From: Candidatus Endomicrobium embiratermitis
GTDB taxonomy: Bacteria; Elusimicrobiota; Endomicrobiia; Endomicrobiales; Endomicrobiaceae
DNA: 64,000 bases
Reading direction: 5' to 3'
Assembly: GCA_009781315.1 (NCBI GenBank)
Contig: WQYI01000003.1
Location: 124,001-188,000 of the forward strand
Shown here piece by piece: positions 1-64,000 of this stretch. Made by a program: the position numbers and the translations under genes. Below the pieces are notes generated by a model, which was not told where the DNA came from, ran no database searches, and saw only the letters and a list, made by a program, of their open reading frames with translations. Position 1 is the stretch's first letter. Every line of letters starts with the position of its first letter.

Positions 1-357
1 TATCAACGCGCCGTTGACGCATGCAACGGCAATCATCATGGAAGCGTTAAAAAGCGAAGCTCTGGGATTTTCTTTCATATTGCTCAAAGCAAATATAGAC
101 GTAAGAACGGCAAAAAACGCGGGGATTATAAGCATAAATTCTTTAAACCCGGACATCACAAGAGAAAACGAAAAATTAAAACCCGTCCAATCGTAATACG
201 AAAAGACGGTTTTTCCGAAGTAAAAGCAGACAGCGAATAAATTAAATAACGCCGAAATTACAAAGAAATTCCTTTTAAATTCTTTATATTTTTCGGGGGT
301 TAAAAACAAAACCGCCGCGCAAAACAACGGTATTAAGATAAAGTAAAGCGTTATCAT
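1..357 (-). CDS. Proton-conducting antiporter-like membrane subunit (partial, C-terminus beyond window)
   Basis: The reverse strand opens with ATG at 357 and stays open to the window edge, giving 119 residues of an integral membrane protein. It starts MITLYFILIPLFCAAVLF and has at least three hydrophobic segments (about residues 2-18, 31-47 and 75-92). It begins 5 bases after the stop of another antiporter-like subunit, so both belong to one operon. Tandem subunits of this type occur in complex I (NuoL/M/N), group 4 [NiFe] hydrogenases (Hyf, Ech, Mbh) and Mrp antiporters. The fragment stops before the family's diagnostic Lys/Glu/His motifs, so the assignment rests on hydropathy and on its neighbour. 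Which complex it belongs to cannot be decided here. Confidence 0.6.
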   Translation of the reverse strand, partial: MITLYFILIPLFCAAVLFLTPEKYKEFKRNFFVISALFNLFAVCFYFGKTVFSYYDWTGFNFSFSLVMSGFKEFMLIIPAFFAVLTSIFALSNMKENPRASLFNASMMIAVACVNGALI

Positions 358-362
358 ATTAA

Positions 363-1826
363 TCATAATATTCCAAACACTTGGTTTGCGGCAAGCTCGG
401 CTATATTCATAAGCTTGCTAAAACACAAACCAAAAATTAAAGATATAACAGCCAAAAACGACACGCTGAAATTCATAGGCGTCCATACGCTATGCCTGTG
501 AGCGTTAAGCGTAAGCTGGCGCTCTCCTTGAGGTTTATCCAAAAAGACTTTATAAAAAAGCCTTAACATATAAAAAAGAGTAAGAGTCGCGGCTACCGTA
601 AAAATAAAAGCAACTGTCGGATAACCTGCTTGAGCTGTACCCGTAATAACCAAAAACTTAGCAAAAAAACCGCCTAAAGGAGGAATACCTATAACCGACA
701 TCATACACAAAATAAAAGCGAAAGCAGTTATCGGGATAACCGTCAAAAGCCCGCCCATTTTGGTTATATCTTTCGTATGAGTTTCGTGTTCTATTATTCC
801 CGCGCTTAAAAACAGCCCGGCTTTAGCAGCGGAATGCATAAGTATAAAAAGCGTTGAAGCGGCAAAAGCAAGCGGCTGTCCTGCGGCAAAACCCAAAAAC
901 ATAAAAGCAAGCTGGCTTACTGTCGAAAAAGCGATAATTCTTTTTATGTCGTTTTCTACCAAAGCCGCTCCGCCGGATATAAAAGCGCTGAGGGCTATTA
1001 TCAAAAATACCGCGGTTCTTATTTCATCCGAAGGAATAACCACGCCGTTAAAAAGCCTGGCGTAAACATAAACGCCGATTTTTACCAAAACCGCCGCGTG
1101 AAGCAGCGCTGTTACCGGAGACGGCGCAACGCCCGCGTCCGCAAGCCAGGTATGAAAAGGAAAAGTCGCGGATTTAGCGAAAATTCCGCAAAGTATTAAA
1201 ATCACGGCAATATTTTTTACGGCTCCGGGAGCTATCGCGGTATGTATGCCCTGATAATCAAAAGTCCCGGCCTGTTCGCCTATCATTATAAAGCCTATAA
1301 GCATAAAAAAAGCTCCGGCGGCCGTTACCATGAAAGCTTTATTCGCGCGCCGGACAAAATCTTCTTTTCTGAAAAACCCTATAAGCCTCCACGAAGCCAA
1401 CGCCGTCATTTCCCAGAACATATAAAGGAAAATAAGGTTGGCGCTGAAAATTATGCCCATCATGGAACCCAAAAACAAAAGAACTATAAAATAGTATTCG
1501 TTTTGGTTTTTGTATGGTTTTATATACTCAAACGAATAAAAAACGATAACCGCGCTGACAAGCGACGAAGCTAAAGCGCAAAACAAAGCAAACGCGTCGG
1601 CTCTCAAAATAAAATTAATGCCGAGCGGCAAACTGTAATAAAAGTTGACTATTTTACCGGAAAAAACCGAGGGAGCCAAATACAGGCATAATCCGAAAGT
1701 AATAACGGCAAGAGATAAAGCCGCTATATTTCTTATATTTGATGAAAAATCCCCGATTAAAGGCAGAATACATGAAAAGATTATCGGGACCGTAACTATT
1801 AGAATTAGAACAATTTCATTTACCAT
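363..1826 (-). CDS. Proton-conducting transporter subunit, NuoL/NuoM/HyfB family
   Basis: This 487-residue polytopic membrane protein carries the hallmark of the antiporter-like subunits of complex I and membrane-bound hydrogenases. The segment with HTWLADAGVAPSPVTALLHA at about residues 225-245 is the conserved TM7/TM8 region whose Lys and His residues line the proton channel. A glutamate in a membrane segment near residue 140 (YMFWEMTAL) matches the conserved TM5 Glu. Length is normal for NuoM or HyfB and shorter than NuoL. The role is to couple redox chemistry to proton or sodium translocation. It overlaps no neighbour and is followed after 5 bases by a second antiporter-like subunit. No clear Shine-Dalgarno sequence precedes the ATG at 1826. 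HyfB/MbhH-type hydrogenase subunit and NuoM are both possible; the redox subunits lie outside the window. Confidence 0.85.
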   Translation of the reverse strand: MVNEIVLILIVTVPIIFSCILPLIGDFSSNIRNIAALSLAVITFGLCLYLAPSVFSGKIVNFYYSLPLGINFILRADAFALFCALASSLVSAVIVFYSFEYIKPYKNQNEYYFIVLLFLGSMMGIIFSANLIFLYMFWEMTALASWRLIGFFRKEDFVRRANKAFMVTAAGAFFMLIGFIMIGEQAGTFDYQGIHTAIAPGAVKNIAVILILCGIFAKSATFPFHTWLADAGVAPSPVTALLHAAVLVKIGVYVYARLFNGVVIPSDEIRTAVFLIIALSAFISGGAALVENDIKRIIAFSTVSQLAFMFLGFAAGQPLAFAASTLFILMHSAAKAGLFLSAGIIEHETHTKDITKMGGLLTVIPITAFAFILCMMSVIGIPPLGGFFAKFLVITGTAQAGYPTVAFIFTVAATLTLFYMLRLFYKVFLDKPQGERQLTLNAHRHSVWTPMNFSVSFLAVISLIFGLCFSKLMNIAELAANQVFGIL

Positions 1827-1914
1827 AAATTATAAGCTGCGCTTTTATTTATAATTATTCCGCGCAACTTTTAGATTTTACTTTATTTAGAGAAGTATTG
1901 TCAAACAACACACA

Positions 1915-2006
1915 GATGCTTGGATGCTTGGAAGTTTGGATGCATGGACGCATAGTAAAGACAAACTCCGTTACTACGCATCCGCGCATCTATGCATCCA
2001 TACATC
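1915..2006. repeat. Imperfect inverted repeat with GGATGCAT-type arms
   Basis: The left arm (about 1915-1958) iterates 7-9 base words such as GATGCTTG, GGATGCATG and GACGCATAG. The right arm (about 1970-2006) carries their complements (GCATCC, GCATCTAT). The loop contains GTAAAGACAAA. Relatives lie at 26100, 27711, 34884, 40113 and 63818. It sits between divergent genes and just upstream of the promoter at 2020. Confidence 0.75.
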
Positions 2007-2019
2007 GTTTTTAAAAAAG

Positions 2020-2049
2020 TTGACAATTTGCGGGGAAAATATATATATA
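2020..2049 (+). promoter_or_regulatory. Sigma-70-type promoter for the barrel protein at 2072
   Basis: A perfect TTGACA at 2020-2025 is followed by an AT run with TATATA placed 16-18 bases downstream (2042-2049). The start codon lies about 25 bases further on. The exact -10 register is ambiguous because of the AT repeat. Confidence 0.6.
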
Positions 2050-2071
2050 TATTAAAGGTTTGGAGGATTTT

Positions 2072-2716
2072 ATGAAAAAATTAATATTGGCGGTATTTTG
2101 CATCACCTTTTCGGCAACAGTTCTGTTTGCCGATTCGGATAGCAGCACGGTATATATAAGCGCAAGTTTATCGCAGAGTTTTTCTGATTTTTCGTATGAT
2201 TCTTTCCTTGACGGTTTTGTCGACAGAGAATCGGATTCATCAAAAATGATGGACGGCCCGCGTTACGATTTTTCAGCAGGATACAGGCTCGGCTCTAAAA
2301 TCAGAGCGGAAGCGCAGTACATAATTATAAGCGAAAACAGCTTTTCTACCGATAAAAACAATTCAGCCGTAGAATATAAAGCCACTGCCGTATTTGCAAA
2401 TCTGATTTACGATTTCTGGAATGTTCAAAAAAGTCTGATTACTCCTTTTATCGGCGCGGGAATAGGGCTTGGTTCTCCGAACTTAAAATTAAGCATCGCG
2501 GATTTAAATAAAGAAAAAGACGACAACGGTTTTTCATGGCAGCTTCAATGCGGGGTAAACGTAAAACTTTTACACTGGCTTTTGGTCAACGTTAAATATT
2601 CGTATCTTTCAATGCCCGGAATAGAAAATTCTTTTGAAGCTAACACCGAAAATCTGGAAAGTGAATTTAAAAAAGGCGTTCAGTCCGTGGGAGTAGGAGT
2701 AACGCTGCTGCTGTAA
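2072..2716 (+). CDS. Outer-membrane beta-barrel protein (OmpW/opacity-like)
   Basis: The start is the ATG at 2072, preceded by GGAGG with a 5-base spacer. A TTG 12 bases upstream would put the ribosome site inside the gene. The 214-residue product has a signal peptide (MKKLILAVFCITFSATVLFA). The mature protein alternates polar and hydrophobic residues in beta-strand fashion, with Gly/aromatic-rich stretches such as YDFSAGYRLGSKIRAEAQY and FIGAGIGLG, and ends in a hydrophobic strand (VGVGVTLLL). This is the layout of small 8-stranded outer-membrane barrels. No enzymatic motif is visible, so function is unknown (surface stability, small-solute passage or adhesion are all possible). A strong promoter precedes it and a strong terminator follows it, so it is monocistronic. 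Confidence 0.7.
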   Translation: MKKLILAVFCITFSATVLFADSDSSTVYISASLSQSFSDFSYDSFLDGFVDRESDSSKMMDGPRYDFSAGYRLGSKIRAEAQYIIISENSFSTDKNNSAVEYKATAVFANLIYDFWNVQKSLITPFIGAGIGLGSPNLKLSIADLNKEKDDNGFSWQLQCGVNVKLLHWLLVNVKYSYLSMPGIENSFEANTENLESEFKKGVQSVGVGVTLLL

Positions 2717-2732
2717 AATTAAAAAACTAAAG

Positions 2733-2769
2733 AAAAAAGGCGGGCATAAATTTTATGCCCGCCTTTTTT
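2733..2769. terminator. Bidirectional intrinsic terminator
   Basis: A long perfect hairpin (AAAAAAGGCGGGCATAAA paired with its complement) is flanked by an A-run on the left and a T-run on the right. It therefore works for the plus-strand barrel gene ending at 2716 and for the minus-strand lipoprotein gene ending at 2790. Confidence 0.92.
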
Positions 2770-2789
2770 CTTTTATGTTTCTGATTTTT

Positions 2790-3392
2790 TTATCTATAGT
2801 CAAATTCTTGAAAAACTAAAACATTGCCTTCGGAGGTATACAGCGACAACTGATTACCTTCAAAATTCCAGCGGGTAACTTTCTCCAAAAGTTTGAAATA
2901 TTCAGTTTCGCTTAATCCTTGCGGAGTGTTTATTCCAAGCATCATCGTGCTTGCGGCATGTTTAAACGAAATTCCGTCCCCTTTTCCCAATTCAAAAGGC
3001 CCGGTATATCTGTTGGGCGCGGCTTTGCCGAAAGCAAGTCCGTCTTTAAACTCCAAAGTGTAAATATCGCCAAATATTGTTTTGTCGAGTTTTGAACTGT
3101 CAAATGTTATGCTGCCCGAAGAATCGCGCACTTGGGCAAGCTGCCAGACTTTTCCTTTTACAATGCTAAAATCCTGAGATGTCTGTTTCATTGCGCAGGA
3201 TGACATTTTGGAGCATGACGCCATTGTTGCGCAGCATTTTGATTCCTTAGACATCTCGCACGAACAAGACGCGCAGCAGCGCTGTGACATTTTACCGCTC
3301 TTTGATTTTGCGGTCGCGCAGCCCGCGAGAAACAGCGCGGCAAAAATTACAGCCGCAAAAGAAACGCTTTTTACAAACAATGATACTTTCAT
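2790..3392 (-). CDS. Cys-rich lipoprotein with META (HslJ-like) domain
   Basis: The 200-residue product has a lipoprotein signal peptide with lipobox LAGC (Cys at about residue 25). A short segment at about residues 38-70 is extremely rich in Cys, Met and Ser (about ten cysteines, several as CC or CxC). The C-terminal ~120 residues match the META/HslJ fold: VKGKVWQLAQV, then a GPFELGKGDGISF strand, an MMLG turn, an EYFKLLEKVTRWNFEGNQL segment and LVFQEF at the end. META domains occur in heat-shock and surface lipoproteins without known enzymatic activity. The Cys/Met cluster looks like a metal (copper, zinc) or redox-active segment, but this is inference. It follows the OmpA-like gene by 13 bases and is the last gene of that block. 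Confidence 0.75.
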   Translation of the reverse strand: MKVSLFVKSVSFAAVIFAALFLAGCATAKSKSGKMSQRCCASCSCEMSKESKCCATMASCSKMSSCAMKQTSQDFSIVKGKVWQLAQVRDSSGSITFDSSKLDKTIFGDIYTLEFKDGLAFGKAAPNRYTGPFELGKGDGISFKHAASTMMLGINTPQGLSETEYFKLLEKVTRWNFEGNQLSLYTSEGNVLVFQEFDYR

Positions 3393-3405
3393 CAGACCCT
3401 CCTAA

Positions 3406-4872
3406 TCATTCCGTAACTTTTATTTCCACTCTTCTGTTTTCCGCATCTGCTTCTTCGGTATCGGCAGCGTTTATCGGGCGAGTAAAACCAAAGCCTTTAT
3501 ACGTAAGTTTATTTGCCGGCACACCGAATTCTATCAATTTATCATAAACCGCTTTTGCCCGGCGTTCCGACAAAGCTTGATTATATTCCGGAGATCCGAT
3601 TCTGTCCGTATGTCCTCCGGTTTCATAATTCTTCCCGGATTTTTTTATTTTTTCCGCAATACTTTTGAGGTAATGCTCATTTTCAGGAGTTACGGCATAT
3701 TGGTCAAACCCAAAATGCGCGGGATGCGCAGAAACCGCGTCCTCAATCTTATAGTTAATAACAATCACTTCTTCCAATTCGGCTTCGCTTTCTTTTGAGG
3801 CTTCCTGCGATGCGTTATTATCTTTATTTCCGCTTAAATCAGCTTTTTTCAAATCATCGGCAGATTCTGTCCCGGAAGAGGCTGTTTCCGTTTCTTTCGA
3901 CTTACCGTCCTTTTTAAATCTTGTTAACGCTATCCTTACGCCCGCATTAACCGACAAATTTTCTATTTTATCGCCTTTTTCATAACCCGCGTATGTGTAA
4001 ATCGAAAGGATTTTTGTGACAATAGCGTTGAATCCGCCGCCGATGTCAAAACTGCCGCCTGACATGCCATATGGAGGATATCCGCTGATTTTCATATCGG
4101 ACGAAAAATCCTGGCTATATCCGCCCTCGATGTACGGCTCGACTATCGCTCCGTTTTTTAGCGTCGCCGAATATCCGGCAAAAACCGCGGGACGGGCAAT
4201 GAACACATATGCCGCTTCATACTGAAAATAACCAACCGTCGCGCCGGAAATATGCCCGAATGTTCCTTTGATTTTCGGCTCAAGCATAAAAAAGTTTGAA
4301 GCTTTTGCAGGAAATTTGAATTCTCTTCCGGTTTCAACGCTTGCCGCAAACATACCCCGGTCCGCTTTTTGTCCGGACAAAACGTCCTGCGTATTATAGA
4401 AAAAATATCTCGCCGTAGCGTCTATAAACCAGCCGGCGGGGCTAAGCCACGTTTCATACAAACCTATTAAAGGCGCCCCGGATTTGATATTCGAATAAGT
4501 CTGGAAATTTTCTGCTCCTATATAGCCCGCCATAACGCCGGCGTAAACTCTGTTCGGACTGTCTTTTAATACGCGAAAATCAATTCCCGCTTCCATCCCG
4601 GAAATTGCCGCATCCAAATCTATGCCGCCGTAACGCGATAACTCATTGTAGTAGCCCCTTACCCAAAAAGCGCTGTTTACTTCTTCTTTGGTTCTTCTTA
4701 AATCGCCAAGCCTTTTATTAAGGGAGTTTGTACCTGATTTAAGCACGGCAAAACTTAACGTCTGTCCGGCAAATAAACTGTCCAACTCGTTAAAAGCGTA
4801 AGCCGGAACAGCAGGTAAAAACAAACTTAAACAAACCGCGAATACAAAATTAATTCTAATGTTCTTTTTCAT
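3406..4872 (-). CDS. Autotransporter-type barrel fused to an OmpA peptidoglycan-binding domain
   Basis: The 488-residue product starts with a signal peptide (MKKNIRINFVFAVCLSLFLPAVPAYA). Residues ~45-320 resemble the classical autotransporter beta-domain: LNKRLGDLRRTKEEVNSAFW, then Gly/aromatic strands ending YAGYEKGDKIENLSVNAGVR. After a Lys/Ser/Glu-rich linker (~325-370), residues ~375-488 form an OmpA C-terminal domain with the peptidoglycan contacts GGHTDRIGSPEYNQALSERR and a terminal NRRVEIKV. In the usual OmpA the barrel is small and unrelated to autotransporters, so this fold combination is unusual. It likely ties the outer membrane to the cell wall. It starts 1 base after the stop of the giant autotransporter gene, and its ribosome site (GGAGG) lies in that gene's end, so the two are translationally coupled. 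Confidence 0.8.
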   Translation of the reverse strand: MKKNIRINFVFAVCLSLFLPAVPAYAFNELDSLFAGQTLSFAVLKSGTNSLNKRLGDLRRTKEEVNSAFWVRGYYNELSRYGGIDLDAAISGMEAGIDFRVLKDSPNRVYAGVMAGYIGAENFQTYSNIKSGAPLIGLYETWLSPAGWFIDATARYFFYNTQDVLSGQKADRGMFAASVETGREFKFPAKASNFFMLEPKIKGTFGHISGATVGYFQYEAAYVFIARPAVFAGYSATLKNGAIVEPYIEGGYSQDFSSDMKISGYPPYGMSGGSFDIGGGFNAIVTKILSIYTYAGYEKGDKIENLSVNAGVRIALTRFKKDGKSKETETASSGTESADDLKKADLSGNKDNNASQEASKESEAELEEVIVINYKIEDAVSAHPAHFGFDQYAVTPENEHYLKSIAEKIKKSGKNYETGGHTDRIGSPEYNQALSERRAKAVYDKLIEFGVPANKLTYKGFGFTRPINAADTEEADAENRRVEIKVTE

Positions 4873-4873
4873 A

Positions 4874-7800
4874 TTAGAACCTCCACCCTGCGCCGGCTCT
4901 TACGCCGATATCGCTATCTCTGTTAGTTTTATAAATTCCCTTAACCCATACATTAATCTTAGAGAATCTTTTTGACGCGCCCGCCGTGTATTCAAAATAA
5001 CCGGGGTCGGATTTCAAGTCTGGAAGTTCGATATTTCCGATTGTTCCGGAAACTTTATGTCCGAGATTATATACGTACATACCGCCTGCCAGAAAACTCC
5101 ACGTGTCCAGCCCGTAAATAAGGCTAGCTCCCGGCGCGGCGTTAAAGCCGTTCAGATATCCGGTTTCCATTTCTATGTCGCCGTAAGAAGAAATCCAATT
5201 CTGTTTGCCGTAAATATTGTACGACAGCTGCGCGAACGGCTGCAAGACAAAATTGTTGAAATACATATTATAAGCGTTTTTAATTGCAGCGCCCACAAAC
5301 CAGTTATTAAGATCGTCTTCAGTTCCCGCGATTTCCATAGTATTTTTATATCCTCCGCCGTAAATCATGCCTGACACGGTATAAACGTCATCAACCATTA
5401 CAGAAGCCATAAATCCGGCTGACGCGGCATTTTGACGCATGCTTGCATCCCCGAATGCCTGCGCCGCTCCCATATATTGAGCATATAAAGTAGGCATAAA
5501 ATATGAATTCCTGCCCATATCACGCGCGGCAAAGTCAAGCCCTAAAACCGCGCCGTAAAGATCGCTTTTAACTTTTACGCTGTCGATAGTAGCCAAAGTT
5601 TGGCTCTCATAATAAGTTTTTACCCACATGTTTTTCTGTCTGTTTTGTTTGAGAAACTGCGAAGGCAAAAAGCGGTAATCGCTTTTATCCGCGCTTACAA
5701 GCATTTGGTTGCTGTCAAAAAACACGTGGTCAAACAAAACGTTATTTACAAGAAGCTGCGCTTCAAGCATTGCCAAAACCGACGCCTGTCCTCTGCCGGT
5801 ATCCGGGTCAACAGAATCAAGGCTTAACAGATACCATCCGTCTTGTCCTGCTATCGGCGCAAAGTTGTAGAGCCCGATAATGGTTTGTATCTGCGGTTTG
5901 CTTGTTGTAAAAGTTACACCCGAAATTCCGCCTTCGCCTATGAAAATTTGCAACGGAACTTCTTTATCCGCGGGAGACGAAAGCAAACTAAAATCGGCTA
6001 TATTTATCGTCGGAGTTCCCGGGTCCGTTATTTGTCCCGCAAATATATATTGGTCTGAGCTTTGCTGCGCAGCGTCAATATCTACGGTAAAATCATTGGT
6101 TCCGTCAATCTTCATATTTCCCGCAAAATTATTTATCGTTATTACGCCGTCCATCGCATTAATGCTTGCGTCGGTTAAAATTAGATTTCCCCAGCCGGCC
6201 TGCGCTCCGGCAAGATTTAACGCAACTCCGTTTTGGTTCAGTATGGAAGACGTTATGGTTATGTTGCCGTCGGTAATTACCGCATTTGCGCCAAGCGTAA
6301 ACGCCGAATTGTTTGTAAGCGTCAAGTTTCCGCCGCTTTGGCTGTAGCTGCCGGTTAGGTTTCTCAAGCCGTCAAGAGTAACGATGCCGTCGGTCATATT
6401 TACCGCTCCTGCCCAGTAATCAACGCCGTCCAAATATAATTGCGCAGCCGCATTCTCAACTGTTATTTTGGAATCCGCGTCGATATATACCATTGCGCTT
6501 TGAGCAATTGTGTCGGCGGCATTGTTAAGCGTAAGGTTAGCCCCTCCCTGCACGAAAAGAGACGCCGAAGAATTTATATTCAGAGACGAAGTATTAGTTT
6601 TGGACGCGCTGCCGGAACTGCTGTTCACCCAATAAAGACTGCCGCCTGAAATAGTGCTTACGCCGCCAAAAAAAACGCCGCCGTTTGTCACTGTACCCGA
6701 ACTCTGGGTAAAAGTTCCCAAATAACCGGAACTGTCGCTGCCGTAATTAAGGACAACCGTACCGTTGCCGCTTTGAGTAATTTGAGCGGTAACTGAAGAG
6801 CCGCTTATGCCGCCGTCTATGCGCACCATGTTTCCGTTTCCGGTAAAATTGATTATGCCGTCGTTGTAAATATCGTTACCTGTGCCGCCGGTAACGGTAT
6901 TTTGGGTAAACACGATATTTCCCGAGGTAGAGTCAAAGGTAATCTCTCCGGAAGTATCGTTGTAAATCGCGCCGCCCTCGGCAGCCGTATTAAGAAGAAA
7001 ACCCACGTTGCCGTTTATTGTAAAATCCGCCGTATTGTTATATATCGCTCCGCCGTTGCCCGCTGCTTCATTGGTCCCGAAAATGGTGCCGAAAAGCCAA
7101 TCCGAAGACAGAGTCAGAGTTCCGCCTGTATGGCTTATCGCTCCGCCGTTTTGCGCCGTATTATATCCTATATACGTATTTTTAATCAGGACGTCTCCGC
7201 CGCTTATGCTTATCGCTCCGCCGTTGCCGTCAGCGCTGTTTCCGGAAATGCCGTCCACTATGCTGTCAGGCACGCTGTTAATATAGCCTGATAAGTTCAA
7301 TATGCCGCCGCTTACGTTAATCGCTCCTCCGTCGCCGTTCTGCGAATTGCCCGCCTGCGCTTTATTGTTAGACAAATTCACAAAGTTCATATTTAAAGTG
7401 CCGGTCGTAAGATTAATTGCTCCGCCGTTGCCGACAGAGGTGCTATACTGCACCAAAAGCCAGCTCAAATTTGCAGAAGAAGTTGCGTCGTTTAACCTCA
7501 GTACCGCGCCGCCGTCCGTGTCTAAATAAGCGTCTTGGATTGTTAAATCGCTCAAATTAAAAACCGTACCGGCATTTACAATATTAAACAGAGAGCGCGA
7601 ATTACTGTATGTTCCGCTAGCCATGTCAACAAACTTTCCGCTTAATACGGAAGTTACGTCGTTTTGAACAGAGCCGTAAACGTTTAGCGTCCCGCTTGCC
7701 ATATCGTTAAGTCCGGTTGAAACGTCTGAGCCGTTGGGGTCCGGGTCAAAGTCATAATAAGTGCTTCCGGAATATATCTGCCAGCCTCTGGTAGCGCCCA

Positions 7801-10228
7801 CATTAAAAGTCGAAACCGCAACATCAGTAAGCGCGGTCACGTCATTTAAATCAATAAGAGGCATGCCCATGTCGGGGCCGCCTGGATTTAAATTGGATTG
7901 TGAATTGAATTCAATGCTGTCATTTGCAGTCGTTGTAGTAGCCAAACTAATAGTATAAATAGTTGAGCTGTTAGCGACAATGTATGTGTCCTGTCCCAAA
8001 TATAATTGCAGATCATCAGTACCGCTGTTATTGAACAAAACCTGCTGCGTTCCGCTAAGCGCGTATGACGCGTCGCTGCTTATGTATATTTTGCCAAGCT
8101 CCAAAGTCCTGCCCGGGATAGACGAATCAAAAGACATTGAGTCCACAGAGTAATTCTCAGGTCCTGCCGCGCCGGTGCCTATGGCTTTAATATTGACGTA
8201 TGAGTTATTGGTAAGCGAGTTTATCACGTCTATCATGCCGAATTTGTACTGCTGCGTTGAGGACGAAGAATTTGCTAAGTCTATTACCGAACCGTCGAAA
8301 ATGTATCTGGTAAGCCCGCCGTAATCAGCCACTCCGACAGTGCCGACGTAATCAGTCGCGCCGAAAGAAACAACGCTGTTGAAAAAACCTATTTGGTTGC
8401 TCTGCCCGTTGCCGATGCGGTCCTGTACCAAAAATCTGGACATAACGCCGTTTGTATTGCCGTTGGAAAACAGCGCCACGGCTCCGCTTCCCTTAAACTG
8501 AATTCCCGGCGATGAATCGCCGGCAGCCTGGGCAATTGTTACGATATCCGACGTCAGCGAAGTGTGGTTCAGCTCCGCGTTGGAATAAATGTTTGCGTTA
8601 TAATATACGGAATTTTGATTTGAATAAACGTTCACTATGCTGTCTGTCTGCAGAGTACTGCCGGTATTTTGTATATTGTTCGTTCCGCCGAACATTATTC
8701 CGTAAACGTTTGTTTTGCCGAACGTCTGATTAAAAACTCCCGTAAAACCGGAATTGTCGGAACTTGCGGCAAGATAAAGGTCACCGGTTGCCACTTTGGC
8801 TCCGTTCATATTGATAGTGCCCAAACCCGCAAAGCCGCCGTCAAGATAAACTTGTCCGCCGTTTCCCGTTGTTGTGATATCAATTATGCCGTTGGCAGAC
8901 GCCTGATAAATATCGTTGGGAGCGGAATTAAAAGGATTAAAGTTTGAATTGCCTGTAAATTTTATTCCGGCCGAATCGGCGTTGATTGTAATATGACCGA
9001 GATTATCGTTATAAATCGCATATCCCCTAATAGCTTTGTTATTTGAAAAAACCGACCCGTCGGCTATATTGAGAAACGTATCTGCAACGTTTGCGCTGTT
9101 ATAAATAGCTCCGCCGTTTTGTCTTGCGCTGTTTCCGGAAAACGTTCCGCCGACATTTGCATAAGATACGGACTGTCCGGGATTTACAAGATTGTAAATA
9201 GCTCCGCCGGAACCGTTTGCCGCCGTGTTATTTGTAAAAGCCGAAACTCCGCTAAAATCAAAAATAACCGTTCCGCCGTAAGGGCTGTTTCCGGAGAGTC
9301 CGACATAGTTTGCCACCGCACCGCCGTTTTGCAAGGACTTGTTGCCGATGAAAACACCTGTAATAGTGAAAGTGCTTATGCCGTTTCCGCCTTCAACTTG
9401 GTTGACAATGGCGCCGCCGTTTTGCGCGCTGTTTCCCGAAAAAGTTCCGTATATTGAAAACTGACTTATTCCCAAGCTTGCCGGATTATTAGAAAAATTG
9501 TAAATAGCTCCGCCATAACCGTTTGCCGCAGCGTTGTTTATAAAAGTTATGGGATTTAAAGATGACCCTATTGTAAAACTGTTATCTAAACTTGCGCCGC
9601 TCCCATAATTAGAAACGTTGTAAATCGCTCCGCCGGAACCGCTTGTCGCTGAATTTGCAATAAAAGATCCGCCGGTTATTGAAAAAGAAACAGGCAGTTG
9701 GGAATTGTTTGAGGCGTTATACAACGCGCCGCCGTTTTGGGCTGAGTTGTATGTAAAAACGTTATCCGTAAACGTATATGATCTTGAACTTCCTGCTACC
9801 TGAGCCTGAGCATGGCTGTAAATAGCTCCGCCGTTAGAGGAAGAACTGTTGCCGGTAAAAGTTGAATTTGTCACGGTATAAATATGATTATTTTGCCCGT
9901 CGCCGTTAAACTCAACCGCGCCGTTTGTCGCGCCATTAACGGTAATATTTTGTATGGTAGCTGAAAGTCCATCGTTCCAGTTCGGAAGAAAGATAAGCGT
10001 ATTATTGTTAAGAGTAAGAGTGTACCCCAAGCCGTCAATAGTAAGATCAACGGAACGCGGGACACCAAGAGTGTTCGTTAAATTTATATCCTGCTGTAAA
10101 TCTATCAGCGGAATATTCGTGTTAATCCAATGCTGGTAAAAAGCCTGCGAACTTCCCGCGCCTGCGGCATACAAATTCGTACAAAAAAAACAAAACGCAA
10201 CTGCGCAAACAAGAAATTGTTTCCTCAT
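4874..10228 (-). CDS. Giant autotransporter with GGAI polymorphic outer-membrane repeats
   Basis: The 1784-residue protein has a signal peptide (MRKQFLVCAVAFCFFCTNLYA). It carries at least fifteen GGA(I/L/V) motifs in two blocks (about residues 130-395 and 890-1130), many followed by YN and paired with F(T/S)GNS-type turns. This is the signature of chlamydial Pmp-like parallel beta-helix passengers. Regions rich in Asn, Ser and Thr without charge clusters fill the rest of the passenger. The last ~290 residues (from about 1495, KNMWVKTYYESQT) form an autotransporter barrel ending GVRAGAGWRF, with the terminal Phe expected for BAM recognition. It is likely an adhesin or surface-coat protein. 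Its start is supported by GAGGG upstream. It heads an operon with the OmpA fusion. Confidence 0.88.
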   Translation of the reverse strand: MRKQFLVCAVAFCFFCTNLYAAGAGSSQAFYQHWINTNIPLIDLQQDINLTNTLGVPRSVDLTIDGLGYTLTLNNNTLIFLPNWNDGLSATIQNITVNGATNGAVEFNGDGQNNHIYTVTNSTFTGNSSSSNGGAIYSHAQAQVAGSSRSYTFTDNVFTYNSAQNGGALYNASNNSQLPVSFSITGGSFIANSATSGSGGAIYNVSNYGSGASLDNSFTIGSSLNPITFINNAAANGYGGAIYNFSNNPASLGISQFSIYGTFSGNSAQNGGAIVNQVEGGNGISTFTITGVFIGNKSLQNGGAVANYVGLSGNSPYGGTVIFDFSGVSAFTNNTAANGSGGAIYNLVNPGQSVSYANVGGTFSGNSARQNGGAIYNSANVADTFLNIADGSVFSNNKAIRGYAIYNDNLGHITINADSAGIKFTGNSNFNPFNSAPNDIYQASANGIIDITTTGNGGQVYLDGGFAGLGTINMNGAKVATGDLYLAASSDNSGFTGVFNQTFGKTNVYGIMFGGTNNIQNTGSTLQTDSIVNVYSNQNSVYYNANIYSNAELNHTSLTSDIVTIAQAAGDSSPGIQFKGSGAVALFSNGNTNGVMSRFLVQDRIGNGQSNQIGFFNSVVSFGATDYVGTVGVADYGGLTRYIFDGSVIDLANSSSSTQQYKFGMIDVINSLTNNSYVNIKAIGTGAAGPENYSVDSMSFDSSIPGRTLELGKIYISSDASYALSGTQQVLFNNSGTDDLQLYLGQDTYIVANSSTIYTISLATTTTANDSIEFNSQSNLNPGGPDMGMPLIDLNDVTALTDVAVSTFNVGATRGWQIYSGSTYYDFDPDPNGSDVSTGLNDMASGTLNVYGSVQNDVTSVLSGKFVDMASGTYSNSRSLFNIVNAGTVFNLSDLTIQDAYLDTDGGAVLRLNDATSSANLSWLLVQYSTSVGNGGAINLTTGTLNMNFVNLSNNKAQAGNSQNGDGGAINVSGGILNLSGYINSVPDSIVDGISGNSADGNGGAISISGGDVLIKNTYIGYNTAQNGGAISHTGGTLTLSSDWLFGTIFGTNEAAGNGGAIYNNTADFTINGNVGFLLNTAAEGGAIYNDTSGEITFDSTSGNIVFTQNTVTGGTGNDIYNDGIINFTGNGNMVRIDGGISGSSVTAQITQSGNGTVVLNYGSDSSGYLGTFTQSSGTVTNGGVFFGGVSTISGGSLYWVNSSSGSASKTNTSSLNINSSASLFVQGGANLTLNNAADTIAQSAMVYIDADSKITVENAAAQLYLDGVDYWAGAVNMTDGIVTLDGLRNLTGSYSQSGGNLTLTNNSAFTLGANAVITDGNITITSSILNQNGVALNLAGAQAGWGNLILTDASINAMDGVITINNFAGNMKIDGTNDFTVDIDAAQQSSDQYIFAGQITDPGTPTINIADFSLLSSPADKEVPLQIFIGEGGISGVTFTTSKPQIQTIIGLYNFAPIAGQDGWYLLSLDSVDPDTGRGQASVLAMLEAQLLVNNVLFDHVFFDSNQMLVSADKSDYRFLPSQFLKQNRQKNMWVKTYYESQTLATIDSVKVKSDLYGAVLGLDFAARDMGRNSYFMPTLYAQYMGAAQAFGDASMRQNAASAGFMASVMVDDVYTVSGMIYGGGYKNTMEIAGTEDDLNNWFVGAAIKNAYNMYFNNFVLQPFAQLSYNIYGKQNWISSYGDIEMETGYLNGFNAAPGASLIYGLDTWSFLAGGMYVYNLGHKVSGTIGNIELPDLKSDPGYFEYTAGASKRFSKINVWVKGIYKTNRDSDIGVRAGAGWRF

Positions 10229-10319
10229 ATTCCCTCTTTTTAGGCTTCTATACAGGCCTGTTTTTTAAATATCATTCAATGTTTTTTGCTTAATTATAAG
10301 AACAAATATTACATTACTG

Positions 10320-11297
10320 CTACCACAAAAATTTTAGAGGGTCTATGGATTTGTCGCCTTTTTTTACGGTAAAATGAAGATGCGGACCCGTGGCTCTGCC
10401 GGTTGAGCCGCTTTTTGCTATGAGCTGGTGAGCTTTTACTTTTTGCCCGGATTTTACGTTCACGGACGATAAATGTCCGTAATGCGTGACATATCCGTTT
10501 TTGTGGTCTATAAAAACCGCGGTGCCGTAATGTCCGGCATCCGAACCCGCAAAAATCACGACTCCGTCCGCGGCGGCGCCGACCCAAGTTCCTTCAGGAA
10601 CGGCTATGTCTATTCCGCCGTGCATGCTTGACTTTCCCGTCATAGGGTGTTTTCTTTTTCCGAAAGTGCTTGTAAGCCGCCCGCCGAGAGGCGAAACAAA
10701 AAGCTCGCGGAGAGCGTACTTTTCCTGCAAGGATTCGTTCATTAAATCAACGGCAGGCTGTTTTCCCAAAATAAAAAGGTATTCGCCGGGGACAAGTTCA
10801 AAAACGCCGAAATTTGTAAGTTTTAAAGCCTCTGCCGGCACGTCATACCTTTCGGAAATAATGTCCCACGTGTCGTTTTCCTGAATAGGATGAAGAGAAC
10901 CGCCTAACGACGGGATTAAAATTTTCTGCCCTGCGGAGATATTGTATGTGGTAAGCTGCGGATTATTGCCTATCAGCGTATGCACGGAATAACCGTACTG
11001 TTTTGCCAGTTTCCAGAGATTGTCTCCGGATTTAACGGTATACACGCTAAATCTTACTCCCCGCACCCTCGGAGCCAGATATTTGCTTCTGATTTCAACG
11101 TCGTTGAACAACTGCTCGCGAGGATACGTCGGAATTTTTACTATAGGCACCGCGGCAAGAGTAGCGGCAGCGGTTTTTTTAACCAAAACCTGCGCGCAAA
11201 TGAAAATCGCAAGAATTATTGTTAAAAATACAGACCACCTGAAAAATATTTTAGTTATCTTATCGAAAGCCGTTTCTTTGCTTTCCGCAGTATTCAT
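10320..11297 (-). CDS. Membrane-anchored LysM/M23 peptidoglycan endopeptidase
   Basis: The 325-residue product has an N-terminal cytoplasmic stub and one membrane segment (~20-40). A LysM domain follows at ~85-129 (YTVKSGDNLWKLAKQYG), then a second, more divergent LysM-like unit at ~136-178 (IQENDTWDIISERYDV). The C-terminus is an M23 LytM-type metallopeptidase. The Zn ligands are intact: H226 and D230 in MHGGID, plus HLH at 306-308 in GPHLHF, with the conserved HYGH at 272-275. Such proteins cut peptide cross-links in the wall or, when inactive, activate amidases; this one looks active. It is divergent from the sensor kinase gene across 67 bases. Confidence 0.92.
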   Translation of the reverse strand: MNTAESKETAFDKITKIFFRWSVFLTIILAIFICAQVLVKKTAAATLAAVPIVKIPTYPREQLFNDVEIRSKYLAPRVRGVRFSVYTVKSGDNLWKLAKQYGYSVHTLIGNNPQLTTYNISAGQKILIPSLGGSLHPIQENDTWDIISERYDVPAEALKLTNFGVFELVPGEYLFILGKQPAVDLMNESLQEKYALRELFVSPLGGRLTSTFGKRKHPMTGKSSMHGGIDIAVPEGTWVGAAADGVVIFAGSDAGHYGTAVFIDHKNGYVTHYGHLSSVNVKSGQKVKAHQLIAKSGSTGRATGPHLHFTVKKGDKSIDPLKFLW

Positions 11298-11328
11298 ATT
11301 GCGTATACTTTAGCAATAAAAATTCTAC

Positions 11329-11357
11329 TTGTAAATAAAAACGAATATTCATATTAT
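11329..11357 (+). promoter_or_regulatory. Promoter implying a leaderless mRNA for the sensor kinase
   Basis: TTGTAA (11329-11334) and TATTAT (11352-11357) are exactly 17 bases apart. A start site 7-8 bases after the -10 box falls at 11364-11365, the A of the kinase start codon, and no Shine-Dalgarno sequence precedes that ATG. Confidence 0.5.
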
Positions 11358-11364
11358 ATATGGC

Positions 11365-13374
11365 ATGGCGATAATTAAAATTTTATCGAACGCCTACTGG
11401 CAGGCGCACAATAAAAAATTTTTTTTCATGGTAGCGGCGTTTTCTATTTTGTTAAACTGGGCCGGGCATACTTTTGTTTATGAAAACAGCTATAATTTTT
11501 TATACTTTGACATGATCGGAACTTTTGTCGCCGCAGTCGTTTTGGGAAGCGTATGGGGGATGATTACGGCGCTTGCTACCGCGATTTTGCTGTCGTCAAT
11601 AACTTCGCCTCACTTTATTTATCTCGCGGTTGTAAACATGACGGGCGCCCTATACTGGGGCATACTCAACGAAAGCGGCTTGTTCGCGATTTTTAAAAAC
11701 AAAAATTATTCGTTTAAATCCTCTTTAAAATCCAATCTTTCGTCTTCGATTTTGTTTGTTTTGTTTTACGGAGTCGGCTGCGGCCTTTTAACGGCTATAT
11801 CGTCTTCAGTCGTAAGGGGAGTAATTTTCGACGACGCGGCTATAAAGCCCTATTCCCTTTATTTCGCGCAATGGTTTAAACAGTTTTATAATATTTCCGC
11901 CGCAGGCGGAGGCGGAATGTTCGCGAACTATATCGCCGACACTTTTATAGAGATCCCCGACAAAGTTCTGTCCGCGTTTTTCGGAGTGGCAATATGCCTG
12001 ACGATATTTAAATTCAACGTCAAAACATTTACCGAAACCTATCAAAAAAACCTGCAAAATAATAATATCCCGTGGCATGAAATAATGCTTAAAAATTTCG
12101 GTCCCGCGGAAATTTTTATTTTTATCGCGCTCGGAACCGTTTACCTTTTTAAAATCAGGGAGACTTCCCTGCATATGTTAACGTCTTTTTTGGAAACGGC
12201 TTCGGCCAATTCGCCGAGAGACTACGTCTTTTTGGAATTTATACTGCTGCCGCTCTTTATCATTCTCATATTCTTTGCGATAAAATTTTTTATGCCGGGA
12301 AACGAAGACGCTTCGCAGCCGGATTTGGGCGTTTCGATAAAAGACAATTTTAATATAAAAAATATGGACAGCGACATAAAACATTTTCTTATAGATACGT
12401 TTTTCCTGTCCGCCGTTCTTACGGGAATATACGTATCTATCCTCGTGTCGATAACCGGCATAACCCCGGTGTCTTATTATAAGCTTACATCCGATGTCCA
12501 AGCAAAACCGGAAAATCTCGCATGGCTTTTGATAATGCTTGTTATTTTCATACTTATAGACAGAACAAACAACCGGACTACTGAGGCCGTCACTTTAAAC
12601 GACGAGCTTATAAAAAAACAGGCCGCGGAACACGTTTCCGAAAGTTTTGACGAACAAAAGCAAAAACTTCAGGCTTTAGAGCTCAGCTGGTCGGACAATA
12701 CCGTCGCGTTCTTAAGAAGCGCGCGCCATGACCTTATAAACCAGCTCGAAAAATCAAAAACCGGATTAAACGAATTATTGACGGAAGTTTACGATAACGT
12801 CGTAAAGCCTTACAGCGTTTCCGTTTTGGAAAGCCAGAAAGAAATGCGCGCCTATATCGAAGAAATAACAAGCGGCAGACTGAACGATTACCAGCTTAAA
12901 CAAATAGAAGAAACTATAGAGGAGACGGTTTTAGATTTAAAGCAGAAAGCGCCGTACATGGAAGTTCATTTTTCGGGGTTTAAAAAAACCAGAAACACGT
13001 ACTGTAAAATGAACATGCTTTTTTTCACGGCTTTTAACAACATTGTCGATAATTCGGTTTACGCATTGCAGAAAAAAGTTCTGAACCCCGGTTTTTCGGC
13101 GCGTCTGGCCATAAGCCTTGAAACAGAAGACGACAGAAAAATAGCCGTAAAAATCTCGGATAACGCGGGCGGGCTTTCTAAAGACAAAATTTCACGCATA
13201 TACAGAGTTCCTGTGGAAAGTTCAAAAGGCGAACGCCTTGGAGAAGGAACCATGATAGTTAAAAATTTTATAAAACTTTTAGACGGATATATAACAGCCC
13301 GGAATATTGTCTCCCATAACGAAACCGGACTTGAAACCGTCATACATCTGCCTTGCTTTAAAACGCGCCAATAA
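11365..13374 (+). CDS. Polytopic membrane sensor histidine kinase
   Basis: The 669-residue product has an N-terminal half with about ten hydrophobic segments. The first ~110 residues (FDMIGTFVAAVVLGSVWGMI) recall the substrate-binding membrane domains of ECF transporters or 5TM sensor modules. After a coiled-coil (~415-450) there is a phosphoacceptor-like helix with H455 in SARHDLINQLEKS, closer to SpoOB/DcuS-like kinases (HDLxNxL) than to classic HisKA. The ATPase domain follows: N box NNIVDNSVYAL, G1 ISDNAGGLS, and a degenerate G2 GERLGEGTMIVKNF. It precedes the response regulator by 9 bases, so it is the likely partner. The ligand is unknown. Translation probably begins without a ribosome-binding site (see the promoter at 11329). 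Confidence 0.8.
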   Translation: MAIIKILSNAYWQAHNKKFFFMVAAFSILLNWAGHTFVYENSYNFLYFDMIGTFVAAVVLGSVWGMITALATAILLSSITSPHFIYLAVVNMTGALYWGILNESGLFAIFKNKNYSFKSSLKSNLSSSILFVLFYGVGCGLLTAISSSVVRGVIFDDAAIKPYSLYFAQWFKQFYNISAAGGGGMFANYIADTFIEIPDKVLSAFFGVAICLTIFKFNVKTFTETYQKNLQNNNIPWHEIMLKNFGPAEIFIFIALGTVYLFKIRETSLHMLTSFLETASANSPRDYVFLEFILLPLFIILIFFAIKFFMPGNEDASQPDLGVSIKDNFNIKNMDSDIKHFLIDTFFLSAVLTGIYVSILVSITGITPVSYYKLTSDVQAKPENLAWLLIMLVIFILIDRTNNRTTEAVTLNDELIKKQAAEHVSESFDEQKQKLQALELSWSDNTVAFLRSARHDLINQLEKSKTGLNELLTEVYDNVVKPYSVSVLESQKEMRAYIEEITSGRLNDYQLKQIEETIEETVLDLKQKAPYMEVHFSGFKKTRNTYCKMNMLFFTAFNNIVDNSVYALQKKVLNPGFSARLAISLETEDDRKIAVKISDNAGGLSKDKISRIYRVPVESSKGERLGEGTMIVKNFIKLLDGYITARNIVSHNETGLETVIHLPCFKTRQ

Positions 13375-13383
13375 GGAGGAGTC

Positions 13384-14424
13384 ATGGCTGATTCCAAAAA
13401 GACAATCGCTTTAGCCGACGACGATGCAAACGTCCGCTCGTCTTTGGCAAGAACCATACAAAAACATTTCGCGGATATTGAAATAATCCACTTTTCAAAC
13501 ACGGTTGAAACAAAAAAATATATTTTAAATAATCCCGATAAAATAGATCTGCTGATTCTTGACATACATTTCGGCATGGGCGAAACCGGGCTTGATATTC
13601 TGCCGGACATAAAAAAATACTCGCCGGCGCTGTCCGTGATCCTTTTAAGCGCCATGGAAAAAACTTACGGACAGGAAGTGTCGGATAAAGCCGGCGATTA
13701 TATTATAGATTTTATGTCCAAACCCGTTACTGAAACCGAACTCATAATAAAAATCAAAAAAGCCCTGCTTTCAAAAGACGATAAAACAAAAAAACTTGAG
13801 AAACTTGAGTCGGAAAACGCGCTTTTGTCGGAAATGCTGTCTTCGCAGGACGACGGCGGCGCCGGCGGGCTTTTTGAAAAAGAAGTTCTTCAAAGGCTTT
13901 ACGCAATGACGAAAGTCTTTATGCAAAAGCCTTATGAGCCTAAAGAAAATATAATCATAAACGGGCAGGAAATAGACGTTTTGGCTTTTACGGCAGCGCC
14001 GCTTCCTTTTTCGATTATGGTGTTTGAAACAAAATATTTTCCTAACGCCAAAGTTTCGGGCGGAGCAAACGAGCCGATGAGAGTTTTTGCCAACGGCATT
14101 GAAAAAGTTTCGACAAAAAGAAGAAACTTGTTCGAACAGTCGGAAAACCAGTTTAAACAGGTAAGCAAAAGAATAGAAAAAATATTGAAGGAATCGGGTT
14201 TTGCAAAATACGAGGAAATTTACAGACCGTTTATACAAACTTTTATAGTATTCCCCGACAGCACGGATATTTCCGGCATAGAAACGTCAAACGCCAACAG
14301 ATATACTAAAATCTGCAAATTCAAAGATTTAACGCCGGATTTTATAATCAAAACCGCTTTTGCCATGCCTAAAAGACAAGTCGGGGAAGACGTAAAAAAA
14401 ATAATTTTGGAAAAACTTTTTTAA
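13384..14424 (+). CDS. Response regulator with C-terminal NERD-like (PD-(D/E)xK) domain
   Basis: The 346-residue product begins with a receiver domain (~6-122). The acidic pocket is ADDD, the phospho-acceptor is D60 in LLILDIHFG, and the switch Lys is in MSKPV. After a short coiled segment (~125-150), residues ~155-345 lack any DNA-binding helix-turn-helix. Instead they resemble nuclease-related domains: a leading EKEVLQRLY helix, INGQEIDVLAF (the Asp), IMVFETKYF (the ExK), then NQFKQVSKRIEKIL and FIQTFIVFPD, in the order seen in NERD proteins. This suggests phosphorylation-controlled nucleic-acid or nucleotide processing, but activity is inference. GGAGG lies 5-9 bases before the ATG. It is the second gene of the kinase operon. 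Confidence 0.7.
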   Translation: MADSKKTIALADDDANVRSSLARTIQKHFADIEIIHFSNTVETKKYILNNPDKIDLLILDIHFGMGETGLDILPDIKKYSPALSVILLSAMEKTYGQEVSDKAGDYIIDFMSKPVTETELIIKIKKALLSKDDKTKKLEKLESENALLSEMLSSQDDGGAGGLFEKEVLQRLYAMTKVFMQKPYEPKENIIINGQEIDVLAFTAAPLPFSIMVFETKYFPNAKVSGGANEPMRVFANGIEKVSTKRRNLFEQSENQFKQVSKRIEKILKESGFAKYEEIYRPFIQTFIVFPDSTDISGIETSNANRYTKICKFKDLTPDFIIKTAFAMPKRQVGEDVKKIILEKLF

Positions 14425-14449
14425 AATTGGAAAGTTCACGGCAGCCAAC

Positions 14450-15409
14450 TTAAAACCCGCTTGCTTTTATAACTTCTTTTACCGTTTTCGCGGAATTTTT
14501 AAACAATGCCAGTTCCTGTTCGTCAAAATCAACGCGCAAAGTCTGCCTTATGCCGTTTTTATGAACTACGGCGGGAACGCTTAAATACGCGTCGCTTACG
14601 CCGTAATAATCTTCAATAAGAGAAGATACCGGCAGCACTGTATTTTCGTCTTTTAGAATCGCATCGGAAATCTTTGTAAGAGAAAGCCCTATTCCGTAAG
14701 AAGTTTCGCCCTTTTTTGCGATAATTTCATAAGCGGAATCCCTTACCTCTTTAAATATTTCGTCAAGTTTTTCCTGCACTTTTTTTCCGCAGCCGATTTT
14801 ATCGCACACATTACAATAATCTTTAAACATTACGCCGCCGATTATAGCTTTGCTCCACATCGGAAATTCGCTGTCGCCGTGTTCTCCCAGAATCAACGCG
14901 TGAATGCTTCGGGAGTCTATATTGCAGTGTTTTCCTATCAAATATTTAAATCTTGCCGAATCAAGCACGGTTCCCGAACCTATAACTTCGTTCGCGGGCT
15001 TGCCGGATATCTTATATGCGATATACGATAAAATGTCCACGGGATTTGAAGCGACAAGAATTATCGCTTTAGGCGAATATTTGACAACCTGCGGAACTAT
15101 GCTTTTTAATATTTCCGCGTTTCCTTTTACCAAATCTATTCTTGTTTCCCCGGGTTTTTGGCCTTTTCCCGCGGTAATTACGACTAAATCGGAATCGGCA
15201 GTAGCGGGATAATCTCCCGCGTAAATGTTTACCGGAGAAACATAAGGCGCGCCGTGCGACAAATCCATGGCCTCGCCCTCGGCTTTCTGCCTGTTATAAT
15301 CTACAAGAACAAGTTCTCTTGCAGTACCTGTTATTATCATAGAATACGCGTAACGCATACCGACGTTCCCGCACCCTATAATAGAAACCTTTGGTGACAA
15401 TTTTGTCAT
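14450..15409 (-). CDS. ldh: L-lactate dehydrogenase
   Basis: This NAD-dependent enzyme reduces pyruvate to lactate to recycle NADH during fermentation. The 319-residue product has the Rossmann motif IIGCGNVGMRYAYS and the catalytic loop AGKGQKPGETR. Gln in that loop selects lactate dehydrogenase over malate dehydrogenase, which has Arg there. The active-site histidine lies in LGEHGDSEFP and the Asp/Arg partners in SNPVDILSYI and SARFKYLI. The start is ATG at 15409 with AAAAGGAG upstream. An in-frame ATG 63 bases upstream would add residues encoded by an intergenic hairpin repeat and is rejected. It converges on the response regulator gene with only 25 bases between them and no clear terminator. 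Confidence 0.92.
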   Translation of the reverse strand: MTKLSPKVSIIGCGNVGMRYAYSMIITGTARELVLVDYNRQKAEGEAMDLSHGAPYVSPVNIYAGDYPATADSDLVVITAGKGQKPGETRIDLVKGNAEILKSIVPQVVKYSPKAIILVASNPVDILSYIAYKISGKPANEVIGSGTVLDSARFKYLIGKHCNIDSRSIHALILGEHGDSEFPMWSKAIIGGVMFKDYCNVCDKIGCGKKVQEKLDEIFKEVRDSAYEIIAKKGETSYGIGLSLTKISDAILKDENTVLPVSSLIEDYYGVSDAYLSVPAVVHKNGIRQTLRVDFDEQELALFKNSAKTVKEVIKASGF

Positions 15410-15440
15410 ATAATATGCTCCTTTTAACAGCACTGAGTAA

Positions 15441-15510
15441 GTTGTCATTCCGGCCTCCGAGCCGGAATCCATTTTTCAACTTGGTTTCCCGCTTTCGCGG
15501 GAATGACGAC
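15441..15510. repeat. GTCATTCC-type double-hairpin repeat
   Basis: GTTGTCATTC (15441-15450) and GAATGACGAC (15501-15510) form the outer arms. Inside are two perfect hairpins: ATTCCGGC/GCCGGAAT (15447-15468) and TTCCCGC/GCGGGAA (15486-15503). Similar elements lie at 18818, 49161 and 53321. It sits just upstream of ldh. Confidence 0.8.
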
Positions 15511-15624
15511 CAAAATTTGTGAAGCACTCTATAATTACTTACTACTCATTATTTTTTGAGATTGAAAGACAAGAATATTTTATTATATAATAACTTCTGA
15601 AACAATATTAAAAACAAAATTGCT

Positions 15625-15698
15625 GCCGCCATCGTCTAGCGGTTTAGGACATCGCCCTCTCAAGGCGGAGATCACGGGTTCAAATCCCGTTGGCGGCG
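15625..15698 (+). tRNA. tRNA-Glu (CTC)
   Basis: Seven-base acceptor GCCGCCA pairs with TGGCGGC. The anticodon stem CGCC/GGCG encloses the loop CTCTCAA (anticodon CTC), and the T arm is ACGGG TTCAAAT CCCGT. The 3' CCA is not encoded. Confidence 0.93.
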
Positions 15699-15712
15699 TA
15701 TCATATAAATTA

Positions 15713-15742
15713 AAGAGTTTCGAAAATTTTTTCGAAACTCTT
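15713..15742. terminator. Intrinsic terminator between tRNA-Glu and the antiporter gene
   Basis: A perfect 12-base stem AAGAGTTTCGAA/TTCGAAACTCTT (15713-15724 and 15731-15742) is followed by ATTATTTTTAT. It can serve the tRNA on the plus strand and probably the convergent antiporter gene. Confidence 0.8.
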
Positions 15743-15760
15743 ATTATTTTTATCTTTCTC

Positions 15761-17044
15761 TTAGGGAATAACATTGGCAGCGCTTGTCTCTTCTCTTTTT
15801 TTGTGTCTGGCGAAAAGGTTGTCGGAAGCTTTGTTAAAATATCCTTTTTCAATAAGGAATGATAAAACGGCGCAGAAGATAAAAGAGAAAAATATCAGGG
15901 AATATACGGAATCTCTGATACCGCTCGGGTCGGACAAGGTTTGAGCCGCCGTGGCCGCGAGTACGGCCGTAACAAGTCCGTTTGGGCACATTGCAAGCGC
16001 AATGCTTGCGTCAGTTCTGTCTATATCTTTTGAAAAGATATAATTGACAACTGGAATCCTTGAGACAATTTTGATAATCATAAAAATTAAGCCCAAAATA
16101 ATAAAACCCGCGCTTGAAAAACGCATGGAAATTCCCATATAAACAAAAAATAACGTTTTTAAAATATACTCTGTTTCTAAAAAGAAACTTTTCTCTTCAA
16201 GATTAAAATATAAAGCTTCTATAGAATTCGTCTTGTTCCAAAATTTGTTCAGCACTCTCATGTTTCCTATTGTAAGTCCGAACATCAAAACTCCGATAGC
16301 TCCTTCGGACTTAAACAATCCGCAAACGGCGTAAACCAAAAGAATAAAAGCAAAAGACAAAGAATTGGCGTTCTCAAGCTGCCGTATTCTGTTTAAGATA
16401 AGAGACCAGAAAAATCCGGCCAAGATTCCTATTACGGAAGCAACCAAAAATGAATAAATCATTTTACCAAACACGGCCGAAGCGCTGAAGCTTGCCTGCT
16501 GGGACATATTTAAAAGAGCCAAAACAAGAACAACGTTTATTATGCTGCTGACGCTTCCTTCAATTACCAAAATGGTTTTCATTCTGTCGGAAATATTGAG
16601 TTTAGACAGGAGCGGAGCAACTACGACAAGAGAATTATCCGCTATTATGTTTCCGAGAAGAATTGCGTAAACGGGGCTTAAGCCGAGAGCGGCTCTTGAA
16701 ATCCAGAAAGTTAAAATAATTACCGCCGCGATTGCCGCGACGGTAAATATGAGTCCTTGTCCGATAGATTCGCGTAATGAATGAAAACGCAACGCGGCCC
16801 CGGAACGGAACATTATTATAATAAGGACAAGCTCGGTAAAAATTCTGTCTAATCTGCCAAAATGTTCCGGTTCGACAAGATGAAACATCGGACCGACAAT
16901 AAGCCCTATTATCATCAGCGGCAGCGCGTCCGGAACTCTGGTTTTTTGAAAAGTCGCGGAAAAAACCTGCCCTAGAATTAATACCAAAGCTATAAAAAAT
17001 ATAGAGGCGACAATACTTGTTCCCATAGTTGTAAATGCTACCAC
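15761..17044 (-). CDS. CPA-family cation:proton antiporter
   Basis: The 427-residue protein has about twelve membrane segments over its length and little extra-membrane sequence. IIADNSLVVVAPLL at about residues 139-152 matches the conserved ion-binding region of sodium/proton exchangers. FRSGAALRF and GSVSSIINVVLVLAL match neighbouring helices of the CPA1/CPA2 fold. There is no C-terminal TrkA (RCK) domain. It probably exchanges Na+ or K+ for protons for pH and sodium homeostasis. The longest frame begins with GTG at 17044; the ATG at 17026 (MGTSIVAS) is equally plausible, and neither has a strong ribosome site. Substrate cannot be told from sequence. Confidence 0.85.
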   Translation of the reverse strand: MVAFTTMGTSIVASIFFIALVLILGQVFSATFQKTRVPDALPLMIIGLIVGPMFHLVEPEHFGRLDRIFTELVLIIIMFRSGAALRFHSLRESIGQGLIFTVAAIAAVIILTFWISRAALGLSPVYAILLGNIIADNSLVVVAPLLSKLNISDRMKTILVIEGSVSSIINVVLVLALLNMSQQASFSASAVFGKMIYSFLVASVIGILAGFFWSLILNRIRQLENANSLSFAFILLVYAVCGLFKSEGAIGVLMFGLTIGNMRVLNKFWNKTNSIEALYFNLEEKSFFLETEYILKTLFFVYMGISMRFSSAGFIILGLIFMIIKIVSRIPVVNYIFSKDIDRTDASIALAMCPNGLVTAVLAATAAQTLSDPSGIRDSVYSLIFFSFIFCAVLSFLIEKGYFNKASDNLFARHKKREETSAANVIP

Positions 17045-17118
17045 TTTTTAAACACTGTGTAAATTAATCAATTTTAAAAATACAACAAACGAATGAAAAT
17101 ATTACTCTACAACATCAA

Positions 17119-17154
17119 CCCCTCACCCTGCCCTCTCTCGCAAGGGGCGAGGGA
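17119..17154. repeat. CCCTC/GAGGG hairpin remnant
   Basis: The pyrimidine-rich run CCCCTCACCCTGCCCTCTC is followed by GCAAGGGGCGAGGG, giving an imperfect hairpin between the phosphodiesterase and antiporter genes. It looks like a fragment of a dispersed repeat; there is no second copy in this window. Confidence 0.5.
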
Positions 17155-17176
17155 AATGACTACTAATGATTTTTAT

Positions 17177-17650
17177 TTACAAATCAAAAATTTCGCAATG
17201 ATTTGAATCCAAATCTATTAGAGCTGCTGTTCTTCTGCCGTAACGATATCCGCATGCTTCGCCCGCGTTAAGATACACGGTATCTTTTATATTTTCTATC
17301 CACGGCTTATGGGTATGGCCGTACAATACATAGTCGTACTTTCCGTCCACGACCGTCAAAAGCCTGTGAAACATAATAAATTTCTTTCCGTCTATTATAA
17401 ATTCAAACGGAGCATTTCGTATAATCCCGAAATCCGATATAATATTTTCAAGCTCAGCCTGGAATATATCGTTATTTCCGAAAATCGCTTTAAAACCGCA
17501 ATTCAGCGCCGAAAATTCTTCCGCCGCAAAAGGCGAAAAAATATCTCCGCAGTGCAAAACCAAATTTACACCGCGGAGATTAAAAAATTTTACCGCTTCT
17601 TTTATTGAAGAAATATTGTCATGAGTGTCAGAGATAACGCCGATTAACAT
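17177..17650 (-). CDS. YfcE/MJ0936-type metallophosphoesterase
   Basis: The 157-residue product matches the small calcineurin-like phosphodiesterase family in length and motif order. SDTHDN and HCGDIF are the first metal ligands, GNND the bridging set, and YGHTHKP the C-terminal His pair. The middle His motif is FHRLL rather than the usual HGH, a small deviation. Family members hydrolyse phosphodiester model substrates in a Mn- or Ni-dependent way; the physiological substrate is generally unknown. It is followed on the right by the NifU-like gene in the same orientation. Confidence 0.85.
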   Translation of the reverse strand: MLIGVISDTHDNISSIKEAVKFFNLRGVNLVLHCGDIFSPFAAEEFSALNCGFKAIFGNNDIFQAELENIISDFGIIRNAPFEFIIDGKKFIMFHRLLTVVDGKYDYVLYGHTHKPWIENIKDTVYLNAGEACGYRYGRRTAALIDLDSNHCEIFDL

Positions 17651-17685
17651 ACTTTTGTATTTACTACGCCTATATTATATGGATT

Positions 17686-17913
17686 CTATACCGATTTAAC
17701 TTCTTTAACTTCGGGCACTGCCTGTTTAATCGCGTTTGTCACGCCGTACTGCAAAGTCATCGCGGCCATAGGGCAGCTTCCGCACGCGCCCGTAAGTTTT
17801 ACGAATACTATGCCGTCTTCGCTTACATCCACAAGCTCGACGTTTCCGCCGTCAGCCTGTAAGTGCGGACGGACTGTTTCCAAAGCTTTTTCAACTTTTT
17901 CTTTTAAGCTCAT
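17686..17913 (-). CDS. NifU C-terminal-domain Fe-S scaffold protein
   Basis: The 75-residue product is a stand-alone Nfu/NifU C-terminal domain. VRPHLQADGGNVELVDV and the CGSCPMAAMTL motif supply the CxxC that holds a transferable [4Fe-4S] cluster in a homodimer. It would deliver clusters to apoproteins, and the window encodes several clients (BioB, B12 radical SAM protein). The start at 17913 has AAAAGGAG upstream. Confidence 0.9.
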   Translation of the reverse strand: MSLKEKVEKALETVRPHLQADGGNVELVDVSEDGIVFVKLTGACGSCPMAAMTLQYGVTNAIKQAVPEVKEVKSV

Positions 17914-17942
17914 TGACTGCTCCTTTTACGATTATTGCCAGC

Positions 17943-18473
17943 CTAACATATATGCTGTGAAAATATTTCTTTAATCCAAATTAAAATTTTGCCGCCGTTT
18001 ATTATTTTATATGTTCTGTTCAACAGCAATCCGTCGTTTTTGAATATTTCTTTTACGCTCTCGCCGTTATCAATGCTTACGCTTAAAACTTCCCTTCTCA
18101 TTTCAATATTTTGCATTTTAAGGATTCTGCCTATAGCGACTTCAGACGCAATAAGTTCTTTTTTGAAATTCTCATCCAGCCTTTCCAAAGGCGTATAAGA
18201 CTCGGCGCAAATTAAAGGCACGTTATTATTATGAATCAAAACTATGCGGTGATTTACTTCGTCGTTTTCATTTATCTGAAGACATTGCGCGACTTTATCG
18301 TCGGCTTTTATTATTTTTTGTTCCAAAACTTTTATTTCCGTCTTACCGTACAAAACGTCTAAAAGCGCGGTTACGGACCCGTCCGTAAAAAGAAAAACCT
18401 TTTGAACTTCGGAAAGTCTGCCCAATCCCTTTTCAAGTTCGCTTATTTTATCGAATATATTTATCGCTGTCAT
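17943..18473 (-). CDS. Chorismate pyruvate-lyase-like protein (DUF98/Rv2949c family)
   Basis: The 176-residue product fits the family of small chorismate lyases found outside the UbiC group. LSEVQKVFLFTDGSVTALLD matches the N-terminal signature (TDG-T-L), VNHRIVLIHNNNVPLICAES the central strand with Arg, and IGRILKMQNIEMRREVLSV the IG-IL...RE motif. Such enzymes turn chorismate into 4-hydroxybenzoate and pyruvate. 4-Hydroxybenzoate is the starter acid of aryl polyenes, so this gene may feed the polyketide cluster 17-45 kb away; that link is inference. UTRA-like ligand-binding domains share the fold, so a regulatory role is the alternative. I prefer the ATG at 18473; a TTG 21 bases upstream is also in frame. 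Confidence 0.6.
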   Translation of the reverse strand: MTAINIFDKISELEKGLGRLSEVQKVFLFTDGSVTALLDVLYGKTEIKVLEQKIIKADDKVAQCLQINENDEVNHRIVLIHNNNVPLICAESYTPLERLDENFKKELIASEVAIGRILKMQNIEMRREVLSVSIDNGESVKEIFKNDGLLLNRTYKIINGGKILIWIKEIFSQHIC

Positions 18474-18513
18474 TATTTTTCCAATTATAGCCAAAAGGTG
18501 TTTTTGCGAAGTA

Positions 18514-18650
18514 TTTTGAGTTTGGACAAGGAAGAAACGAGGGAAGTCGCAAAAAGCAAGCTTTTATTCCTATCTTTTTGCGTTTCCGAGTGTCTTAATC
18601 GGGAATCCATTGTAAATGACCGACGTTTCTGACGCAGTATAAACTCAAAA
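18514..18650. repeat. Nested inverted repeat next to tRNA-Arg
   Basis: TTTTGAGTTT (18514-18523) pairs with AAACTCAAAA (18641-18650). Inside, CGCAAAAAG (18549-18557) pairs with CTTTTTGCG (18574-18582). It lies 13 bases beyond the tRNA-Arg 3' end. A structurally similar element flanks tRNA-Met (34640-34724). Confidence 0.6.
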
Positions 18651-18663
18651 GACGAAGCAGAAA

Positions 18664-18737
18664 CGCGCCCAAGAGGAGTTGAACCTCTAACCTTTTGATT
18701 CGTAGTCAAACGCTCTATCCAATTGAGCTATGGGCGC
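18664..18737 (-). tRNA. tRNA-Arg (ACG)
   Basis: Read on the minus strand: acceptor GCGCCCA with TGGGCGC, anticodon stem TTTGA/TCAAA around loop CTACGAA (anticodon ACG, read as ICG after A34 deamination), T arm AGAGG TTCAACT CCTCT. No encoded CCA. Confidence 0.93.
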
Positions 18738-18817
18738 AAAATTTTTAATAAAGATTAAGTGTAATCGATTTTACATAAAAAGTCAAATCGACAAAAGCAG
18801 GTCGTACTTCCACTCTT

Positions 18818-18921
18818 TTGTCATACCGGCACCGTATTTAGACACTATGATGTAAACTCCAGCCGGTACCCATGTTTAACCTTAAAACTAAAATGGATTC
18901 CGTTTTTCAACGGAATGTCGG
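18818..18921. repeat. Compound hairpin repeat of the GTCATTCC class
   Basis: TACCGGC near 18823 pairs with GCCGGTA near 18862, and GATTCCGTT/AACGGAATGTC (18896-18919) forms a second hairpin. This element fills most of the 224-base gap between tRNA-Arg and the STAS gene; I see nothing else there. Confidence 0.6.
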
Positions 18922-18961
18922 ACAAGACCAATTGTACCCTAAGCAAACAAAACAATAATTA

Positions 18962-19261
18962 TTATATGCCGAACATATCCGCAAGGCCGGTCATTTCAAA
19001 AACTTCGCGGACATCCGCGGCGGCATTTATTATTGTTATCATCCCGCCGTTCGCGTCCATCTGCTTTTTGGCGGAAACAAGAGTCCTAAGACCAGCCGAA
19101 GAAAGATAATCAACGTCTTTAAAATCAAGCTTTAATCTTTTCGTTTCCGACACAGCCGCATTAATAGCCGCACCGAGTTCTTCTTCCTCTATCGCGGTAA
19201 TTCTTCCTTTAATTTCAAGCATTATTTCGCCGTTATCCGAGCCTATCTTTGTAATTTCCAT
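18962..19261 (-). CDS. STAS-domain anti-anti-sigma factor (SpoIIAA/RsbV-like)
   Basis: The 99-residue single-domain STAS protein carries the phosphorylation loop DYLSSAGLRTL (S54/S55), as in SpoIIAA and RsbV. In partner switching the unphosphorylated form captures an RsbW-type kinase and frees its target. The gene starts 4 bases after the phosphatase gene, with GGAGG just upstream, so the two are made together. The only RsbW-like ATPase nearby is the C-terminal domain of that phosphatase. No sigma factor is encoded within reach, so the output is unknown. Confidence 0.9.
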   Translation of the reverse strand: MEITKIGSDNGEIMLEIKGRITAIEEEELGAAINAAVSETKRLKLDFKDVDYLSSAGLRTLVSAKKQMDANGGMITIINAAADVREVFEMTGLADMFGI

Positions 19262-19265
19262 TCCG

Positions 19266-21266
19266 TTACCTCCATATAAATTTATAGACAGTTACAATAT
19301 TCTTGTCGTCTTTTCTTTCATAAGTTATTTCATCCATCCATTTTTTCGTAATATATATGCCAAGCCCTCCTATCTTTCTTTCGGTTGCATTATTACAAAA
19401 ATCGCAGACTTCGTATTCCAGAGGATTAAAAGGCTTGCCGCCGTCTTCAAAGCGCATAACAAATCTCTCGTTGTTCGCGATTAAACGCACTGTCGCTTTA
19501 TTGTCTTCTTTTCCGTCGAAAGCGTAATGCGCTATGTTTACAAAAATTTCTTCCGCGACAATGTTTATTTTATTACGCAGGCTTCCGTCGTAACCCGCGC
19601 TTTTCATAAAACCGCCGACCCATGAAAGGAGCTTATCGAGCTCTTTTACCGCCGTTTTCAAAACTATTTCCTGGTCAAAAGAGCTGACTTTAAACTTCGC
19701 GGAACCCATATATAAAACGGATATGCTCGTCATATCGTCCGAAAGATTCTTTGTTTGCGAAAAATTAAATATTTCTTTCCTGACGGCGTCATCGAAATAG
19801 TCGGGTTCCAAATCAATAAAGCGGTTAGCCGTTTCAAGAAAGCGGGCATTCCCGAATATTTTTCCGTCCCGATTCATCGCTTCATTCATACCGTCGGTAT
19901 AAAAATAAATTTTATCACTGTATTCAAGCCTGAGCGACAAATTTTTATATTGGCTTTCCGCGAAAAGCCCCAGAGGTATGCCTTTTTCAAGTTTTAAAAA
20001 TTCATAGGGCTTGCCTTGCGTGGAAATAAGCGGCGCGTTGTGACCGGCATTCGCGTAAGTCATTTTTCCCGTTAAAAGATCAAGGCTGCAAACTATAGCC
20101 GTGATAAACATATTCTGAGGATTTTCTTCGCAAAGAATTTTATTTACCATTAAAAGCGCCTGGGCGGGATCGTCCGAATAGAGCATTTGCTGTTTAATAA
20201 GCATCTTTGCTATAACCATAAACAATGACGCCGGAACGCCTTTTCCGCTTACGTCCGCGATAACGAAAACTATCTTGCTTTCGTGCTTGTCAAGATAGAA
20301 AAAATCATATAAATCGCCGCTGGTTTCTTTGGCAGACTCCATTGTAGCGTGAATCAGAACGTATTTGTTAAATGAAAACTTCGGAAAAACCTTCGGCAGC
20401 ATATCGCTCTGTATTTTGGACGCTATAAAAAGTTCATTATTCATGCGCTCTTTTTCAACGGTAATCATTTCCAGGTTTTTTATGTGCTGTTTCAAACTGT
20501 CAATCATTTTATTGAAATAGGTTCCAAGCTGGGCAATTTCATCCTCGCCTTCGATTTTCAATTTAGCGTCAAAATCACCTTCGCTTATGCGCCAGAGTAC
20601 GCTGTTAAGTTTATTTATACGCTTTACCAGCTGCCTCGATACCATAAATGAAACCGGAAACGCCAATATTGCCGTTGCAATCAAAGCTATAACCATTGTT
20701 ATAGCTGATTTCTTTAAGTTGCTAAAATAGCCGGACGCTTCATAATCCATTCCGATTATTGAAATAACGCGGTCGTCTTCCACTATAGGGTAAAATATTG
20801 ATACAAAAGACCCATATTCGTCATGATACGCTTTTTCCGTAGTAACAGGTTCCTTAGTTTCATAAGCCTGCATAAGCTCTTTAGGCGAATCATCGTAATA
20901 GGTAAACAACTCTTCGGCAGGCATTTGGGCATTATCTTCGGAAGATACAATAAATTGAAATTTTCCGTCGGTTTCTTTTAGCAGATAAACATATTTAAGC
21001 CCGAAACTATCCGCCACATCTCTTAAAGAATCAAGCACGTTCTGGTAAAGCTGGGAATGGCGCGTTCCTTCCGATATAAGAAAGTCGGTATCTTTAAGAA
21101 CCGGCTGCTGTTTTTCAATCAACGAAACCGTGCCGAGCATAGATTTGCTCATATTTAAATTAGTGCTTTTGGTCAACTGTTGAAAAGCTACAAATCCGAT
21201 TACTGCGGACATTACAATCCCGACAATATAAAACATCAGAAAAAATTTAAGCATAAGGCTTTTCAT
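19266..21266 (-). CDS. Membrane RsbU/SpoIIE phosphatase with HAMP and RsbW-like ATPase domain
   Basis: The 666-residue protein has a membrane segment (~7-29), a periplasmic sensory region (~30-185, Cache-like in position), a second membrane segment (~187-210) and a HAMP domain (~210-262). A PP2C-type phosphatase follows (~300-495): FVIADVSGKGVPASL and YANAGHNAPL carry metal-binding Asp and Gly residues. The last ~140 residues are a HATPase of the anti-sigma-kinase type: EEIFVNIAHYAF, FEDGGKPFNPL and GGLGIYITKKWMD are its N, G1 and G2 boxes. One polypeptide thus holds both the phosphatase and the opposing kinase for the STAS protein encoded next. It follows the hybrid kinase gene after 104 bases. 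Confidence 0.9.
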   Translation of the reverse strand: MKSLMLKFFLMFYIVGIVMSAVIGFVAFQQLTKSTNLNMSKSMLGTVSLIEKQQPVLKDTDFLISEGTRHSQLYQNVLDSLRDVADSFGLKYVYLLKETDGKFQFIVSSEDNAQMPAEELFTYYDDSPKELMQAYETKEPVTTEKAYHDEYGSFVSIFYPIVEDDRVISIIGMDYEASGYFSNLKKSAITMVIALIATAILAFPVSFMVSRQLVKRINKLNSVLWRISEGDFDAKLKIEGEDEIAQLGTYFNKMIDSLKQHIKNLEMITVEKERMNNELFIASKIQSDMLPKVFPKFSFNKYVLIHATMESAKETSGDLYDFFYLDKHESKIVFVIADVSGKGVPASLFMVIAKMLIKQQMLYSDDPAQALLMVNKILCEENPQNMFITAIVCSLDLLTGKMTYANAGHNAPLISTQGKPYEFLKLEKGIPLGLFAESQYKNLSLRLEYSDKIYFYTDGMNEAMNRDGKIFGNARFLETANRFIDLEPDYFDDAVRKEIFNFSQTKNLSDDMTSISVLYMGSAKFKVSSFDQEIVLKTAVKELDKLLSWVGGFMKSAGYDGSLRNKINIVAEEIFVNIAHYAFDGKEDNKATVRLIANNERFVMRFEDGGKPFNPLEYEVCDFCNNATERKIGGLGIYITKKWMDEITYERKDDKNIVTVYKFIWR

Positions 21267-21370
21267 GGTTTTGTTCTCTTTTTTGGAAAAATCGCTGTTA
21301 AAATTCTATCAAAATCCTATGTACAATGCTAACTCATTGAAAAAACGCATAAATCCGGCCTACGATTTGG

Positions 21371-23446
21371 CTAATCCCTTATCCATCGCTTGATTTTGGC
21401 TAAAAGTTCATCAAGGCTGACAGGTTTGCCGATATGGTCGTTCATTCCCGAAGCAAGACACAGTTCCACATCTTCCTTAAAGACGTTTGCCGTCATCGCT
21501 ACAATAGGCACTTGCAGCGCGTCGGCGCCGCCTAACGAGCGGATTTGCCTTGTCGCTTCGTAACCGTCCATCTCGGGCATCTGCACGTCCATAAATATCA
21601 ATTTGAATTTTTCAGGGTCGGAGACAAACATGTCAACGGCTTCTCTGCCGTTTTTGGCGCATGCAATGTTTATGCCGGTCGGTCCGAGAAGCGAGTTAAT
21701 GATTTCACGGTTGATTTCCACGTCGTCGACCAACAGAATGGTTTTTCCGGTAAGATCGTCAACGGTTTCGCTTTTCCCATCGTCTGCGTCCTCGCAGTAC
21801 TTCTCTAAAACATCCTCGATAACAGGCAGAAGAATCGGTTTTGATATAAAGTCTCTGACGCCGGCGTTTTTAGCTTCTTTTTCAATTTCAGACCAATCGG
21901 CCGCGGAAATCATATTAACAATCATACGGTCGTCCGATAAATCGCCAAGCTTCTTAACGAACTCCAGTCCGTCCATATCCGGCATTTTCCAGTCTATAAA
22001 AATGATATTATATGCTTGCGTTTTCAAAATATCCAACGCCTCCTGTGCGCTTTGCGCAACGGAGCAAGACACACCGAGCTGTTTGGCGTATAAAGAAAAA
22101 CTCGTTAGAACATCCGGCATATCGTCAACCGCTAAAATCCTTAAATCTTTGCGGTTAAATTTAACCGTCGGACTTTGGCGGCCGGACCGGGCTTTTATAT
22201 TAAAAGTAAACGTCGCGCCTTTTCCTTCCGTTGAATCGAACCATATGTCGCCGCCCATCAGGTTAACAATGCTTTTTGAAATCACAAGACCAAGCCCCGT
22301 TCCTCCGAATTTTCGCGAAATACTGCTGTCCGCTTGCGAAAACACTTTGAAAAGGCGGGGTTTTTGCTCTTCGGAAATGCCGATTCCGGAATCTTTAACC
22401 GAAATACGCAGCTTATAATCGTCGCCTTCATTGCTTTCAACCTCCGCGCGAAGCGTAATATGTCCGTTTTCGGGAGTAAATTTTACGGCATTTGACAGGA
22501 GATTAATAATCACCTGAGCGAGGCGCTGCTCGTCCGACAGTATGGCATAAGGTATCGCCGGATCGCAATACAGGCTGAAAACAATGTTTTTTTCCCCAAT
22601 TTTAAACCTCATCACATTAACGATACGAAGCAGCATTTTTTCAAACACAAACTCGGCGGAGGAAATCTCAAAATGGTTGGTTTCTATCTTAGACATGTCA
22701 AGAATATCATTGATAACGCCTAAAAGATGAATCGAGGAATCGTTGATTTTATTCAGGCAATATTTGATTTTCTCTATATCCCGGCTGCTTTGAGCAATGG
22801 CGGACATGCCCAATATTGCGTTAAGCGGCGTGCGGATTTCATGGCTCATATTTGCAAGGAACTCTGACTTTGCCAGATTCGCGCGGTTGGCAACTCCCAG
22901 GGCATTATTAATTTCGGTTATGTCATTAAACAGAATCATAATCCCGCTGCTTTTGCCTTCCTCGTCAATCATAGGAGTAACAAAAATAGAAAAAGTGCGC
23001 GGCAGCCCTTTAAAACTAATTTCATCCTCAAGAGGCACTGTGCTTTTTTCCCTGACGGCTCTTTCAACCGCAACGGAAAAATTGCTCAGGTTTTTCTCCG
23101 ATATAAGCGGCTTTAAAACGTCTTTATAATGACTGCCGTTTATAAGACCAAAACTCGCTATGCCGGCCTCTTTTAAGAAAGTATTGGAAGCATAGGCAAA
23201 ACGCCCGTCAAAATCAAGAAGCAAAAGAATATTGGTTGTGTTTTCAAGGACAAGCTGAAAAAATTGCAGTTCTTTTTTTAAAGAATCGTTTAATATCGAT
23301 TCTATCCGGCTTTGGGATGCAAAAATCATCTGCACCCTTGTAAGATTCATCTCCGCAAGCGTAAGTTTTCTTTTTAAGGCGCGGTTCTCTTTTTGCAGTT
23401 CATCAATCGGCGAAACCGGACCGCTTTGTTTTTTTAACTCATTCAT
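21371..23446 (-). CDS. Soluble hybrid histidine kinase (PAS-HisKA-HATPase-REC-REC)
   Basis: The 691-residue protein has no membrane segment. Order: N-terminal coiled-coil (~12-62), PAS (~63-180), HisKA with H202 in NMSHEIRTPLNAILGM, HATPase (N box LINLLSNAVKFTP, G1 VKDSGIGI, G2 GTGLGLVIS), receiver 1 with D485 (FIDWKMPDMDG) and receiver 2 with D620 (FMDVQMPEMDG). Both receivers keep the phospho-acceptor Asp. There is no Hpt or output domain, so it acts through phosphotransfer to a partner or as a sink. It starts 10 bases after the FIST gene, suggesting that the FIST protein controls it. Confidence 0.92.
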   Translation of the reverse strand: MNELKKQSGPVSPIDELQKENRALKRKLTLAEMNLTRVQMIFASQSRIESILNDSLKKELQFFQLVLENTTNILLLLDFDGRFAYASNTFLKEAGIASFGLINGSHYKDVLKPLISEKNLSNFSVAVERAVREKSTVPLEDEISFKGLPRTFSIFVTPMIDEEGKSSGIMILFNDITEINNALGVANRANLAKSEFLANMSHEIRTPLNAILGMSAIAQSSRDIEKIKYCLNKINDSSIHLLGVINDILDMSKIETNHFEISSAEFVFEKMLLRIVNVMRFKIGEKNIVFSLYCDPAIPYAILSDEQRLAQVIINLLSNAVKFTPENGHITLRAEVESNEGDDYKLRISVKDSGIGISEEQKPRLFKVFSQADSSISRKFGGTGLGLVISKSIVNLMGGDIWFDSTEGKGATFTFNIKARSGRQSPTVKFNRKDLRILAVDDMPDVLTSFSLYAKQLGVSCSVAQSAQEALDILKTQAYNIIFIDWKMPDMDGLEFVKKLGDLSDDRMIVNMISAADWSEIEKEAKNAGVRDFISKPILLPVIEDVLEKYCEDADDGKSETVDDLTGKTILLVDDVEINREIINSLLGPTGINIACAKNGREAVDMFVSDPEKFKLIFMDVQMPEMDGYEATRQIRSLGGADALQVPIVAMTANVFKEDVELCLASGMNDHIGKPVSLDELLAKIKRWIRD

Positions 23447-23456
23447 AACGTCTCGC

Positions 23457-24599
23457 TTAACTCAATCTGCAAAACACATTTGTATAATTGTGATAAAAGT
23501 TTTTAAGTTTGCCGCTTGCGTCCGGAAGAGGACATATCTCGCCGCCGCTGCAAGCAAACATATAGCGCATGTCTCCGGCCAGCTCGCTCACTTTTTTAGC
23601 CTCGGCGGCATAGTCTGTGCCTAAAGCATGATATCGTGCCATGCACGAATAACTTAATACGACGCTGTCTTTATCAACAAGGGGTTTTAAGGATTCTTCG
23701 GTTGTATTCAAAACGTCTTCCGGAACAATGCGCCCTATCGCCAAAGTCGCGCCTACAGGCATTGCACCGCCGCAAACCGCATGGCCTTCGGGAGTGAGAG
23801 TGAAAACAGCCCGCGCGACATGCTTTGTGCCGTCTTTATGATCAACGACAAGCGGCAAAATGGCAAGCCCGTTGGCAAGTTCGGTTGTAGACAGCCCGAT
23901 TTCCTCAAGGTACTCAACCACGCTTTTATCGTTAACGCCGATAAGGATATTGCCGTCAGACTCGGTTATAACCGCTTTCTGGCTTCTTATTTTGCTTTTG
24001 TCAATAGAAGCCACCCCAAACGAATAATTAAAGTCTCCGTAGAGCAGTCCTAAAACGGCCGATTCGCGAAATGCTTCCCCGTTGCGCATTGTTTTGGCAG
24101 CAGAGAAGTTCATGTTGTGATCGATGCTTGTCGTTCCGAAAAGAGGGATGCCTCCGGTGACCTTATCGATTGCCGCAAGTATCATATCGCCGCTCACCGT
24201 ATTCATCAACGGAAAATAACTTAATATCAAAGCAGGTTTTTCGCCTGAACGATTGATGACGGGGGATAAAGCGGAATTAATGGATTCATCGTATTTTTCG
24301 GTTATAGGAAGAACTATTGTTTCAAAACTGCAATCGTCGCTTGTCAAAACCGTAATTGTCAAAATAATCTGGTCCGTTTGCTTGCCGGCAGAACAAAGAC
24401 AGCTCGTTGAACCGATACAGTCAAAAGGCAACGCGTCGCAGACCGCTTTGAGCACGCCGGTTTCCTCGAATTCCGAAAAATACGAAATAAGGCCTAAAGA
24501 ATTCTTTAACAATTTCCCTTCAAACGCCGCCTTAATTTCAGCTATGGCTGCCGCCGAATCGTCTATCTCACGCGTGGACGCAGTAAAAGACTTTATCAT
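23457..24599 (-). CDS. FIST-domain sensor protein
   Basis: The 380-residue cytoplasmic protein has FIST_N (~25-200: FDCIGSTSCLCSAG, LILSYFPLMN, IPLFGTTSIDHN) and FIST_C (~215-375: ending FACSGGEICPLPDASG and FYHNYTNVF). FIST proteins bind small ligands and regulate associated kinases; the NosP subgroup binds heme and senses nitric oxide next to a hybrid kinase. The FIST-hybrid kinase pairing here is the same arrangement, but heme binding cannot be read from sequence. The start is ATG at 24599, with GGGGAGG 9 bases upstream; an in-frame codon 21 bases earlier lies over the ribosome site and is rejected. Confidence 0.9.
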   Translation of the reverse strand: MIKSFTASTREIDDSAAAIAEIKAAFEGKLLKNSLGLISYFSEFEETGVLKAVCDALPFDCIGSTSCLCSAGKQTDQIILTITVLTSDDCSFETIVLPITEKYDESINSALSPVINRSGEKPALILSYFPLMNTVSGDMILAAIDKVTGGIPLFGTTSIDHNMNFSAAKTMRNGEAFRESAVLGLLYGDFNYSFGVASIDKSKIRSQKAVITESDGNILIGVNDKSVVEYLEEIGLSTTELANGLAILPLVVDHKDGTKHVARAVFTLTPEGHAVCGGAMPVGATLAIGRIVPEDVLNTTEESLKPLVDKDSVVLSYSCMARYHALGTDYAAEAKKVSELAGDMRYMFACSGGEICPLPDASGKLKNFYHNYTNVFCRLS

Positions 24600-24627
24600 A
24601 AAAGAAAACCTCCCCGGCAATTAATTT

Positions 24628-26079
24628 TTATTTAAGTTTTTCCGCCAAAATTTTGTTCACAAGCTGCGGGTTCGCCTGCCCTTTTGATTTTTTCATCACA
24701 AGTCCGACTATCGCGCCAATAGCCCTTTCTTTGCCGGCCTTAAATTCTTCTACGGCTTTAGGGCTTTCGGCAATAGCTTCTTCACACATTTTTACTATGG
24801 CGGATTCGTCTGAAATCTGCGCCAGACCTTTTTCTTTTACGACGGTTTCAGGGTCTGCGGATTTTTCGTACATTTCCTCAAAAACCGTTTTGGCGATTTT
24901 TCCCGATATAGCTCCGCTTAAAATAAGCCCTATAAGTTTCGAAAGATTTTCGCTTGAGACGGGCGAATCGCATATTTCCTTTTTCGAAGCGTTAAGTTTT
25001 CCGCTCAACTCCGTGGAAATCCAGTTTGCGAGCGGCTTTGCAGCTGATTTTTTATCTTTGGAAGCGTTAAGCGCTGCTTCGTAATAGTCCGCTGTCATTC
25101 TTGTAGAAGAGAGATAACTCGCGTCATAATCCGACAAACCGTAATCTTTAATGAATCTCTCTTTTTTTGCCTTCGGAAGTTCAGGCAATTCCGCGCGGAT
25201 TTCTTCTATGAAAGAATCGGGAAGGTCAAAAGGAACAAGGTCCGGCTCGGGAAAATATCTGTAATCCAAAGCGCCTTCTTTTGAACGCATGGATTTAGTC
25301 ACGCCTTCGTCGGCTTCCCAAAGCCTTGTTTCCTGGGTCAGTTTCTTACCCGAATCGAGAACTTCTTTTTGTCTTTCGGACTCGTAAGCTATAGCGTCTC
25401 TCACGCCGGATATTGAATTCATATTTTTAATTTCAATTCTTGTGCCCAGCTCTTTTTGCCCGACCGGGCGTATGCTTACATTGACGTCGCATCGCATTTT
25501 TCCTTCTTCCATGCGGCACTCGGAAGTACCGAGATACTCGACTATGTTTTTAAGTTCCGACAAAAACGCTTCTGCTTCTTCGGGAGAGCTAAGCTCGGGT
25601 TCGGTCACAAGCTCCATAAGGCCGATGCTTCCCCTGTTTAAATCCAGAAGCGAATAATCGAGTTTCCTGCTTCCTATTTCATGGACAAGTTTTCCGGCGT
25701 CTTCTTCAAGATGTATTCTTGTGATGTTTACTATTTTTTCTTTGCCGTTGACGTTTATGGCAAGTTTTCCTTTTGAACAAAGAGGCGGCTCAGCCTGAGT
25801 TACCTGATAGTTTTTAGGAATGTCGGGATAAAAATACTGTTTCCTTGAGAAAACGCATTGCTTGTTTATGGTAAAATCCATAGCAAGACCGGTTTTTACC
25901 ATTGCCTTGACGGCTTCTTTATTTAATATGGGTATGGCTCCGGGCTGCGAGGTGCATATCACGCATGTGTGGGAATTGGGCTCCGCGCCGAATTCAGTCG
26001 AACATTCGCAAAACACTTTGGATTTTGTGTTAATATGCATATGCACTTCAAGACCTACAACTGTTTCGTAATTAGCCAT
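24628..26079 (-). CDS. gatB: Aspartyl/glutamyl-tRNA amidotransferase subunit B
   Basis: GatB is the kinase/tRNA-binding subunit of GatCAB, which converts Glu-tRNA(Gln) or Asp-tRNA(Asn) to the amide form. The 483-residue product begins [18 protein letters not shown] and has the zinc-binding pattern CECST...[26 protein letters not shown] and [16 protein letters not shown], followed by the C-terminal YqeY-like tail. AAAGGT precedes the ATG at 26079. A longer frame (from 26136) would translate part of the adjacent hairpin repeat and is rejected. It is third in the order gatC-gatA-gatB, with repeats between the genes. Confidence 0.97.
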
Positions 26080-26099
26080 TTTTATACCTTTATATTTTT

Positions 26100-26190
26100 G
26101 GATGCTTTGATGCATGGATGCGCGGATGCGTGGCAACTGCCTTTGTCTTTACTATGCGTCTGTGCATCTATGCGTCCATGCCTCGCCGTT
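26100..26190. repeat. Inverted repeat, GGATGCAT-type arms, between gatA and gatB
   Basis: Left arm words GATGCTTT, GATGCATG and GATGCGCG (26101-26131) mirror GCATCTAT, GCGTCCATG and GCGTC on the right (26155-26181). The loop holds CTTTGTCTTTACTATGC, the complement of the GCATAGTAAAGACAAA core shared with copies at 1915 and 34884. Confidence 0.8.
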
Positions 26191-26207
26191 TACCATTATT
26201 TGTAATT

Positions 26208-27671
26208 TCAAACTGTCTCTAAAGGGAATTTATCCGTCTCAAAATCCGATATTTTCTCATAAGCGACGGCAATCTGCAAAAGTTTAGCGTCGCTAAGCCT
26301 TGGGCCCATAAAGTGGACTCCCATAGGCATTCCCGAGCTTGCAAAAGAACATGGGACCGTTATTCCGGGAAGCCCGGCAAGGTTTGCGGCTATAAGAAAT
26401 ATGTCGCTCTCTTCCGATAAAGTTTCTCCGAATTTAACGGGCATTTGCAGGGTCGCGGGCGAAAATATTACATCGCATTTTTTATACGCTTCGTTTATTT
26501 CGTCTATAAACAAAGTTCTCACTTTCTGAGCCTGATGATAACATTTATGATAATTTTTCGCGCCTAAAACGTAAGTGCCGAACAACACTCTTTTTTTGAC
26601 TTCATAGCCCATGGACTCGCCGCGGCTTTTCGAGTATTCGTCATTGAGGCTCTTAGCGTTTTTAGAGCGGTATCCGTAACGTATTCCGTCGAAAGTCGCG
26701 ATGTTTGCCGAAAGTTCCGCGCACATAATAACTTTATACAAAGCCGGAACATACCGGTACGAAGGAATATCGACTTCAATTATTTTTGCGCCTTCGGTTT
26801 CAAGCTGCTTTAGCGCATTTTCATAAGATTTAATTATTTCCGGATCCGAAGAATATTCTTTCAGCTGTTTCGGAACGCCGATTGTTATATTTTTAAGCGT
26901 GTCGGGATTGTCCAAACCGTGCGTATAATCTATATTTTCTTTCGGTTCGCAAACAGGGTCTCTGTAATCTTTTCCTGCAATAACGGTCAAAAGCATTGCC
27001 GTATCTTTAACCGTTTTTGAGAAAGTCCCTATCTGGTCGAATGAAGACGCGAGCGCGCAGGCGCCGGATCTGCTGACAAGCCCGTAAGACGGTTTAAACC
27101 CGACTACGCCGCAAAATCCCGCGGGCTGTCTTATCGAACCGCCCGTATCCGAACCCAAGGCAAAAGGAACCATGCCCGAACTTACAGCCGCCGCGCTTCC
27201 GCCCGACGAACCTCCGGGTATATATTGGATATTCCACGGATTAGCGGTTTTCTGATAAGCCGAAGTTTCCGTAGAACTTCCCATCGCGAATTCATCCATA
27301 TTGGTTCTGCCGATAAAAATTGCTCCTGCATTTTTAAGCTTTTCTATAACGGTCGCATCATAAGGCGAAACATAATTTTCAAGATATTTCGAAGCGCAAG
27401 TCATGCTTTCGCCTTTTATCATTATGTTATCTTTAATTCCTATGGGAACGCCTTCCAAATAGCCGCATTTCGCGCCGGTTTTAATTTTATTATCCGATTC
27501 CTCCGCCTGCTTCAAAGACTGCTCTTCATTTAATTTAAGAAAAGCTTTTACTTTAGGATCAGTTTCTTTGATACGCTTAAAACAGGCTTTAACCGCGTCT
27601 GCGCTCTTTACTTCTCCCGAACAGATTTTTGTTCTTAATTCCTGCACGCTGAGTTTTAAAATTTCATCCAT
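26208..27671 (-). CDS. gatA: Aspartyl/glutamyl-tRNA amidotransferase subunit A
   Basis: GatA releases ammonia from glutamine for the GatB reaction. The 487-residue product has the amidase-signature triad: Lys in GVPIGIKDNI, the cis-Ser of GGSSGGSAAAVSSG and the nucleophile Ser of GSDTGGSIRQPAGFCG. Length is typical. Two starts lie 6 bases apart: ATG at 27677 is only 2 bases from AAAGG, whereas ATG at 27671 has a normal 8-base spacing and gives MDEILKLS, so I use the latter. Confidence 0.97.
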   Translation of the reverse strand: MDEILKLSVQELRTKICSGEVKSADAVKACFKRIKETDPKVKAFLKLNEEQSLKQAEESDNKIKTGAKCGYLEGVPIGIKDNIMIKGESMTCASKYLENYVSPYDATVIEKLKNAGAIFIGRTNMDEFAMGSSTETSAYQKTANPWNIQYIPGGSSGGSAAAVSSGMVPFALGSDTGGSIRQPAGFCGVVGFKPSYGLVSRSGACALASSFDQIGTFSKTVKDTAMLLTVIAGKDYRDPVCEPKENIDYTHGLDNPDTLKNITIGVPKQLKEYSSDPEIIKSYENALKQLETEGAKIIEVDIPSYRYVPALYKVIMCAELSANIATFDGIRYGYRSKNAKSLNDEYSKSRGESMGYEVKKRVLFGTYVLGAKNYHKCYHQAQKVRTLFIDEINEAYKKCDVIFSPATLQMPVKFGETLSEESDIFLIAANLAGLPGITVPCSFASSGMPMGVHFMGPRLSDAKLLQIAVAYEKISDFETDKFPLETV

Positions 27672-27710
27672 ATACATAACCTTTATATTTTAATTTCTTT
27701 AAGCCTTCGT

Positions 27711-27757
27711 CTTTACTATGCCTCTATGCATCCTCGCATCCCTGCATCGCCGTTGTC
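27711..27757. repeat. Half copy of the GGATGCAT-type repeat
   Basis: Only one arm is present: CTTTACTATGCCTCTATGCA, then further GCATCC-type words to about 27757. The complementary arm is missing, so this is a decayed or partial copy between gatC and gatA. Confidence 0.6.
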
Positions 27758-27758
27758 G

Positions 27759-28052
27759 TTATTCCGCTTCTATGACTTTTTGTATTTTATAGAAACTTCC
27801 TTCTCTTGCCGGCGCCGCGTTTAACATGCTTTCGATAATCTCTTTCGGGCACGGGCGTACAATATCTTCTCTCCACACGTTCCTTAATTCCGTGACATGC
27901 GTCGTAGGACTTAAACCGGTTACATCGGGTTTTTGGAGAATTTCTATATATTCCATCATATAGTTCAAATCTTTCAGATACTTTTCTTTTTCATCCTCTT
28001 TCACTTCAATTCTTGCCTGAAAAGCCGTGGTTTCAAGTTCTTCTTTTATCAT
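27759..28052 (-). CDS. gatC: Aspartyl/glutamyl-tRNA amidotransferase subunit C
   Basis: The 97-residue product is the small subunit that wraps around GatA. It shows the usual EEL...AFQARIEVKEDEKEKYLKDL helix, the central DVTGLSPTTHV (P-T-H) segment and ELRNVWREDIV. It comes first in gatCAB. No ribosome site stronger than GGAG is visible. Confidence 0.95.
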   Translation of the reverse strand: MIKEELETTAFQARIEVKEDEKEKYLKDLNYMMEYIEILQKPDVTGLSPTTHVTELRNVWREDIVRPCPKEIIESMLNAAPAREGSFYKIQKVIEAE

Positions 28053-28065
28053 ACAAACTCCATTT

Positions 28066-28167
28066 TAGAAGTTGAGAAGATGGGATGATGAGAAGCTGGG
28101 CAAAAGCAAAGACTTTTTGTTTTTGTCGTTACTCAACTTCCCAGCTGCTCAACTTCTCATCCTCTAA
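28066..28167. repeat. Inverted repeat with GAAGTTGAG-type arms
   Basis: The left arm (28068-28100: AGAAGTTGAGAAGATGGGAT, then GATGAGAAGCTGGG) mirrors the right arm ACTCAACTTCCCAGCTGCTC and AACTTCTCATCCTC (28131-28165). The loop has GCAAAGAC and TTTTTGTCGTT. The architecture is as in the GGATGCAT copies but with a different arm word. It separates aroQ from gatC. Confidence 0.8.
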
Positions 28168-28602
28168 CTATTTTATAATCGACGTAAGTTTTCTCAACGC
28201 GAATAAATATCCGTCTATGCCGAAACCGGCAATCTGACCGACGCAAAGCGCGGCGGTATAAGAAATATGCCTGAACTCTTCCCTCGCGTACACGTTTGAA
28301 ATATGCACTTCCACGGCGGGAACGGAAACCGCGGCCAAAGCGTCTCTTATAGCCACGGACGTATGCGTAAACGCGGCGGGATTTATTATCATTCCAGAAA
28401 CCTTATTTAACGAACTTTGTATTTTATCGACAATAGCGCCCTCGTGATTCGACTGAAAAAATTCCAATTCGACTTTCAATTCTTTCGAAAGAGCCGACAT
28501 CTGATTTTCTATTTCGGACAAAGCTATACTGCCGTAAACGGAAGGTTCTCTTATGCCGAGCATATTGATATTGGGACCGTTAATTACTAAAATTTTTTTC
28601 AT
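28168..28602 (-). CDS. aroQ: Type II 3-dehydroquinate dehydratase
   Basis: The third step of the shikimate pathway. The 144-residue length and motifs fit type II: NGPNINMLGIREPSVYG carries the lid Arg and catalytic Tyr, NPAAFTHTSVAIRDAL the conserved Asn/His region, and VEVHISNVYAREEFRH the catalytic His. It starts 9 bases after aroB. Chorismate made by this pathway is also the substrate proposed for the lyase-like protein at 17943. Confidence 0.96.
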   Translation of the reverse strand: MKKILVINGPNINMLGIREPSVYGSIALSEIENQMSALSKELKVELEFFQSNHEGAIVDKIQSSLNKVSGMIINPAAFTHTSVAIRDALAAVSVPAVEVHISNVYAREEFRHISYTAALCVGQIAGFGIDGYLFALRKLTSIIK

Positions 28603-28611
28603 GGTTGTTCC

Positions 28612-29751
28612 TTAAGACGGATCCCCGATTACAAATTTCGGGGATGACAAAAGAGAGGATTTAAAACCTGCTTTTGTCAATTTTTCCAGCTCCTGTTTTA
28701 CTTTTGAATCTTTCACGTAATATCCCGTCGCAGTTTTGCCTATATCTTTTAACAGAACAAATTTAATTTTGCCGTTTATTGACTTTTTATCTTTTTTCAT
28801 AAGTTCAAGAAGTTTCGCGGCATTTAAACCTTTGACGTCAAAAACAAATCCCGCGGTTTCCAAAAGCTTTAAAACCCGCGTATAAACTTCTTTTCTACAC
28901 AACTTTAAAGAAGCTGAAAGACGCGCCGCAAAAAGCATCCCGGCGGCAACCGCTTCGCCGTGAAGAAAGCGTTTATAGCCCGTATAAGTTTCCAAAGCGT
29001 GCGCAAAAGTGTGACCGAAATTCAAAACTTCCCTTAAACCTTTTGTCTCTTTTTCGTCCTTTTCCACTATGTCCGCTTTATACCGGCAGCTTTTGTAAAC
29101 CATATAATCGAAATCTCGGGAAGTTATAAACCCTTTTTCAAAAAGACCGTTAATATAATCGTAAAAATTTTTGTCGAAAATAAAAGCGTATTTTATTATT
29201 TCGGCAATGCCGTTTTTTATATGCCTTTGCTCAAGAGTAGCCAAAAACCGGGAATTAATCCATACAAAAGACGGTTGGTAAAAAGTTCCCGCGATATTTT
29301 TTCCGCCGGACGTGTTTACCGCCGTTTTACCGCCGACGGAAGAATCGGACATCGCAAGGAGGGTGGTCGGAACCTGAACGTATCGTATTCCTCTCATATA
29401 CGTGGAAGCAAAAAATCCGGCTATATCGCCTACCACGCCTCCGCCGAAAGCAATTACGCAGCTTTTTCTGTCTATGCCGTCGCGCAAAGCTTTATCGTAT
29501 AAAAAACTCAAAGATTTAAGGCTTTTTCCGCGCTCTCCGGCTTTTATAACCGCGGTTTTAACATTAAAACCTTTTGCTCTTAATAAAGAAAAAAACCGTT
29601 TAAGGTGAAGTTTCGCGACATTAAGATCGGTAACGACGAAAAGATTTTTCCCGGAAATAATTTTTTTCAAGGATTTGAAAAACTCTTCGGCGTTGCCGGA
29701 AATTAGAATATTATACGGATTTTGCTTTAGCCTTATTTTAAAACGCGGCAT
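28612..29751 (-). CDS. aroB: 3-Dehydroquinate synthase
   Basis: The second step of the shikimate pathway, NAD- and metal-dependent. The 379-residue product has AFGGGVVGDIAGFFASTYMR, VPTTLLAMSDSSVGGKTAVN and the metal ligands in LNFGHTFAHALE and FLHGEAVAAGM. The last ~12 residues (LLSSPKFVIGDPS) are encoded by a dispersed hairpin repeat (28619-28648), so the native C-terminus has been replaced or extended. It begins 10 bases after the repeat-domain surface protein gene and 9 bases before aroQ, so it is probably co-transcribed with both. Confidence 0.96.
   Translation of the reverse strand: MPRFKIRLKQNPYNILISGNAEEFFKSLKKIISGKNLFVVTDLNVAKLHLKRFFSLLRAKGFNVKTAVIKAGERGKSLKSLSFLYDKALRDGIDRKSCVIAFGGGVVGDIAGFFASTYMRGIRYVQVPTTLLAMSDSSVGGKTAVNTSGGKNIAGTFYQPSFVWINSRFLATLEQRHIKNGIAEIIKYAFIFDKNFYDYINGLFEKGFITSRDFDYMVYKSCRYKADIVEKDEKETKGLREVLNFGHTFAHALETYTGYKRFLHGEAVAAGMLFAARLSASLKLCRKEVYTRVLKLLETAGFVFDVKGLNAAKLLELMKKDKKSINGKIKFVLLKDIGKTATGYYVKDSKVKQELEKLTKAGFKSSLLSSPKFVIGDPS
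28619..28648. repeat. Small GGATCCCCGA hairpin inside the aroB 3' end
   Basis: ATCCCCGA (28621-28628) pairs with TCGGGGAT (28638-28645) around an 8-9 base AT loop, and the element ends in GAC like the GTCAT-type repeats. It is translated as the tail of AroB. Confidence 0.65.
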
Positions 29752-29761
29752 TTAAAATCTC

Positions 29762-32347
29762 TTATTTGATTTTCGTTCCTTGAAAATCTTCCGCCATTCT
29801 GCTGTTCATAAGCTTCCTAAGATCTTTTCTCGCCGGAGAAAACTTATATCCCGGATAAGCGACTTCGAGAACATAATCTCTTCCCATCGTAACATTTTTT
29901 ATAAGAAAATAGCCGTTTTCGTCGGTTAGATAAGCGTCGTCGTAGTTTAACGTCACTGAAGCGCCTTCAATAGCTCTCCCGCCGGTCCCTGTTACTTTGC
30001 CGCTTATAATCAACGAAGCTTCAAAAACTTCGTTCAATATGTTTTGCTGAACTCTTTTAAATTCTCTTCTCTCGGGTTCAAAAGTCATTCCGCTCCCCGA
30101 CAGGTAAACGACATAATCGCCGTCATAGCGCAATTTAACGCTGAATCTTCCGTCTTTATCGGTTTTATGTTTTTCTCCGTTGACGTTTACGGTAACTCCC
30201 GGAACTACAATATCGCCCGACTTTACAATACCGCTTAAAATAATATCGTTGTTAAATTCGATTACCGTATTTTCTCTCAAATTTTCTATTGTAATCGGAT
30301 CGAATTTATATTCTCTGCTTTGTACCGAAAACGTATAAGGACCTCCGTACTCCAAACCTTGTATTTCAAAATTTCCTTGCGTGTCGGTAAAATATTTCAT
30401 CCCTGTTTTTGAAACCATGACAATCGCATTAATTACCGGCCTGCCGCCGACATTTACGTTTCCTTTTACCGTATAAGTTTCTTTTGTCGCCGTAAAATCC
30501 TGGTTTGGAAGATCCCCGCTTAAACTTATGGATTCTCTGAATTGAGGGGTAAAAGCAAACCCTCCGGTTTTTGGCGTAAGTTTAAATCTCCCTCCGGCGG
30601 CAAGTCCTGAAATGGCATACTTCCCGGCATAGTCGGTTACAACCGAAGTTTTAGTGCTTCCGCTCACTTCAATTTCAACTCCGCTTGCCGGCGTAGAATA
30701 TCCGCTCTTGCCAATACCTTGAATTTCTATTTTTCCCGAAATTGAAAATATGGATATAAAGTCTAAATTTGAATGACTTTTTTCAGCTTTATCTATATAT
30801 ATTTCAGCCGGATAAAAATCGTATACGTTTTTTGAAACGGTTATTACCGCGGATGCGCCGTACGGAGCTTTAACTTGGAATTTTCCGAAGCTATCGGTTG
30901 TAGCCACAGGAACTCCGGTAAGCATTACGGACGCGCCGGGCAACGGCCGCTTATTGGAAAAGACGGATCCTTCCAAAATAACAAAGGGCTTAAAATTATA
31001 AGTCGCATTTTTAAAATTGTTTATTGTGATCATTTCAGGTTCAAAGATCATATCTTCTTTTTCCGGCTTTAAAAAATATTCCATTGCTACGGGAGCAAGC
31101 TCAAATGAAAACCTTCCTTTAGAGTCGGTAACGGTCTTGTGTCCGCCGGGTTCAAGAGTAACGGTAACATTTTCTACGTAAGTTTTATCATCGCCTATAA
31201 CGCCCTTTATCGTAATCGTTTTTACTTTATCGGATTTCGCCACGGGTTCAGGTTTCTCTTTTTCCTGCTTTTTATCAGTTTTTGGCGCTGCCGGAGCAGA
31301 AGGTTTTGGTTCAACAGGCACGGGTTTTGCTTCTACGTCAGCACCTTCAAAAATTGCCCGCGAATCATTAACGTCCTTTTCCGATTCTAAAATAAAATTA
31401 ACGACTCTATCGCCGTTTAAACTCGGTAAAGTCGTTCCGACTTCGCGGAAACCGGCCTTAGACGCTTTGAGTATATAAGATACTCCCGACGGCATAATAA
31501 ATTTATACATCCCTTTATCATCCGTAAGGGTTATAAATTTATTATCCGAACCGCTTACGAAGATCTTGGCAGAATCTATAGGTTTATTTTTATTATTTGC
31601 AACTCTTCCCGAAATACTAAATTTTTCGGACGAGACGGCAAAATTCAGGGCTTTGTCGCTCTCTGAATTATTTAAAACAATTTCGGAAGGCATAAAAGAA
31701 AGCGTGCCTTTGGAAGGCCTTATTATAAAATCTTTTCCCGCGGGAAGGTTCAGGATTTCATAATATCCGTTTTTATCGGTTTCTGCCCTGTATTCTCTGT
31801 CAGCGCTTATAACTCTTATAAGAACGCCGCTTATCCCTCTGCCTTTTTCCGAAACAATTCCGCTCATTTTAAATTTTCCGGGAACCTGCTTTTTTGGTTC
31901 GGGCGTTTTCTCAACAGGCGCCGCGGCGCTTGGCTTTTTTTCTTTTTCCGGCGCTGCTTTGGGAGTACTGCTTTCCTGAACAACAGGTTTTTTCTCTTTT
32001 TCTTTTACGTTTTTGGATTCCACAGATCCGGATTTAAGTTTAAAATCGACATATTCGTCAGACTTAAGTTTTTTTATTTTATACGCTTCCGGAGCAAATT
32101 TTAAACCCGGTTCATCGATAAAAACATCCAGCTTAAGCCCTTTATCCAGATTTTCAAATTTATAATATCCCATAGAGTCGCTTTTCTCGGTAAGCTTGAC
32201 ATCGCCGGTTATTTTTACGGCAATATTGCTCAAAGCATTTCCGTCCGCGTCCGTAACAAAGCCTACTATTTTATACTTATCGGCGCCGTAAACAGGCGAA
32301 AGACACATCATTGCCATCAATGCGCATAATGAAAATATCTTTTTCAT
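29762..32347 (-). CDS. Secreted protein with nine carboxypeptidase-regulatory-like repeats
   Basis: The 861-residue product starts with a signal peptide (MKKIFSLCALMAMMCLSPVYG). Nine beta-sandwich units of ~75 residues follow. Each has G.V...G..(I/V/L)..(V/A).V..., a turn T(D).(D/N/S)G.(Y/F).(F/I), a glycine/proline step and a strand ending in an F.P segment. Clear examples are KAVSD-like turns SDSMGYYKFENL, TDKNGYYEILNL, TDTQGNFEIQGL and TDENGYFLIKNV. Two Lys/Pro/Glu/Ala-rich linkers (~115-160 and ~335-375) interrupt the array. There is no lipobox, sorting motif or barrel, so it is periplasmic or secreted. Function is unknown; such repeats are structural spacers in surface proteins. It is upstream of aroB by 10 bases. 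Confidence 0.8.
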   Translation of the reverse strand: MKKIFSLCALMAMMCLSPVYGADKYKIVGFVTDADGNALSNIAVKITGDVKLTEKSDSMGYYKFENLDKGLKLDVFIDEPGLKFAPEAYKIKKLKSDEYVDFKLKSGSVESKNVKEKEKKPVVQESSTPKAAPEKEKKPSAAAPVEKTPEPKKQVPGKFKMSGIVSEKGRGISGVLIRVISADREYRAETDKNGYYEILNLPAGKDFIIRPSKGTLSFMPSEIVLNNSESDKALNFAVSSEKFSISGRVANNKNKPIDSAKIFVSGSDNKFITLTDDKGMYKFIMPSGVSYILKASKAGFREVGTTLPSLNGDRVVNFILESEKDVNDSRAIFEGADVEAKPVPVEPKPSAPAAPKTDKKQEKEKPEPVAKSDKVKTITIKGVIGDDKTYVENVTVTLEPGGHKTVTDSKGRFSFELAPVAMEYFLKPEKEDMIFEPEMITINNFKNATYNFKPFVILEGSVFSNKRPLPGASVMLTGVPVATTDSFGKFQVKAPYGASAVITVSKNVYDFYPAEIYIDKAEKSHSNLDFISIFSISGKIEIQGIGKSGYSTPASGVEIEVSGSTKTSVVTDYAGKYAISGLAAGGRFKLTPKTGGFAFTPQFRESISLSGDLPNQDFTATKETYTVKGNVNVGGRPVINAIVMVSKTGMKYFTDTQGNFEIQGLEYGGPYTFSVQSREYKFDPITIENLRENTVIEFNNDIILSGIVKSGDIVVPGVTVNVNGEKHKTDKDGRFSVKLRYDGDYVVYLSGSGMTFEPERREFKRVQQNILNEVFEASLIISGKVTGTGGRAIEGASVTLNYDDAYLTDENGYFLIKNVTMGRDYVLEVAYPGYKFSPARKDLRKLMNSRMAEDFQGTKIK

Positions 32348-32443
32348 CTGTACCTCTTTTATTTTTATTTTCGTTTATTTTACATTTTTTTTAAAATTTA
32401 TTCAATAAATATCATTGATTTTTCTTGCGTTTTTAAAAATCAC

Positions 32444-34588
32444 CTAAAGCCCGCGTTTATTTAAATCGGCCCAGCGGCAAAAAATAAGAAATTTAAAGAA
32501 AAATATTAACACAACCGCTTTGGTTATACCCCACGCCGGAATTAAAAAACTTCCTCCGAAAAACGACGCGAAACACGCGCCAAAAACCGCGAATATGAAT
32601 ATTTTGGTTTTGTTTTCGGAAGTAAACAATTCGGAAATTTTTATTAAAACAAAAATTTCCGCGCCGGCGGCAAATCCGGAAAAAAACGCAAAAACGGATA
32701 AAATACATAAATTCACAAATTCAAATTTTATCGTTAAAAGCCATAAAGCCGTTATTAAAATAAACAGAAGCTCGGACGCGAACATTTTTTTGTTCAAAGG
32801 CGTATGCAGCGCAAAACCGCGCGCGATAAACGTTCCCGACAAAATGCCGGAGACAAAGAGCGGAGCGATAATCCCGATCCATTTGTAAATCTGCCCGTTA
32901 TATATCTGCAGAGAAAAAAGTATCGTAAACATAATCCAGAAAGCCGTAGCAGAACAGACAAAAGAAGTGGCGTTATATACGGATTTCGAAAGAAAAAACA
33001 CCGCTATAACCGCTATTAAAATCAAAGGCGAATATTTTATCGCTTCATCCATAAAAACGCTTAAATACGGAGAAAATCCCGACTGCCTGTACAAAACCGA
33101 AAGCATCATCGCGTTAGGATTAAAATCGCTGTTTAAAAGTTCTTCTCTTTTTACTTTTTTTAATTCGTTTTTCAGCCACAGGGTTTTTTGCGTATCCATT
33201 CTGTCGTCGAGATAATACTTCGACAAAACCAAAGTCGTCTCCTGCATTTGGGAAAGACGCTTTTTTATATGCAGCCTGTAAGGCATCCTTTTTTGCGAAG
33301 CGATTAAAATGTTGCGGTTTCCCGGAATTATTTGCGTATATTTAAAAACGCTCTGCATCGCATCTAAAACGGATTTATTAAGCTCCGCCATTATATACGA
33401 TGAAAAAGCCGTTCTGCCGGGAAGCTTTACGGCTATAAAACCGTTTTTGCTGAGATTATCCGCCGCAACCTGAAAAAATTCTTTAGTGAAGTAAGCGTTT
33501 AACTGGAGATTTGACGGGTAGGGCATTCCGACCAGGATTAAATCGTATTTCTCGCGCGAATTCCTGATAAAATCTCTCGGGTTTTCATTATATATATGAA
33601 GCCTGCCGTCGCTGAAAATATAGCCCAAATGAATAAATTTTTTTTGTATTATCGATACCACGGCTTCGTCGGATTCCACGCAGTCGACAAGTTCTACGTT
33701 ATGCTCAAATATCATCGGCAGGTATTTTACAGCGCCGCCGACAATCAAAACTTTTTTAAGATCGCCGTGATGCAAAGCCGGAATATGCCCGAAATCTTCC
33801 GATTCCAAAATCTCTATGTCCGGTTTTGAAAACATCAAAATCTGGTTTGTAAAAAACGAATACTCGCCGTTTTTCTGCGTTAAAACGTTTTGCCCGTAAG
33901 GGGTATATTTATAATCCTCAATGCTTGAAGAAATGAAACTTCTTTCCAGAAGTTTTTTATCAAACGCCGAAATATCAAATAAAATCCCTTCCGACGCGTA
34001 AATAAAAAAAATAAACGCACAAGCGGCGAAAAATAAGGTTTTTCTGCCTGAAGAAATAAAAAAAAGCGAAAATGAAATTACCGACGCCGTAATTAAAACC
34101 GTAAGCAGCCCTTCGGTCTGCGTCATAAAGAAGAAATATATAAGGCATCCCGATATAAAGCCTAAACTTTGCGAAACAAAAAAACGGTAAAAAATTTTTT
34201 CAGGATAATACGCGAAACGGGATATAATGCCGATGACAAAATTTATGGGAGCTATAGCGCCGAAAATATAAACAAACGCGATTCTCAGCGATATTCCGCC
34301 GCCCGAGGGAACCGACAGAAAAAAACGCATGTTTCTTATAAACGCAAATTCGATAAACAAAACCGCGATTAAAGCTACGGCTGTAAAAAAGATTATTTTT
34401 CCGGGATTTTGAAACGGAGCGAGTTTTGAAGCAATGTAAAACCCTAAAGCAAGACCGGCTACCGAATGCAATACAAAAAAACCGCTTACTATGTCTGCCG
34501 CCTGAAAAACGGGCATAATTTCGCGGAAAAACAAAAGCTGTATAAACGATACGGATATTCCGAAAACGTATATAAATAAAACCGGCAT
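32444..34588 (-). CDS. Membrane protein with internal spermidine-synthase-like domain
   Basis: The 714-residue protein has about seven N-terminal membrane helices (~1-205), a cytoplasmic domain (~215-480) and about seven further helices (~500-710). The middle domain has the Rossmann methyltransferase-like fold of polyamine synthases: KKVLIVGGAVKYLPMIFEHN (motif I), VDCVESDEAVVSII, YDLILVGMPYPSNLQLNAYFT, and a C-terminal strand GFIAVKLPG. The GG(A/G)-G motif is altered (GGAVKYL), and the usual catalytic Asp in D.P.GP is replaced in VGMPYP, so amine transfer may be lost. Such fused proteins are widespread and uncharacterised. Confidence 0.75.
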   Translation of the reverse strand: MPVLFIYVFGISVSFIQLLFFREIMPVFQAADIVSGFFVLHSVAGLALGFYIASKLAPFQNPGKIIFFTAVALIAVLFIEFAFIRNMRFFLSVPSGGGISLRIAFVYIFGAIAPINFVIGIISRFAYYPEKIFYRFFVSQSLGFISGCLIYFFFMTQTEGLLTVLITASVISFSLFFISSGRKTLFFAACAFIFFIYASEGILFDISAFDKKLLERSFISSSIEDYKYTPYGQNVLTQKNGEYSFFTNQILMFSKPDIEILESEDFGHIPALHHGDLKKVLIVGGAVKYLPMIFEHNVELVDCVESDEAVVSIIQKKFIHLGYIFSDGRLHIYNENPRDFIRNSREKYDLILVGMPYPSNLQLNAYFTKEFFQVAADNLSKNGFIAVKLPGRTAFSSYIMAELNKSVLDAMQSVFKYTQIIPGNRNILIASQKRMPYRLHIKKRLSQMQETTLVLSKYYLDDRMDTQKTLWLKNELKKVKREELLNSDFNPNAMMLSVLYRQSGFSPYLSVFMDEAIKYSPLILIAVIAVFFLSKSVYNATSFVCSATAFWIMFTILFSLQIYNGQIYKWIGIIAPLFVSGILSGTFIARGFALHTPLNKKMFASELLFILITALWLLTIKFEFVNLCILSVFAFFSGFAAGAEIFVLIKISELFTSENKTKIFIFAVFGACFASFFGGSFLIPAWGITKAVVLIFFFKFLIFCRWADLNKRGL

Positions 34589-34639
34589 AAATTTTAATGC
34601 GTTTTGATAAAAGGTTCTTGGATAGGATTTTGCAAAGGA

Positions 34640-34724
34640 TTTTGGATTTTTGCGACGCTTGCGACGGCGAAGCGTACAAGGAACGGTACGTGAGCCGGAG
34701 TATAAGGAGACAAAAATTCAAAAG
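34640..34724. repeat. Nested inverted repeat next to tRNA-Met
   Basis: TTTTGGATTTTTG (34640-34652) pairs imperfectly with CAAAAATTCAAAAG (34711-34724). Inside are ACGCTT/AAGCGT and CGTAC/GTACG. It lies 13 bases beyond the tRNA-Met 3' end, the same distance and side as the element beside tRNA-Arg. Confidence 0.6.
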
Positions 34725-34736
34725 CCGACGCAAAAT

Positions 34737-34808
<72 letters not shown>

Positions 34809-34883
34809 CTTGAAACTATGTTTCTAAAAATAAGTTTGATAATTCTAATATTTTTTAGCTGCAAAGTCAACGAAATGCAAAGG

Positions 34884-34976
34884 CGATGCAAGGATGCACG
34901 GACGCATGGTAACAACTTTGTTCTTTTCTTTGTCTTTGCTATGCATCCACGCATCTATGTATCTAATCATCTGTCG
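34884..34976. repeat. Inverted repeat, GGATGCAT-type arms, 3' of the ketosynthase gene
   Basis: Left words GATGCAAG, GATGCACG and GACGCATGG (34884-34909) mirror GCATCCAC, GCATCTAT and ATCATC (34941-34970). The loop contains the CTTTGTCTTTGCTATGC core. It directly follows the stop of the ketosynthase gene at 34977. Confidence 0.8.
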
Positions 34977-36206
34977 TTACTCATATCTTTTTACTATAAG
35001 CGAGCAGTTTGTGCCGCCGAGGGCAAAACTGTTTTTCATAAGAGTGTTTACTTTTAAATCCTGATTTGCGGTAAGATGTTTTACGCCCGAACATTCAGGG
35101 TCAATATTTTCCAAATTAAGCGTTGAAGCAATTTTATTTCTTTCCATCATATCAAGCATGGCTATAAGTTCAAGGCTGCCGCTTGCCGCCATTGTGTGTC
35201 CGATATGTCCTTTTAAACTGTTGACGGAAATTTTTTCCCCGAAAACGGAAGCTATCGCTTTGCTCTCTTCTATGTCTCCGGCAAGCGTACTTGTGGCATG
35301 GGCGTTAACAAAATCTATGTCAGAGGGGCAAAGCCCCGCATTATCCAAAGCCTTTTGCATACATTCGCTTATGCATTCGCGCGACGGATGAGATATGCTT
35401 TTAGTTTCCGTGTTTGTGCCGAAACCTATGATTTCGCCGTAAATTTTAGCATCGCGTTTAAGAGCGCTTTCCAGAGATTCTACAAAAAACATTCCGCATC
35501 CTTCGGAACACACTATGCCTCCCCTGTCTTTATCAAAAGGCCGGGACGCTTTTTCGGGATCAGCGTTAAAACCGCTGCTTGCGGCATTCATTATCGAAAA
35601 ACACGCGGTCATTATAGGATGATATTCATCCGTACCGCCGCATAAAGCGCTGTCGACAAATCCGGCAGACACGGCAAGATACGCAAGACCGGTATTTATT
35701 AAACCCGTAGCGCAAGCTGTACAAGTGCCAAACCCCGGGCCTTTAATATCAAACGCCTGAGCGACATTTGCCAGCGGCGAATGATTCATAACCTGAAAAA
35801 CCACGGTTGTTTTTACGGTATTCAATTCTTTCTTTTTATATTTATCGGCAAAATTTACCCATGTATCCATGCTGCTTATTGTGGAACCCAAAAATAAAGA
35901 GGTTTTTTCAGGGACGGTTTCATAACCCGCGCAATTAACCGCTTCTTTTATCGCGCCGTATGCAAAAAGAGACATTTTAGACATAGACCGTCTGAAATGG
36001 CGCGGAATATATGAAAAATCTATTTCAGGAACCGTTGAAGAAACATGGCTCATAATGTCGGGGTCTTCGGCAAGCTCGGCGTTAAATTTCACGCTGCTTT
36101 TTCCCGCAAGCATATTGTCTGCCAAAAGTTTCGCGCCCGCGCCGTAGGGAGAAACCGCGCCGACACCGGTTATAACTACTCTTCTTTTTTTGAAATTATC
36201 CGGCAC
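34977..36206 (-). CDS. Beta-ketoacyl-ACP synthase (KAS II/FabF-like) of the polyene cluster
   Basis: It condenses an acyl thioester with malonyl-ACP. The 409-residue product keeps the full triad: C165 in TACATG, H303 in NAHATST and K332/H337 in LKGHIGHTM. GTG at 36206 is the start, with GGAGG 4 bases upstream; the overlapping ATG is out of frame. It is the last gene of a tightly packed minus-strand run (ACP, acyltransferase, two periplasmic proteins, dehydratase, LolA-like carrier, ketosynthase). That context points to a dedicated polyene or lipid pathway rather than housekeeping FabF, although the sequence alone fits both. Confidence 0.88.
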   Translation of the reverse strand: MPDNFKKRRVVITGVGAVSPYGAGAKLLADNMLAGKSSVKFNAELAEDPDIMSHVSSTVPEIDFSYIPRHFRRSMSKMSLFAYGAIKEAVNCAGYETVPEKTSLFLGSTISSMDTWVNFADKYKKKELNTVKTTVVFQVMNHSPLANVAQAFDIKGPGFGTCTACATGLINTGLAYLAVSAGFVDSALCGGTDEYHPIMTACFSIMNAASSGFNADPEKASRPFDKDRGGIVCSEGCGMFFVESLESALKRDAKIYGEIIGFGTNTETKSISHPSRECISECMQKALDNAGLCPSDIDFVNAHATSTLAGDIEESKAIASVFGEKISVNSLKGHIGHTMAASGSLELIAMLDMMERNKIASTLNLENIDPECSGVKHLTANQDLKVNTLMKNSFALGGTNCSLIVKRYE

Positions 36207-36234
36207 ATGTCCTCCAAATTTACGCTTTGAAAGA

Positions 36235-36849
36235 TTATTTAACGTCTATATCAAAAACGTTTTGCGGCAAAGATTCGTTAATTTTTGTATTAAAAAATGA
36301 AATCAGACTTTTATCGCCGGTTTTGCTTATTATTTCCACTTGTTCTACCGCAGCAATGTCTTTGCGGAAAAATATGTTTATTTTTGAAATCATTTGTTTT
36401 TTTGAATCTCCTAAAGGGAACAAGGTTATCCCGTCTTCGAAATCTTCGATTTTATACGATTTTGAAATTTTAGTTTTATCCATGGATATAAAAGCGTAAA
36501 GCTGTAAAACCACGGCTTTGGCGGCCGGATTTGAACTTATGTCTTTTATTTCTTTTTTGCCGTCTTTTTCTTCCCATGAAAAAATTTTACCGCCGTTTAT
36601 GAGAAACCCGCGGTTAAAAGGCGACAAATATTCCCATTTTAAAGAATCCGGTTTTTGAAAATAAAAACGCCCGGCGCTTATAAACGGCTTGTCCGCTATC
36701 GAAACATATTCTTTCATTTCAAATGAGCTTTCTACGGTTTGGACATTCGCGAATTCGGAAAACTTTTGATCTATTGTCTGCTGGGCAGACACTACGGAAA
36801 CAAAAGCAACCATTAACATCTTTATAATAAAAATTTTTGTTTTTTTCAT
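36235..36849 (-). CDS. LolA-like periplasmic lipoprotein/lipid carrier
   Basis: The 204-residue product has a signal peptide (MKKTKIFIIKMLMVAFVSVVSA) and the LolA-type pattern: an early Q.F.EF helix, F...K...(I/F)..G.F.F.KPD.L.WEYLSPF, FLINGGKIFSWEEKDGKKEI, then PLG-containing strands. LolA relatives in aryl-polyene clusters are thought to ferry the product or a precursor across the periplasm. The gene overlaps the upstream dehydratase by 4 bases (ATGA), so the two are coupled. Confidence 0.8.
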   Translation of the reverse strand: MKKTKIFIIKMLMVAFVSVVSAQQTIDQKFSEFANVQTVESSFEMKEYVSIADKPFISAGRFYFQKPDSLKWEYLSPFNRGFLINGGKIFSWEEKDGKKEIKDISSNPAAKAVVLQLYAFISMDKTKISKSYKIEDFEDGITLFPLGDSKKQMISKINIFFRKDIAAVEQVEIISKTGDKSLISFFNTKINESLPQNVFDIDVK

Positions 36850-37271
36850 TCGGTATCCGCAAACTCAAATATTCTGAACTCTCCGGCGGCGATTTTTTTA
36901 TCGTTTACAAAAAGTTCCGTTTTTATTATATGAAGATGCGCTATTTCATCTGTTTTTTCAATAACGCATATCACCTTGTCTCCAGATTTAGTATCGGCAA
37001 AAAATTCAAAACTTTTAACGCTTGCCAGAAAACCTTTCGAAGAATCAAGGTTTTTTCTCATCTTTTGGAATTTGTCTACAGCGGCAAAAGACTGGGCAGC
37101 GATTTCTATTAACGCGGCTCTTGAAAAAATTCCGTTGGTTCCGATAAATATATTGCCGTCTCTTATCTCAAACGAAGTTTTGCCTTTATCGGCGCTTTCT
37201 TCTAAAACTTCGTCCACAAGAAGCATAGGCGGCTTGTGGAACATATTTTCTTTTACGTTAAACTCCGTCAT
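36846..37271 (-). CDS. 3-Hydroxyacyl-ACP dehydratase, hotdog fold (aryl-polyene type)
   Basis: The 141-residue product starts at ATG 37271 (MTEFNVKENMFHKPPMLLVD), in ATGA overlap with the preceding gene; a longer frame would run 60 bases into it. The hotdog signature is HKPPMLLVDEVLE with His, followed by ALIEIAAQSFAAV (the acid in E..AQ) and KGFLASVKSFEFFA. This order is typical of the FabA/FabZ-like dehydratases of aryl-polyene clusters. It would remove water from each 3-hydroxyacyl intermediate to create the conjugated double bonds. A second, shorter hotdog protein is encoded at 56173. Confidence 0.8.
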   Translation of the reverse strand: MTEFNVKENMFHKPPMLLVDEVLEESADKGKTSFEIRDGNIFIGTNGIFSRAALIEIAAQSFAAVDKFQKMRKNLDSSKGFLASVKSFEFFADTKSGDKVICVIEKTDEIAHLHIIKTELFVNDKKIAAGEFRIFEFADTE

Positions 37272-37663
37272 TTTCCCGTTTTTGAAAAATCTATATTTTG
37301 TCGTATGGCTTTGTTTAAATTCCCGACCCATTGGTTATATTTCGAATGTATAAGATTTTTTTTGTCGTTATAATTCATGTTCGAGCTGTCTTTGTATTCT
37401 ATAGAATAACCGCTTTTATCATACGCAATTTTTACGGTTACCGAATGCCCTCTCAAGTTTAACACGGCATCTATTTGATTGTCGCCTTTTTCAGCTGGAA
37501 CCCAGCCTTTTTCCTGACAGCCCGCAATAATTGCTTTTTTGACGTCCGCGTCGCTGCTTAAAGACAAAGGAACTTCTACTTTTAAAGGATTAACCATAGA
37601 CGCTGCAAAAACAACCGAAGCAAAAAGCGCCGTCAAAAACGTTGATGCGATAATTTTTTTCAT
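37268..37663 (-). CDS. Small periplasmic protein of unknown function, paralogue 1
   Basis: The 131-residue product has a signal peptide (MKKIIASTFLTALFASVVFA) and no known domain that I recognise. It shares with the next-upstream gene the pattern: a helix with (V/A)KKAI...C..(K/G)W, then VTVKIAYDKSGYSIEYKDSS and a terminal helix NQWVGNLNKAI. Its position between dehydratase and acyltransferase genes suggests a role in handling or exporting the cluster product. It is 2 bases from its paralogue and overlaps the dehydratase by 4 bases. Confidence 0.65.
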   Translation of the reverse strand: MKKIIASTFLTALFASVVFAASMVNPLKVEVPLSLSSDADVKKAIIAGCQEKGWVPAEKGDNQIDAVLNLRGHSVTVKIAYDKSGYSIEYKDSSNMNYNDKKNLIHSKYNQWVGNLNKAIRQNIDFSKTGK

Positions 37664-37665
37664 TT

Positions 37666-38049
37666 TTATCCCCTTAAATTCTTTAAAATACTGGTATTTA
37701 ACTCGGCAATCTTATTGTCATATGTCGAATTTATAACGGCGTTATCGTCTTCGTCGTCCAAATCCAAATTGCTTTCCCTGTATTCTATAACGTAATTCTG
37801 TTTCGTGTAAGTTATTTTAGCGGTCAAAATACATTCATTTGCGTCAACAGTCGCAAATATTACATTATGTCCGTTAAGTTTTACGGCTTTCCAGTTGTCT
37901 CCGGAACAAGCTTTATTAATCGCGTCTTCAACGGACTCGGCGCTTGGAACCGATACTTTCTCTCTTATAACGCCGGGTTTTTTAAGCGCTGCGAAAAGCC
38001 CTGATGCGCAAAAAGTCAAAACAAACGACAAAACTAAAATTTTCTTCAT
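37666..38049 (-). CDS. Small periplasmic protein of unknown function, paralogue 2
   Basis: The 127-residue product has a signal peptide (MKKILVLSFVLTFCASGLFA). Helix SVEDAINKACSGDNWKAVKL, strands ECILTAKITYTKQNYVIEYRES and the terminal helix NKIAELNTSILKN align with the neighbouring protein encoded at 37268-37663, so the two arose by tandem duplication. It overlaps the acyltransferase gene end by 4 bases (ATGA). Function unknown. Confidence 0.65.
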   Translation of the reverse strand: MKKILVLSFVLTFCASGLFAALKKPGVIREKVSVPSAESVEDAINKACSGDNWKAVKLNGHNVIFATVDANECILTAKITYTKQNYVIEYRESNLDLDDEDDNAVINSTYDNKIAELNTSILKNLRG

Positions 38050-38765
38050 CTTTCCTCCAGCTTTTGTACTACCATGTTTTTAACGTGCTTTGCCATATTA
38101 TGAGCGCCAAGCTCGCCTTGAAATTTATCGGGATAAACGGTTTCAAGCTGAATGTATTCCACGGGATTGTATTTCGGGCAGTACGATCCCGGCGGCAACA
38201 TTTCGGCAAGACCTTTTATTACAAACGGAACAACCGGACAATTTATTCTGATCGCGGCTTCAAAAGCAAGCGTCCGAAACCTTCCTGTAACCTTGCTTCT
38301 TGTGCCTTCCGGAAAAACCGCGACGTTAAGCCCCCGTTCGATTTTTACGCGCGCATCTTCAATAATTTCTTCCGCCGTTTTGCCTTCGGAATTTATATAT
38401 CCCGCTTTTTCAATAAATTTTCCGTAGAAAATTATTTTAAACGGCCAGCCTTTGGCTATACAGACAAGATTTTTAATGCCGAAATCAAAAAACACGAAAG
38501 TGTCATACGTGCACGGATGGTTTGCCACAAGTATCGAAGCTTTGTCCGGCATTTTTCCTTTGACGACTTTTTTACTAAACCCCGAAGCGAAAAATACCGC
38601 GAACTGAACGACTTTTCCCTGAAAATAAAGAAAATTTCTCAATGCGTTTTCTTTATATCCGGTAAAATAAAAATACGGCACCGCGAAAATGCCCGAAATA
38701 AAAAGCCATGTCCACGCCGCCGCCGCAAAAGGAGCTCCGTATAGTTTTTTTATAAAATCAGGCAT
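38046..38765 (-). CDS. PlsC-like 1-acylglycerol-phosphate acyltransferase
   Basis: The 239-residue product has one or two N-terminal membrane segments, the catalytic motif NHPCTYD (H..xD as HX4D) near residue 80 and the FPEGTRS substrate motif near residue 150, in normal order for the family. It would esterify an acyl or aryl-polyene chain to a glycerol or sugar phosphate. It overlaps the ACP gene by 8 bases, which supports direct use of that ACP's cargo. Confidence 0.9.
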   Translation of the reverse strand: MPDFIKKLYGAPFAAAAWTWLFISGIFAVPYFYFTGYKENALRNFLYFQGKVVQFAVFFASGFSKKVVKGKMPDKASILVANHPCTYDTFVFFDFGIKNLVCIAKGWPFKIIFYGKFIEKAGYINSEGKTAEEIIEDARVKIERGLNVAVFPEGTRSKVTGRFRTLAFEAAIRINCPVVPFVIKGLAEMLPPGSYCPKYNPVEYIQLETVYPDKFQGELGAHNMAKHVKNMVVQKLEER

Positions 38766-39018
38766 TGGGATTCTGTTTTAAAAGTTCTTCTATGTAATCG
38801 TATAAATTGCCGAGAGTTATAATTTTACCGACTTCGTAATTAGCTCTTATTTTAACTTTAAACGCCTGTTCCAAAACTATGACCATATCCACGGCGTCAA
38901 GGCTGTCAAGCCCCAAATCCGTAAAAAAGTTTGCTTCGGGTTTCATGGAGGCGGGTTCAAGTTCAAATTCTTTAATTAAGGCGTCATTAACGGTTTTGAC
39001 AATTTCTTCTTTTGTCAT
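38758..39018 (-). CDS. Acyl carrier protein 1 of the cluster
   Basis: The 86-residue helical protein carries the phosphopantetheine site in DLGLDSLDAVDMVIVLE (Ser in GLDSLD). It heads the minus-strand operon. GGGAG precedes the ATG. A second ACP is encoded at 60588; type II systems of this kind often use two. It lies 45 bases from the pyruvate kinase gene end and may be transcribed with it, as no separate promoter is obvious. Confidence 0.93.
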   Translation of the reverse strand: MTKEEIVKTVNDALIKEFELEPASMKPEANFFTDLGLDSLDAVDMVIVLEQAFKVKIRANYEVGKIITLGNLYDYIEELLKQNPNA

Positions 39019-39063
39019 TCAAGTCTCCCAATATCGTTTATTTACACTTCGAATTAATACCGG

Positions 39064-40098
39064 CTATTTTATTCCCGGCAGTCTATAACTATTTCTTTCG
39101 GTAAATTTAATAATGTTTCCCATCATTTCCACGGCTTTGTCGGGATACGCGCCCACGGCGGTTTCGGCTGAAAGCATTACAAAATCGCTCCCGTCGATTA
39201 TGGCGTTTGCCACGTCGGAAACTTCGGCTCTCGTAGGTATGGGATTTTCAACCATGCTTTCAAGCATTTGAGTCGCCGTTATAACAAATTTTTTGCGCGA
39301 ACGGCATTTTTTTATTATGTATTTTTGGACAACCGGGACAGTCCACAGAGGAATCGATATTCCCATATCGCCCCTTGCAACCATTATTCCGTCGCATACG
39401 TCCAGAATTGACAAAAGATTGTCTATTCCGGACCTGTCTTCTATTTTAGCCACAAGCTTGCATTTGGAATTGTTCGCGGATTTGAGGATATCTCTAAGAG
39501 GTTTCATTCCTTCCGCGGTTCTTACAAAAGAGTTCGCGATAAAATCCACATTATGTTTTAAAGCAAAAAGCATATCCTGGCGGTCTTTTTCTTCCATCGG
39601 CGGAAATTTCAGTTTGGCCTGCGGAATGTTGACGCCTTTATGCGTTTTCAAAACATAGTCCATTTGGACTTCGGCTATAAGATTGTCTTTTGTTGACGAC
39701 AAAACCTTAAGTGTAAGATTACCGTCGTCTATAAAAATGTCCTGTCCTTTTTTTATGTCGGTCAAAGAGCCCGAATAGTCTATAAAAATTTTTTTGTTGT
39801 TTCCCAAAATCTCTTTATTTGTAAGGGTAAGTTTTTGTTTCTTTTTCAGCAGGACTTTATCGTTTTTAATTTTGCCCACTCTTATTCTGGGTCCTTCAAG
39901 ATCCGCCAGAATTTTAACATTCTTTTTGTATTTTTTGTTTAAAGTTTTTATCAAAATAAAATCTTTTTCGTGCTCTTCGTGCGAACCGTGCGAAAAGTTG
40001 AGCCTTGCGACCGTCATTCCGGAATTCGCCATTTTTCTCAACAGCTGCAAAGACCGCGTAGCAGGCCCCATTGTGCAAATTATTCCTGTTTTAGACAC
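39064..40098 (-). CDS. pyk: Pyruvate kinase lacking the C-terminal regulatory domain
   Basis: It makes pyruvate and ATP from phosphoenolpyruvate and ADP. The 344-residue product has KTGIICTMGPATRS, NFSHGSHEEHEK, the B domain (about 70-160), DFIANSFVRT, the catalytic KIEDRSG and MVARGDMGI, and ends just after LSAETAVGAYPDKAVEMM. The ~120-residue C-terminal domain that binds allosteric effectors in most bacterial pyruvate kinases is absent, and no remnant is encoded in the 45 bases before the ACP gene. The start is GTG at 40098 with GGAG upstream; a longer frame translates the adjoining repeat. The truncation may be natural, making an unregulated enzyme. Confidence 0.85.
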   Translation of the reverse strand: MSKTGIICTMGPATRSLQLLRKMANSGMTVARLNFSHGSHEEHEKDFILIKTLNKKYKKNVKILADLEGPRIRVGKIKNDKVLLKKKQKLTLTNKEILGNNKKIFIDYSGSLTDIKKGQDIFIDDGNLTLKVLSSTKDNLIAEVQMDYVLKTHKGVNIPQAKLKFPPMEEKDRQDMLFALKHNVDFIANSFVRTAEGMKPLRDILKSANNSKCKLVAKIEDRSGIDNLLSILDVCDGIMVARGDMGISIPLWTVPVVQKYIIKKCRSRKKFVITATQMLESMVENPIPTRAEVSDVANAIIDGSDFVMLSAETAVGAYPDKAVEMMGNIIKFTERNSYRLPGIK

Positions 40099-40112
40099 AA
40101 TAAACTCCGTTT

Positions 40113-40202
40113 TAGAAGATTGGATGAATAGACGCACAGACGCATAGCAACGACTCTTGTTTTTACTAAGCTTCTATGCATCCACACCTCTAAACTTCCG
40201 CC
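40113..40202. repeat. Inverted repeat, GGATGCAT/GAAGTT mixed arms
   Basis: The left arm AGAAGATTGGATGAATAGAC (with GCACAGACGCATAGCAACGA beyond) mirrors CTTCTATGCATCCACACCTC and TAAACTTCCG on the right. The loop has the GCATAGCAACGAC variant of the core. It lies between pyk and trpB2. Confidence 0.75.
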
Positions 40203-40206
40203 TCTA

Positions 40207-41565
40207 TTATATTTTCGGCAAATGCGTCAGCGCTTCGCATACTTTATCTGCCGGATATTCGTAGTCGACCATTTTTCCCGAAAGATAATTGTCGTACGCC
40301 GATAAATCAAAATGCCCGTGACCTGACAAATTAAACAATATTGTTTTAGATTTTCCTTCTTCTTTTGCTTTAAGAGCTTCTTTTATGGCAACCCTTATGG
40401 CGTGCGCGGATTCGGGAGCGGGTAAAATCCCTTCGGTTCTTGTAAAAGTTATCGCGGCTTCAAAAACTTCGCGCTGTTTCACGGTAACAGGTTCTACAAA
40501 ATTATGTTTTACCAAAGCAGAGACCAAAGGCGACGCTCCGTGATAGCGAAGCCCGCCCGCGTGTATTCCTCCGGGCATAAAAGTGTGGCCTAAAGTGTAC
40601 ATTTTAAGAGCAGGCGTAAAACCGGAAGTGTCGCCGAAATCGTAAGCCAAAACGCCTTTTGAAAGTTTCGGGCAAGCCGAAGGTTCCGCGGCTATAGCTC
40701 TTAAATTCGGTTTTTTGCCCTGAAGTTTATCCATTATAAAAGGAAACGCCGTTCCGGAAAAATTCGAACCGCCGCCAAGACACGCTATAACAATGTCCGG
40801 ATAATCGCCCGCGATTTCAAGCTGTTTTTTCGCTTCAAGCCCTATAACCGTCTGATGCATTGCAACGTGGTTTAAAACGCTGCCCAGAGAATATTTCGCA
40901 TTTTTATGATTTAAAACGTCTTCAATAGCTTCGGAAATCGCTATGCCTAAAGACCCCTGGTTGTCCGGATCTTCAGTCAAAACTTTTCTGCCGGTTTCCG
41001 TTTGATTTGAAGGACTTGAAAAAACCTGCGCGCCGTAAACCTGCATTAAAGATTTCCTGTACGGCTTTTGTTCGTACGAAACCTTTACCATATATATAAC
41101 GCATTCTATGGCGAACATTTCGCACGCCATGGCCAAAGCCGACCCCCACTGTCCCGCGCCGGTTTCCGTGGCTATTCTTTTAACCCCCGCTTCTTTGTTA
41201 TAAAAAGCCTGCGCTATCGCCGAATTAGACTTATGGCTTCCCGAAGGGCTTACGCCTTCGTTTTTAAAATATATTTTTGCAGGAGTATCAAGAAATTTTT
41301 CAAGATTGGATGCTCTGACAAGAGGCGAAGGCCTCCATATTTTATACGCCTCAAGGACAGGTTCGGGTATATCTATATATCTTTCGGAGCTCATTTCCTG
41401 TTTTACTATTTCTTTCGGGAAAATGACTTCCAAATCTTCTGGTTGTGCGGGTCTTCCTTCGCGGGTATTGTAAGGAGGGTCAAGCGGTTCAGGCAAATCA
41501 GCCTGAATATTATACCACTGTTTAGGTAAATCCTTCTCATCTAGTACTATTTTTTTTGCGTTCAT
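40207..41565 (-). CDS. trpB: Tryptophan synthase beta-like protein, TrpB2 type
   Basis: This PLP enzyme joins indole and serine. The 452-residue length, with the long N-terminus ([19 protein letters not shown]), marks the TrpB2 subgroup. The PLP Lys is in [17 protein letters not shown] holds the phosphate, and [12 protein letters not shown] carries the catalytic Glu. TrpB2 usually acts without TrpA and salvages free indole; no trpA is in the window. ATG at 41565 has AAGGA 6 bases upstream; the ATG at 41571 is too close to it. A good promoter lies at 41615-41644. Confidence 0.9.
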
Positions 41566-41614
41566 AAACATTCCTTGTTTTTTGGATTTTTTTAAGCGGG
41601 ATTTAACATAAAAA

Positions 41615-41644
41615 ATTATATACAAAATCACCGTCAAAAGTCAA
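41615..41644 (-). promoter_or_regulatory. Sigma-70-type promoter for trpB2
   Basis: On the minus strand TTGACT (41644-41639) and TATAAT (41620-41615) are 18 bases apart. The predicted mRNA leader is about 40 bases and contains the AAGGA site. Confidence 0.75.
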
Positions 41645-41727
41645 ACCGTAAATAATATAAAAAACCGTCAATATCGGAAAACAAAAAAATCATTGTAAAA
41701 TAAATCCATTGTTAAATTTCCTGATGA

Positions 41728-41760
41728 GTTTGAAACAAAATTTCAAATTAAGCTTCAAAC
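41728..41760. promoter_or_regulatory. Inverted repeat adjoining the HU promoter (possible operator)
   Basis: GTTTGAA (41728-41734) and TTCAAAC (41754-41760) form a 7-base inverted repeat ending 3 bases before the -35 box of the HU promoter, in the gap between trpB2 and HU. A regulator site is inferred from position only. Confidence 0.35.
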
Positions 41761-41763
41761 TTA

Positions 41764-41792
41764 TTGACATTTTTTTAAATTTTTATTATAAA
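41764..41792 (+). promoter_or_regulatory. Strong sigma-70-type promoter for the HU gene
   Basis: TTGACA (41764-41769) and TATAAA (41787-41792) are separated by 17 bases in an AT-rich tract. Confidence 0.8.
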
Positions 41793-41849
41793 ATAAATGA
41801 GTTTTGAGAAATTTAAAGCATTTTTTATTTTGCGCGGAGGTATTATCCG

Positions 41850-42137
41850 ATGAAAAAACCTGATGTCGTTAAACTGGTATCCGACGTATCGGGGCTTACT
41901 CAGGGCGATTCCAATAAAGTTATAAAAGCTTTGATTAAAGTTATTCAGGACAGCTTAAAAAACGGGGAAGTCATTTCTCTGTCTGGACTCGGGTCTTTTC
42001 GAGCTAAGGACCGCAAGGCCAGAATGGGCCGAAACCCGAAAACAAGCGAAATAATTCCTGTTCCGCCTGGGAAAAAGGTTTCTTTCAAACCCACTACAAC
42101 CCTCAGGAAAATAATTCAATCAAAGACAGAGGAATAG
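41850..42137 (+). CDS. HU/IHF-family DNA-binding protein
   Basis: The 95-residue product is a typical HU/IHF monomer: N-terminal helices (KKPDVVKLVSDVSGL), SLSGLGSFRAKDRKARMGRN and the beta-arm region with RNPKTSEIIPVPPGKK, where the Pro at the arm tip intercalates into DNA. It bends and compacts DNA. A strong promoter precedes it, and GGAGG lies about 10 bases before the ATG. Confidence 0.95.
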   Translation: MKKPDVVKLVSDVSGLTQGDSNKVIKALIKVIQDSLKNGEVISLSGLGSFRAKDRKARMGRNPKTSEIIPVPPGKKVSFKPTTTLRKIIQSKTEE

Positions 42138-42220
42138 AAGTTTAGAAGCTTGGAAGCTTGGCAACGACAAAAACAACGATTTTTTGCCAAACTTCCAAAC
42201 ACCCGAACTTCCAAACATCT
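42138..42220. repeat. Inverted repeat with AAGTTTGGAAG-type arms
   Basis: Left arm AGAAGTTTAGAAGCTTGGAA and following GCTTGG mirror CCAAACTTCCAAACACCCGA and ACTTCCAAACATCT on the right. The loop is CAACGACAAAAACAACG. It lies between the HU and aminotransferase genes and displaces any ribosome site for the latter. Confidence 0.75.
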
Positions 42221-42223
42221 AAT

Positions 42224-43426
42224 ATGATAAATATAGAGCCTTCAAAAAAATTAGAACAGCTTCCGCCGTACCTTTTTACAAAAATCAACCTTCTGAAAAA
42301 CGAAGCCTACGCAAAAAATCTCGACGTCATAGATTTAGGCATGGGAAATCCGGACATGCCCACGCCTGCCCATATCGTCGACAGACTTTGCGATACGGTA
42401 AAGCACCACAAAAATACGCACAGGTATCCGCAGGCAAAAGGAATGCCTAAATTCAGAAAAGCCATAGCGGAATGGATGGCAAGACGTTTCGGCGTCGAGC
42501 TTGACCCCGCGAATGAAATTCTCTCCCTTATAGGTTCAAAAGAAGGAGTGGCTCATCTGTGTATGGCGTATTTAAATCCGAACGATTACGTTTTAGTGTG
42601 CGATCCCGCGTATCCCGTTCACTTTAACGGGGTAGTTTTAGCGGGCGCGAAAATTCATTTTATGCCTTTGCTTGAAAAAAACAATTTTTTGCCCGACTTT
42701 ACAAAAATCCCGGAAAAGATCGCGCAAAAAGCAAAAATAATGTTTTTAAATTATCCGAATAACCCGACGGCAGCGGTAGTCGAGGATAATAACTTCTGGA
42801 AAGAAGCTATAAGGTTTTGCAAAAAATACAATATTCTATTGGTTTCCGACAACGCTTATTCCGAACTTACTTTCGGCGATTACTCTGCGCCTTCAATATT
42901 TGAATTCCACGGCGCAAAAGACGTCGCCTTAGAATTTCATTCGTTTTCGAAAACTTTCAATATGGCGGGCTGGAGACTCGGCTGGGTTTGCGGAGACAAA
43001 AAGCTTCTTTACCCGCTTGAAAAATTTAAATCTTTCTTGGATTACGGCGCGCCGACATTTATGCAGCTTGCGGGCGTAGCGGCTTTAAACGGCTCGCAGG
43101 ACTGCGTTCGCGAACAGTCTGCAATTTATGAAAGAAGAATGAAAATGATGACGGCGGGCCTGAAAAAAATAGGCTGGCACGCGCCTGAAACAAAAGCGAC
43201 AATGTACGTATGGGTAGGACTTCCCGAATGTCTTAAGAAAGAAGGTTCGTTAAAAGCAGCCGAAGATTTAATAAAAGAAACCGGCGTAGTAGTTTCTCCC
43301 GGAGTAGGTTTCGGCAAACACGGCGAAGGATATATAAGAATATCCTTAGTAACCCACGATAAGCGCTTTCACGACGCGCTGCTGAGGATAAACAAATTCA
43401 CAAAGAATGCAAAAGGATGTAAATAA
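42224..43426 (+). CDS. Class I aminotransferase (AlaC/LL-DAP aminotransferase-like)
   Basis: The 401-residue PLP enzyme starts at ATG 42224 (MINIEPSKKLEQLPPYLF), matching the family's usual beginning; a longer frame would translate the repeat. The PLP Lys lies in SFSKTFNMAGWRLGW, the conserved Asn in NYPNNPTAA and Asp/Tyr in VSDNAYSELTF. The relatives convert pyruvate and glutamate to alanine (AlaC) or act in lysine or methionine metabolism. It lies 2 bases before the homoserine dehydrogenase gene, suggesting an amino-acid role in one operon. Specificity is uncertain. Confidence 0.85.
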   Translation: MINIEPSKKLEQLPPYLFTKINLLKNEAYAKNLDVIDLGMGNPDMPTPAHIVDRLCDTVKHHKNTHRYPQAKGMPKFRKAIAEWMARRFGVELDPANEILSLIGSKEGVAHLCMAYLNPNDYVLVCDPAYPVHFNGVVLAGAKIHFMPLLEKNNFLPDFTKIPEKIAQKAKIMFLNYPNNPTAAVVEDNNFWKEAIRFCKKYNILLVSDNAYSELTFGDYSAPSIFEFHGAKDVALEFHSFSKTFNMAGWRLGWVCGDKKLLYPLEKFKSFLDYGAPTFMQLAGVAALNGSQDCVREQSAIYERRMKMMTAGLKKIGWHAPETKATMYVWVGLPECLKKEGSLKAAEDLIKETGVVVSPGVGFGKHGEGYIRISLVTHDKRFHDALLRINKFTKNAKGCK

Positions 43427-43428
43427 CT

Positions 43429-44715
43429 ATGGAAAAAAAATATATAAACGTCGGATTAATAGGCTACGGCACGGTCGGCAAGGGCGTAGTTAAAATTTTA
43501 GAAGAAAACAAAAAAATAGTTTTGCGCAAAGTCGGCAAACCCATAAAAATCAAATCCATATGCGACTTATATCCGATAGATAAACCGGAACTTTACGTCA
43601 AAAATTTTAGAAACATTATAAAAGATCCCGAAATAGATTTAGTAGTCGAACTTATCGGCGGATACGAGCCGGCAAGAACAATTATAATAGAGTCTTTAAA
43701 AGCGGGTAAAAACGTGGTTACCGCAAATAAAGCGGTCCTTGCAAAATACTGGGATCAGATTTTTACAACGGCTCAAGACTGCCAAAAATCCATATACTAT
43801 GAAGCTTCCGTGGGCGGCGTTATTCCGGTAGTGCAAGGTTTAAGCGAAGGTTTGGCTTCGGAAGAAATCCTTGAGATTAAAGGCATATTAAACGGCACGA
43901 CAAATTTTATTTTAAGCGAAATGACAAAAAACGGGGTTTCTTACGATGAAGCTTTGCAAAGCGCGCAAAAAGCGGGTTTTGCCGAAGCCGATCCGGCGTT
44001 TGACGTTAAAGGAACCGATACAGCAAATAAGCTTGCGATACTTGCGTCTCTTGCGTGGGGCGGCTGGATAAAAGTAAAAGATATCGCCGTAAAAGGCATA
44101 GCGGACTTGAATATAGAAGACGTTTTAATAACGCAGGATTTCGGCTATGACATAAAACTTATAGGCTCCGCCCATCAAACCAAAAACGGAATAGATTTGT
44201 CGGTTCAGCCGTGTCTTGTGAAACACAATAATGCTTTCGCGACCGTTGAAAACGAATACAATGCGGTTATGATTACGGGTAAAGATTCGGGCGACGTTTT
44301 GCTTTACGGAAAAGGCGCCGGACAGGGACCCGCGGCAAGCGCGGTGGTTTCGGATATAATAAATCTTTCAAAATTTATAGTCACAAACACCGCTGGAATA
44401 GTTCCCGACGTTGTTTTCGACAGAAAAAAGAAAATTAGAATATTACCCGCGGGTAAAAGCAAAGCTTCGTATTATATAAGGCTAAATGTTATAGACAAGC
44501 CGGGAGTTTTATCAAAAATTTCAGGAATACTGGGTAAATATAAAGTGTCAATAGCAAGCCTTGCCCAGCCGGACATAAGCGGCGGGGATTACGTGCAGGT
44601 AATAATCATAACGCACGAAACTTACCGCGAAAACATAGAAAAAGCTTTAAAGCAAATCAACGCGACAAAATCAATAGTAAAATCAAAAACCATAAAAATT
44701 AAAATAGAGTGCTAG
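43429..44715 (+). CDS. hom: Homoserine dehydrogenase with ACT domain
   Basis: It reduces aspartate semialdehyde to homoserine for threonine and methionine. The 428-residue product has LIGYGTVGKGVVKILEE (NAD(P) site), EASVGGVIPVVQGLSEGL, EADPAFDVKGTDTANKLAILA (catalytic Lys/Asp region) and an ACT domain (~350-425: YIRLNVIDKPGVLSKISGIL) expected to bind a feedback inhibitor. It follows the aminotransferase gene by 2 bases. Confidence 0.96.
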   Translation: MEKKYINVGLIGYGTVGKGVVKILEENKKIVLRKVGKPIKIKSICDLYPIDKPELYVKNFRNIIKDPEIDLVVELIGGYEPARTIIIESLKAGKNVVTANKAVLAKYWDQIFTTAQDCQKSIYYEASVGGVIPVVQGLSEGLASEEILEIKGILNGTTNFILSEMTKNGVSYDEALQSAQKAGFAEADPAFDVKGTDTANKLAILASLAWGGWIKVKDIAVKGIADLNIEDVLITQDFGYDIKLIGSAHQTKNGIDLSVQPCLVKHNNAFATVENEYNAVMITGKDSGDVLLYGKGAGQGPAASAVVSDIINLSKFIVTNTAGIVPDVVFDRKKKIRILPAGKSKASYYIRLNVIDKPGVLSKISGILGKYKVSIASLAQPDISGGDYVQVIIITHETYRENIEKALKQINATKSIVKSKTIKIKIEC

Positions 44716-44751
44716 CACCCTTAAATTTTTATGCCGATTAACGGAGGAATT

Positions 44752-45477
44752 ATGATAAAAAAACTATTTTTTGCCATACTCAGCTTAATTTGTTTTTCCG
44801 GTTTTGTTTTTGCGGATTTCGGCGTTAACGTAAGAGGCGGGAAATTATTCGGCGGCAGTTGTTTCGGCGAATACGATAATTATTACGTTATCGGAGGAGC
44901 CCAGGATTATAAGGCCGACTTTTTTAATTACGGAGCGGACGTTTTTTTTGAAAGGAAAATAAGCAACGAAATTTTCGGATTCGAAGGCGAAGGATATATA
45001 GGCGTTAAAGTAGGATTTACAAAATATGAAGAGAACTACTATGGATTATTTTTTTATGACTCCTCTTACGGTTACAATGATTTAAAACTAACCTCAAACG
45101 CTTATGCCATGCCTATAATGATTTATTATAAATATAAGGATGAAGATAAACCCCGGATAAGAGTATGGGGCGGTTTAGGCGCAGAACTGCTTTTTAATGA
45201 ATATAACTATAAATCAACCGGACTGCTTGTCGGTAATGTGCAGCAAAAAGAAACGTCATCGGCTATAATACCGAAAATAGAATTAGGCGTCGAATATGTA
45301 CTAGCTAAATCTACAAGTCTGTTTTTTAGCTTTGGGTACCAATTCAACGGCAAAGTTACAACGGACTTGGCTGATATTCTTTTTGACGAGACATATGTGG
45401 ATTTTTCCGGAATCACTTTTAATATCGGGATTAGTTTCAATATTATTAAAGACAAAGAGGAAGAGAAAGAAGACTAA
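44752..45477 (+). CDS. Small outer-membrane beta-barrel protein
   Basis: The 241-residue product starts at ATG 44752, with GGAGG 4-5 bases upstream. It has a signal peptide (MIKKLFFAILSLICFSGFVFA). The rest is Gly- and aromatic-rich with alternating beta pattern (GFEGEGYIGVKVGFTKY, IPKIELGVEYVLAKSTSLFF, FNIGISFNII), typical of porin-like small barrels. The last residues are a charged tail (KDKEEEKED) rather than a terminal Phe. Function unknown. Confidence 0.65.
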   Translation: MIKKLFFAILSLICFSGFVFADFGVNVRGGKLFGGSCFGEYDNYYVIGGAQDYKADFFNYGADVFFERKISNEIFGFEGEGYIGVKVGFTKYEENYYGLFFYDSSYGYNDLKLTSNAYAMPIMIYYKYKDEDKPRIRVWGGLGAELLFNEYNYKSTGLLVGNVQQKETSSAIIPKIELGVEYVLAKSTSLFFSFGYQFNGKVTTDLADILFDETYVDFSGITFNIGISFNIIKDKEEEKED

Positions 45478-45515
45478 ACCGTATTACAATTAAAGTCTAT
45501 AGCGAAATCAAGGCC

Positions 45516-45545
45516 GGTCAACCTTATAATTATTATGAGGTTGAC
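45516..45545. terminator. Hairpin, probable terminator, overlapping a promoter
   Basis: GGTCAACCT (45516-45524) pairs with AGGTTGACC (45537-45545) around an AT loop. The following run (TGATTTATTTTATT) is only moderately T-rich. The right arm contains the TTGACC used as -35 box by the next promoter. Confidence 0.55.
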
Positions 45546-45569
45546 CTGATTTATTTTATTCTGTAAAAT
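45541..45569 (+). promoter_or_regulatory. Promoter of the 18-kb plus-strand cluster
   Basis: TTGACC (45541-45546) and TAAAAT (45564-45569) are exactly 17 bases apart. The predicted start near 45576 leaves only about 3 bases before the bioB ATG at 45579, so the mRNA is nearly leaderless. Confidence 0.6.
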
Positions 45570-45578
45570 GTATGAATT

Positions 45579-46499
45579 ATGAAAAAAGAAATTACAAAAG
45601 AAGAAGCTTTGCTTCTTTTTAATTCAGACGCCGAAGACCTCTTTTACGAGGCAGCAAAAGTACGCAAAAAGTATAAAGGCGATAAAGTAAAAATCTGTTC
45701 AATTATCAATGCGAAATCAGGCCAGTGCGGCGAAAATTGTAAATTCTGCGCGCAGTCTGCTTTTAATAAAACGGAAGTTACAGTTTATCCTTTGGCTGAA
45801 ACCGCGCAAATAGCGCGGTCCGCAGACAAGGCGCTTGAAAACGCGCAATGTTTCGGCATTGTTTCCAGCGGAAACTATTTAAACGAAAAAGAAATAGACT
45901 CGCTTTGTGAAATGTTTAAAAATTATAAGCAGGTTGAAAGCCTGAGCGTTTCTATAGGCAGGCTGTCTGATGAAATACTTTTTAAATTTAAAGAAGCCGG
46001 AATAAAAAAAATCCACCACAACTTAGAAACCTCGAGGGAATTTTTCCCGAAAATCTGCACTACGCACAGTTATGACGAGAGAATAAACACTATAAAAAGG
46101 GCGAAAACCCTTGGATTTAAAATTTGCAGCGGCGGACTTTTCGGAATCGGCGAGTCTATTCATGACAGGGTTGATCTGGCGTTTGCTTTAAAAGAGCTTG
46201 ATGTTGACAGCGTGCCTATGAACTTTTTCATACAGGTTAAAGGCACGGCATTGGAAGGGGCAAAGCCCCTTTTGCCAACGGAAATACTAAAAACAATCGC
46301 GTTGTTCAGACTGATTTTGCAAAAACAGGATATAGTTATCTGCGGCGGCAGGGAAGTAAATTTGAGAGATTTACAATCAATGATCTTTTTAGCCGGAGCA
46401 AACGGAATGATGAGCGGCGGATATCTTACTACGGGCGGCAGGGATATTGAAACGGATTTAAAAATGATAAAAGATTTGGGAATGGAAACTTATGAATAA
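45579..46499 (+). CDS. bioB: Biotin synthase-like radical SAM enzyme with altered auxiliary-cluster ligands
   Basis: BioB inserts sulfur into dethiobiotin. The 306-residue product has C50, C54 and C57 (CGENCKFC) for the SAM cluster, HHNLETS, CSGGLFGIGE and IQVKGTALE. Compared by eye with E. coli BioB, the auxiliary [2Fe-2S] ligands change: Cys97 is kept (C91) and Cys188 is kept (C183), but Cys128 is Ser (S123) and Arg260 is Val (V253), while a new Cys appears two residues before GRE (C255, ICGGRE). Anaerobe-type BioB proteins with a different auxiliary cluster are known; this looks like one. It heads the cluster and overlaps the next gene by 8 bases. No clear ribosome site. Confidence 0.8.
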   Translation: MKKEITKEEALLLFNSDAEDLFYEAAKVRKKYKGDKVKICSIINAKSGQCGENCKFCAQSAFNKTEVTVYPLAETAQIARSADKALENAQCFGIVSSGNYLNEKEIDSLCEMFKNYKQVESLSVSIGRLSDEILFKFKEAGIKKIHHNLETSREFFPKICTTHSYDERINTIKRAKTLGFKICSGGLFGIGESIHDRVDLAFALKELDVDSVPMNFFIQVKGTALEGAKPLLPTEILKTIALFRLILQKQDIVICGGREVNLRDLQSMIFLAGANGMMSGGYLTTGGRDIETDLKMIKDLGMETYE

Positions 46500-47193
46500 A
46501 AAAACCGTATTGATTACCGGGCTTTCGCGCGGAATAGGAAAAGAACTTGCCTTGCATTTCTCTGAAAACGGCTGGAATGTATGCGGCTGTTACAGAACAA
46601 ATAAACCCGATTATGAAATTCCAAACTCAAAATTTTTTCAAACCGATATTTCAAAACCTGACGAAGCAGCGTCTCTTATAAAAAACGCGCAAGGCGCGTT
46701 TGGAAAAATCGACTGCGCAATAAATAACGCTTCCATAGGCAAAAATAAACTAATTTTTAAAGAACAAGCCGACAACTGGAACGAAGTAATACAAACCAAC
46801 CTCAACGGGACATTTTATGTCATTAAAGAAGCTCTCGATATTATGGCAAAGCAGCATTACGGATCAATAATAAATATAGCTTCGATATCCGCGTATAAAT
46901 CTTACGCGGGCGCTGCAAGTTATTCGGCCTCAAAGGCCGCGGTAATCGCTTTAACAAAAACCGCGGCAAGAGAAGGCGGACGTTTCGGTATAACCGTAAA
47001 TGCCGTTTTGCCGGGATTTCATTTAACGTCTCTTGGCAAGTCGGCAGGAGAAAAATATACAGAAGAAAGAAAACGGGAAAGCGTTTTAAATACTACTACA
47101 GACTTAAAAGAGTTTTTAGATTTTATGCTTTATTTGGCAAATACAAAAACAATTTCAGGACAAGTGTTTAACATCGATTCGAGAATAGTTTAA
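46492..47193 (+). CDS. Short-chain 3-ketoacyl-ACP reductase, cluster ketoreductase 1
   Basis: The 233-residue NADPH-dependent SDR has the cofactor motif TGLSRGIG, NNASIG, the catalytic Ser in NIASISAY and Tyr/Lys in YSASK. It would reduce the 3-keto group after each condensation. It overlaps bioB by 8 bases and precedes a ketosynthase gene, so it probably acts in chain building. The FabG at 51085 is a second reductase. Confidence 0.85.
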   Translation: MNKKTVLITGLSRGIGKELALHFSENGWNVCGCYRTNKPDYEIPNSKFFQTDISKPDEAASLIKNAQGAFGKIDCAINNASIGKNKLIFKEQADNWNEVIQTNLNGTFYVIKEALDIMAKQHYGSIINIASISAYKSYAGAASYSASKAAVIALTKTAAREGGRFGITVNAVLPGFHLTSLGKSAGEKYTEERKRESVLNTTTDLKEFLDFMLYLANTKTISGQVFNIDSRIV

Positions 47194-47214
47194 AAGCAAA
47201 GTTGAGAGTGAAAA

Positions 47215-48399
47215 GTGGAAAGTGAAAAAATAAGATTTGCCGTTACGGGGCTTGGTATTGTTTCGCCTCTTGGCACAGGCATTGAAAAAAACTGGCAACG
47301 CTTAATTGACAGTGAAAGCGCGGTTCGTTATGAAATAAAAAACGAAGCTTTTATAGCAAGAGCGGAAGGCTTTGATATGCCTGAAAATCTCCGCCAGCTT
47401 GCCATAGGGTTTTTTGCCGCTCAGGAAGCGGTAAAAGACGCGGGTCTTATAACTTCAGGTTACGAAAAAGACCGCATAGGCTTGTCTTGCGGCGAAAGCA
47501 AACCGAACTTATTTCATGAAAGTTTTGTTTTTGACAGTGGCTTTCCGGAACAAATTAAAAACATATTGAAAATTGAAGGGCAGATGAGCTGCGTATCTGC
47601 CGCGTGCGCTACGGGAACATTAACCGTTATCAAAGGATGCGATTTTATAGAAAACGATATTTGCGATGCGGTGATTTGCGGAACATCGGAAACATCAATA
47701 CATCCGTTATATACGGCAGGATTTAAAAATATGGGCGCTCTTTCCAAAAGGGGTCACAGGCCTTTTGGTAAAGAAAGAGACGGTTTTTCCATAGGGGAAG
47801 GAGCGGGATTTATAGTAATTGAAGATTTGAAAAAAGCAGCTTTAAGAGGCGCGAAAATTTATTGCGAACTGGGAGGCTTCGCCTCCGGTATTTATACAAA
47901 CAACACAATTAATATAGATTCGTCAAACGGTATGGAACGTATTATAAAAAACACCGTTAACAATGAAATTCCGGACTTTATACACGCTCACGGCACCGGA
48001 ACAAAGTTAAACGATTATTACGAAAGCGAAGCGATAAAACGACAGTTAGGAGTTAGGAATGAGGAGTTAGGAATTAAAGACAAAGAAAATGCCGGAAAAG
48101 CAGTTCATTCCTCACTCCTCACTCCTAATTCCTCATTTCCGTTGGTGTCGTCAACAAAAGCCGCTACCGGACATATGCTTGGCGTTTCGGGAATTGCCGG
48201 CGCGATATTTTCAATCCTTGCAATGAGAGATAGTATTGTCCCGCCGACATTAAATTTTACCGAATCGGATATACCGTTCAATTTAAACTATGTAAAAAAT
48301 ATTGCCTTGGCTCAGCCGGTTAACTCGGCGCTGTCTTTATCTTTTGGTTTCGGCGGACAAGGCGCGGCGCTTTATTTTAAAAAAAGCAACCTATGTTAA
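47215..48399 (+). CDS. Beta-ketoacyl-ACP synthase 2 of the cluster, with in-frame repeat insertion
   Basis: The 394-residue product has the full triad: C131 (AACATGT), H259 (AHGTGT) and K315/H320 (TKAATGHM). About 30 residues between Glu-Ser-Glu-Ala and PLVSSTKAATGHM (roughly 276-307, NEELGIKDKEN and SSLLTPNSSF) are encoded by a dispersed hairpin repeat inserted in frame (48045-48139). The insertion lies in a loop ahead of the second active-site segment, and the reading frame continues normally. The start is GTG at 47215, within a degenerate GAGAGTGAAAAGTG run that looks like a repeat fragment. The stop overlaps the next gene by 7 bases. Confidence 0.8.
   Translation: MESEKIRFAVTGLGIVSPLGTGIEKNWQRLIDSESAVRYEIKNEAFIARAEGFDMPENLRQLAIGFFAAQEAVKDAGLITSGYEKDRIGLSCGESKPNLFHESFVFDSGFPEQIKNILKIEGQMSCVSAACATGTLTVIKGCDFIENDICDAVICGTSETSIHPLYTAGFKNMGALSKRGHRPFGKERDGFSIGEGAGFIVIEDLKKAALRGAKIYCELGGFASGIYTNNTINIDSSNGMERIIKNTVNNEIPDFIHAHGTGTKLNDYYESEAIKRQLGVRNEELGIKDKENAGKAVHSSLLTPNSSFPLVSSTKAATGHMLGVSGIAGAIFSILAMRDSIVPPTLNFTESDIPFNLNYVKNIALAQPVNSALSLSFGFGGQGAALYFKKSNLC
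48045..48139. repeat. Inverted repeat with GAGTTAGGA-type arms inside a ketosynthase gene
   Basis: Left arm GTTAGGAGTTAGGAATGAGG and AGTTAGGAATTA mirror CATTCCTCACTCCTCACTCC and TAATTCCTCATTTC on the right. The loop has AAAGACAAAG. Another copy of the arm words lies at 59495. Confidence 0.85.
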
Positions 48400-49178
48400 A
48401 ACTTCCAAACGTTACCATCGCGGCTTTAGCCTGCACTTATGTATATGAAACCGTTCAGGCTATGAAATACAGCATGAAAAATATAGAATTCGGCGACGCT
48501 GTTCTGGTAAGCCATAAAAAACCTTTTTACCTGCCTGAAAATATCCGTTATGACTGTACGCCGAAAAATAAAAGCATGAACGACTTTAATTACAAGATGA
48601 TTTACGAAATGCACAAACACATTAACACGGATTTTATGCTGCTTATACATTATGACGGTTTCATGATTAATCCCGATATGTGGCGCGAAGAGTTTTTGGC
48701 TTACGATTATATAGGCGCGCCGTGGCCGAAAAATAATTCTTTGAAAGACGCAAAAGGAAACATTTGCAGGGTAGGAAACAGCGTTTCAATACGTTCCAGG
48801 CGTTTGATGGAACTTCCGTCAAAACTGAATATTCCTTTTGAGCCGGTCCGATCCGAACGGTCAGTATATAAAGGGCTTTATAATGAAGATTTGTTTATTT
48901 GCGTTAAAAACAAACACATTTTGGAATCCAACGGAATGAAATTTGCGCCTTTGGAGATTGCAAAATATTTTGCCCATGAAGCCTCTATAGACGAAATAAA
49001 AGGAATCCGTCCGTTCGCGTTCCACGATTATTTCGGAAACAATTTTAAAAACAAACGTTTCGGAAGACTATGTCTCAAATATTGGTTTATCGATAAGCCT
49101 TTGCGTGTTATAACTAATCTGAAAAAGAACAGAAAAACAGCGGAAAGATCAACAACGAACATGGATTCCCCCGTATAA
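48393..49178 (+). CDS. DUF5672-family protein, possible glycosyltransferase
   Basis: The 261-residue product matches a domain of unknown function often found with glycosyltransferases: FMLLIHYDGFMINPDMW with a DG motif, FLAYDYIGAPWPKNN, a V-GN-(G/S) region at RVGNSVSIRSRRLME and EDLFICVKNKH plus KYFAHEASID. It probably transfers a sugar or modifies a glycolipid. The last residues (MDSPV) come from a GTCAT-type repeat at 49161. It overlaps the ketosynthase stop by 7 bases. Confidence 0.7.
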   Translation: MLKLPNVTIAALACTYVYETVQAMKYSMKNIEFGDAVLVSHKKPFYLPENIRYDCTPKNKSMNDFNYKMIYEMHKHINTDFMLLIHYDGFMINPDMWREEFLAYDYIGAPWPKNNSLKDAKGNICRVGNSVSIRSRRLMELPSKLNIPFEPVRSERSVYKGLYNEDLFICVKNKHILESNGMKFAPLEIAKYFAHEASIDEIKGIRPFAFHDYFGNNFKNKRFGRLCLKYWFIDKPLRVITNLKKNRKTAERSTTNMDSPV

Positions 49179-49239
49179 ATACCTTACGGGGCAGGCTCGT
49201 TAGAGGAATAACATCTTACTAATTAGCCGGAATGACAAA
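49161..49239. repeat. GGATTCC...GGAATGAC repeat
   Basis: GGATTCCCCCGTA with TACGGGGC inside, and CCGGAATGAC at the far end, form a degenerate double-hairpin of the GTCATTCC class. It supplies the stop of the preceding gene and fills the gap before bioF. Confidence 0.6.
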
Positions 49240-49264
49240 CATTACCGTATCATGAGGTTTAGTT

Positions 49265-50419
49265 ATGTTAGATGATATATTGTCCGAAAAATTATCAGCA
49301 ATTAAAGAGTCAGGCTTATCAAGAAAGCTTCGCCTTATTTCTTCAAGTCCTGCGGCAAAGGTGATAATTGACAATAAAAAATTCATTAATTTTTCCTCAA
49401 ACAATTATTTGGATTTATCCGGCAGTAAAGAAATAAACGCTGCCGCTTGCGAAGCCGTTGAAAAATACGGTTTTGGAGGGACTTCGTCCCGCCTTGTAGG
49501 CGGGCACCTTTCGGTTCATGAAAAATTAGAAACGGCTTTAGCCAAATTTAAAAACAAAAAAGCAGCTTTGCTGTTCGCAAGCGGTTACCAAACAAATTTA
49601 GGAGTGCTTAGCGCCCTTGGTTCTATTGAAAATACATGCATTATTATGGACAAATTAAACCACGCTTCTTTATGGGACGGCGCGAAACTTTCCAAAGCGC
49701 GCATATTTGTATATGAGCATTGCGACATGGACTCGTTCGAGTCTGTGTTAAAAAGAGCAAAAGACTATAAATTAAAACTCGCGGTTACGGAATCCGTGTT
49801 TTCAATGGACGGAGACTTTGTCCCTTTGCAAGACTTTACGGAACTCTGCTTAAAGCATGACGCTGTCAGCATATTGGACGAAGCTCATTCTACAGGTATT
49901 TTCGGAAAGGAAGGCAGAGGGCTTGCGGACGAATATGGCGTTTCGGACAAAATCGATATAACAATCGGCACTTTATCAAAAGCTTTTGGCGCGCAAGGCG
50001 GTTTTGTGTGCGCAAGCCAAAGTCTTATAGACTATTTAGTAAATAAATGCAGAGCGTTCATATACACCACGGCAGTTTCTCCGGCTATAGCCGGCGCGGC
50101 TTTGAAATCTTTGGAAATAATAAAAAAATCCGGCGATAAAAGAGCAATGCTTTTAAATAACGCGAAATATCTTAAAGAAAAACTGGTCAGCATCGGCTTT
50201 AAAACCGGCGACAGCCGGTCGCAGATTATTCCGGTAATAACAGGCGGCATTGAACAAACCGAAAAACTTTCAAAAATTTTATTTAAAAACTTTATTTTTG
50301 CCCCGTCGATTAAACCTCCTACGGTTCCGGAAAGTCAGGCAAGAATCAGAATTTCTCTGACGGCAGGACACGCTAAATCCGACATTGAAAAATTGTTAAA
50401 AATTATAAAAATGATATAA
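49265..50419 (+). CDS. bioF: 8-Amino-7-oxononanoate synthase-like alpha-oxoamine synthase
   Basis: PLP-dependent condensation of an acyl thioester with an amino acid, normally pimeloyl-ACP and alanine in biotin synthesis. The 384-residue product has INFSSNNYLDLS, GFGGTSSRLVGGHLSVHEKLE, HASLWDG, DEAHSTGIFG and the PLP Lys in GTLSKAFGAQGG. Together with BioB it could make biotin, but BioA, BioD and BioC are not in the window, and its place among polyketide genes allows another substrate. GAGG lies about 6 bases upstream of the ATG. Confidence 0.85.
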   Translation: MLDDILSEKLSAIKESGLSRKLRLISSSPAAKVIIDNKKFINFSSNNYLDLSGSKEINAAACEAVEKYGFGGTSSRLVGGHLSVHEKLETALAKFKNKKAALLFASGYQTNLGVLSALGSIENTCIIMDKLNHASLWDGAKLSKARIFVYEHCDMDSFESVLKRAKDYKLKLAVTESVFSMDGDFVPLQDFTELCLKHDAVSILDEAHSTGIFGKEGRGLADEYGVSDKIDITIGTLSKAFGAQGGFVCASQSLIDYLVNKCRAFIYTTAVSPAIAGAALKSLEIIKKSGDKRAMLLNNAKYLKEKLVSIGFKTGDSRSQIIPVITGGIEQTEKLSKILFKNFIFAPSIKPPTVPESQARIRISLTAGHAKSDIEKLLKIIKMI

Positions 50420-50444
50420 TATGTAAAAATTTTCAGGGGGATAT

Positions 50445-51095
50445 ATGAAGTTTTACGCTGTTTTGGCGTTCTTTTTCTTTTTTTGCTCTGCAATTGTTTC
50501 AGCTGAAAATTATTCTTTTCCGGCAGAATCGGTTGAAAGCACGATTATAACGGCCAACGCGGGGAGAATCAACATAACAACTTCTTACAAAGCAAAAACA
50601 ATTTCAGTATCTTTCAAACAGGGAGTTCCGCCGTCTACAAAAAGAAACATACGAATCAATAACAGAAAACAATTGGAAATATATCTGGACGGAGACGATT
50701 TTGACGAAAATTCCACAGTCGATATTGTTTTACCTAAAGAACACAGACTGCAAATAAGTTCTCTTACGGCGGATATAAAAATTTCAAATTTATCCGGAAG
50801 CATCAGCCTGGATGCTTCGGCTGGAACAGTCAATATTAAAAATTTTAACGGAAATCTCGGTATAAGCTCCGTGTCCGCGCAAATTGACGCCGAGGGCGAA
50901 TTTAAAATGATTGATCTTGAAAGCGTTTCCGCTTTTATCTGGTTCTCTTTGAAAAAATTACCGCCCGACCACGATTATACTGTTTCCGGCGCGGGCAATA
51001 TCAGATTTATTCTGGGAAAAGGCGTTAACGAAGATAATTTAAATATAAAGAAAAACGAATTTTACGGAAATCTGGAGATAACGGATGGAAGGTAA
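50445..51095 (+). CDS. Exported beta-helix-like protein (DUF4097-like)
   Basis: The 216-residue product has a signal peptide (MKFYAVLAFFFFFCSAIVSA). The remainder reads as short repeated beta-strands ending in N, D or S turns (TITTANAGRINIT-like, ISSLTADIKISNLSGSISL, AGTVNIKNFNGNLGIS), the pattern of DUF4097/putative adhesin folds. Function unknown. The stop overlaps the FabG gene by 11 bases, so it is part of the operon. GGGGG precedes the ATG. Confidence 0.6.
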   Translation: MKFYAVLAFFFFFCSAIVSAENYSFPAESVESTIITANAGRINITTSYKAKTISVSFKQGVPPSTKRNIRINNRKQLEIYLDGDDFDENSTVDIVLPKEHRLQISSLTADIKISNLSGSISLDASAGTVNIKNFNGNLGISSVSAQIDAEGEFKMIDLESVSAFIWFSLKKLPPDHDYTVSGAGNIRFILGKGVNEDNLNIKKNEFYGNLEITDGR

Positions 51096-51810
51096 AATAG
51101 CTTTAGTCACCGGAGCAAGCAAGGGAATAGGAGCGGAAATCGCCAGAACTTTGGCAAGAGACGGTTTTGACATATGGCTTAATTACCGCTCAAACGACAC
51201 TGAAGCTCAAAAAGTCAAACAAGAGATTGAGAACTTAGGCAGGGGCTGCCTGCTTTTAAAGTTTGACGTTGCCGATTATAAAAATACCGAAGCAATATTA
51301 TCCCCGCTTTTGGAAACGCAAACTCCGTTTGCCGTAGTAAACAATGCCGGGTTCCGCAAAGATACCCTTTTAATGTGGATGAAAGAAAGCGAATGGAAAG
51401 ACGTGGTTTCCGTAACTTTAGACGGATTTTTTAATGTTACAAAACAAGTTTTGCCGTTTATGATAAGGGCGCGCGAAGGAAGAATTATAAACATATCGTC
51501 CGCCGCGGCTCATTTCGGCGTTCCCGGACAAACTAATTATTCGGCCGCGAAAGCCGGGCTTATAGGCGCGACAAAATCTTTGGCAATGGAAGTCGCAAAA
51601 AGAAATATTCTCGTAAACGCTGTTTCACCGGGTTTTATAGGCACGGAAATACTTGAAGGCTTGCCTATGGAACAAATCCTTAAAACCATACCGCTGGGAA
51701 AGACAGGCGAACCAAAAGACGTCGCGGAAATAGTTTCATTTTTAGCTTCGGATAAAGCAGGTTATATTACGGGCAAAGTTTTTCAAATTGACGGCGGAAT
51801 CGGCGCTTAA
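51085..51810 (+). CDS. fabG: 3-Ketoacyl-ACP reductase FabG-like, cluster ketoreductase 2
   Basis: The 241-residue SDR is close to FabG in length and motifs: TGASKGIGAEIARTLA, VNNAGF, catalytic Ser in NISSAAAHFG, and Tyr/Lys in YSAAKAG, followed by NAVSPGFIGTEI. It would reduce 3-ketoacyl-ACP. It overlaps the upstream gene by 11 bases. It may serve the polyene pathway or general fatty-acid synthesis. Confidence 0.9.
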   Translation: MEGKIALVTGASKGIGAEIARTLARDGFDIWLNYRSNDTEAQKVKQEIENLGRGCLLLKFDVADYKNTEAILSPLLETQTPFAVVNNAGFRKDTLLMWMKESEWKDVVSVTLDGFFNVTKQVLPFMIRAREGRIINISSAAAHFGVPGQTNYSAAKAGLIGATKSLAMEVAKRNILVNAVSPGFIGTEILEGLPMEQILKTIPLGKTGEPKDVAEIVSFLASDKAGYITGKVFQIDGGIGA

Positions 51811-51838
51811 CGGCAGTTGAATTGAAAAAAGGGTTTTC

Positions 51839-53287
51839 ATGAAATACGACGCGGTTGTTATAGGCAGCGGGATATCAGGATTGACTTCTGCTTTGCTTAT
51901 CGCCCAAAAAGGTAAAAAAGTCGCGATTGCAGAGCAGGCGCCTCATATAGCTCCTTTAATAGCCGGATTTGACAGAAATATCCGTATTTTTGAAAAAATG
52001 CACAAGGTGCATTTTGAAAGCGGGTTTCATTACGGAGCTGGGCTGGGCGAAAACGAAATATGCGGATTTCTGTTTAAAAAACTCGGGATCTCTGTCCCGG
52101 CAGTACCGTGCGATAAAGACAATTGCGACGAGATACACCTTTTAAAAAGCGGTAAAGTTTTTAAAACGCCCGTAGGAAAGCAAAGTTTTCAAAAAAGACT
52201 TGAAGAAACTTTTCCCGCTGAAAAAAGCGGCATAGCCGCTTTTTTGGACGATGTTCAAAAAACCATAGACGAAATGCCTTTTTTGAATCTCCATAAAAGA
52301 GACTATTCTTACAAAGAACTTTTAATATGGCCGGACGACGATAGAACTTTGCAGGGAGTTTTAGACAAGCATTTTAAAACATCCGAAATAAAAGTATTGC
52401 TTTCTTTTCCGACAATTTTATACGGAACGCCTCCTTCAAAAACCCCGTTTTCTTTATACTGCAGCTGCTCAGGCCTTATGTTTGAAAGCATTTGGAAAAT
52501 AAAAGGCGGCGCGGGTGACCTTGTCACCATTTATAGAAAGGCTCTTAAGGAAAACAATATAGAAATCTTTACAAATAAAAAAGCCGTAAAAATAGAGTTT
52601 GACGAAAAAACTTCAGACAAAAAAATAATTTTTGCCGACAATTCGGAAATCATCTGCGAAACATGCGTTTCCTCGGTTCACCCGAAAGAGTTTGTAAAAA
52701 TCGCCCCCGAAGGAACATACCGCAAAAATCACATCGAGAGAATAAATTCTCTTGAAGAAACGCCCGGATTTTTTATTTTGTACGGCGTTTTGGAAAACGG
52801 AAAACGCTACGCAAATACAAACACGTCTTTTCTGGCAAGCGACAATTTTAAAAACGTTTATCCCGAAGGCAAAGAAAAAATGATGTATGTAAATTTTTCG
52901 GATACCGATCCTCAATGCGTATGCGCCGTTGTTTTTGAAAACGGCGATGAAAAAGAATGGGAGATTCCCGAAAAAGATTACATCGAAAAGAAAAATAAAA
53001 CGGTTGCGGAAATAAAAAAACGGCTAAAAGAGCTTTATCCAGAAGTTGCGGACAATGTTAATTTCTGCGACGCGGCTACTCCTAAAACTTTTAAAAAATA
53101 CGTAAACTATTACAGCGGTTACGGCATAATGCATAAAGCGAACAGCGTCGCGGTTTTGCCCGCGACAAAAATCCCGGGATTGTTTTTAACCGGACAGGCG
53201 GTTGTGGCTCCCGGCCTTATGGGCGCTTTGCTTTCGTCTTTTCTAACTGATAAGATAATGAGCTCGGCAAATAGCAAGAATATATAA
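51839..53287 (+). CDS. Phytoene-desaturase/retinol-saturase-like FAD oxidoreductase
   Basis: The 482-residue flavoprotein starts with the dinucleotide motif VIGSGISGLTSALLIAQ and ends with a second FAD motif (PGLFLTGQAVVAPGLMGALL). A central substrate region (SLYCSCSGLMFESIWKIKGGAG) is typical of the CrtI/all-trans-retinol saturase superfamily. It would add or remove double bonds or isomerise a polyene. Such enzymes occur in carotenoid clusters and, as I recall, in ladderane-associated clusters, but are not a standard part of aryl-polyene clusters. Ribosome site weak. Confidence 0.8.
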   Translation: MKYDAVVIGSGISGLTSALLIAQKGKKVAIAEQAPHIAPLIAGFDRNIRIFEKMHKVHFESGFHYGAGLGENEICGFLFKKLGISVPAVPCDKDNCDEIHLLKSGKVFKTPVGKQSFQKRLEETFPAEKSGIAAFLDDVQKTIDEMPFLNLHKRDYSYKELLIWPDDDRTLQGVLDKHFKTSEIKVLLSFPTILYGTPPSKTPFSLYCSCSGLMFESIWKIKGGAGDLVTIYRKALKENNIEIFTNKKAVKIEFDEKTSDKKIIFADNSEIICETCVSSVHPKEFVKIAPEGTYRKNHIERINSLEETPGFFILYGVLENGKRYANTNTSFLASDNFKNVYPEGKEKMMYVNFSDTDPQCVCAVVFENGDEKEWEIPEKDYIEKKNKTVAEIKKRLKELYPEVADNVNFCDAATPKTFKKYVNYYSGYGIMHKANSVAVLPATKIPGLFLTGQAVVAPGLMGALLSSFLTDKIMSSANSKNI

Positions 53288-53320
53288 AATACAGCAGAAT
53301 TATTTCCTGAAACGCACAGA

Positions 53321-53400
53321 TGTCATTCTGCGTTGCGAAGCAATCGCAGAATCTATGGATTTATAGACCCTGCGAGAGACTTCGTCTCCGCAGGGTGACA
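53321..53400. repeat. GTCATTCTGCG...CGCAGGGTGACA double hairpin
   Basis: Two hairpins, ATTCTGCG/CGCAGAAT (53325-53352) and CCCTGCG/CGCAGGG (about 53368-53397), lie inside outer arms TGTCATT.../...GTGACA. It fills the 162-base gap before the exporter gene. Confidence 0.75.
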
Positions 53401-53449
53401 ATTTAGTTGTTCTCCGCAGCTTTCTTTTGCGAGATATAGGTTAATATTT

Positions 53450-56176
53450 ATGATGATATACCCTTTTATTTTCAAACATAAAAAAGTTTACATTGCCGCG
53501 ATATGCGTTATGTTCGCGGTTTTTGCGTTTTTATTCTCAAAAATTAAATTTAAAGAAGATATTTCCGAAATGCTTCCTGACAGCTTGGGAACGGAGATCA
53601 AACTTTTCCAAAACTCTCCGCTTTCAAATAAACTTTTTGTCGTAATAGAAAGCAACGACAACGAAGTTTCGTTAAACGCGGCTCAGACGGTTTCCGAGGC
53701 GCTGGAAAGCAATCAAGAACTTAACCTTAGCGCTCCCAAAGCGGACAGAGATTTTTTACTGTCGTTTTATCATTATGTCCCTAACATCTGGAACGAAAAT
53801 ATTCAAAACAGAGTCGGGCTGATTCTTGATAAAAAAAACATAGCTTCAAATATCGGAGAACGCCTGCAGCACGCCTTTTCTCCCGAAGGAATATTCTTCA
53901 GGGATTTTATCATAAACGATCCTCTCGGACTGCTTCCCGCCTTTGCGCAAGAACTTAAAAATCTCGATATTACAAACTCTTTCGAAACGGATAACGGTTT
54001 TATGTCAACCGACAACGGCAAAAAAATACTGCTTATTTTCGATTACCCTAAAAATTCGCTTGATTTGGGTTTTTCAAGAAAATTAAAATCCGTCTTTGAC
54101 GAAATAAAACTTTCTCTGCCCGAAGGCGTCAACGCGTTTTTTATGGGCGCGCCGAGATACACGCTTGAAAATAACGCGGTCATAATACGGGACATAAAAA
54201 ATATTTCAATAATATCTTTCGCGCTGATGGCAATTTTATTTTTTGTTTTTTTAAGGGACAAAAAAGCCATTTTGATTTATCTTGTGCCTCCCGCGGTTGT
54301 AGCTTTCGCGGCTGTCATAACAAGTTTTATTTTTAACGGAATATCCGGAATTACCATAGGTTTCGGCGCGGTGCTGATGGGCCTTTCGATAGACTATTGC
54401 GTGTACGCTTATTTTGCTTTAAAAGCGTCCGAAGAAAAAGACAGATTTAATTCAATGAAAAAAATATTCAAATCTGTCGCGGTAAGCGCTTTAACGTCAA
54501 TTCTCACTTTTTCGCTTTTGTGGTTTTCCGATATAGGGGTATTCAGGCAGGTAGCTCTTTTTTGCGCCGCGGGTTTGACGGCGGCTTTCTTAATAGCCTT
54601 TTTTATCGCCCCTGTAATTTTTGACTGCGCGAACGAAGTCCCGAATACGCACAACGATGCGATCCGGATAAGCAAACTAAACCCGCCCGCTGCCGTATTA
54701 ATTTTATCGGCTGTATTTATAGCCGCGATAATCAGCTTTAACTACGTTAAATTCGACGTTTCTTTGGATTCTCTGAACACTGTTTCGCAAAATTTTGAAA
54801 AAGACAAAAAGATATTTGAACAAATTACCGGAAACGCGTATAATAATAATGAGTTTTTATTTGTTTTCGGAAGCACAAAAGAGGAAGCGCTTAAAAATAA
54901 CGAAATTATTTCACGCGAAAACAAAGATATTTTAAAATTGTCCGGACTTTTCCCAAGCGAAAAAACAAAAGAGCAAAACCTTATAATGTGGAAAAAGTTT
55001 TGGACGCCGGCCAAAATTGCCCAAGTAAAAGAAGAAATAGAAAAAGCCTCAAAAAAATATAATATTAAGCCCGGCGTTTTTAATGATTTCTACGGCTTTT
55101 TAGAAACGGGTAAACATAAAGAAAGCAAAGCTTTCGAAGCTTTTAGTTTAGATATATTTTATAATCCCGTTATAGAGATAGACGGGGAATATGCTTTTAC
55201 GAATATTTTGCCCCAAAACGGCAAAATTTTAAATTCACAAAACATAAAAACTTTGGTAATATCCAATAAAACGCTTCAGGAAAAAATAACAGCCGAAGTT
55301 TTCTCAAGTTTTTATATAATAACAGGCGTTCTTTTATTATGTTCTTTTGTCGTGCTTGCGGTTTTATTAAAAGACGTTAAACTCGCGTTTTTAAGCCTTA
55401 CTCCGGTATTGTGCGGCGCATGCGTTTTTTTTATCACGGCCGCGGTTTTAGGAATAGAGGTAAATTTGTTCGGTCTTTTCGCAATACCGCTTCTTTTGGG
55501 ACTGGGCATAGATTACGCGGTATTTATGATTTACAAAATAAAAGGAGACTCAAAACTTCATCCGATAAAAGCCGTAGTCATAGCGGCCATGTCGACGCTT
55601 ATAGGCTTCGGTTCGCTTATGGCGGCAAGTCATAAAGTTTTGTTTATAATAGGTTTTATGGTTTTTACAGGAATTTTAACGGCAATACTTGTAAGTATTT
55701 TTATAGTTCCCGCGTTTTTAAAAAAACACGAAAACGACGGTACGTTAAAAATTTTACTTTTAACCGTAATCTTCGCCGTATCGTTTTCCGCATGCGCTGC
55801 AACAAACAAGAGAATAAATTATAACGCGCAGGAACCGTCCGCTCTAAGCATGGCGAAAAACAAAACGTCGATGTTTTACGGCTCATACATGTATGACTTG
55901 CAATTTAAAGCAATAACCGTTGAAGAAAACGACGGCGTAAGAGTAGTGATTATGAGCGATTTAGGCGTTAAGCTTCAGGATATGAAAATAAAAAAAGACG
56001 GCGAGACAGACGTTTATTTTTATATTTCGTATATGCCGAAATCCGTAATCGAGCAATTTGCGGATTTTTTTAAAGAATTGTTTATGAGCGATAAAAAAGA
56101 AAATATAAAAATAATAGGCGGAAGAATTTATTATTTTAATCAAGACGAGCCCGTGTTATGGGTAATAAAAATATGA
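53450..56176 (+). CDS. MMPL/RND exporter fused to a DUF3261-like lipoprotein domain
   Basis: The 908-residue product has two copies of the RND/MMPL unit: one TM, a periplasmic domain and a five-helix bundle, with SIDYCVYAYFALKAS near 320 and GIDYAVFMIYKIKGD near 690. At about 762 the transporter ends and a hydrophobic segment with a lipobox-like FSAC (Cys at 782) begins. A ~125-residue domain follows (SMFYGSYMYDLQFKAITVE, YFYISYMP, IIGGRIYYFNQDEPVLWVI), resembling DUF3261 lipoproteins of aryl-polyene clusters. There is no start codon at the junction, so the lipoprotein is expressed as an extension of the exporter. The exporter likely moves the polyene to the outer membrane. Confidence 0.75.
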   Translation: MMIYPFIFKHKKVYIAAICVMFAVFAFLFSKIKFKEDISEMLPDSLGTEIKLFQNSPLSNKLFVVIESNDNEVSLNAAQTVSEALESNQELNLSAPKADRDFLLSFYHYVPNIWNENIQNRVGLILDKKNIASNIGERLQHAFSPEGIFFRDFIINDPLGLLPAFAQELKNLDITNSFETDNGFMSTDNGKKILLIFDYPKNSLDLGFSRKLKSVFDEIKLSLPEGVNAFFMGAPRYTLENNAVIIRDIKNISIISFALMAILFFVFLRDKKAILIYLVPPAVVAFAAVITSFIFNGISGITIGFGAVLMGLSIDYCVYAYFALKASEEKDRFNSMKKIFKSVAVSALTSILTFSLLWFSDIGVFRQVALFCAAGLTAAFLIAFFIAPVIFDCANEVPNTHNDAIRISKLNPPAAVLILSAVFIAAIISFNYVKFDVSLDSLNTVSQNFEKDKKIFEQITGNAYNNNEFLFVFGSTKEEALKNNEIISRENKDILKLSGLFPSEKTKEQNLIMWKKFWTPAKIAQVKEEIEKASKKYNIKPGVFNDFYGFLETGKHKESKAFEAFSLDIFYNPVIEIDGEYAFTNILPQNGKILNSQNIKTLVISNKTLQEKITAEVFSSFYIITGVLLLCSFVVLAVLLKDVKLAFLSLTPVLCGACVFFITAAVLGIEVNLFGLFAIPLLLGLGIDYAVFMIYKIKGDSKLHPIKAVVIAAMSTLIGFGSLMAASHKVLFIIGFMVFTGILTAILVSIFIVPAFLKKHENDGTLKILLLTVIFAVSFSACAATNKRINYNAQEPSALSMAKNKTSMFYGSYMYDLQFKAITVEENDGVRVVIMSDLGVKLQDMKIKKDGETDVYFYISYMPKSVIEQFADFFKELFMSDKKENIKIIGGRIYYFNQDEPVLWVIKI

Positions 56177-56511
56177 TAAACGCGGAAACCGATATATCAG
56201 CGTCTTTTAAAAACCAAGACGGCAATATTTTTACGTTTTTTATAGACAAAAATTTTACGGCTTTTCAGGGACATTTTCCCGAAAACCCATTGCTTCCCGG
56301 GATTGTCCATATAGAAATCGCTTTATTTTGCTTAAAAAAACTTTTAAATAAAAACGACGCTGCCCTTAAAGAAGTCAAGAAAGCCAAATTCATAAAACCG
56401 ATTTTACCCGATACCGCGATTTGCGCTGTTATAACCGAAAACGGGGAATATTTTAATATTACTATTAAAGACGATAAAGAAACGTATTCGCAAATTTCCA
56501 TCGCGGTATGA
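56173..56511 (+). CDS. Short hotdog dehydratase, ApeI/FabZ-like
   Basis: The 112-residue product starts at the ATG overlapping the exporter stop (ATGA); an ATG 15 bases upstream is an alternative. FQGHFPENPLLPGIVHIE is the FabZ-type catalytic motif with His, and KKAKFIKPI continues the hotdog strand. It is shorter than FabZ and resembles the small dehydratases of aryl-polyene clusters. It would act with the dehydratase encoded at 36846. Confidence 0.75.
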   Translation: MINAETDISASFKNQDGNIFTFFIDKNFTAFQGHFPENPLLPGIVHIEIALFCLKKLLNKNDAALKEVKKAKFIKPILPDTAICAVITENGEYFNITIKDDKETYSQISIAV

Positions 56512-56521
56512 TAAAGGAAAA

Positions 56522-56983
56522 ATGATAAAGAAATCTTATTTTAAAACAAATCCGGACGACCCTAAACCTTTAAGCTGCGTAAGCGAATTCATAGTACGCT
56601 TTAACGAGCTTGATCCGATGAGCATCGTATGGCACGGGAATTACGCCGTATATTTTGAAGAAGGGCGTCTGGCTTTAGGAAGAAAATTCGGCATAGGTTA
56701 TATGGATTTTTACAATAAAGGCGTTACCATACCTTTAAAACAAATTCATTTTGATTATTTCAAACCTCTGGAATTTGCAAAAACCTATAAAATAGAAACT
56801 CTTCTTTACTGGAACGAAGCGGCGAGACTCGATTTTGAGTTCCGCATTTATAACCAGGGCAACGATATTATGACTTCAGGTTACAGTATTCAGCTTATGA
56901 TAGATAAAGATAAAGGCGTCCTGGTGAACAAACCCGATTTTTACGAAGATATATGCAAAAAATGGCGTGACGGGAAGTTTTAA
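56522..56983 (+). CDS. 4HBT-type acyl-CoA/ACP thioesterase (YbgC-like)
   Basis: The 153-residue hotdog protein shows the YbgC-type catalytic run NELDPMSIVWHGNYAVYFEEGR, with Asp in the loop and the conserved HGNY, and the strand KQIHFDYFKPLEF. It would release the chain from ACP or edit misloaded ACP. The start has AAAGGAAAA upstream and lies 10 bases after the dehydratase stop. Confidence 0.85.
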   Translation: MIKKSYFKTNPDDPKPLSCVSEFIVRFNELDPMSIVWHGNYAVYFEEGRLALGRKFGIGYMDFYNKGVTIPLKQIHFDYFKPLEFAKTYKIETLLYWNEAARLDFEFRIYNQGNDIMTSGYSIQLMIDKDKGVLVNKPDFYEDICKKWRDGKF

Positions 56984-56991
56984 CGGGATTT

Positions 56992-58320
56992 ATGGCAAAA
57001 ATTCTCCTCATTTCGTCTAACCTTTACCAATATCCTTATCCGGTTTATCCTTCTGGAATGTCCGCAATAAGCGCGGCGTTAAAACGCGGCGGACATCAAA
57101 CTTTTCAATACGATATGCTTTTCCCGAAACAATCCCTTGAAAAAGTAATCGAAGATTTCAATCCTGATATTGTCGGAATTTCCGTACGCAATATAGACAA
57201 TGAAGATTCTCTTTCCATTGACAATCATTGGTCTGGAGATGCCGTTAGAAGTATTGTTTCTACTATAAAAAATGCCAAAGGCACCCCGGTTTTTTTGGGC
57301 GGCGCGGGTTTTTCGGTTGCAGGCGAGGAATTTTTAAATTATACGAAAGCCGATTTCGGAATTATAGGTGCAGGCGAGATTTCCACGGCAAAGCTTGTAA
57401 ATGACATTTTGTCCGGAAAAGCAAAAAATAAAATTTACCGTTCTAAAGGTATAACGTCCGATATCCGGTACATTGTTCCGGACATCGACGCGGACTTGCT
57501 TAAAAAATACGCCGACGCCGGAGGACTTCTCGGCGTAATTTCAAAACGCGGCTGCGCGTATTCGTGCGGCTATTGTTCTTACCCTTTAATCGACGGGGGC
57601 TTAGCCTCTTTTGATATAAAAACAATCGTTCGTTATATAAAAATGCTGGAAACCGAATACGGCGTAAAAGAAATTTTTTTCACGGATTCGGTTTTTAACG
57701 ACTCTTGCGGATTTGCGAAAGCTTTGTGCGAAGAAATGATTAAACAAAAAACGCAAATAAAATTTGCGGCATACTTTAATCCCGCGGGAACTTCTTTTGA
57801 CGAATTAAAATTGTATAAAGAAGCGGGATTGTTCGCGGTTGAACTCGGCACGGACGCTTCCACCGACACGACATTAAAAGCCTTAAATAAGCCTTTTAAT
57901 TTTAAAGAAGTCGAAGACTTCCAAAACATGTGTGACAGTCTGCAAATCCCATGCGCTCACTTTATTATTTTCGGCGGACCCGGAGAAACTATGCAGACAG
58001 TCCGCGAAGGCCTTGAAAACATAAAAAAACTCAAAAACGGCGTAGTCATGGTTTTTTGCAGAATAAGAATACATTACGGCACGGACATTTATAAACAGGC
58101 TTTGGCAGAAGGGAAAATAACAAAAGAAACAAGTTTATTAAAACCTTATTATTACTTTTCAGACAAAATCGATATTTCAGAAATGAATAAAATGATAGAA
58201 CAATCCTTCAAAGGCAACAGAAAAAGAATTTTTCCTCCCGAAAAAGGCGAAGAAATGATGCGGACTATAAGAAAATTCGGATGCAAAGGCTTGCTCTGGG
58301 ACACCTTAGTAAAGGCATAG
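56992..58320 (+). CDS. B12-binding-domain radical SAM protein of lipid/polyene clusters
   Basis: The 442-residue product has an N-terminal Rossmann-like cobalamin-binding region (~1-150: VYPSGMSAISAALKRGGH and IVGISVRNIDNE). I see no DxHxxG motif, so any cobalamin would bind base-on or with other ligands. The radical SAM core follows, with C188, C192 and C195 in RGCAYSCGYCSYPLID. Relatives sit in lipid clusters, including ladderane-associated ones, and in other type II clusters. Class B methyltransfer at an unactivated carbon is one possibility. It follows the thioesterase gene by 8 bases, and its product would act on the growing or finished chain. Confidence 0.75.
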   Translation: MAKILLISSNLYQYPYPVYPSGMSAISAALKRGGHQTFQYDMLFPKQSLEKVIEDFNPDIVGISVRNIDNEDSLSIDNHWSGDAVRSIVSTIKNAKGTPVFLGGAGFSVAGEEFLNYTKADFGIIGAGEISTAKLVNDILSGKAKNKIYRSKGITSDIRYIVPDIDADLLKKYADAGGLLGVISKRGCAYSCGYCSYPLIDGGLASFDIKTIVRYIKMLETEYGVKEIFFTDSVFNDSCGFAKALCEEMIKQKTQIKFAAYFNPAGTSFDELKLYKEAGLFAVELGTDASTDTTLKALNKPFNFKEVEDFQNMCDSLQIPCAHFIIFGGPGETMQTVREGLENIKKLKNGVVMVFCRIRIHYGTDIYKQALAEGKITKETSLLKPYYYFSDKIDISEMNKMIEQSFKGNRKRIFPPEKGEEMMRTIRKFGCKGLLWDTLVKA

Positions 58321-58328
58321 TTAAATTA

Positions 58329-59489
58329 ATGAGCAATTATAAACCTTTAATCGTTATTCCTCTTTATAATCACGCGGCGACTGTCCGTAAAGTCGCCGAG
58401 GAAGCTTTGCTGCTTTATAAAGACGTTTTGGTTATCGACGACGGAAGCACGGACAAAGGGATTGAAAAGTTAAAAGGCCTTCATTTAAACACGCTTCATT
58501 TTGACAAAAATAAAGGCAAAGGCGCGGCTATTATTTCCGCGGCATACTATGCTAAAGCAAACGGTTTTACCCATATTGTAACAATTGACGCGGACGGGCA
58601 GCATTTTCCTTCCGATATTCCCAAACTTCTTGAATATTCAAAACAACACGAACATTCGATTGTTATAGGCAAAAGAAAATTTGAAAATTCGGCGGCTCCG
58701 GCAGCTTCTAAATTCGGCCGTAAATTTTCGGGCTTTTGGGCAAAAGTCCAGACAGGCAAAACCATAATAGACATGCAAAGCGGTTTCAGAGTTTATCCTG
58801 TGGAAGTTTTCGGCAAATATAAATTTTTCAGCAGACGGTTCGCTTTTGAAATCGAAGTGATAATAAAAGCGTTATGGGCGGGTCTTTCGGTTGAAGAAGT
58901 CGACATAGAAGTTTATTATCCCCAAAACCGCAACGAGCGCGTCTCGCATTTTAAACTTATAAAAGATAATTTCCGAATCGGAATTTTAAATACTTACCTT
59001 ACTATGCGTTCTATGTTACCGGTGCCGCACAAAAAATATGTCAAAAACGATAAAGGAGAGCTGGTCTCTTTAAATCCTTTCAAGGTTGTAGCCGAGCAAT
59101 TAAAGAGCGATAACAATCCATTTCATCTGGGCTGTTCGGCCGCATGGGGATCTTTTTGGGGCGCGCTCGCGCTGCCCGGAGTAAGAACTTTTATTTTAAT
59201 GGTCGGCGTAGGCTGGTTTAACTTAAACAGAGCCGTTGCTTTCAGCGTTGATAAACTCGCTATGCCTCCTTTTATACCTTTTGTATGCATACAGGTCGGT
59301 TATTTTCTTAGACACGGACATTTTCTTACCGAAGTAAGCTGGCAGGTTTTAGGCGTGCAATTTTTACAAAGAGTATGGGAATGGGTTTTAGGTTCTCTGA
59401 TAGTAGCCCCTGTTTTCGCGTTGATAGTAGGAGGCACTGTTTACGTTATAGGAAAAATTATGAGAATCGGAGCTAAAAAACTGCTTTAA
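58329..59489 (+). CDS. Family 2 glycosyltransferase with C-terminal DUF2062 membrane domain
   Basis: The 386-residue product starts at ATG 58329 (MSNYKPLIVIPLYNHAAT), 9 bases after the radical SAM stop; an earlier in-frame codon lies inside that gene. VIDDGSTDKG and TIDADGQHFPSD are the GT2 nucleotide-sugar and DxD motifs. From ~255 the chain is hydrophobic (PFHLGCSAAWGSFWGALALP, RTFILMVGVGWFNLNRAV), matching DUF2062. In known aryl-polyene clusters a similar glycosyltransferase is fused to an LpxL-like acyltransferase; here that partner is a separate gene at 59625. Confidence 0.85.
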   Translation: MSNYKPLIVIPLYNHAATVRKVAEEALLLYKDVLVIDDGSTDKGIEKLKGLHLNTLHFDKNKGKGAAIISAAYYAKANGFTHIVTIDADGQHFPSDIPKLLEYSKQHEHSIVIGKRKFENSAAPAASKFGRKFSGFWAKVQTGKTIIDMQSGFRVYPVEVFGKYKFFSRRFAFEIEVIIKALWAGLSVEEVDIEVYYPQNRNERVSHFKLIKDNFRIGILNTYLTMRSMLPVPHKKYVKNDKGELVSLNPFKVVAEQLKSDNNPFHLGCSAAWGSFWGALALPGVRTFILMVGVGWFNLNRAVAFSVDKLAMPPFIPFVCIQVGYFLRHGHFLTEVSWQVLGVQFLQRVWEWVLGSLIVAPVFALIVGGTVYVIGKIMRIGAKKLL

Positions 59490-59494
59490 AACAA

Positions 59495-59610
59495 ATGAGG
59501 AATTAGGAGTGAGGAATGAGGAGTTTAGGAGTTTTCGTAAAACGAAAACATATTATACGTTTCGCCATAGGCGAAACATAATCATTCCTAATTTCTAATT
59601 ACTCATTGCA
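59495..59610. repeat. Inverted repeat with GAGTTAGGA-type arms and nested hairpins
   Basis: Left arm AATGAGGAATTAGGAGTGAG and GAATGAGGAG mirror CATTCCTAATTTCTAATTAC and TCATTG on the right. Inside are GTTTTCGT/ACGAAAAC (59531-59549) and GTTTCGCC/GGCGAAAC (59559-59577). Confidence 0.8.
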
Positions 59611-59624
59611 ATTAAGGAGAGGCT

Positions 59625-60515
59625 GTGTCTCAAAACTGGACGGGTAAAAGTTTAGGCAGCTCGTTTTTTCAAAACCTTTTAGGTTTTTTTATAAAATACG
59701 GCGGAAAATACATAGCGTATTTTATTTTGTATTTTGTCGTAATCTTTTACACTTTGCTGCCGTCCGTAAGACGTAAAGCTTCTTTTTATTTAAAGCGGCG
59801 TTTCCCCGAAAGCAGCGCGTTAGAGCTGTTTTTTCACACTTATAAACTTAACCTTACTTTCGGAAAAATTTTGACCGACAGGGCAATTTTGGGAATAAGG
59901 GGCGAGAGCGAAGTAGTTTCGTCCGAAGCGGATAAACAGCTTTGCAGGGACTTGCTTGCTAAGGGCAAAGGGCTTATTATATTAACCGCGCATTGCGGGT
60001 GCTGGCAGGCGGCAATGTCGTCTTTTGATTTTTTACCCGAAGAAAAATACGTGCTTTATCACAAAAGCCGCGAAGACGTAGACAAACATGCTCATGAATT
60101 GTCCGGCAAAAAGTCTCCCGTCAAGTTTATAGACCCGGCAAGTTTTGGGGGCGGGTTGATAGAAACTCTTGCGGTTTTACAAAAAAAGGCTATACTTTGC
60201 GCAATGGCCGACAGAACTTTCGGCGATAAAGTTAATTCCGTCGAGGTCGATTTTCTCTGCGGAAAAATAGACGCGCCGTTTGGCATTTACAGAATTGCCG
60301 CCGCGCAGGAAACTCCGATAGCCGTAATTTTTTTCCCTTATAAAGGCAGCGGAAAAATAGATTCCGTTATTGCCGATATTTTTTACGTGGAAGACAAAGG
60401 CGGACGCCTTGTGAACAATTATTTAAAAGAAGTCGAGAAATTTGCAAAGTCTCTGGAAAAATTCACGCGGGAATATCCGTATCAGTTCTTCAATTATTAC
60501 AATATGTGGAAATGA
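59625..60515 (+). CDS. LpxL/HtrB-like acyltransferase with HX4Q motif
   Basis: The 296-residue product has an N-terminal membrane segment (~18-45), then the family's catalytic region LILTAHCGCWQAAMSSFDF. Most LpxL proteins have HX4(D/E) (as in HFGNWE); here the acidic position is Gln. I recall similar variants in aryl-polyene-associated relatives, so activity may persist through another residue. The conserved GTR-like region is ADRTFGDKVNS. GTG at 59625 has AAGGAG 6 bases upstream. It would acylate the glycosylated polyene or glycolipid. Confidence 0.75.
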   Translation: MSQNWTGKSLGSSFFQNLLGFFIKYGGKYIAYFILYFVVIFYTLLPSVRRKASFYLKRRFPESSALELFFHTYKLNLTFGKILTDRAILGIRGESEVVSSEADKQLCRDLLAKGKGLIILTAHCGCWQAAMSSFDFLPEEKYVLYHKSREDVDKHAHELSGKKSPVKFIDPASFGGGLIETLAVLQKKAILCAMADRTFGDKVNSVEVDFLCGKIDAPFGIYRIAAAQETPIAVIFFPYKGSGKIDSVIADIFYVEDKGGRLVNNYLKEVEKFAKSLEKFTREYPYQFFNYYNMWK

Positions 60516-60549
60516 AAAAACAATTACGAATCAACAACAAGAACAAAAC

Positions 60550-60569
60550 GGCAGTAACTGCTTACTGCC
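60550..60569 (+). promoter_or_regulatory. Perfect hairpin between acyltransferase and ACP genes
   Basis: GGCAGTAA and TTACTGCC form an 8-bp stem with a CTGC loop; no T-run follows. It may be an RNA-processing or stability element that sets ACP levels. Confidence 0.45.
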
Positions 60570-60587
60570 TTTAATAAGGGAGTGCCA

Positions 60588-60845
60588 ATGATATCGACAT
60601 CTTTAGACGACGTTAAAAAAGTATTAAGCGAAAATCTTGATATGGAAGGAATTGATTTAAATTCTTTAAAAGAAGACAGCCCGCTCTTTTCAGGGTTGGG
60701 GCTAGACAGTTTGGACGCCATAGAACTTGTTATAATTTTACGTAAAAATTACGACATCGTAATAGAAAACATGGATGAAGGAAGAAACGTTTTCCAGACG
60801 CTGGAGACTTTAAGAAAATATATCGAAGCTAAAAGAAAGAAATGA
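60588..60845 (+). CDS. Acyl carrier protein 2 of the cluster
   Basis: The 85-residue product starts at ATG 60588, with AAGGGAG about 6 bases upstream; the GTG at 60582 lies in that site. The phosphopantetheine Ser is in FSGLGLDSLDAIELVIIL. It is followed after 22 bases by the third ketosynthase. Two distinct ACPs, one in each block, suggest separate loading of starter and extender. Confidence 0.93.
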   Translation: MISTSLDDVKKVLSENLDMEGIDLNSLKEDSPLFSGLGLDSLDAIELVIILRKNYDIVIENMDEGRNVFQTLETLRKYIEAKRKK

Positions 60846-60867
60846 CAGACAACAATAACCAAAAACT

Positions 60868-62061
60868 ATGAAAACAACAATTACCGGATTCGGATGCGTT
60901 TGTTCTTTAGGGAATAATGTTTCCGAAATTAAACAAAATTTATTCAAACCTGTTTCCGAAATTTCATTTTTAGACAGGTTTGAAAGTTCTTTTGCCAAGG
61001 ATTATCCTGTTTTTCAGGTTTCCCGAAAAATTTTATCCCAGAAAAACGAATCTGAAAGTTACGGTTTTTTGTTTTTAAAAACCGCTTTAAACGAAGCGCT
61101 TAAAAACGCGAATTTAAAAGCTAAAGATTTAAAAGACGCAAAAGTCGGCGTTGTTATAGGAACGTCGGTGGACGCGTCTTTTAATTGTTTTGATTTTTAT
61201 AAAGAATGGCGCAATGAGGAATATCCGCCGCTTGACCCTTTAAACAAATATATTCAATATTCCCCGGCTAAAGAAGTTTTAAAGCATCTGGAGCTTGAAG
61301 GGATTTCGCAAACCGTTGTCACGGCCTGCGCCTCCGGAACGGACGCAATAGGAATCGGCGCCCAGTGGATTGAAAATTCGATATGCGATGTCGTTATCGC
61401 AGGCGGCGCCGACGAGTTAAACCTTATTCCCTTTACCGGATTTATCAAACTTATGATAGCGAGCAAAGAACGCTGTAAGCCTTTTGACGAGAACAGAAAC
61501 GGAATTAATCTCGGCGAAGGAGCGGGCGTTTTTATAATGGAGTCGGAACAATTCGCGGTTGAGCGAAACGCGAAAAAAATAGGTTTGGTTTTAGGTTACG
61601 GCAATGCCTGCGACGCTTATCACCAGACAAGCCCGGAACCTAACGGCAGAGGAATAAAAAAAGCTCTTGAGAACGCCTTAAACCAGAGCGGGTTAAAACC
61701 CGGCGACATTTCTTTTATAAACGCCCACGCAACCGGAACTTTAGACAACGACTCCGCGGAATCCCTGGCCCTTAACGCAATATTAAAAGGCGTTCCAGTA
61801 ACGGCGACAAAAAGCAAAACCGGCCATGCTTTGGGCGCGGCCGGAGCAATCGAAGCGTGCTTAACTTTAATATGTTTAAACGAACAGAAAATTCCCGCTG
61901 TTGAAAATTTCAAAACAGCCGACGAGAATTTAGAACTTGTCCCAGTTTCAAAAAATACGGAAATAAAAAACGCTAAAGCCGCCGTTTCGAATTCGCTGGG
62001 TTTCGGCGGATGCAATGCCGCTTTAGTTCTGGGCAGCCGGGAGAAGACTGCGAATGAATAA
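60868..62061 (+). CDS. Beta-ketoacyl-ACP synthase 3 of the cluster
   Basis: The 397-residue product keeps C154 (TACASGTDAIG), H287 (AHATGT) and K315/H320 (TKSKTGHALG). It overlaps by 8 bases the gene for the ketosynthase-like/ligase fusion, whose N-terminal half lacks the active Cys. By analogy with type II polyketide KS/chain-length-factor pairs the two could form a heterodimer. This is inference from overlap and missing residues. Confidence 0.85.
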   Translation: MKTTITGFGCVCSLGNNVSEIKQNLFKPVSEISFLDRFESSFAKDYPVFQVSRKILSQKNESESYGFLFLKTALNEALKNANLKAKDLKDAKVGVVIGTSVDASFNCFDFYKEWRNEEYPPLDPLNKYIQYSPAKEVLKHLELEGISQTVVTACASGTDAIGIGAQWIENSICDVVIAGGADELNLIPFTGFIKLMIASKERCKPFDENRNGINLGEGAGVFIMESEQFAVERNAKKIGLVLGYGNACDAYHQTSPEPNGRGIKKALENALNQSGLKPGDISFINAHATGTLDNDSAESLALNAILKGVPVTATKSKTGHALGAAGAIEACLTLICLNEQKIPAVENFKTADENLELVPVSKNTEIKNAKAAVSNSLGFGGCNAALVLGSREKTANE

Positions 62062-63811
62062 AATATTTATCAAAAGCTCCGCTTACGCCGACGGCGTGAA
62101 AGGATTAAACCAGTTTTTCGACCAGATGCGGCTTCGCAGAATCGACGCTCTTTCGAAGATGGCGCTGTACGCCGCGGCAAAAACTCTTTACGAAATAGGC
62201 ATAGATTTGAACAAAGAAAAAAGCGATATCGGTCTGATTATCGCTACCGGCAGAGGCCCGGTAAAACAAACCTGCGATTTTATGAACAGCATTATAGACG
62301 ACGGAGATACTTTAGCGTCGCCTCTCGCGTTTTCACAGTCCGTGCACAATTCTATTGAAACTTCAATAACAATCCTTTTAAATTTACGCGGCCCGTGCCT
62401 GACGATAAGCCAAGGCGGCGATTCTTTTGCTTCGGCGGTCGTTACGGCTAAAAGCTGGCTTCTTTCGGAAAAATGCAAACACGTCCTTTTAGGCGCGGCG
62501 GACGAAGAACATCCCGTAATATCGAAAGAATATGAAAACAAAATCCTTAAAAAAAAGTGCGCGGCTTTTTTTCTTTTGACTCTTGAGGAAACCTCAAACG
62601 AACTTGTCGCCGAAGATATAAAATCCGACGATTTTAACCCTTCTCTTTACCCTTTCGAACTTGCGCGCAAAACCTGCGTGTTTATTACAAAAGACGCAAC
62701 GCAGCGCATACTTGAAGATTTTGTCAAAGCCGCTCTTGCCGAGAAAAAGAAAGATATCATGTCGGTGTTTGCGAATAAAAACATTCCCGAGCTTATGCAA
62801 AATTTAGATATCGACGAAAAACAAAATATTTTCGACGGAATAACAACTTTATTCTCTATAGACAACGATAAAGTCGCAGATACCGGAACTATCAATGAAA
62901 CATGTTTTGAGTCCGCGCGAAAACATAACAAAATCAATTTTTCTACTTCCGGAAGTACGGGCGATCCGCAAAACTGCGTGCATACAAAAGATATGGTCAA
63001 AGAAGAAGTCGAAGGCGTCGCTTTTCTGTTTAAAAATATTGAAAGAGTCATAAACACGGTGCTGTCGCATCATTCATATGGATTTATTTTTGCGTTGCAA
63101 ATGCCGAGATGTCTGGATCTGCCGGTTCTGTCTTACCCTCCGGTTCCGGTTTTGGAATGGACCAAAACGCTTAAAGAAGGCGATTTGCTTGTGACGTTTC
63201 CGTTATTTTTAAAATATCTTACGAAATTCGATTTTAAATTTCCGCAAGGCGTCACTATTCTGGTTTCAACCGCTCCGTGTCCGGACGAATTGATGGAAAA
63301 TCTTTACCGTAACGGCGCGCAAAGAGTCATAGAGATTTACGGCGCTTCGGAAGCCGGCGCTATAGGTTTTCGCGAAAATCCCGGCGCTCCGTTCTTTCTC
63401 CTTCCTTTCTGGGATTATAAAGAGGAAGACGGGCTTGTAAAAAGTATTTCCAGAAAAACTACAAGCCTACGAAAAAATCTCCCTGACATAGCAAAAGTAA
63501 AAGGCGAGAGGCTTTTCTCGGTCATTGAACGCATAGACAACGCGGTTCAGGTCGCTGGCGTCAATGTTTTTCCTTCAAAAGTCGAAAAAACATTGAAACA
63601 GCATCCTATGGTAAAAGACGCCGTCGTGCGTTTAGGAAAGGAAAGATTAAAAGCTTTTATAGTGCTTCAAAAAGGCGTCAATGAAAAAAACGCCAAAACA
63701 ATCCTGTACAATTATATGGAAACTATTTTTACCGTGCACGAAATACCAAAAAATTTAACTTTCGGAAACAAACTTCCTTTGACGGCTTTCGGAAAAAAAG
63801 CAAACTGGTGA
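62054..63811 (+). CDS. Fusion of an inactive ketosynthase-like domain to an AMP-ligase (aryl/acyl:ACP ligase)
   Basis: The 585-residue product joins two parts. Residues ~1-185 match the N-terminal half of a ketosynthase (LRRIDALSKMALYAA, SPLAFSQSVHNSIETS, GPCLTISQGGDSFASA), where the active-site Cys position is Gly122. This is the Ketoacyl-synt_2 type seen as chain-length-factor-like proteins. After a ~100-residue linker, residues ~290-585 form an adenylate-forming ligase: FSTSGSTGDPQ, EIYGASEAGAIGFR, VAGVNVFPSKVEKTL and a terminal Lys in LPLTAFGKKANW. The usual P-loop Lys is Gln306, as in GDPQ. It probably activates the starter acid (4-hydroxybenzoate-like) and hands it to the KS/ACP. It ends the cluster. 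Confidence 0.78.
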   Translation: MNKIFIKSSAYADGVKGLNQFFDQMRLRRIDALSKMALYAAAKTLYEIGIDLNKEKSDIGLIIATGRGPVKQTCDFMNSIIDDGDTLASPLAFSQSVHNSIETSITILLNLRGPCLTISQGGDSFASAVVTAKSWLLSEKCKHVLLGAADEEHPVISKEYENKILKKKCAAFFLLTLEETSNELVAEDIKSDDFNPSLYPFELARKTCVFITKDATQRILEDFVKAALAEKKKDIMSVFANKNIPELMQNLDIDEKQNIFDGITTLFSIDNDKVADTGTINETCFESARKHNKINFSTSGSTGDPQNCVHTKDMVKEEVEGVAFLFKNIERVINTVLSHHSYGFIFALQMPRCLDLPVLSYPPVPVLEWTKTLKEGDLLVTFPLFLKYLTKFDFKFPQGVTILVSTAPCPDELMENLYRNGAQRVIEIYGASEAGAIGFRENPGAPFFLLPFWDYKEEDGLVKSISRKTTSLRKNLPDIAKVKGERLFSVIERIDNAVQVAGVNVFPSKVEKTLKQHPMVKDAVVRLGKERLKAFIVLQKGVNEKNAKTILYNYMETIFTVHEIPKNLTFGNKLPLTAFGKKANW

Positions 63812-63817
63812 CAACCA

Positions 63818-63910
63818 CAGAGGATTAGACGCGAAGAGGCATATATGCAGAGCAACGGCGGCCGTTGTATTTACTCCGTATCTTTGCATCCCTGCATCTC
63901 CACACCGTTG
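63818..63910. repeat. Inverted repeat, GGATGCAT-type arms, after the cluster
   Basis: Words GGATTAGACGC, GAAGAGGCATATATGCAG on the left mirror GCATCCCTGCATCTCC on the right. The loop has CAACGGCGGCCGTTG. The arms are more degenerate than in other copies. Confidence 0.6.
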
Positions 63911-63920
63911 TTTGCTGTAT

Positions 63921-63949
63921 TTTACGAACAATCATTTTTTTATTATAAT
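63921..63949 (+). promoter_or_regulatory. Promoter reading out of the window
   Basis: TTTACG (63921-63926) and TATAAT (63944-63949) are 17 bases apart. A small hairpin (CGCACAG/CTGTGCG, 63974-63990) follows downstream. No gene start is visible before the window edge at 64000. Confidence 0.5.
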
Positions 63950-64000
63950 GTTATCCGCGTTTCAATGAATATTCGCACAGCTTGCTGTGCGGAAGTAGTT

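Follow-up and report, generated by a model that had tools for sequence, protein, structure and literature searches.

A half-size chain-length factor fused to a short AMP-forming ligase in aryl-polyene-like gene clusters of Elusimicrobiota

The DNA analysed here, a stretch of 64,000 nucleotides of Candidatus Endomicrobium embiratermitis (contig WQYI01000003.1, positions 124,001 to 188,000; hereafter the window, in whose numbering all coordinates are given), contains an intact open reading frame at 62054-63811 that specifies a half-size ketosynthase domain and an AMP-forming ligase in one chain of 585 amino acids. This fusion represents a conserved variation on a synthase type that is already known, and it probably serves an aryl-polyene-type type II synthase in two roles, as its chain-length factor (CLF) subunit and as the ligase that loads the starter. 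Its domain composition, the lack of a catalytic Cys in the half-CLF, the retained ligase residues, the overlapping ketosynthase (KS) gene and the surrounding Ape-like gene set were observed directly, and are described below.

Domain architecture and catalytic residues

The fusion protein, its two parts and the KS encoded immediately upstream are as follows.

62054..63811, + strand: fusion protein, half-size CLF plus AMP-forming ligase, 585 aa (domain searches, structure model, relatives)
62054..62593, + strand: half-CLF (ApeC-like) domain, aa 1-180 (PF13723, ApeC profile match, alignment with E. coli ApeC)
62666..63808, + strand: short ANL ligase, aa 205-585 (PF00501, PF13193, TIGR02372, conserved residues, structure matches)
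60868..62061, + strand: catalytic ketosynthase, ApeO-like, presumed partner (PRK09185, 290 bits; ApeO by BLASTP, E 3e-54; matches to 6qsp_A and 7f28_B)

An earlier note, made from the sequence alone, had described a CLF-like half joined to a full AMP-ligase, and Pfam indeed places Ketoacyl-synt_2 (PF13723) on aa 21-177 (66.5 bits; cut-off 25), AMP-binding (PF00501) on aa 298-439 (29.9 bits, exactly at the cut-off) and AMP-binding_C (PF13193) on aa 509-581 (25.8 bits; cut-off 24.5). The identity of the second part thus stands, but "full" does not, as the ligase is a short form of approximately 380 residues compared to the longer full-length ANL enzymes. The TIGR02372 4-coumarate-CoA ligase model of NCBIfam matches aa 289-582 with 203.6 bits, short of the 334.7 bits of its equivalog cut-off, and on this score the ligase is a relative rather than a member of that family. 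The AlphaFold2 model of the whole fusion (pLDDT 85.2, pTM 0.80) has benzoate-CoA ligase, MenE and 4-chlorobenzoyl-CoA ligase as its top Foldseek matches, and by family and predicted fold the ligase is aromatic-acid-ligase-like. The half-CLF matches the ApeC structure 7f28_A at the profile level (E 5.7e-7) and has the SVHN motif in common with ApeC, while the linker between the two domains is short and varies in length and sequence among relatives.

The position of the KS Cys is occupied by Gly122, as the earlier note had read it, and the equivalents of this residue are Gly, Asp, Glu, Ala and others, with Cys found in none of the fused or split relatives. Glu433, Asp478, Arg493, Asp495, Gly502 and Lys581 of the ligase are conserved in 25/25 fused proteins. 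The altered P-loop to which attention had been drawn is present in the window protein (Gln306 in place of Lys), but it is no special feature: at this position 18 of the 25 fused proteins have Lys, four Val, two Gln and one Leu. As this position varies among separate, unfused ligases also, Gln306 was rejected as a signature of the fusion architecture.

The upstream KS retains Cys154, His287 and His320, and its gene overlaps that of the fusion by 8 bases (ATGAATAA), an arrangement paralleled in many relatives by KS stop/CLF start overlaps of 4 or 8 bases. The proposal that the partner KS resides in the overlapping upstream gene is supported. Less well supported is the suggestion of the earlier note that starter activation would be placed at the KS/CLF heterodimer, the AlphaFold2 model of a natural KS-CLF-ligase triple fusion (pLDDT 58, pTM 0.40) being of too low a quality to show docking.

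The surrounding gene set

The window contains counterparts of E. coli CFT073 ApeO, R, Q, M, L, K, J, I, E/F and D, which supports the aryl-polyene setting that the earlier note had assumed.

60582..60845, + strand: acyl carrier protein (ACP), ApeE/F-like (PF00550; PRK09184; ApeE match)
59625..60515, + strand: lipid A-type acyltransferase, matching the C-terminal part of ApeJ (PF03279 below cut-off; E. coli comparison)
58281..59489, + strand: glycosyltransferase family 2, matching the N-terminal part of ApeJ (Pfam; E. coli comparison)
56992..58320, + strand: B12-binding radical SAM protein, TIGR04072, a ladderane-associated family (524 bits, cut-off 360)
56522..56983, + strand: thioesterase, ApeK-like (Pfam; E. 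coli comparison)
56158..56511, + strand: dehydratase, ApeI-like (PF22818; E. coli comparison)
53450..56176, + strand: MMPL/RND exporter, ApeM-like (Pfam; E. coli comparison)
51839..53287, + strand: CrtI/CrtD-like FAD oxidoreductase (Pfam; CrtD model 89.9 bits, below cut-off)
51085..51810, + strand: ketoreductase, ApeQ-like (42% identity to ApeQ)
38046..38765, - strand: acyltransferase, ApeD-like (PF01553; E. coli comparison)
36846..37331, - strand: small protein, homologues of which precede LolA/MMPL in relatives (conserved in L030, L037, L045, L047, L048, L050, L093 and L132)
36235..36849, - strand: LolA-like carrier, ApeL-like (domain search; E. coli comparison)
34977..36206, - strand: second ketosynthase, ApeR-like (35% identity)
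17943..18494, - strand: chorismate lyase (Rv2949c-like), presumed source of 4-hydroxybenzoate (PF01947, 110 bits; PF04345, 28 bits)

Features sought as marks of an aryl-polyene cluster and found here are the ACP, ketoreductase, ApeI-type dehydratase, thioesterase, MMPL and LolA genes, an ApeO-type KS accompanied by a half-size ApeC-type CLF, and a source of an aromatic starter in the form of the chorismate lyase; the head-group methyltransferase ApeB, likewise sought, is absent from the window genome. E. coli ApeJ corresponds to two genes of the window, one for the glycosyltransferase and one for the acyltransferase. Homologues of the minus-strand genes at 34977-37331 lie just 5′ of the MMPL gene in contiguous clusters of several relatives, and for this reason both operons of the window probably serve one pathway. 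The small protein at 36846-37331 had no match in Pfam and no significant match upon comparison with ApeP; its position, that of ApeP, makes a second dehydratase subunit possible. Upstream of the lipid cluster, at 45579-50419, genes for BioB, a short-chain reductase, a KS, a DUF5672 protein and a BioF-like enzyme stand in a row, and these may belong either to biotin synthesis or to the lipid pathway.

The chorismate lyase, whose activity forms 4-hydroxybenzoate, is encoded 44 kb from the fusion and adjoins none of the relatives' clusters. It was found in seven of 341 genomes of the phylum, all seven of which bear the fusion, and within the family in 7/17 fusion-bearing members as compared to 0/19 others (hypergeometric P 0.0023, kinship ignored). 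Homologues of ApeB, the likely head-group methyltransferase of the E. coli aryl polyene (PMC8253772), are located directly 3′ of the fusion in several relatives, with approximately 310 bits to E. coli ApeB, and occur in 12/17 fusion-bearing family members against 0/19 others (P 5e-6, kinship ignored). UbiA is absent from the window genome, so that ubiquinone synthesis offers no evident outlet for 4-hydroxybenzoate there. An aromatic ammonia lyase was rejected as the starter source, as the gene is absent and none was present among the flanking ORFs of relatives that were checked. An aromatic starter is favoured since the chorismate lyase and ApeB both track the fusion, and since UbiA is lacking.

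Distribution and origin of the fusion

Genome contigs were searched with an alignment of the family, a single-protein query having given no matches, and the fusion was found in 22 of 341 genomes of the phylum Elusimicrobiota and in 17 of the 36 genomes of the same family, the nearest named relative being Candidatus Endomicrobium macrotermitis (74% identity). The search for the same fusion elsewhere, proposed in the earlier note, was therefore positive, and it also bears on whether the ORF is the product of a frameshift, of assembly or of a misjoin. The window does derive from a draft contig, but the same full-length fusion recurs in 22 genomes, is 44-74% identical within the family and is present in G002, a genome consisting of a single contig, rendering an artefact exceedingly improbable.

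The half-CLF and the ligase are specified by separate genes in Elusimicrobiaceae, Desulfovibrionales, Desulfuromonadales and Candidatus Adiutrix, where they follow the KS in the same order and are mostly adjacent. The order KS-CLF-ligase is represented by split genes in several phyla, by two-way fusions in Elusimicrobiota and by a three-way fusion in L042, a Verrucomicrobiales contig on which one 1036-aa ORF (L042:135-3245) comprises KS, half-CLF and ligase. In the ligase tree all fused forms constitute one clade of 25 rows (support 98/97), with the split forms of Elusimicrobiaceae next to it. This clade takes in Verrucomicrobiota contigs and one Spirochaetota MAG contig, which leaves room for transfer or mis-binning; the contigs in question (L093, Spirochaetota; L042, L044 and L049, Verrucomicrobiales) have isolate codes resembling those of Endomicrobia MAGs, and either transfer between gut bacteria or mis-binning is possible for their fused forms. 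Extra ligase copies adjoin an ACP gene in the Elusimicrobiaceae L111, L114, L115 and L116, with no half-CLF beside them on the short stretch covered.

Discussion

In the synthase that we propose, the half-CLF would pair with the KS at 60868, as ApeC does with ApeO, and the ligase would adenylate 4-hydroxybenzoate supplied by the chorismate lyase and load it onto the ACP at 60582. The KS/CLF, together with the ketoreductase and dehydratase, would then extend this starter to a polyene, and attachment of the latter to a membrane lipid would fall to the acyltransferases, the glycosyltransferase and the exporter. As a result of the fusion, the ligase and the KS/CLF would stay in one complex at a 1:1 ratio, and the loaded ACP may have a shorter distance to travel. 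The idea that ligase and KS/CLF act jointly is well motivated, and a direct hand-off of the starter would be plausible.

Several observations run counter to the aryl-polyene reading: ladderane-type genes are also present in the cluster, the identity of the ligase to E. coli ApeH is only approximately 21% in the part common to both, ApeH lies on a very long branch in the ligase tree, the window genome has no ApeB, and 10/17 fusion-bearing family members have no chorismate lyase. The cluster might instead produce a ladderane-like or polyunsaturated non-aryl lipid, with the ligase activating an aliphatic acid or re-activating the finished chain and the half-CLF serving elongation. Of the features typical of ladderane-type clusters, the window has the TIGR04072 radical SAM protein, at 524 bits, and the phytoene-desaturase-like oxidoreductase at 51839-53287, the latter with a CrtD score below cut-off; anammox-type clusters contain radical SAM, phytoene-desaturase-like, glycosyltransferase and phenylacetyl-CoA-ligase-like genes (PMC2649909), and clusters of this type, with product unknown, have been reported from many non-anammox phyla (PMC9902471). 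We nevertheless judge such a product unlikely, as TIGR04072 is absent from most fusion-bearing relatives, ApeB and the chorismate lyase track the fusion and the ligase resembles aromatic-acid ligases. There is a more substantial chance, albeit still below even, that the fusion is neutral and merely ensures that two independently acting subunits are made together, in keeping with the persistence of split forms with the same gene order in sister lineages and with a linker that is short and variable; its retention across a diverse, well-supported clade of 25 rows and the existence of a separate three-way fusion argue to the contrary.

Among 60 relatives, TIGR04072 scored over cut-off only in G000, G002 and G032, all of which bear the fusion and lack ApeB; three fusion-bearing genomes thus have TIGR04072, twelve have ApeB, none has both and two have neither (P 0.015 for exclusion, kinship ignored). 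This complementary distribution suggests, as a hypothesis, that one may replace the other. A bolder scheme, which we advance tentatively and regard as rather doubtful as a whole, combines this with a tethered loading module, in which the ligase would charge the ACP while bound to the KS-CLF and pass the starter straight to the KS Cys, TIGR04072 performing the head-group modification in the absence of ApeB. If correct, the aryl polyene made by lineages without ApeB that have TIGR04072 would bear a novel head group, and the pattern in any case provides a testable idea for a family whose function is undemonstrated.

The clusters that carry the fusion resemble the clusters responsible for yellow aryl-polyene pigments of membranes and point to aryl-polyene-like lipids in strictly anaerobic Elusimicrobiota of the termite gut and rumen, for which a word search of a 2024 Endomicrobia genome paper retrieved no mention of polyketides or polyenes (PMC11257099). 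As E. proavitum is cultured and an apparent carrier, the product can be sought directly. On comparative grounds, the fusion also speaks for physical cooperation between the starter ligase of an aryl-polyene-type synthase and the KS-CLF pair, the two being separate proteins in the systems found in the literature.

No description of a CLF-ligase fusion was encountered in the literature searched, which covered few subscription papers such that an earlier description is possible, and nothing in it presented the architecture as already common. As the earlier note had stated, the activities are on separate genes in known aryl-polyene clusters, ApeC and ApeH being separate in E. coli CFT073. The half-size ApeC has been solved in complex with ApeO, and ApeO-ApeC condenses (PMC8358021); like the ApeC of X. 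doucetiae (6QSP) and A. baumannii (7F28), the domain described here is a half-size CLF that has a single thiolase-like fold, lacks the catalytic Cys and is encoded alongside an ApeO-type KS, but ApeC is a separate protein and not the N-terminal domain of a ligase. ApeH charges the ACP with 4-hydroxybenzoate in the absence of a CoA intermediate (PMC8253772) and, like the window ligase, is an ANL ligase of an Ape-type cluster (HMM match 54 bits), although the latter is shorter, approximately 21% identical, closer to TIGR02372 and fused to the CLF. The ladderane-type FASII clusters of anammox bacteria and Desulfotalea (PMC2649909) similarly combine a radical SAM protein, a CrtI/phytoene-desaturase-like protein, a glycosyltransferase, a ligase and a membrane transporter, whereas the window has an Ape-type set (ApeI-, ApeQ- and ApeR-like) and most fusion-bearing relatives lack the radical SAM protein; ladderane lipids themselves are known only from anammox bacteria (PMC9902471). 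In A. baumannii ApeI is fused to ApeH (PMC8041823), so that there, too, a starter ligase is joined to a single subunit of a pathway enzyme that acts as a heterodimer, but its partner is a C-terminal dehydratase subunit as opposed to an N-terminal CLF. Half-size CLFs and the ApeH-ApeI fusion having been published already, the CLF-ligase fusion is a new variant.
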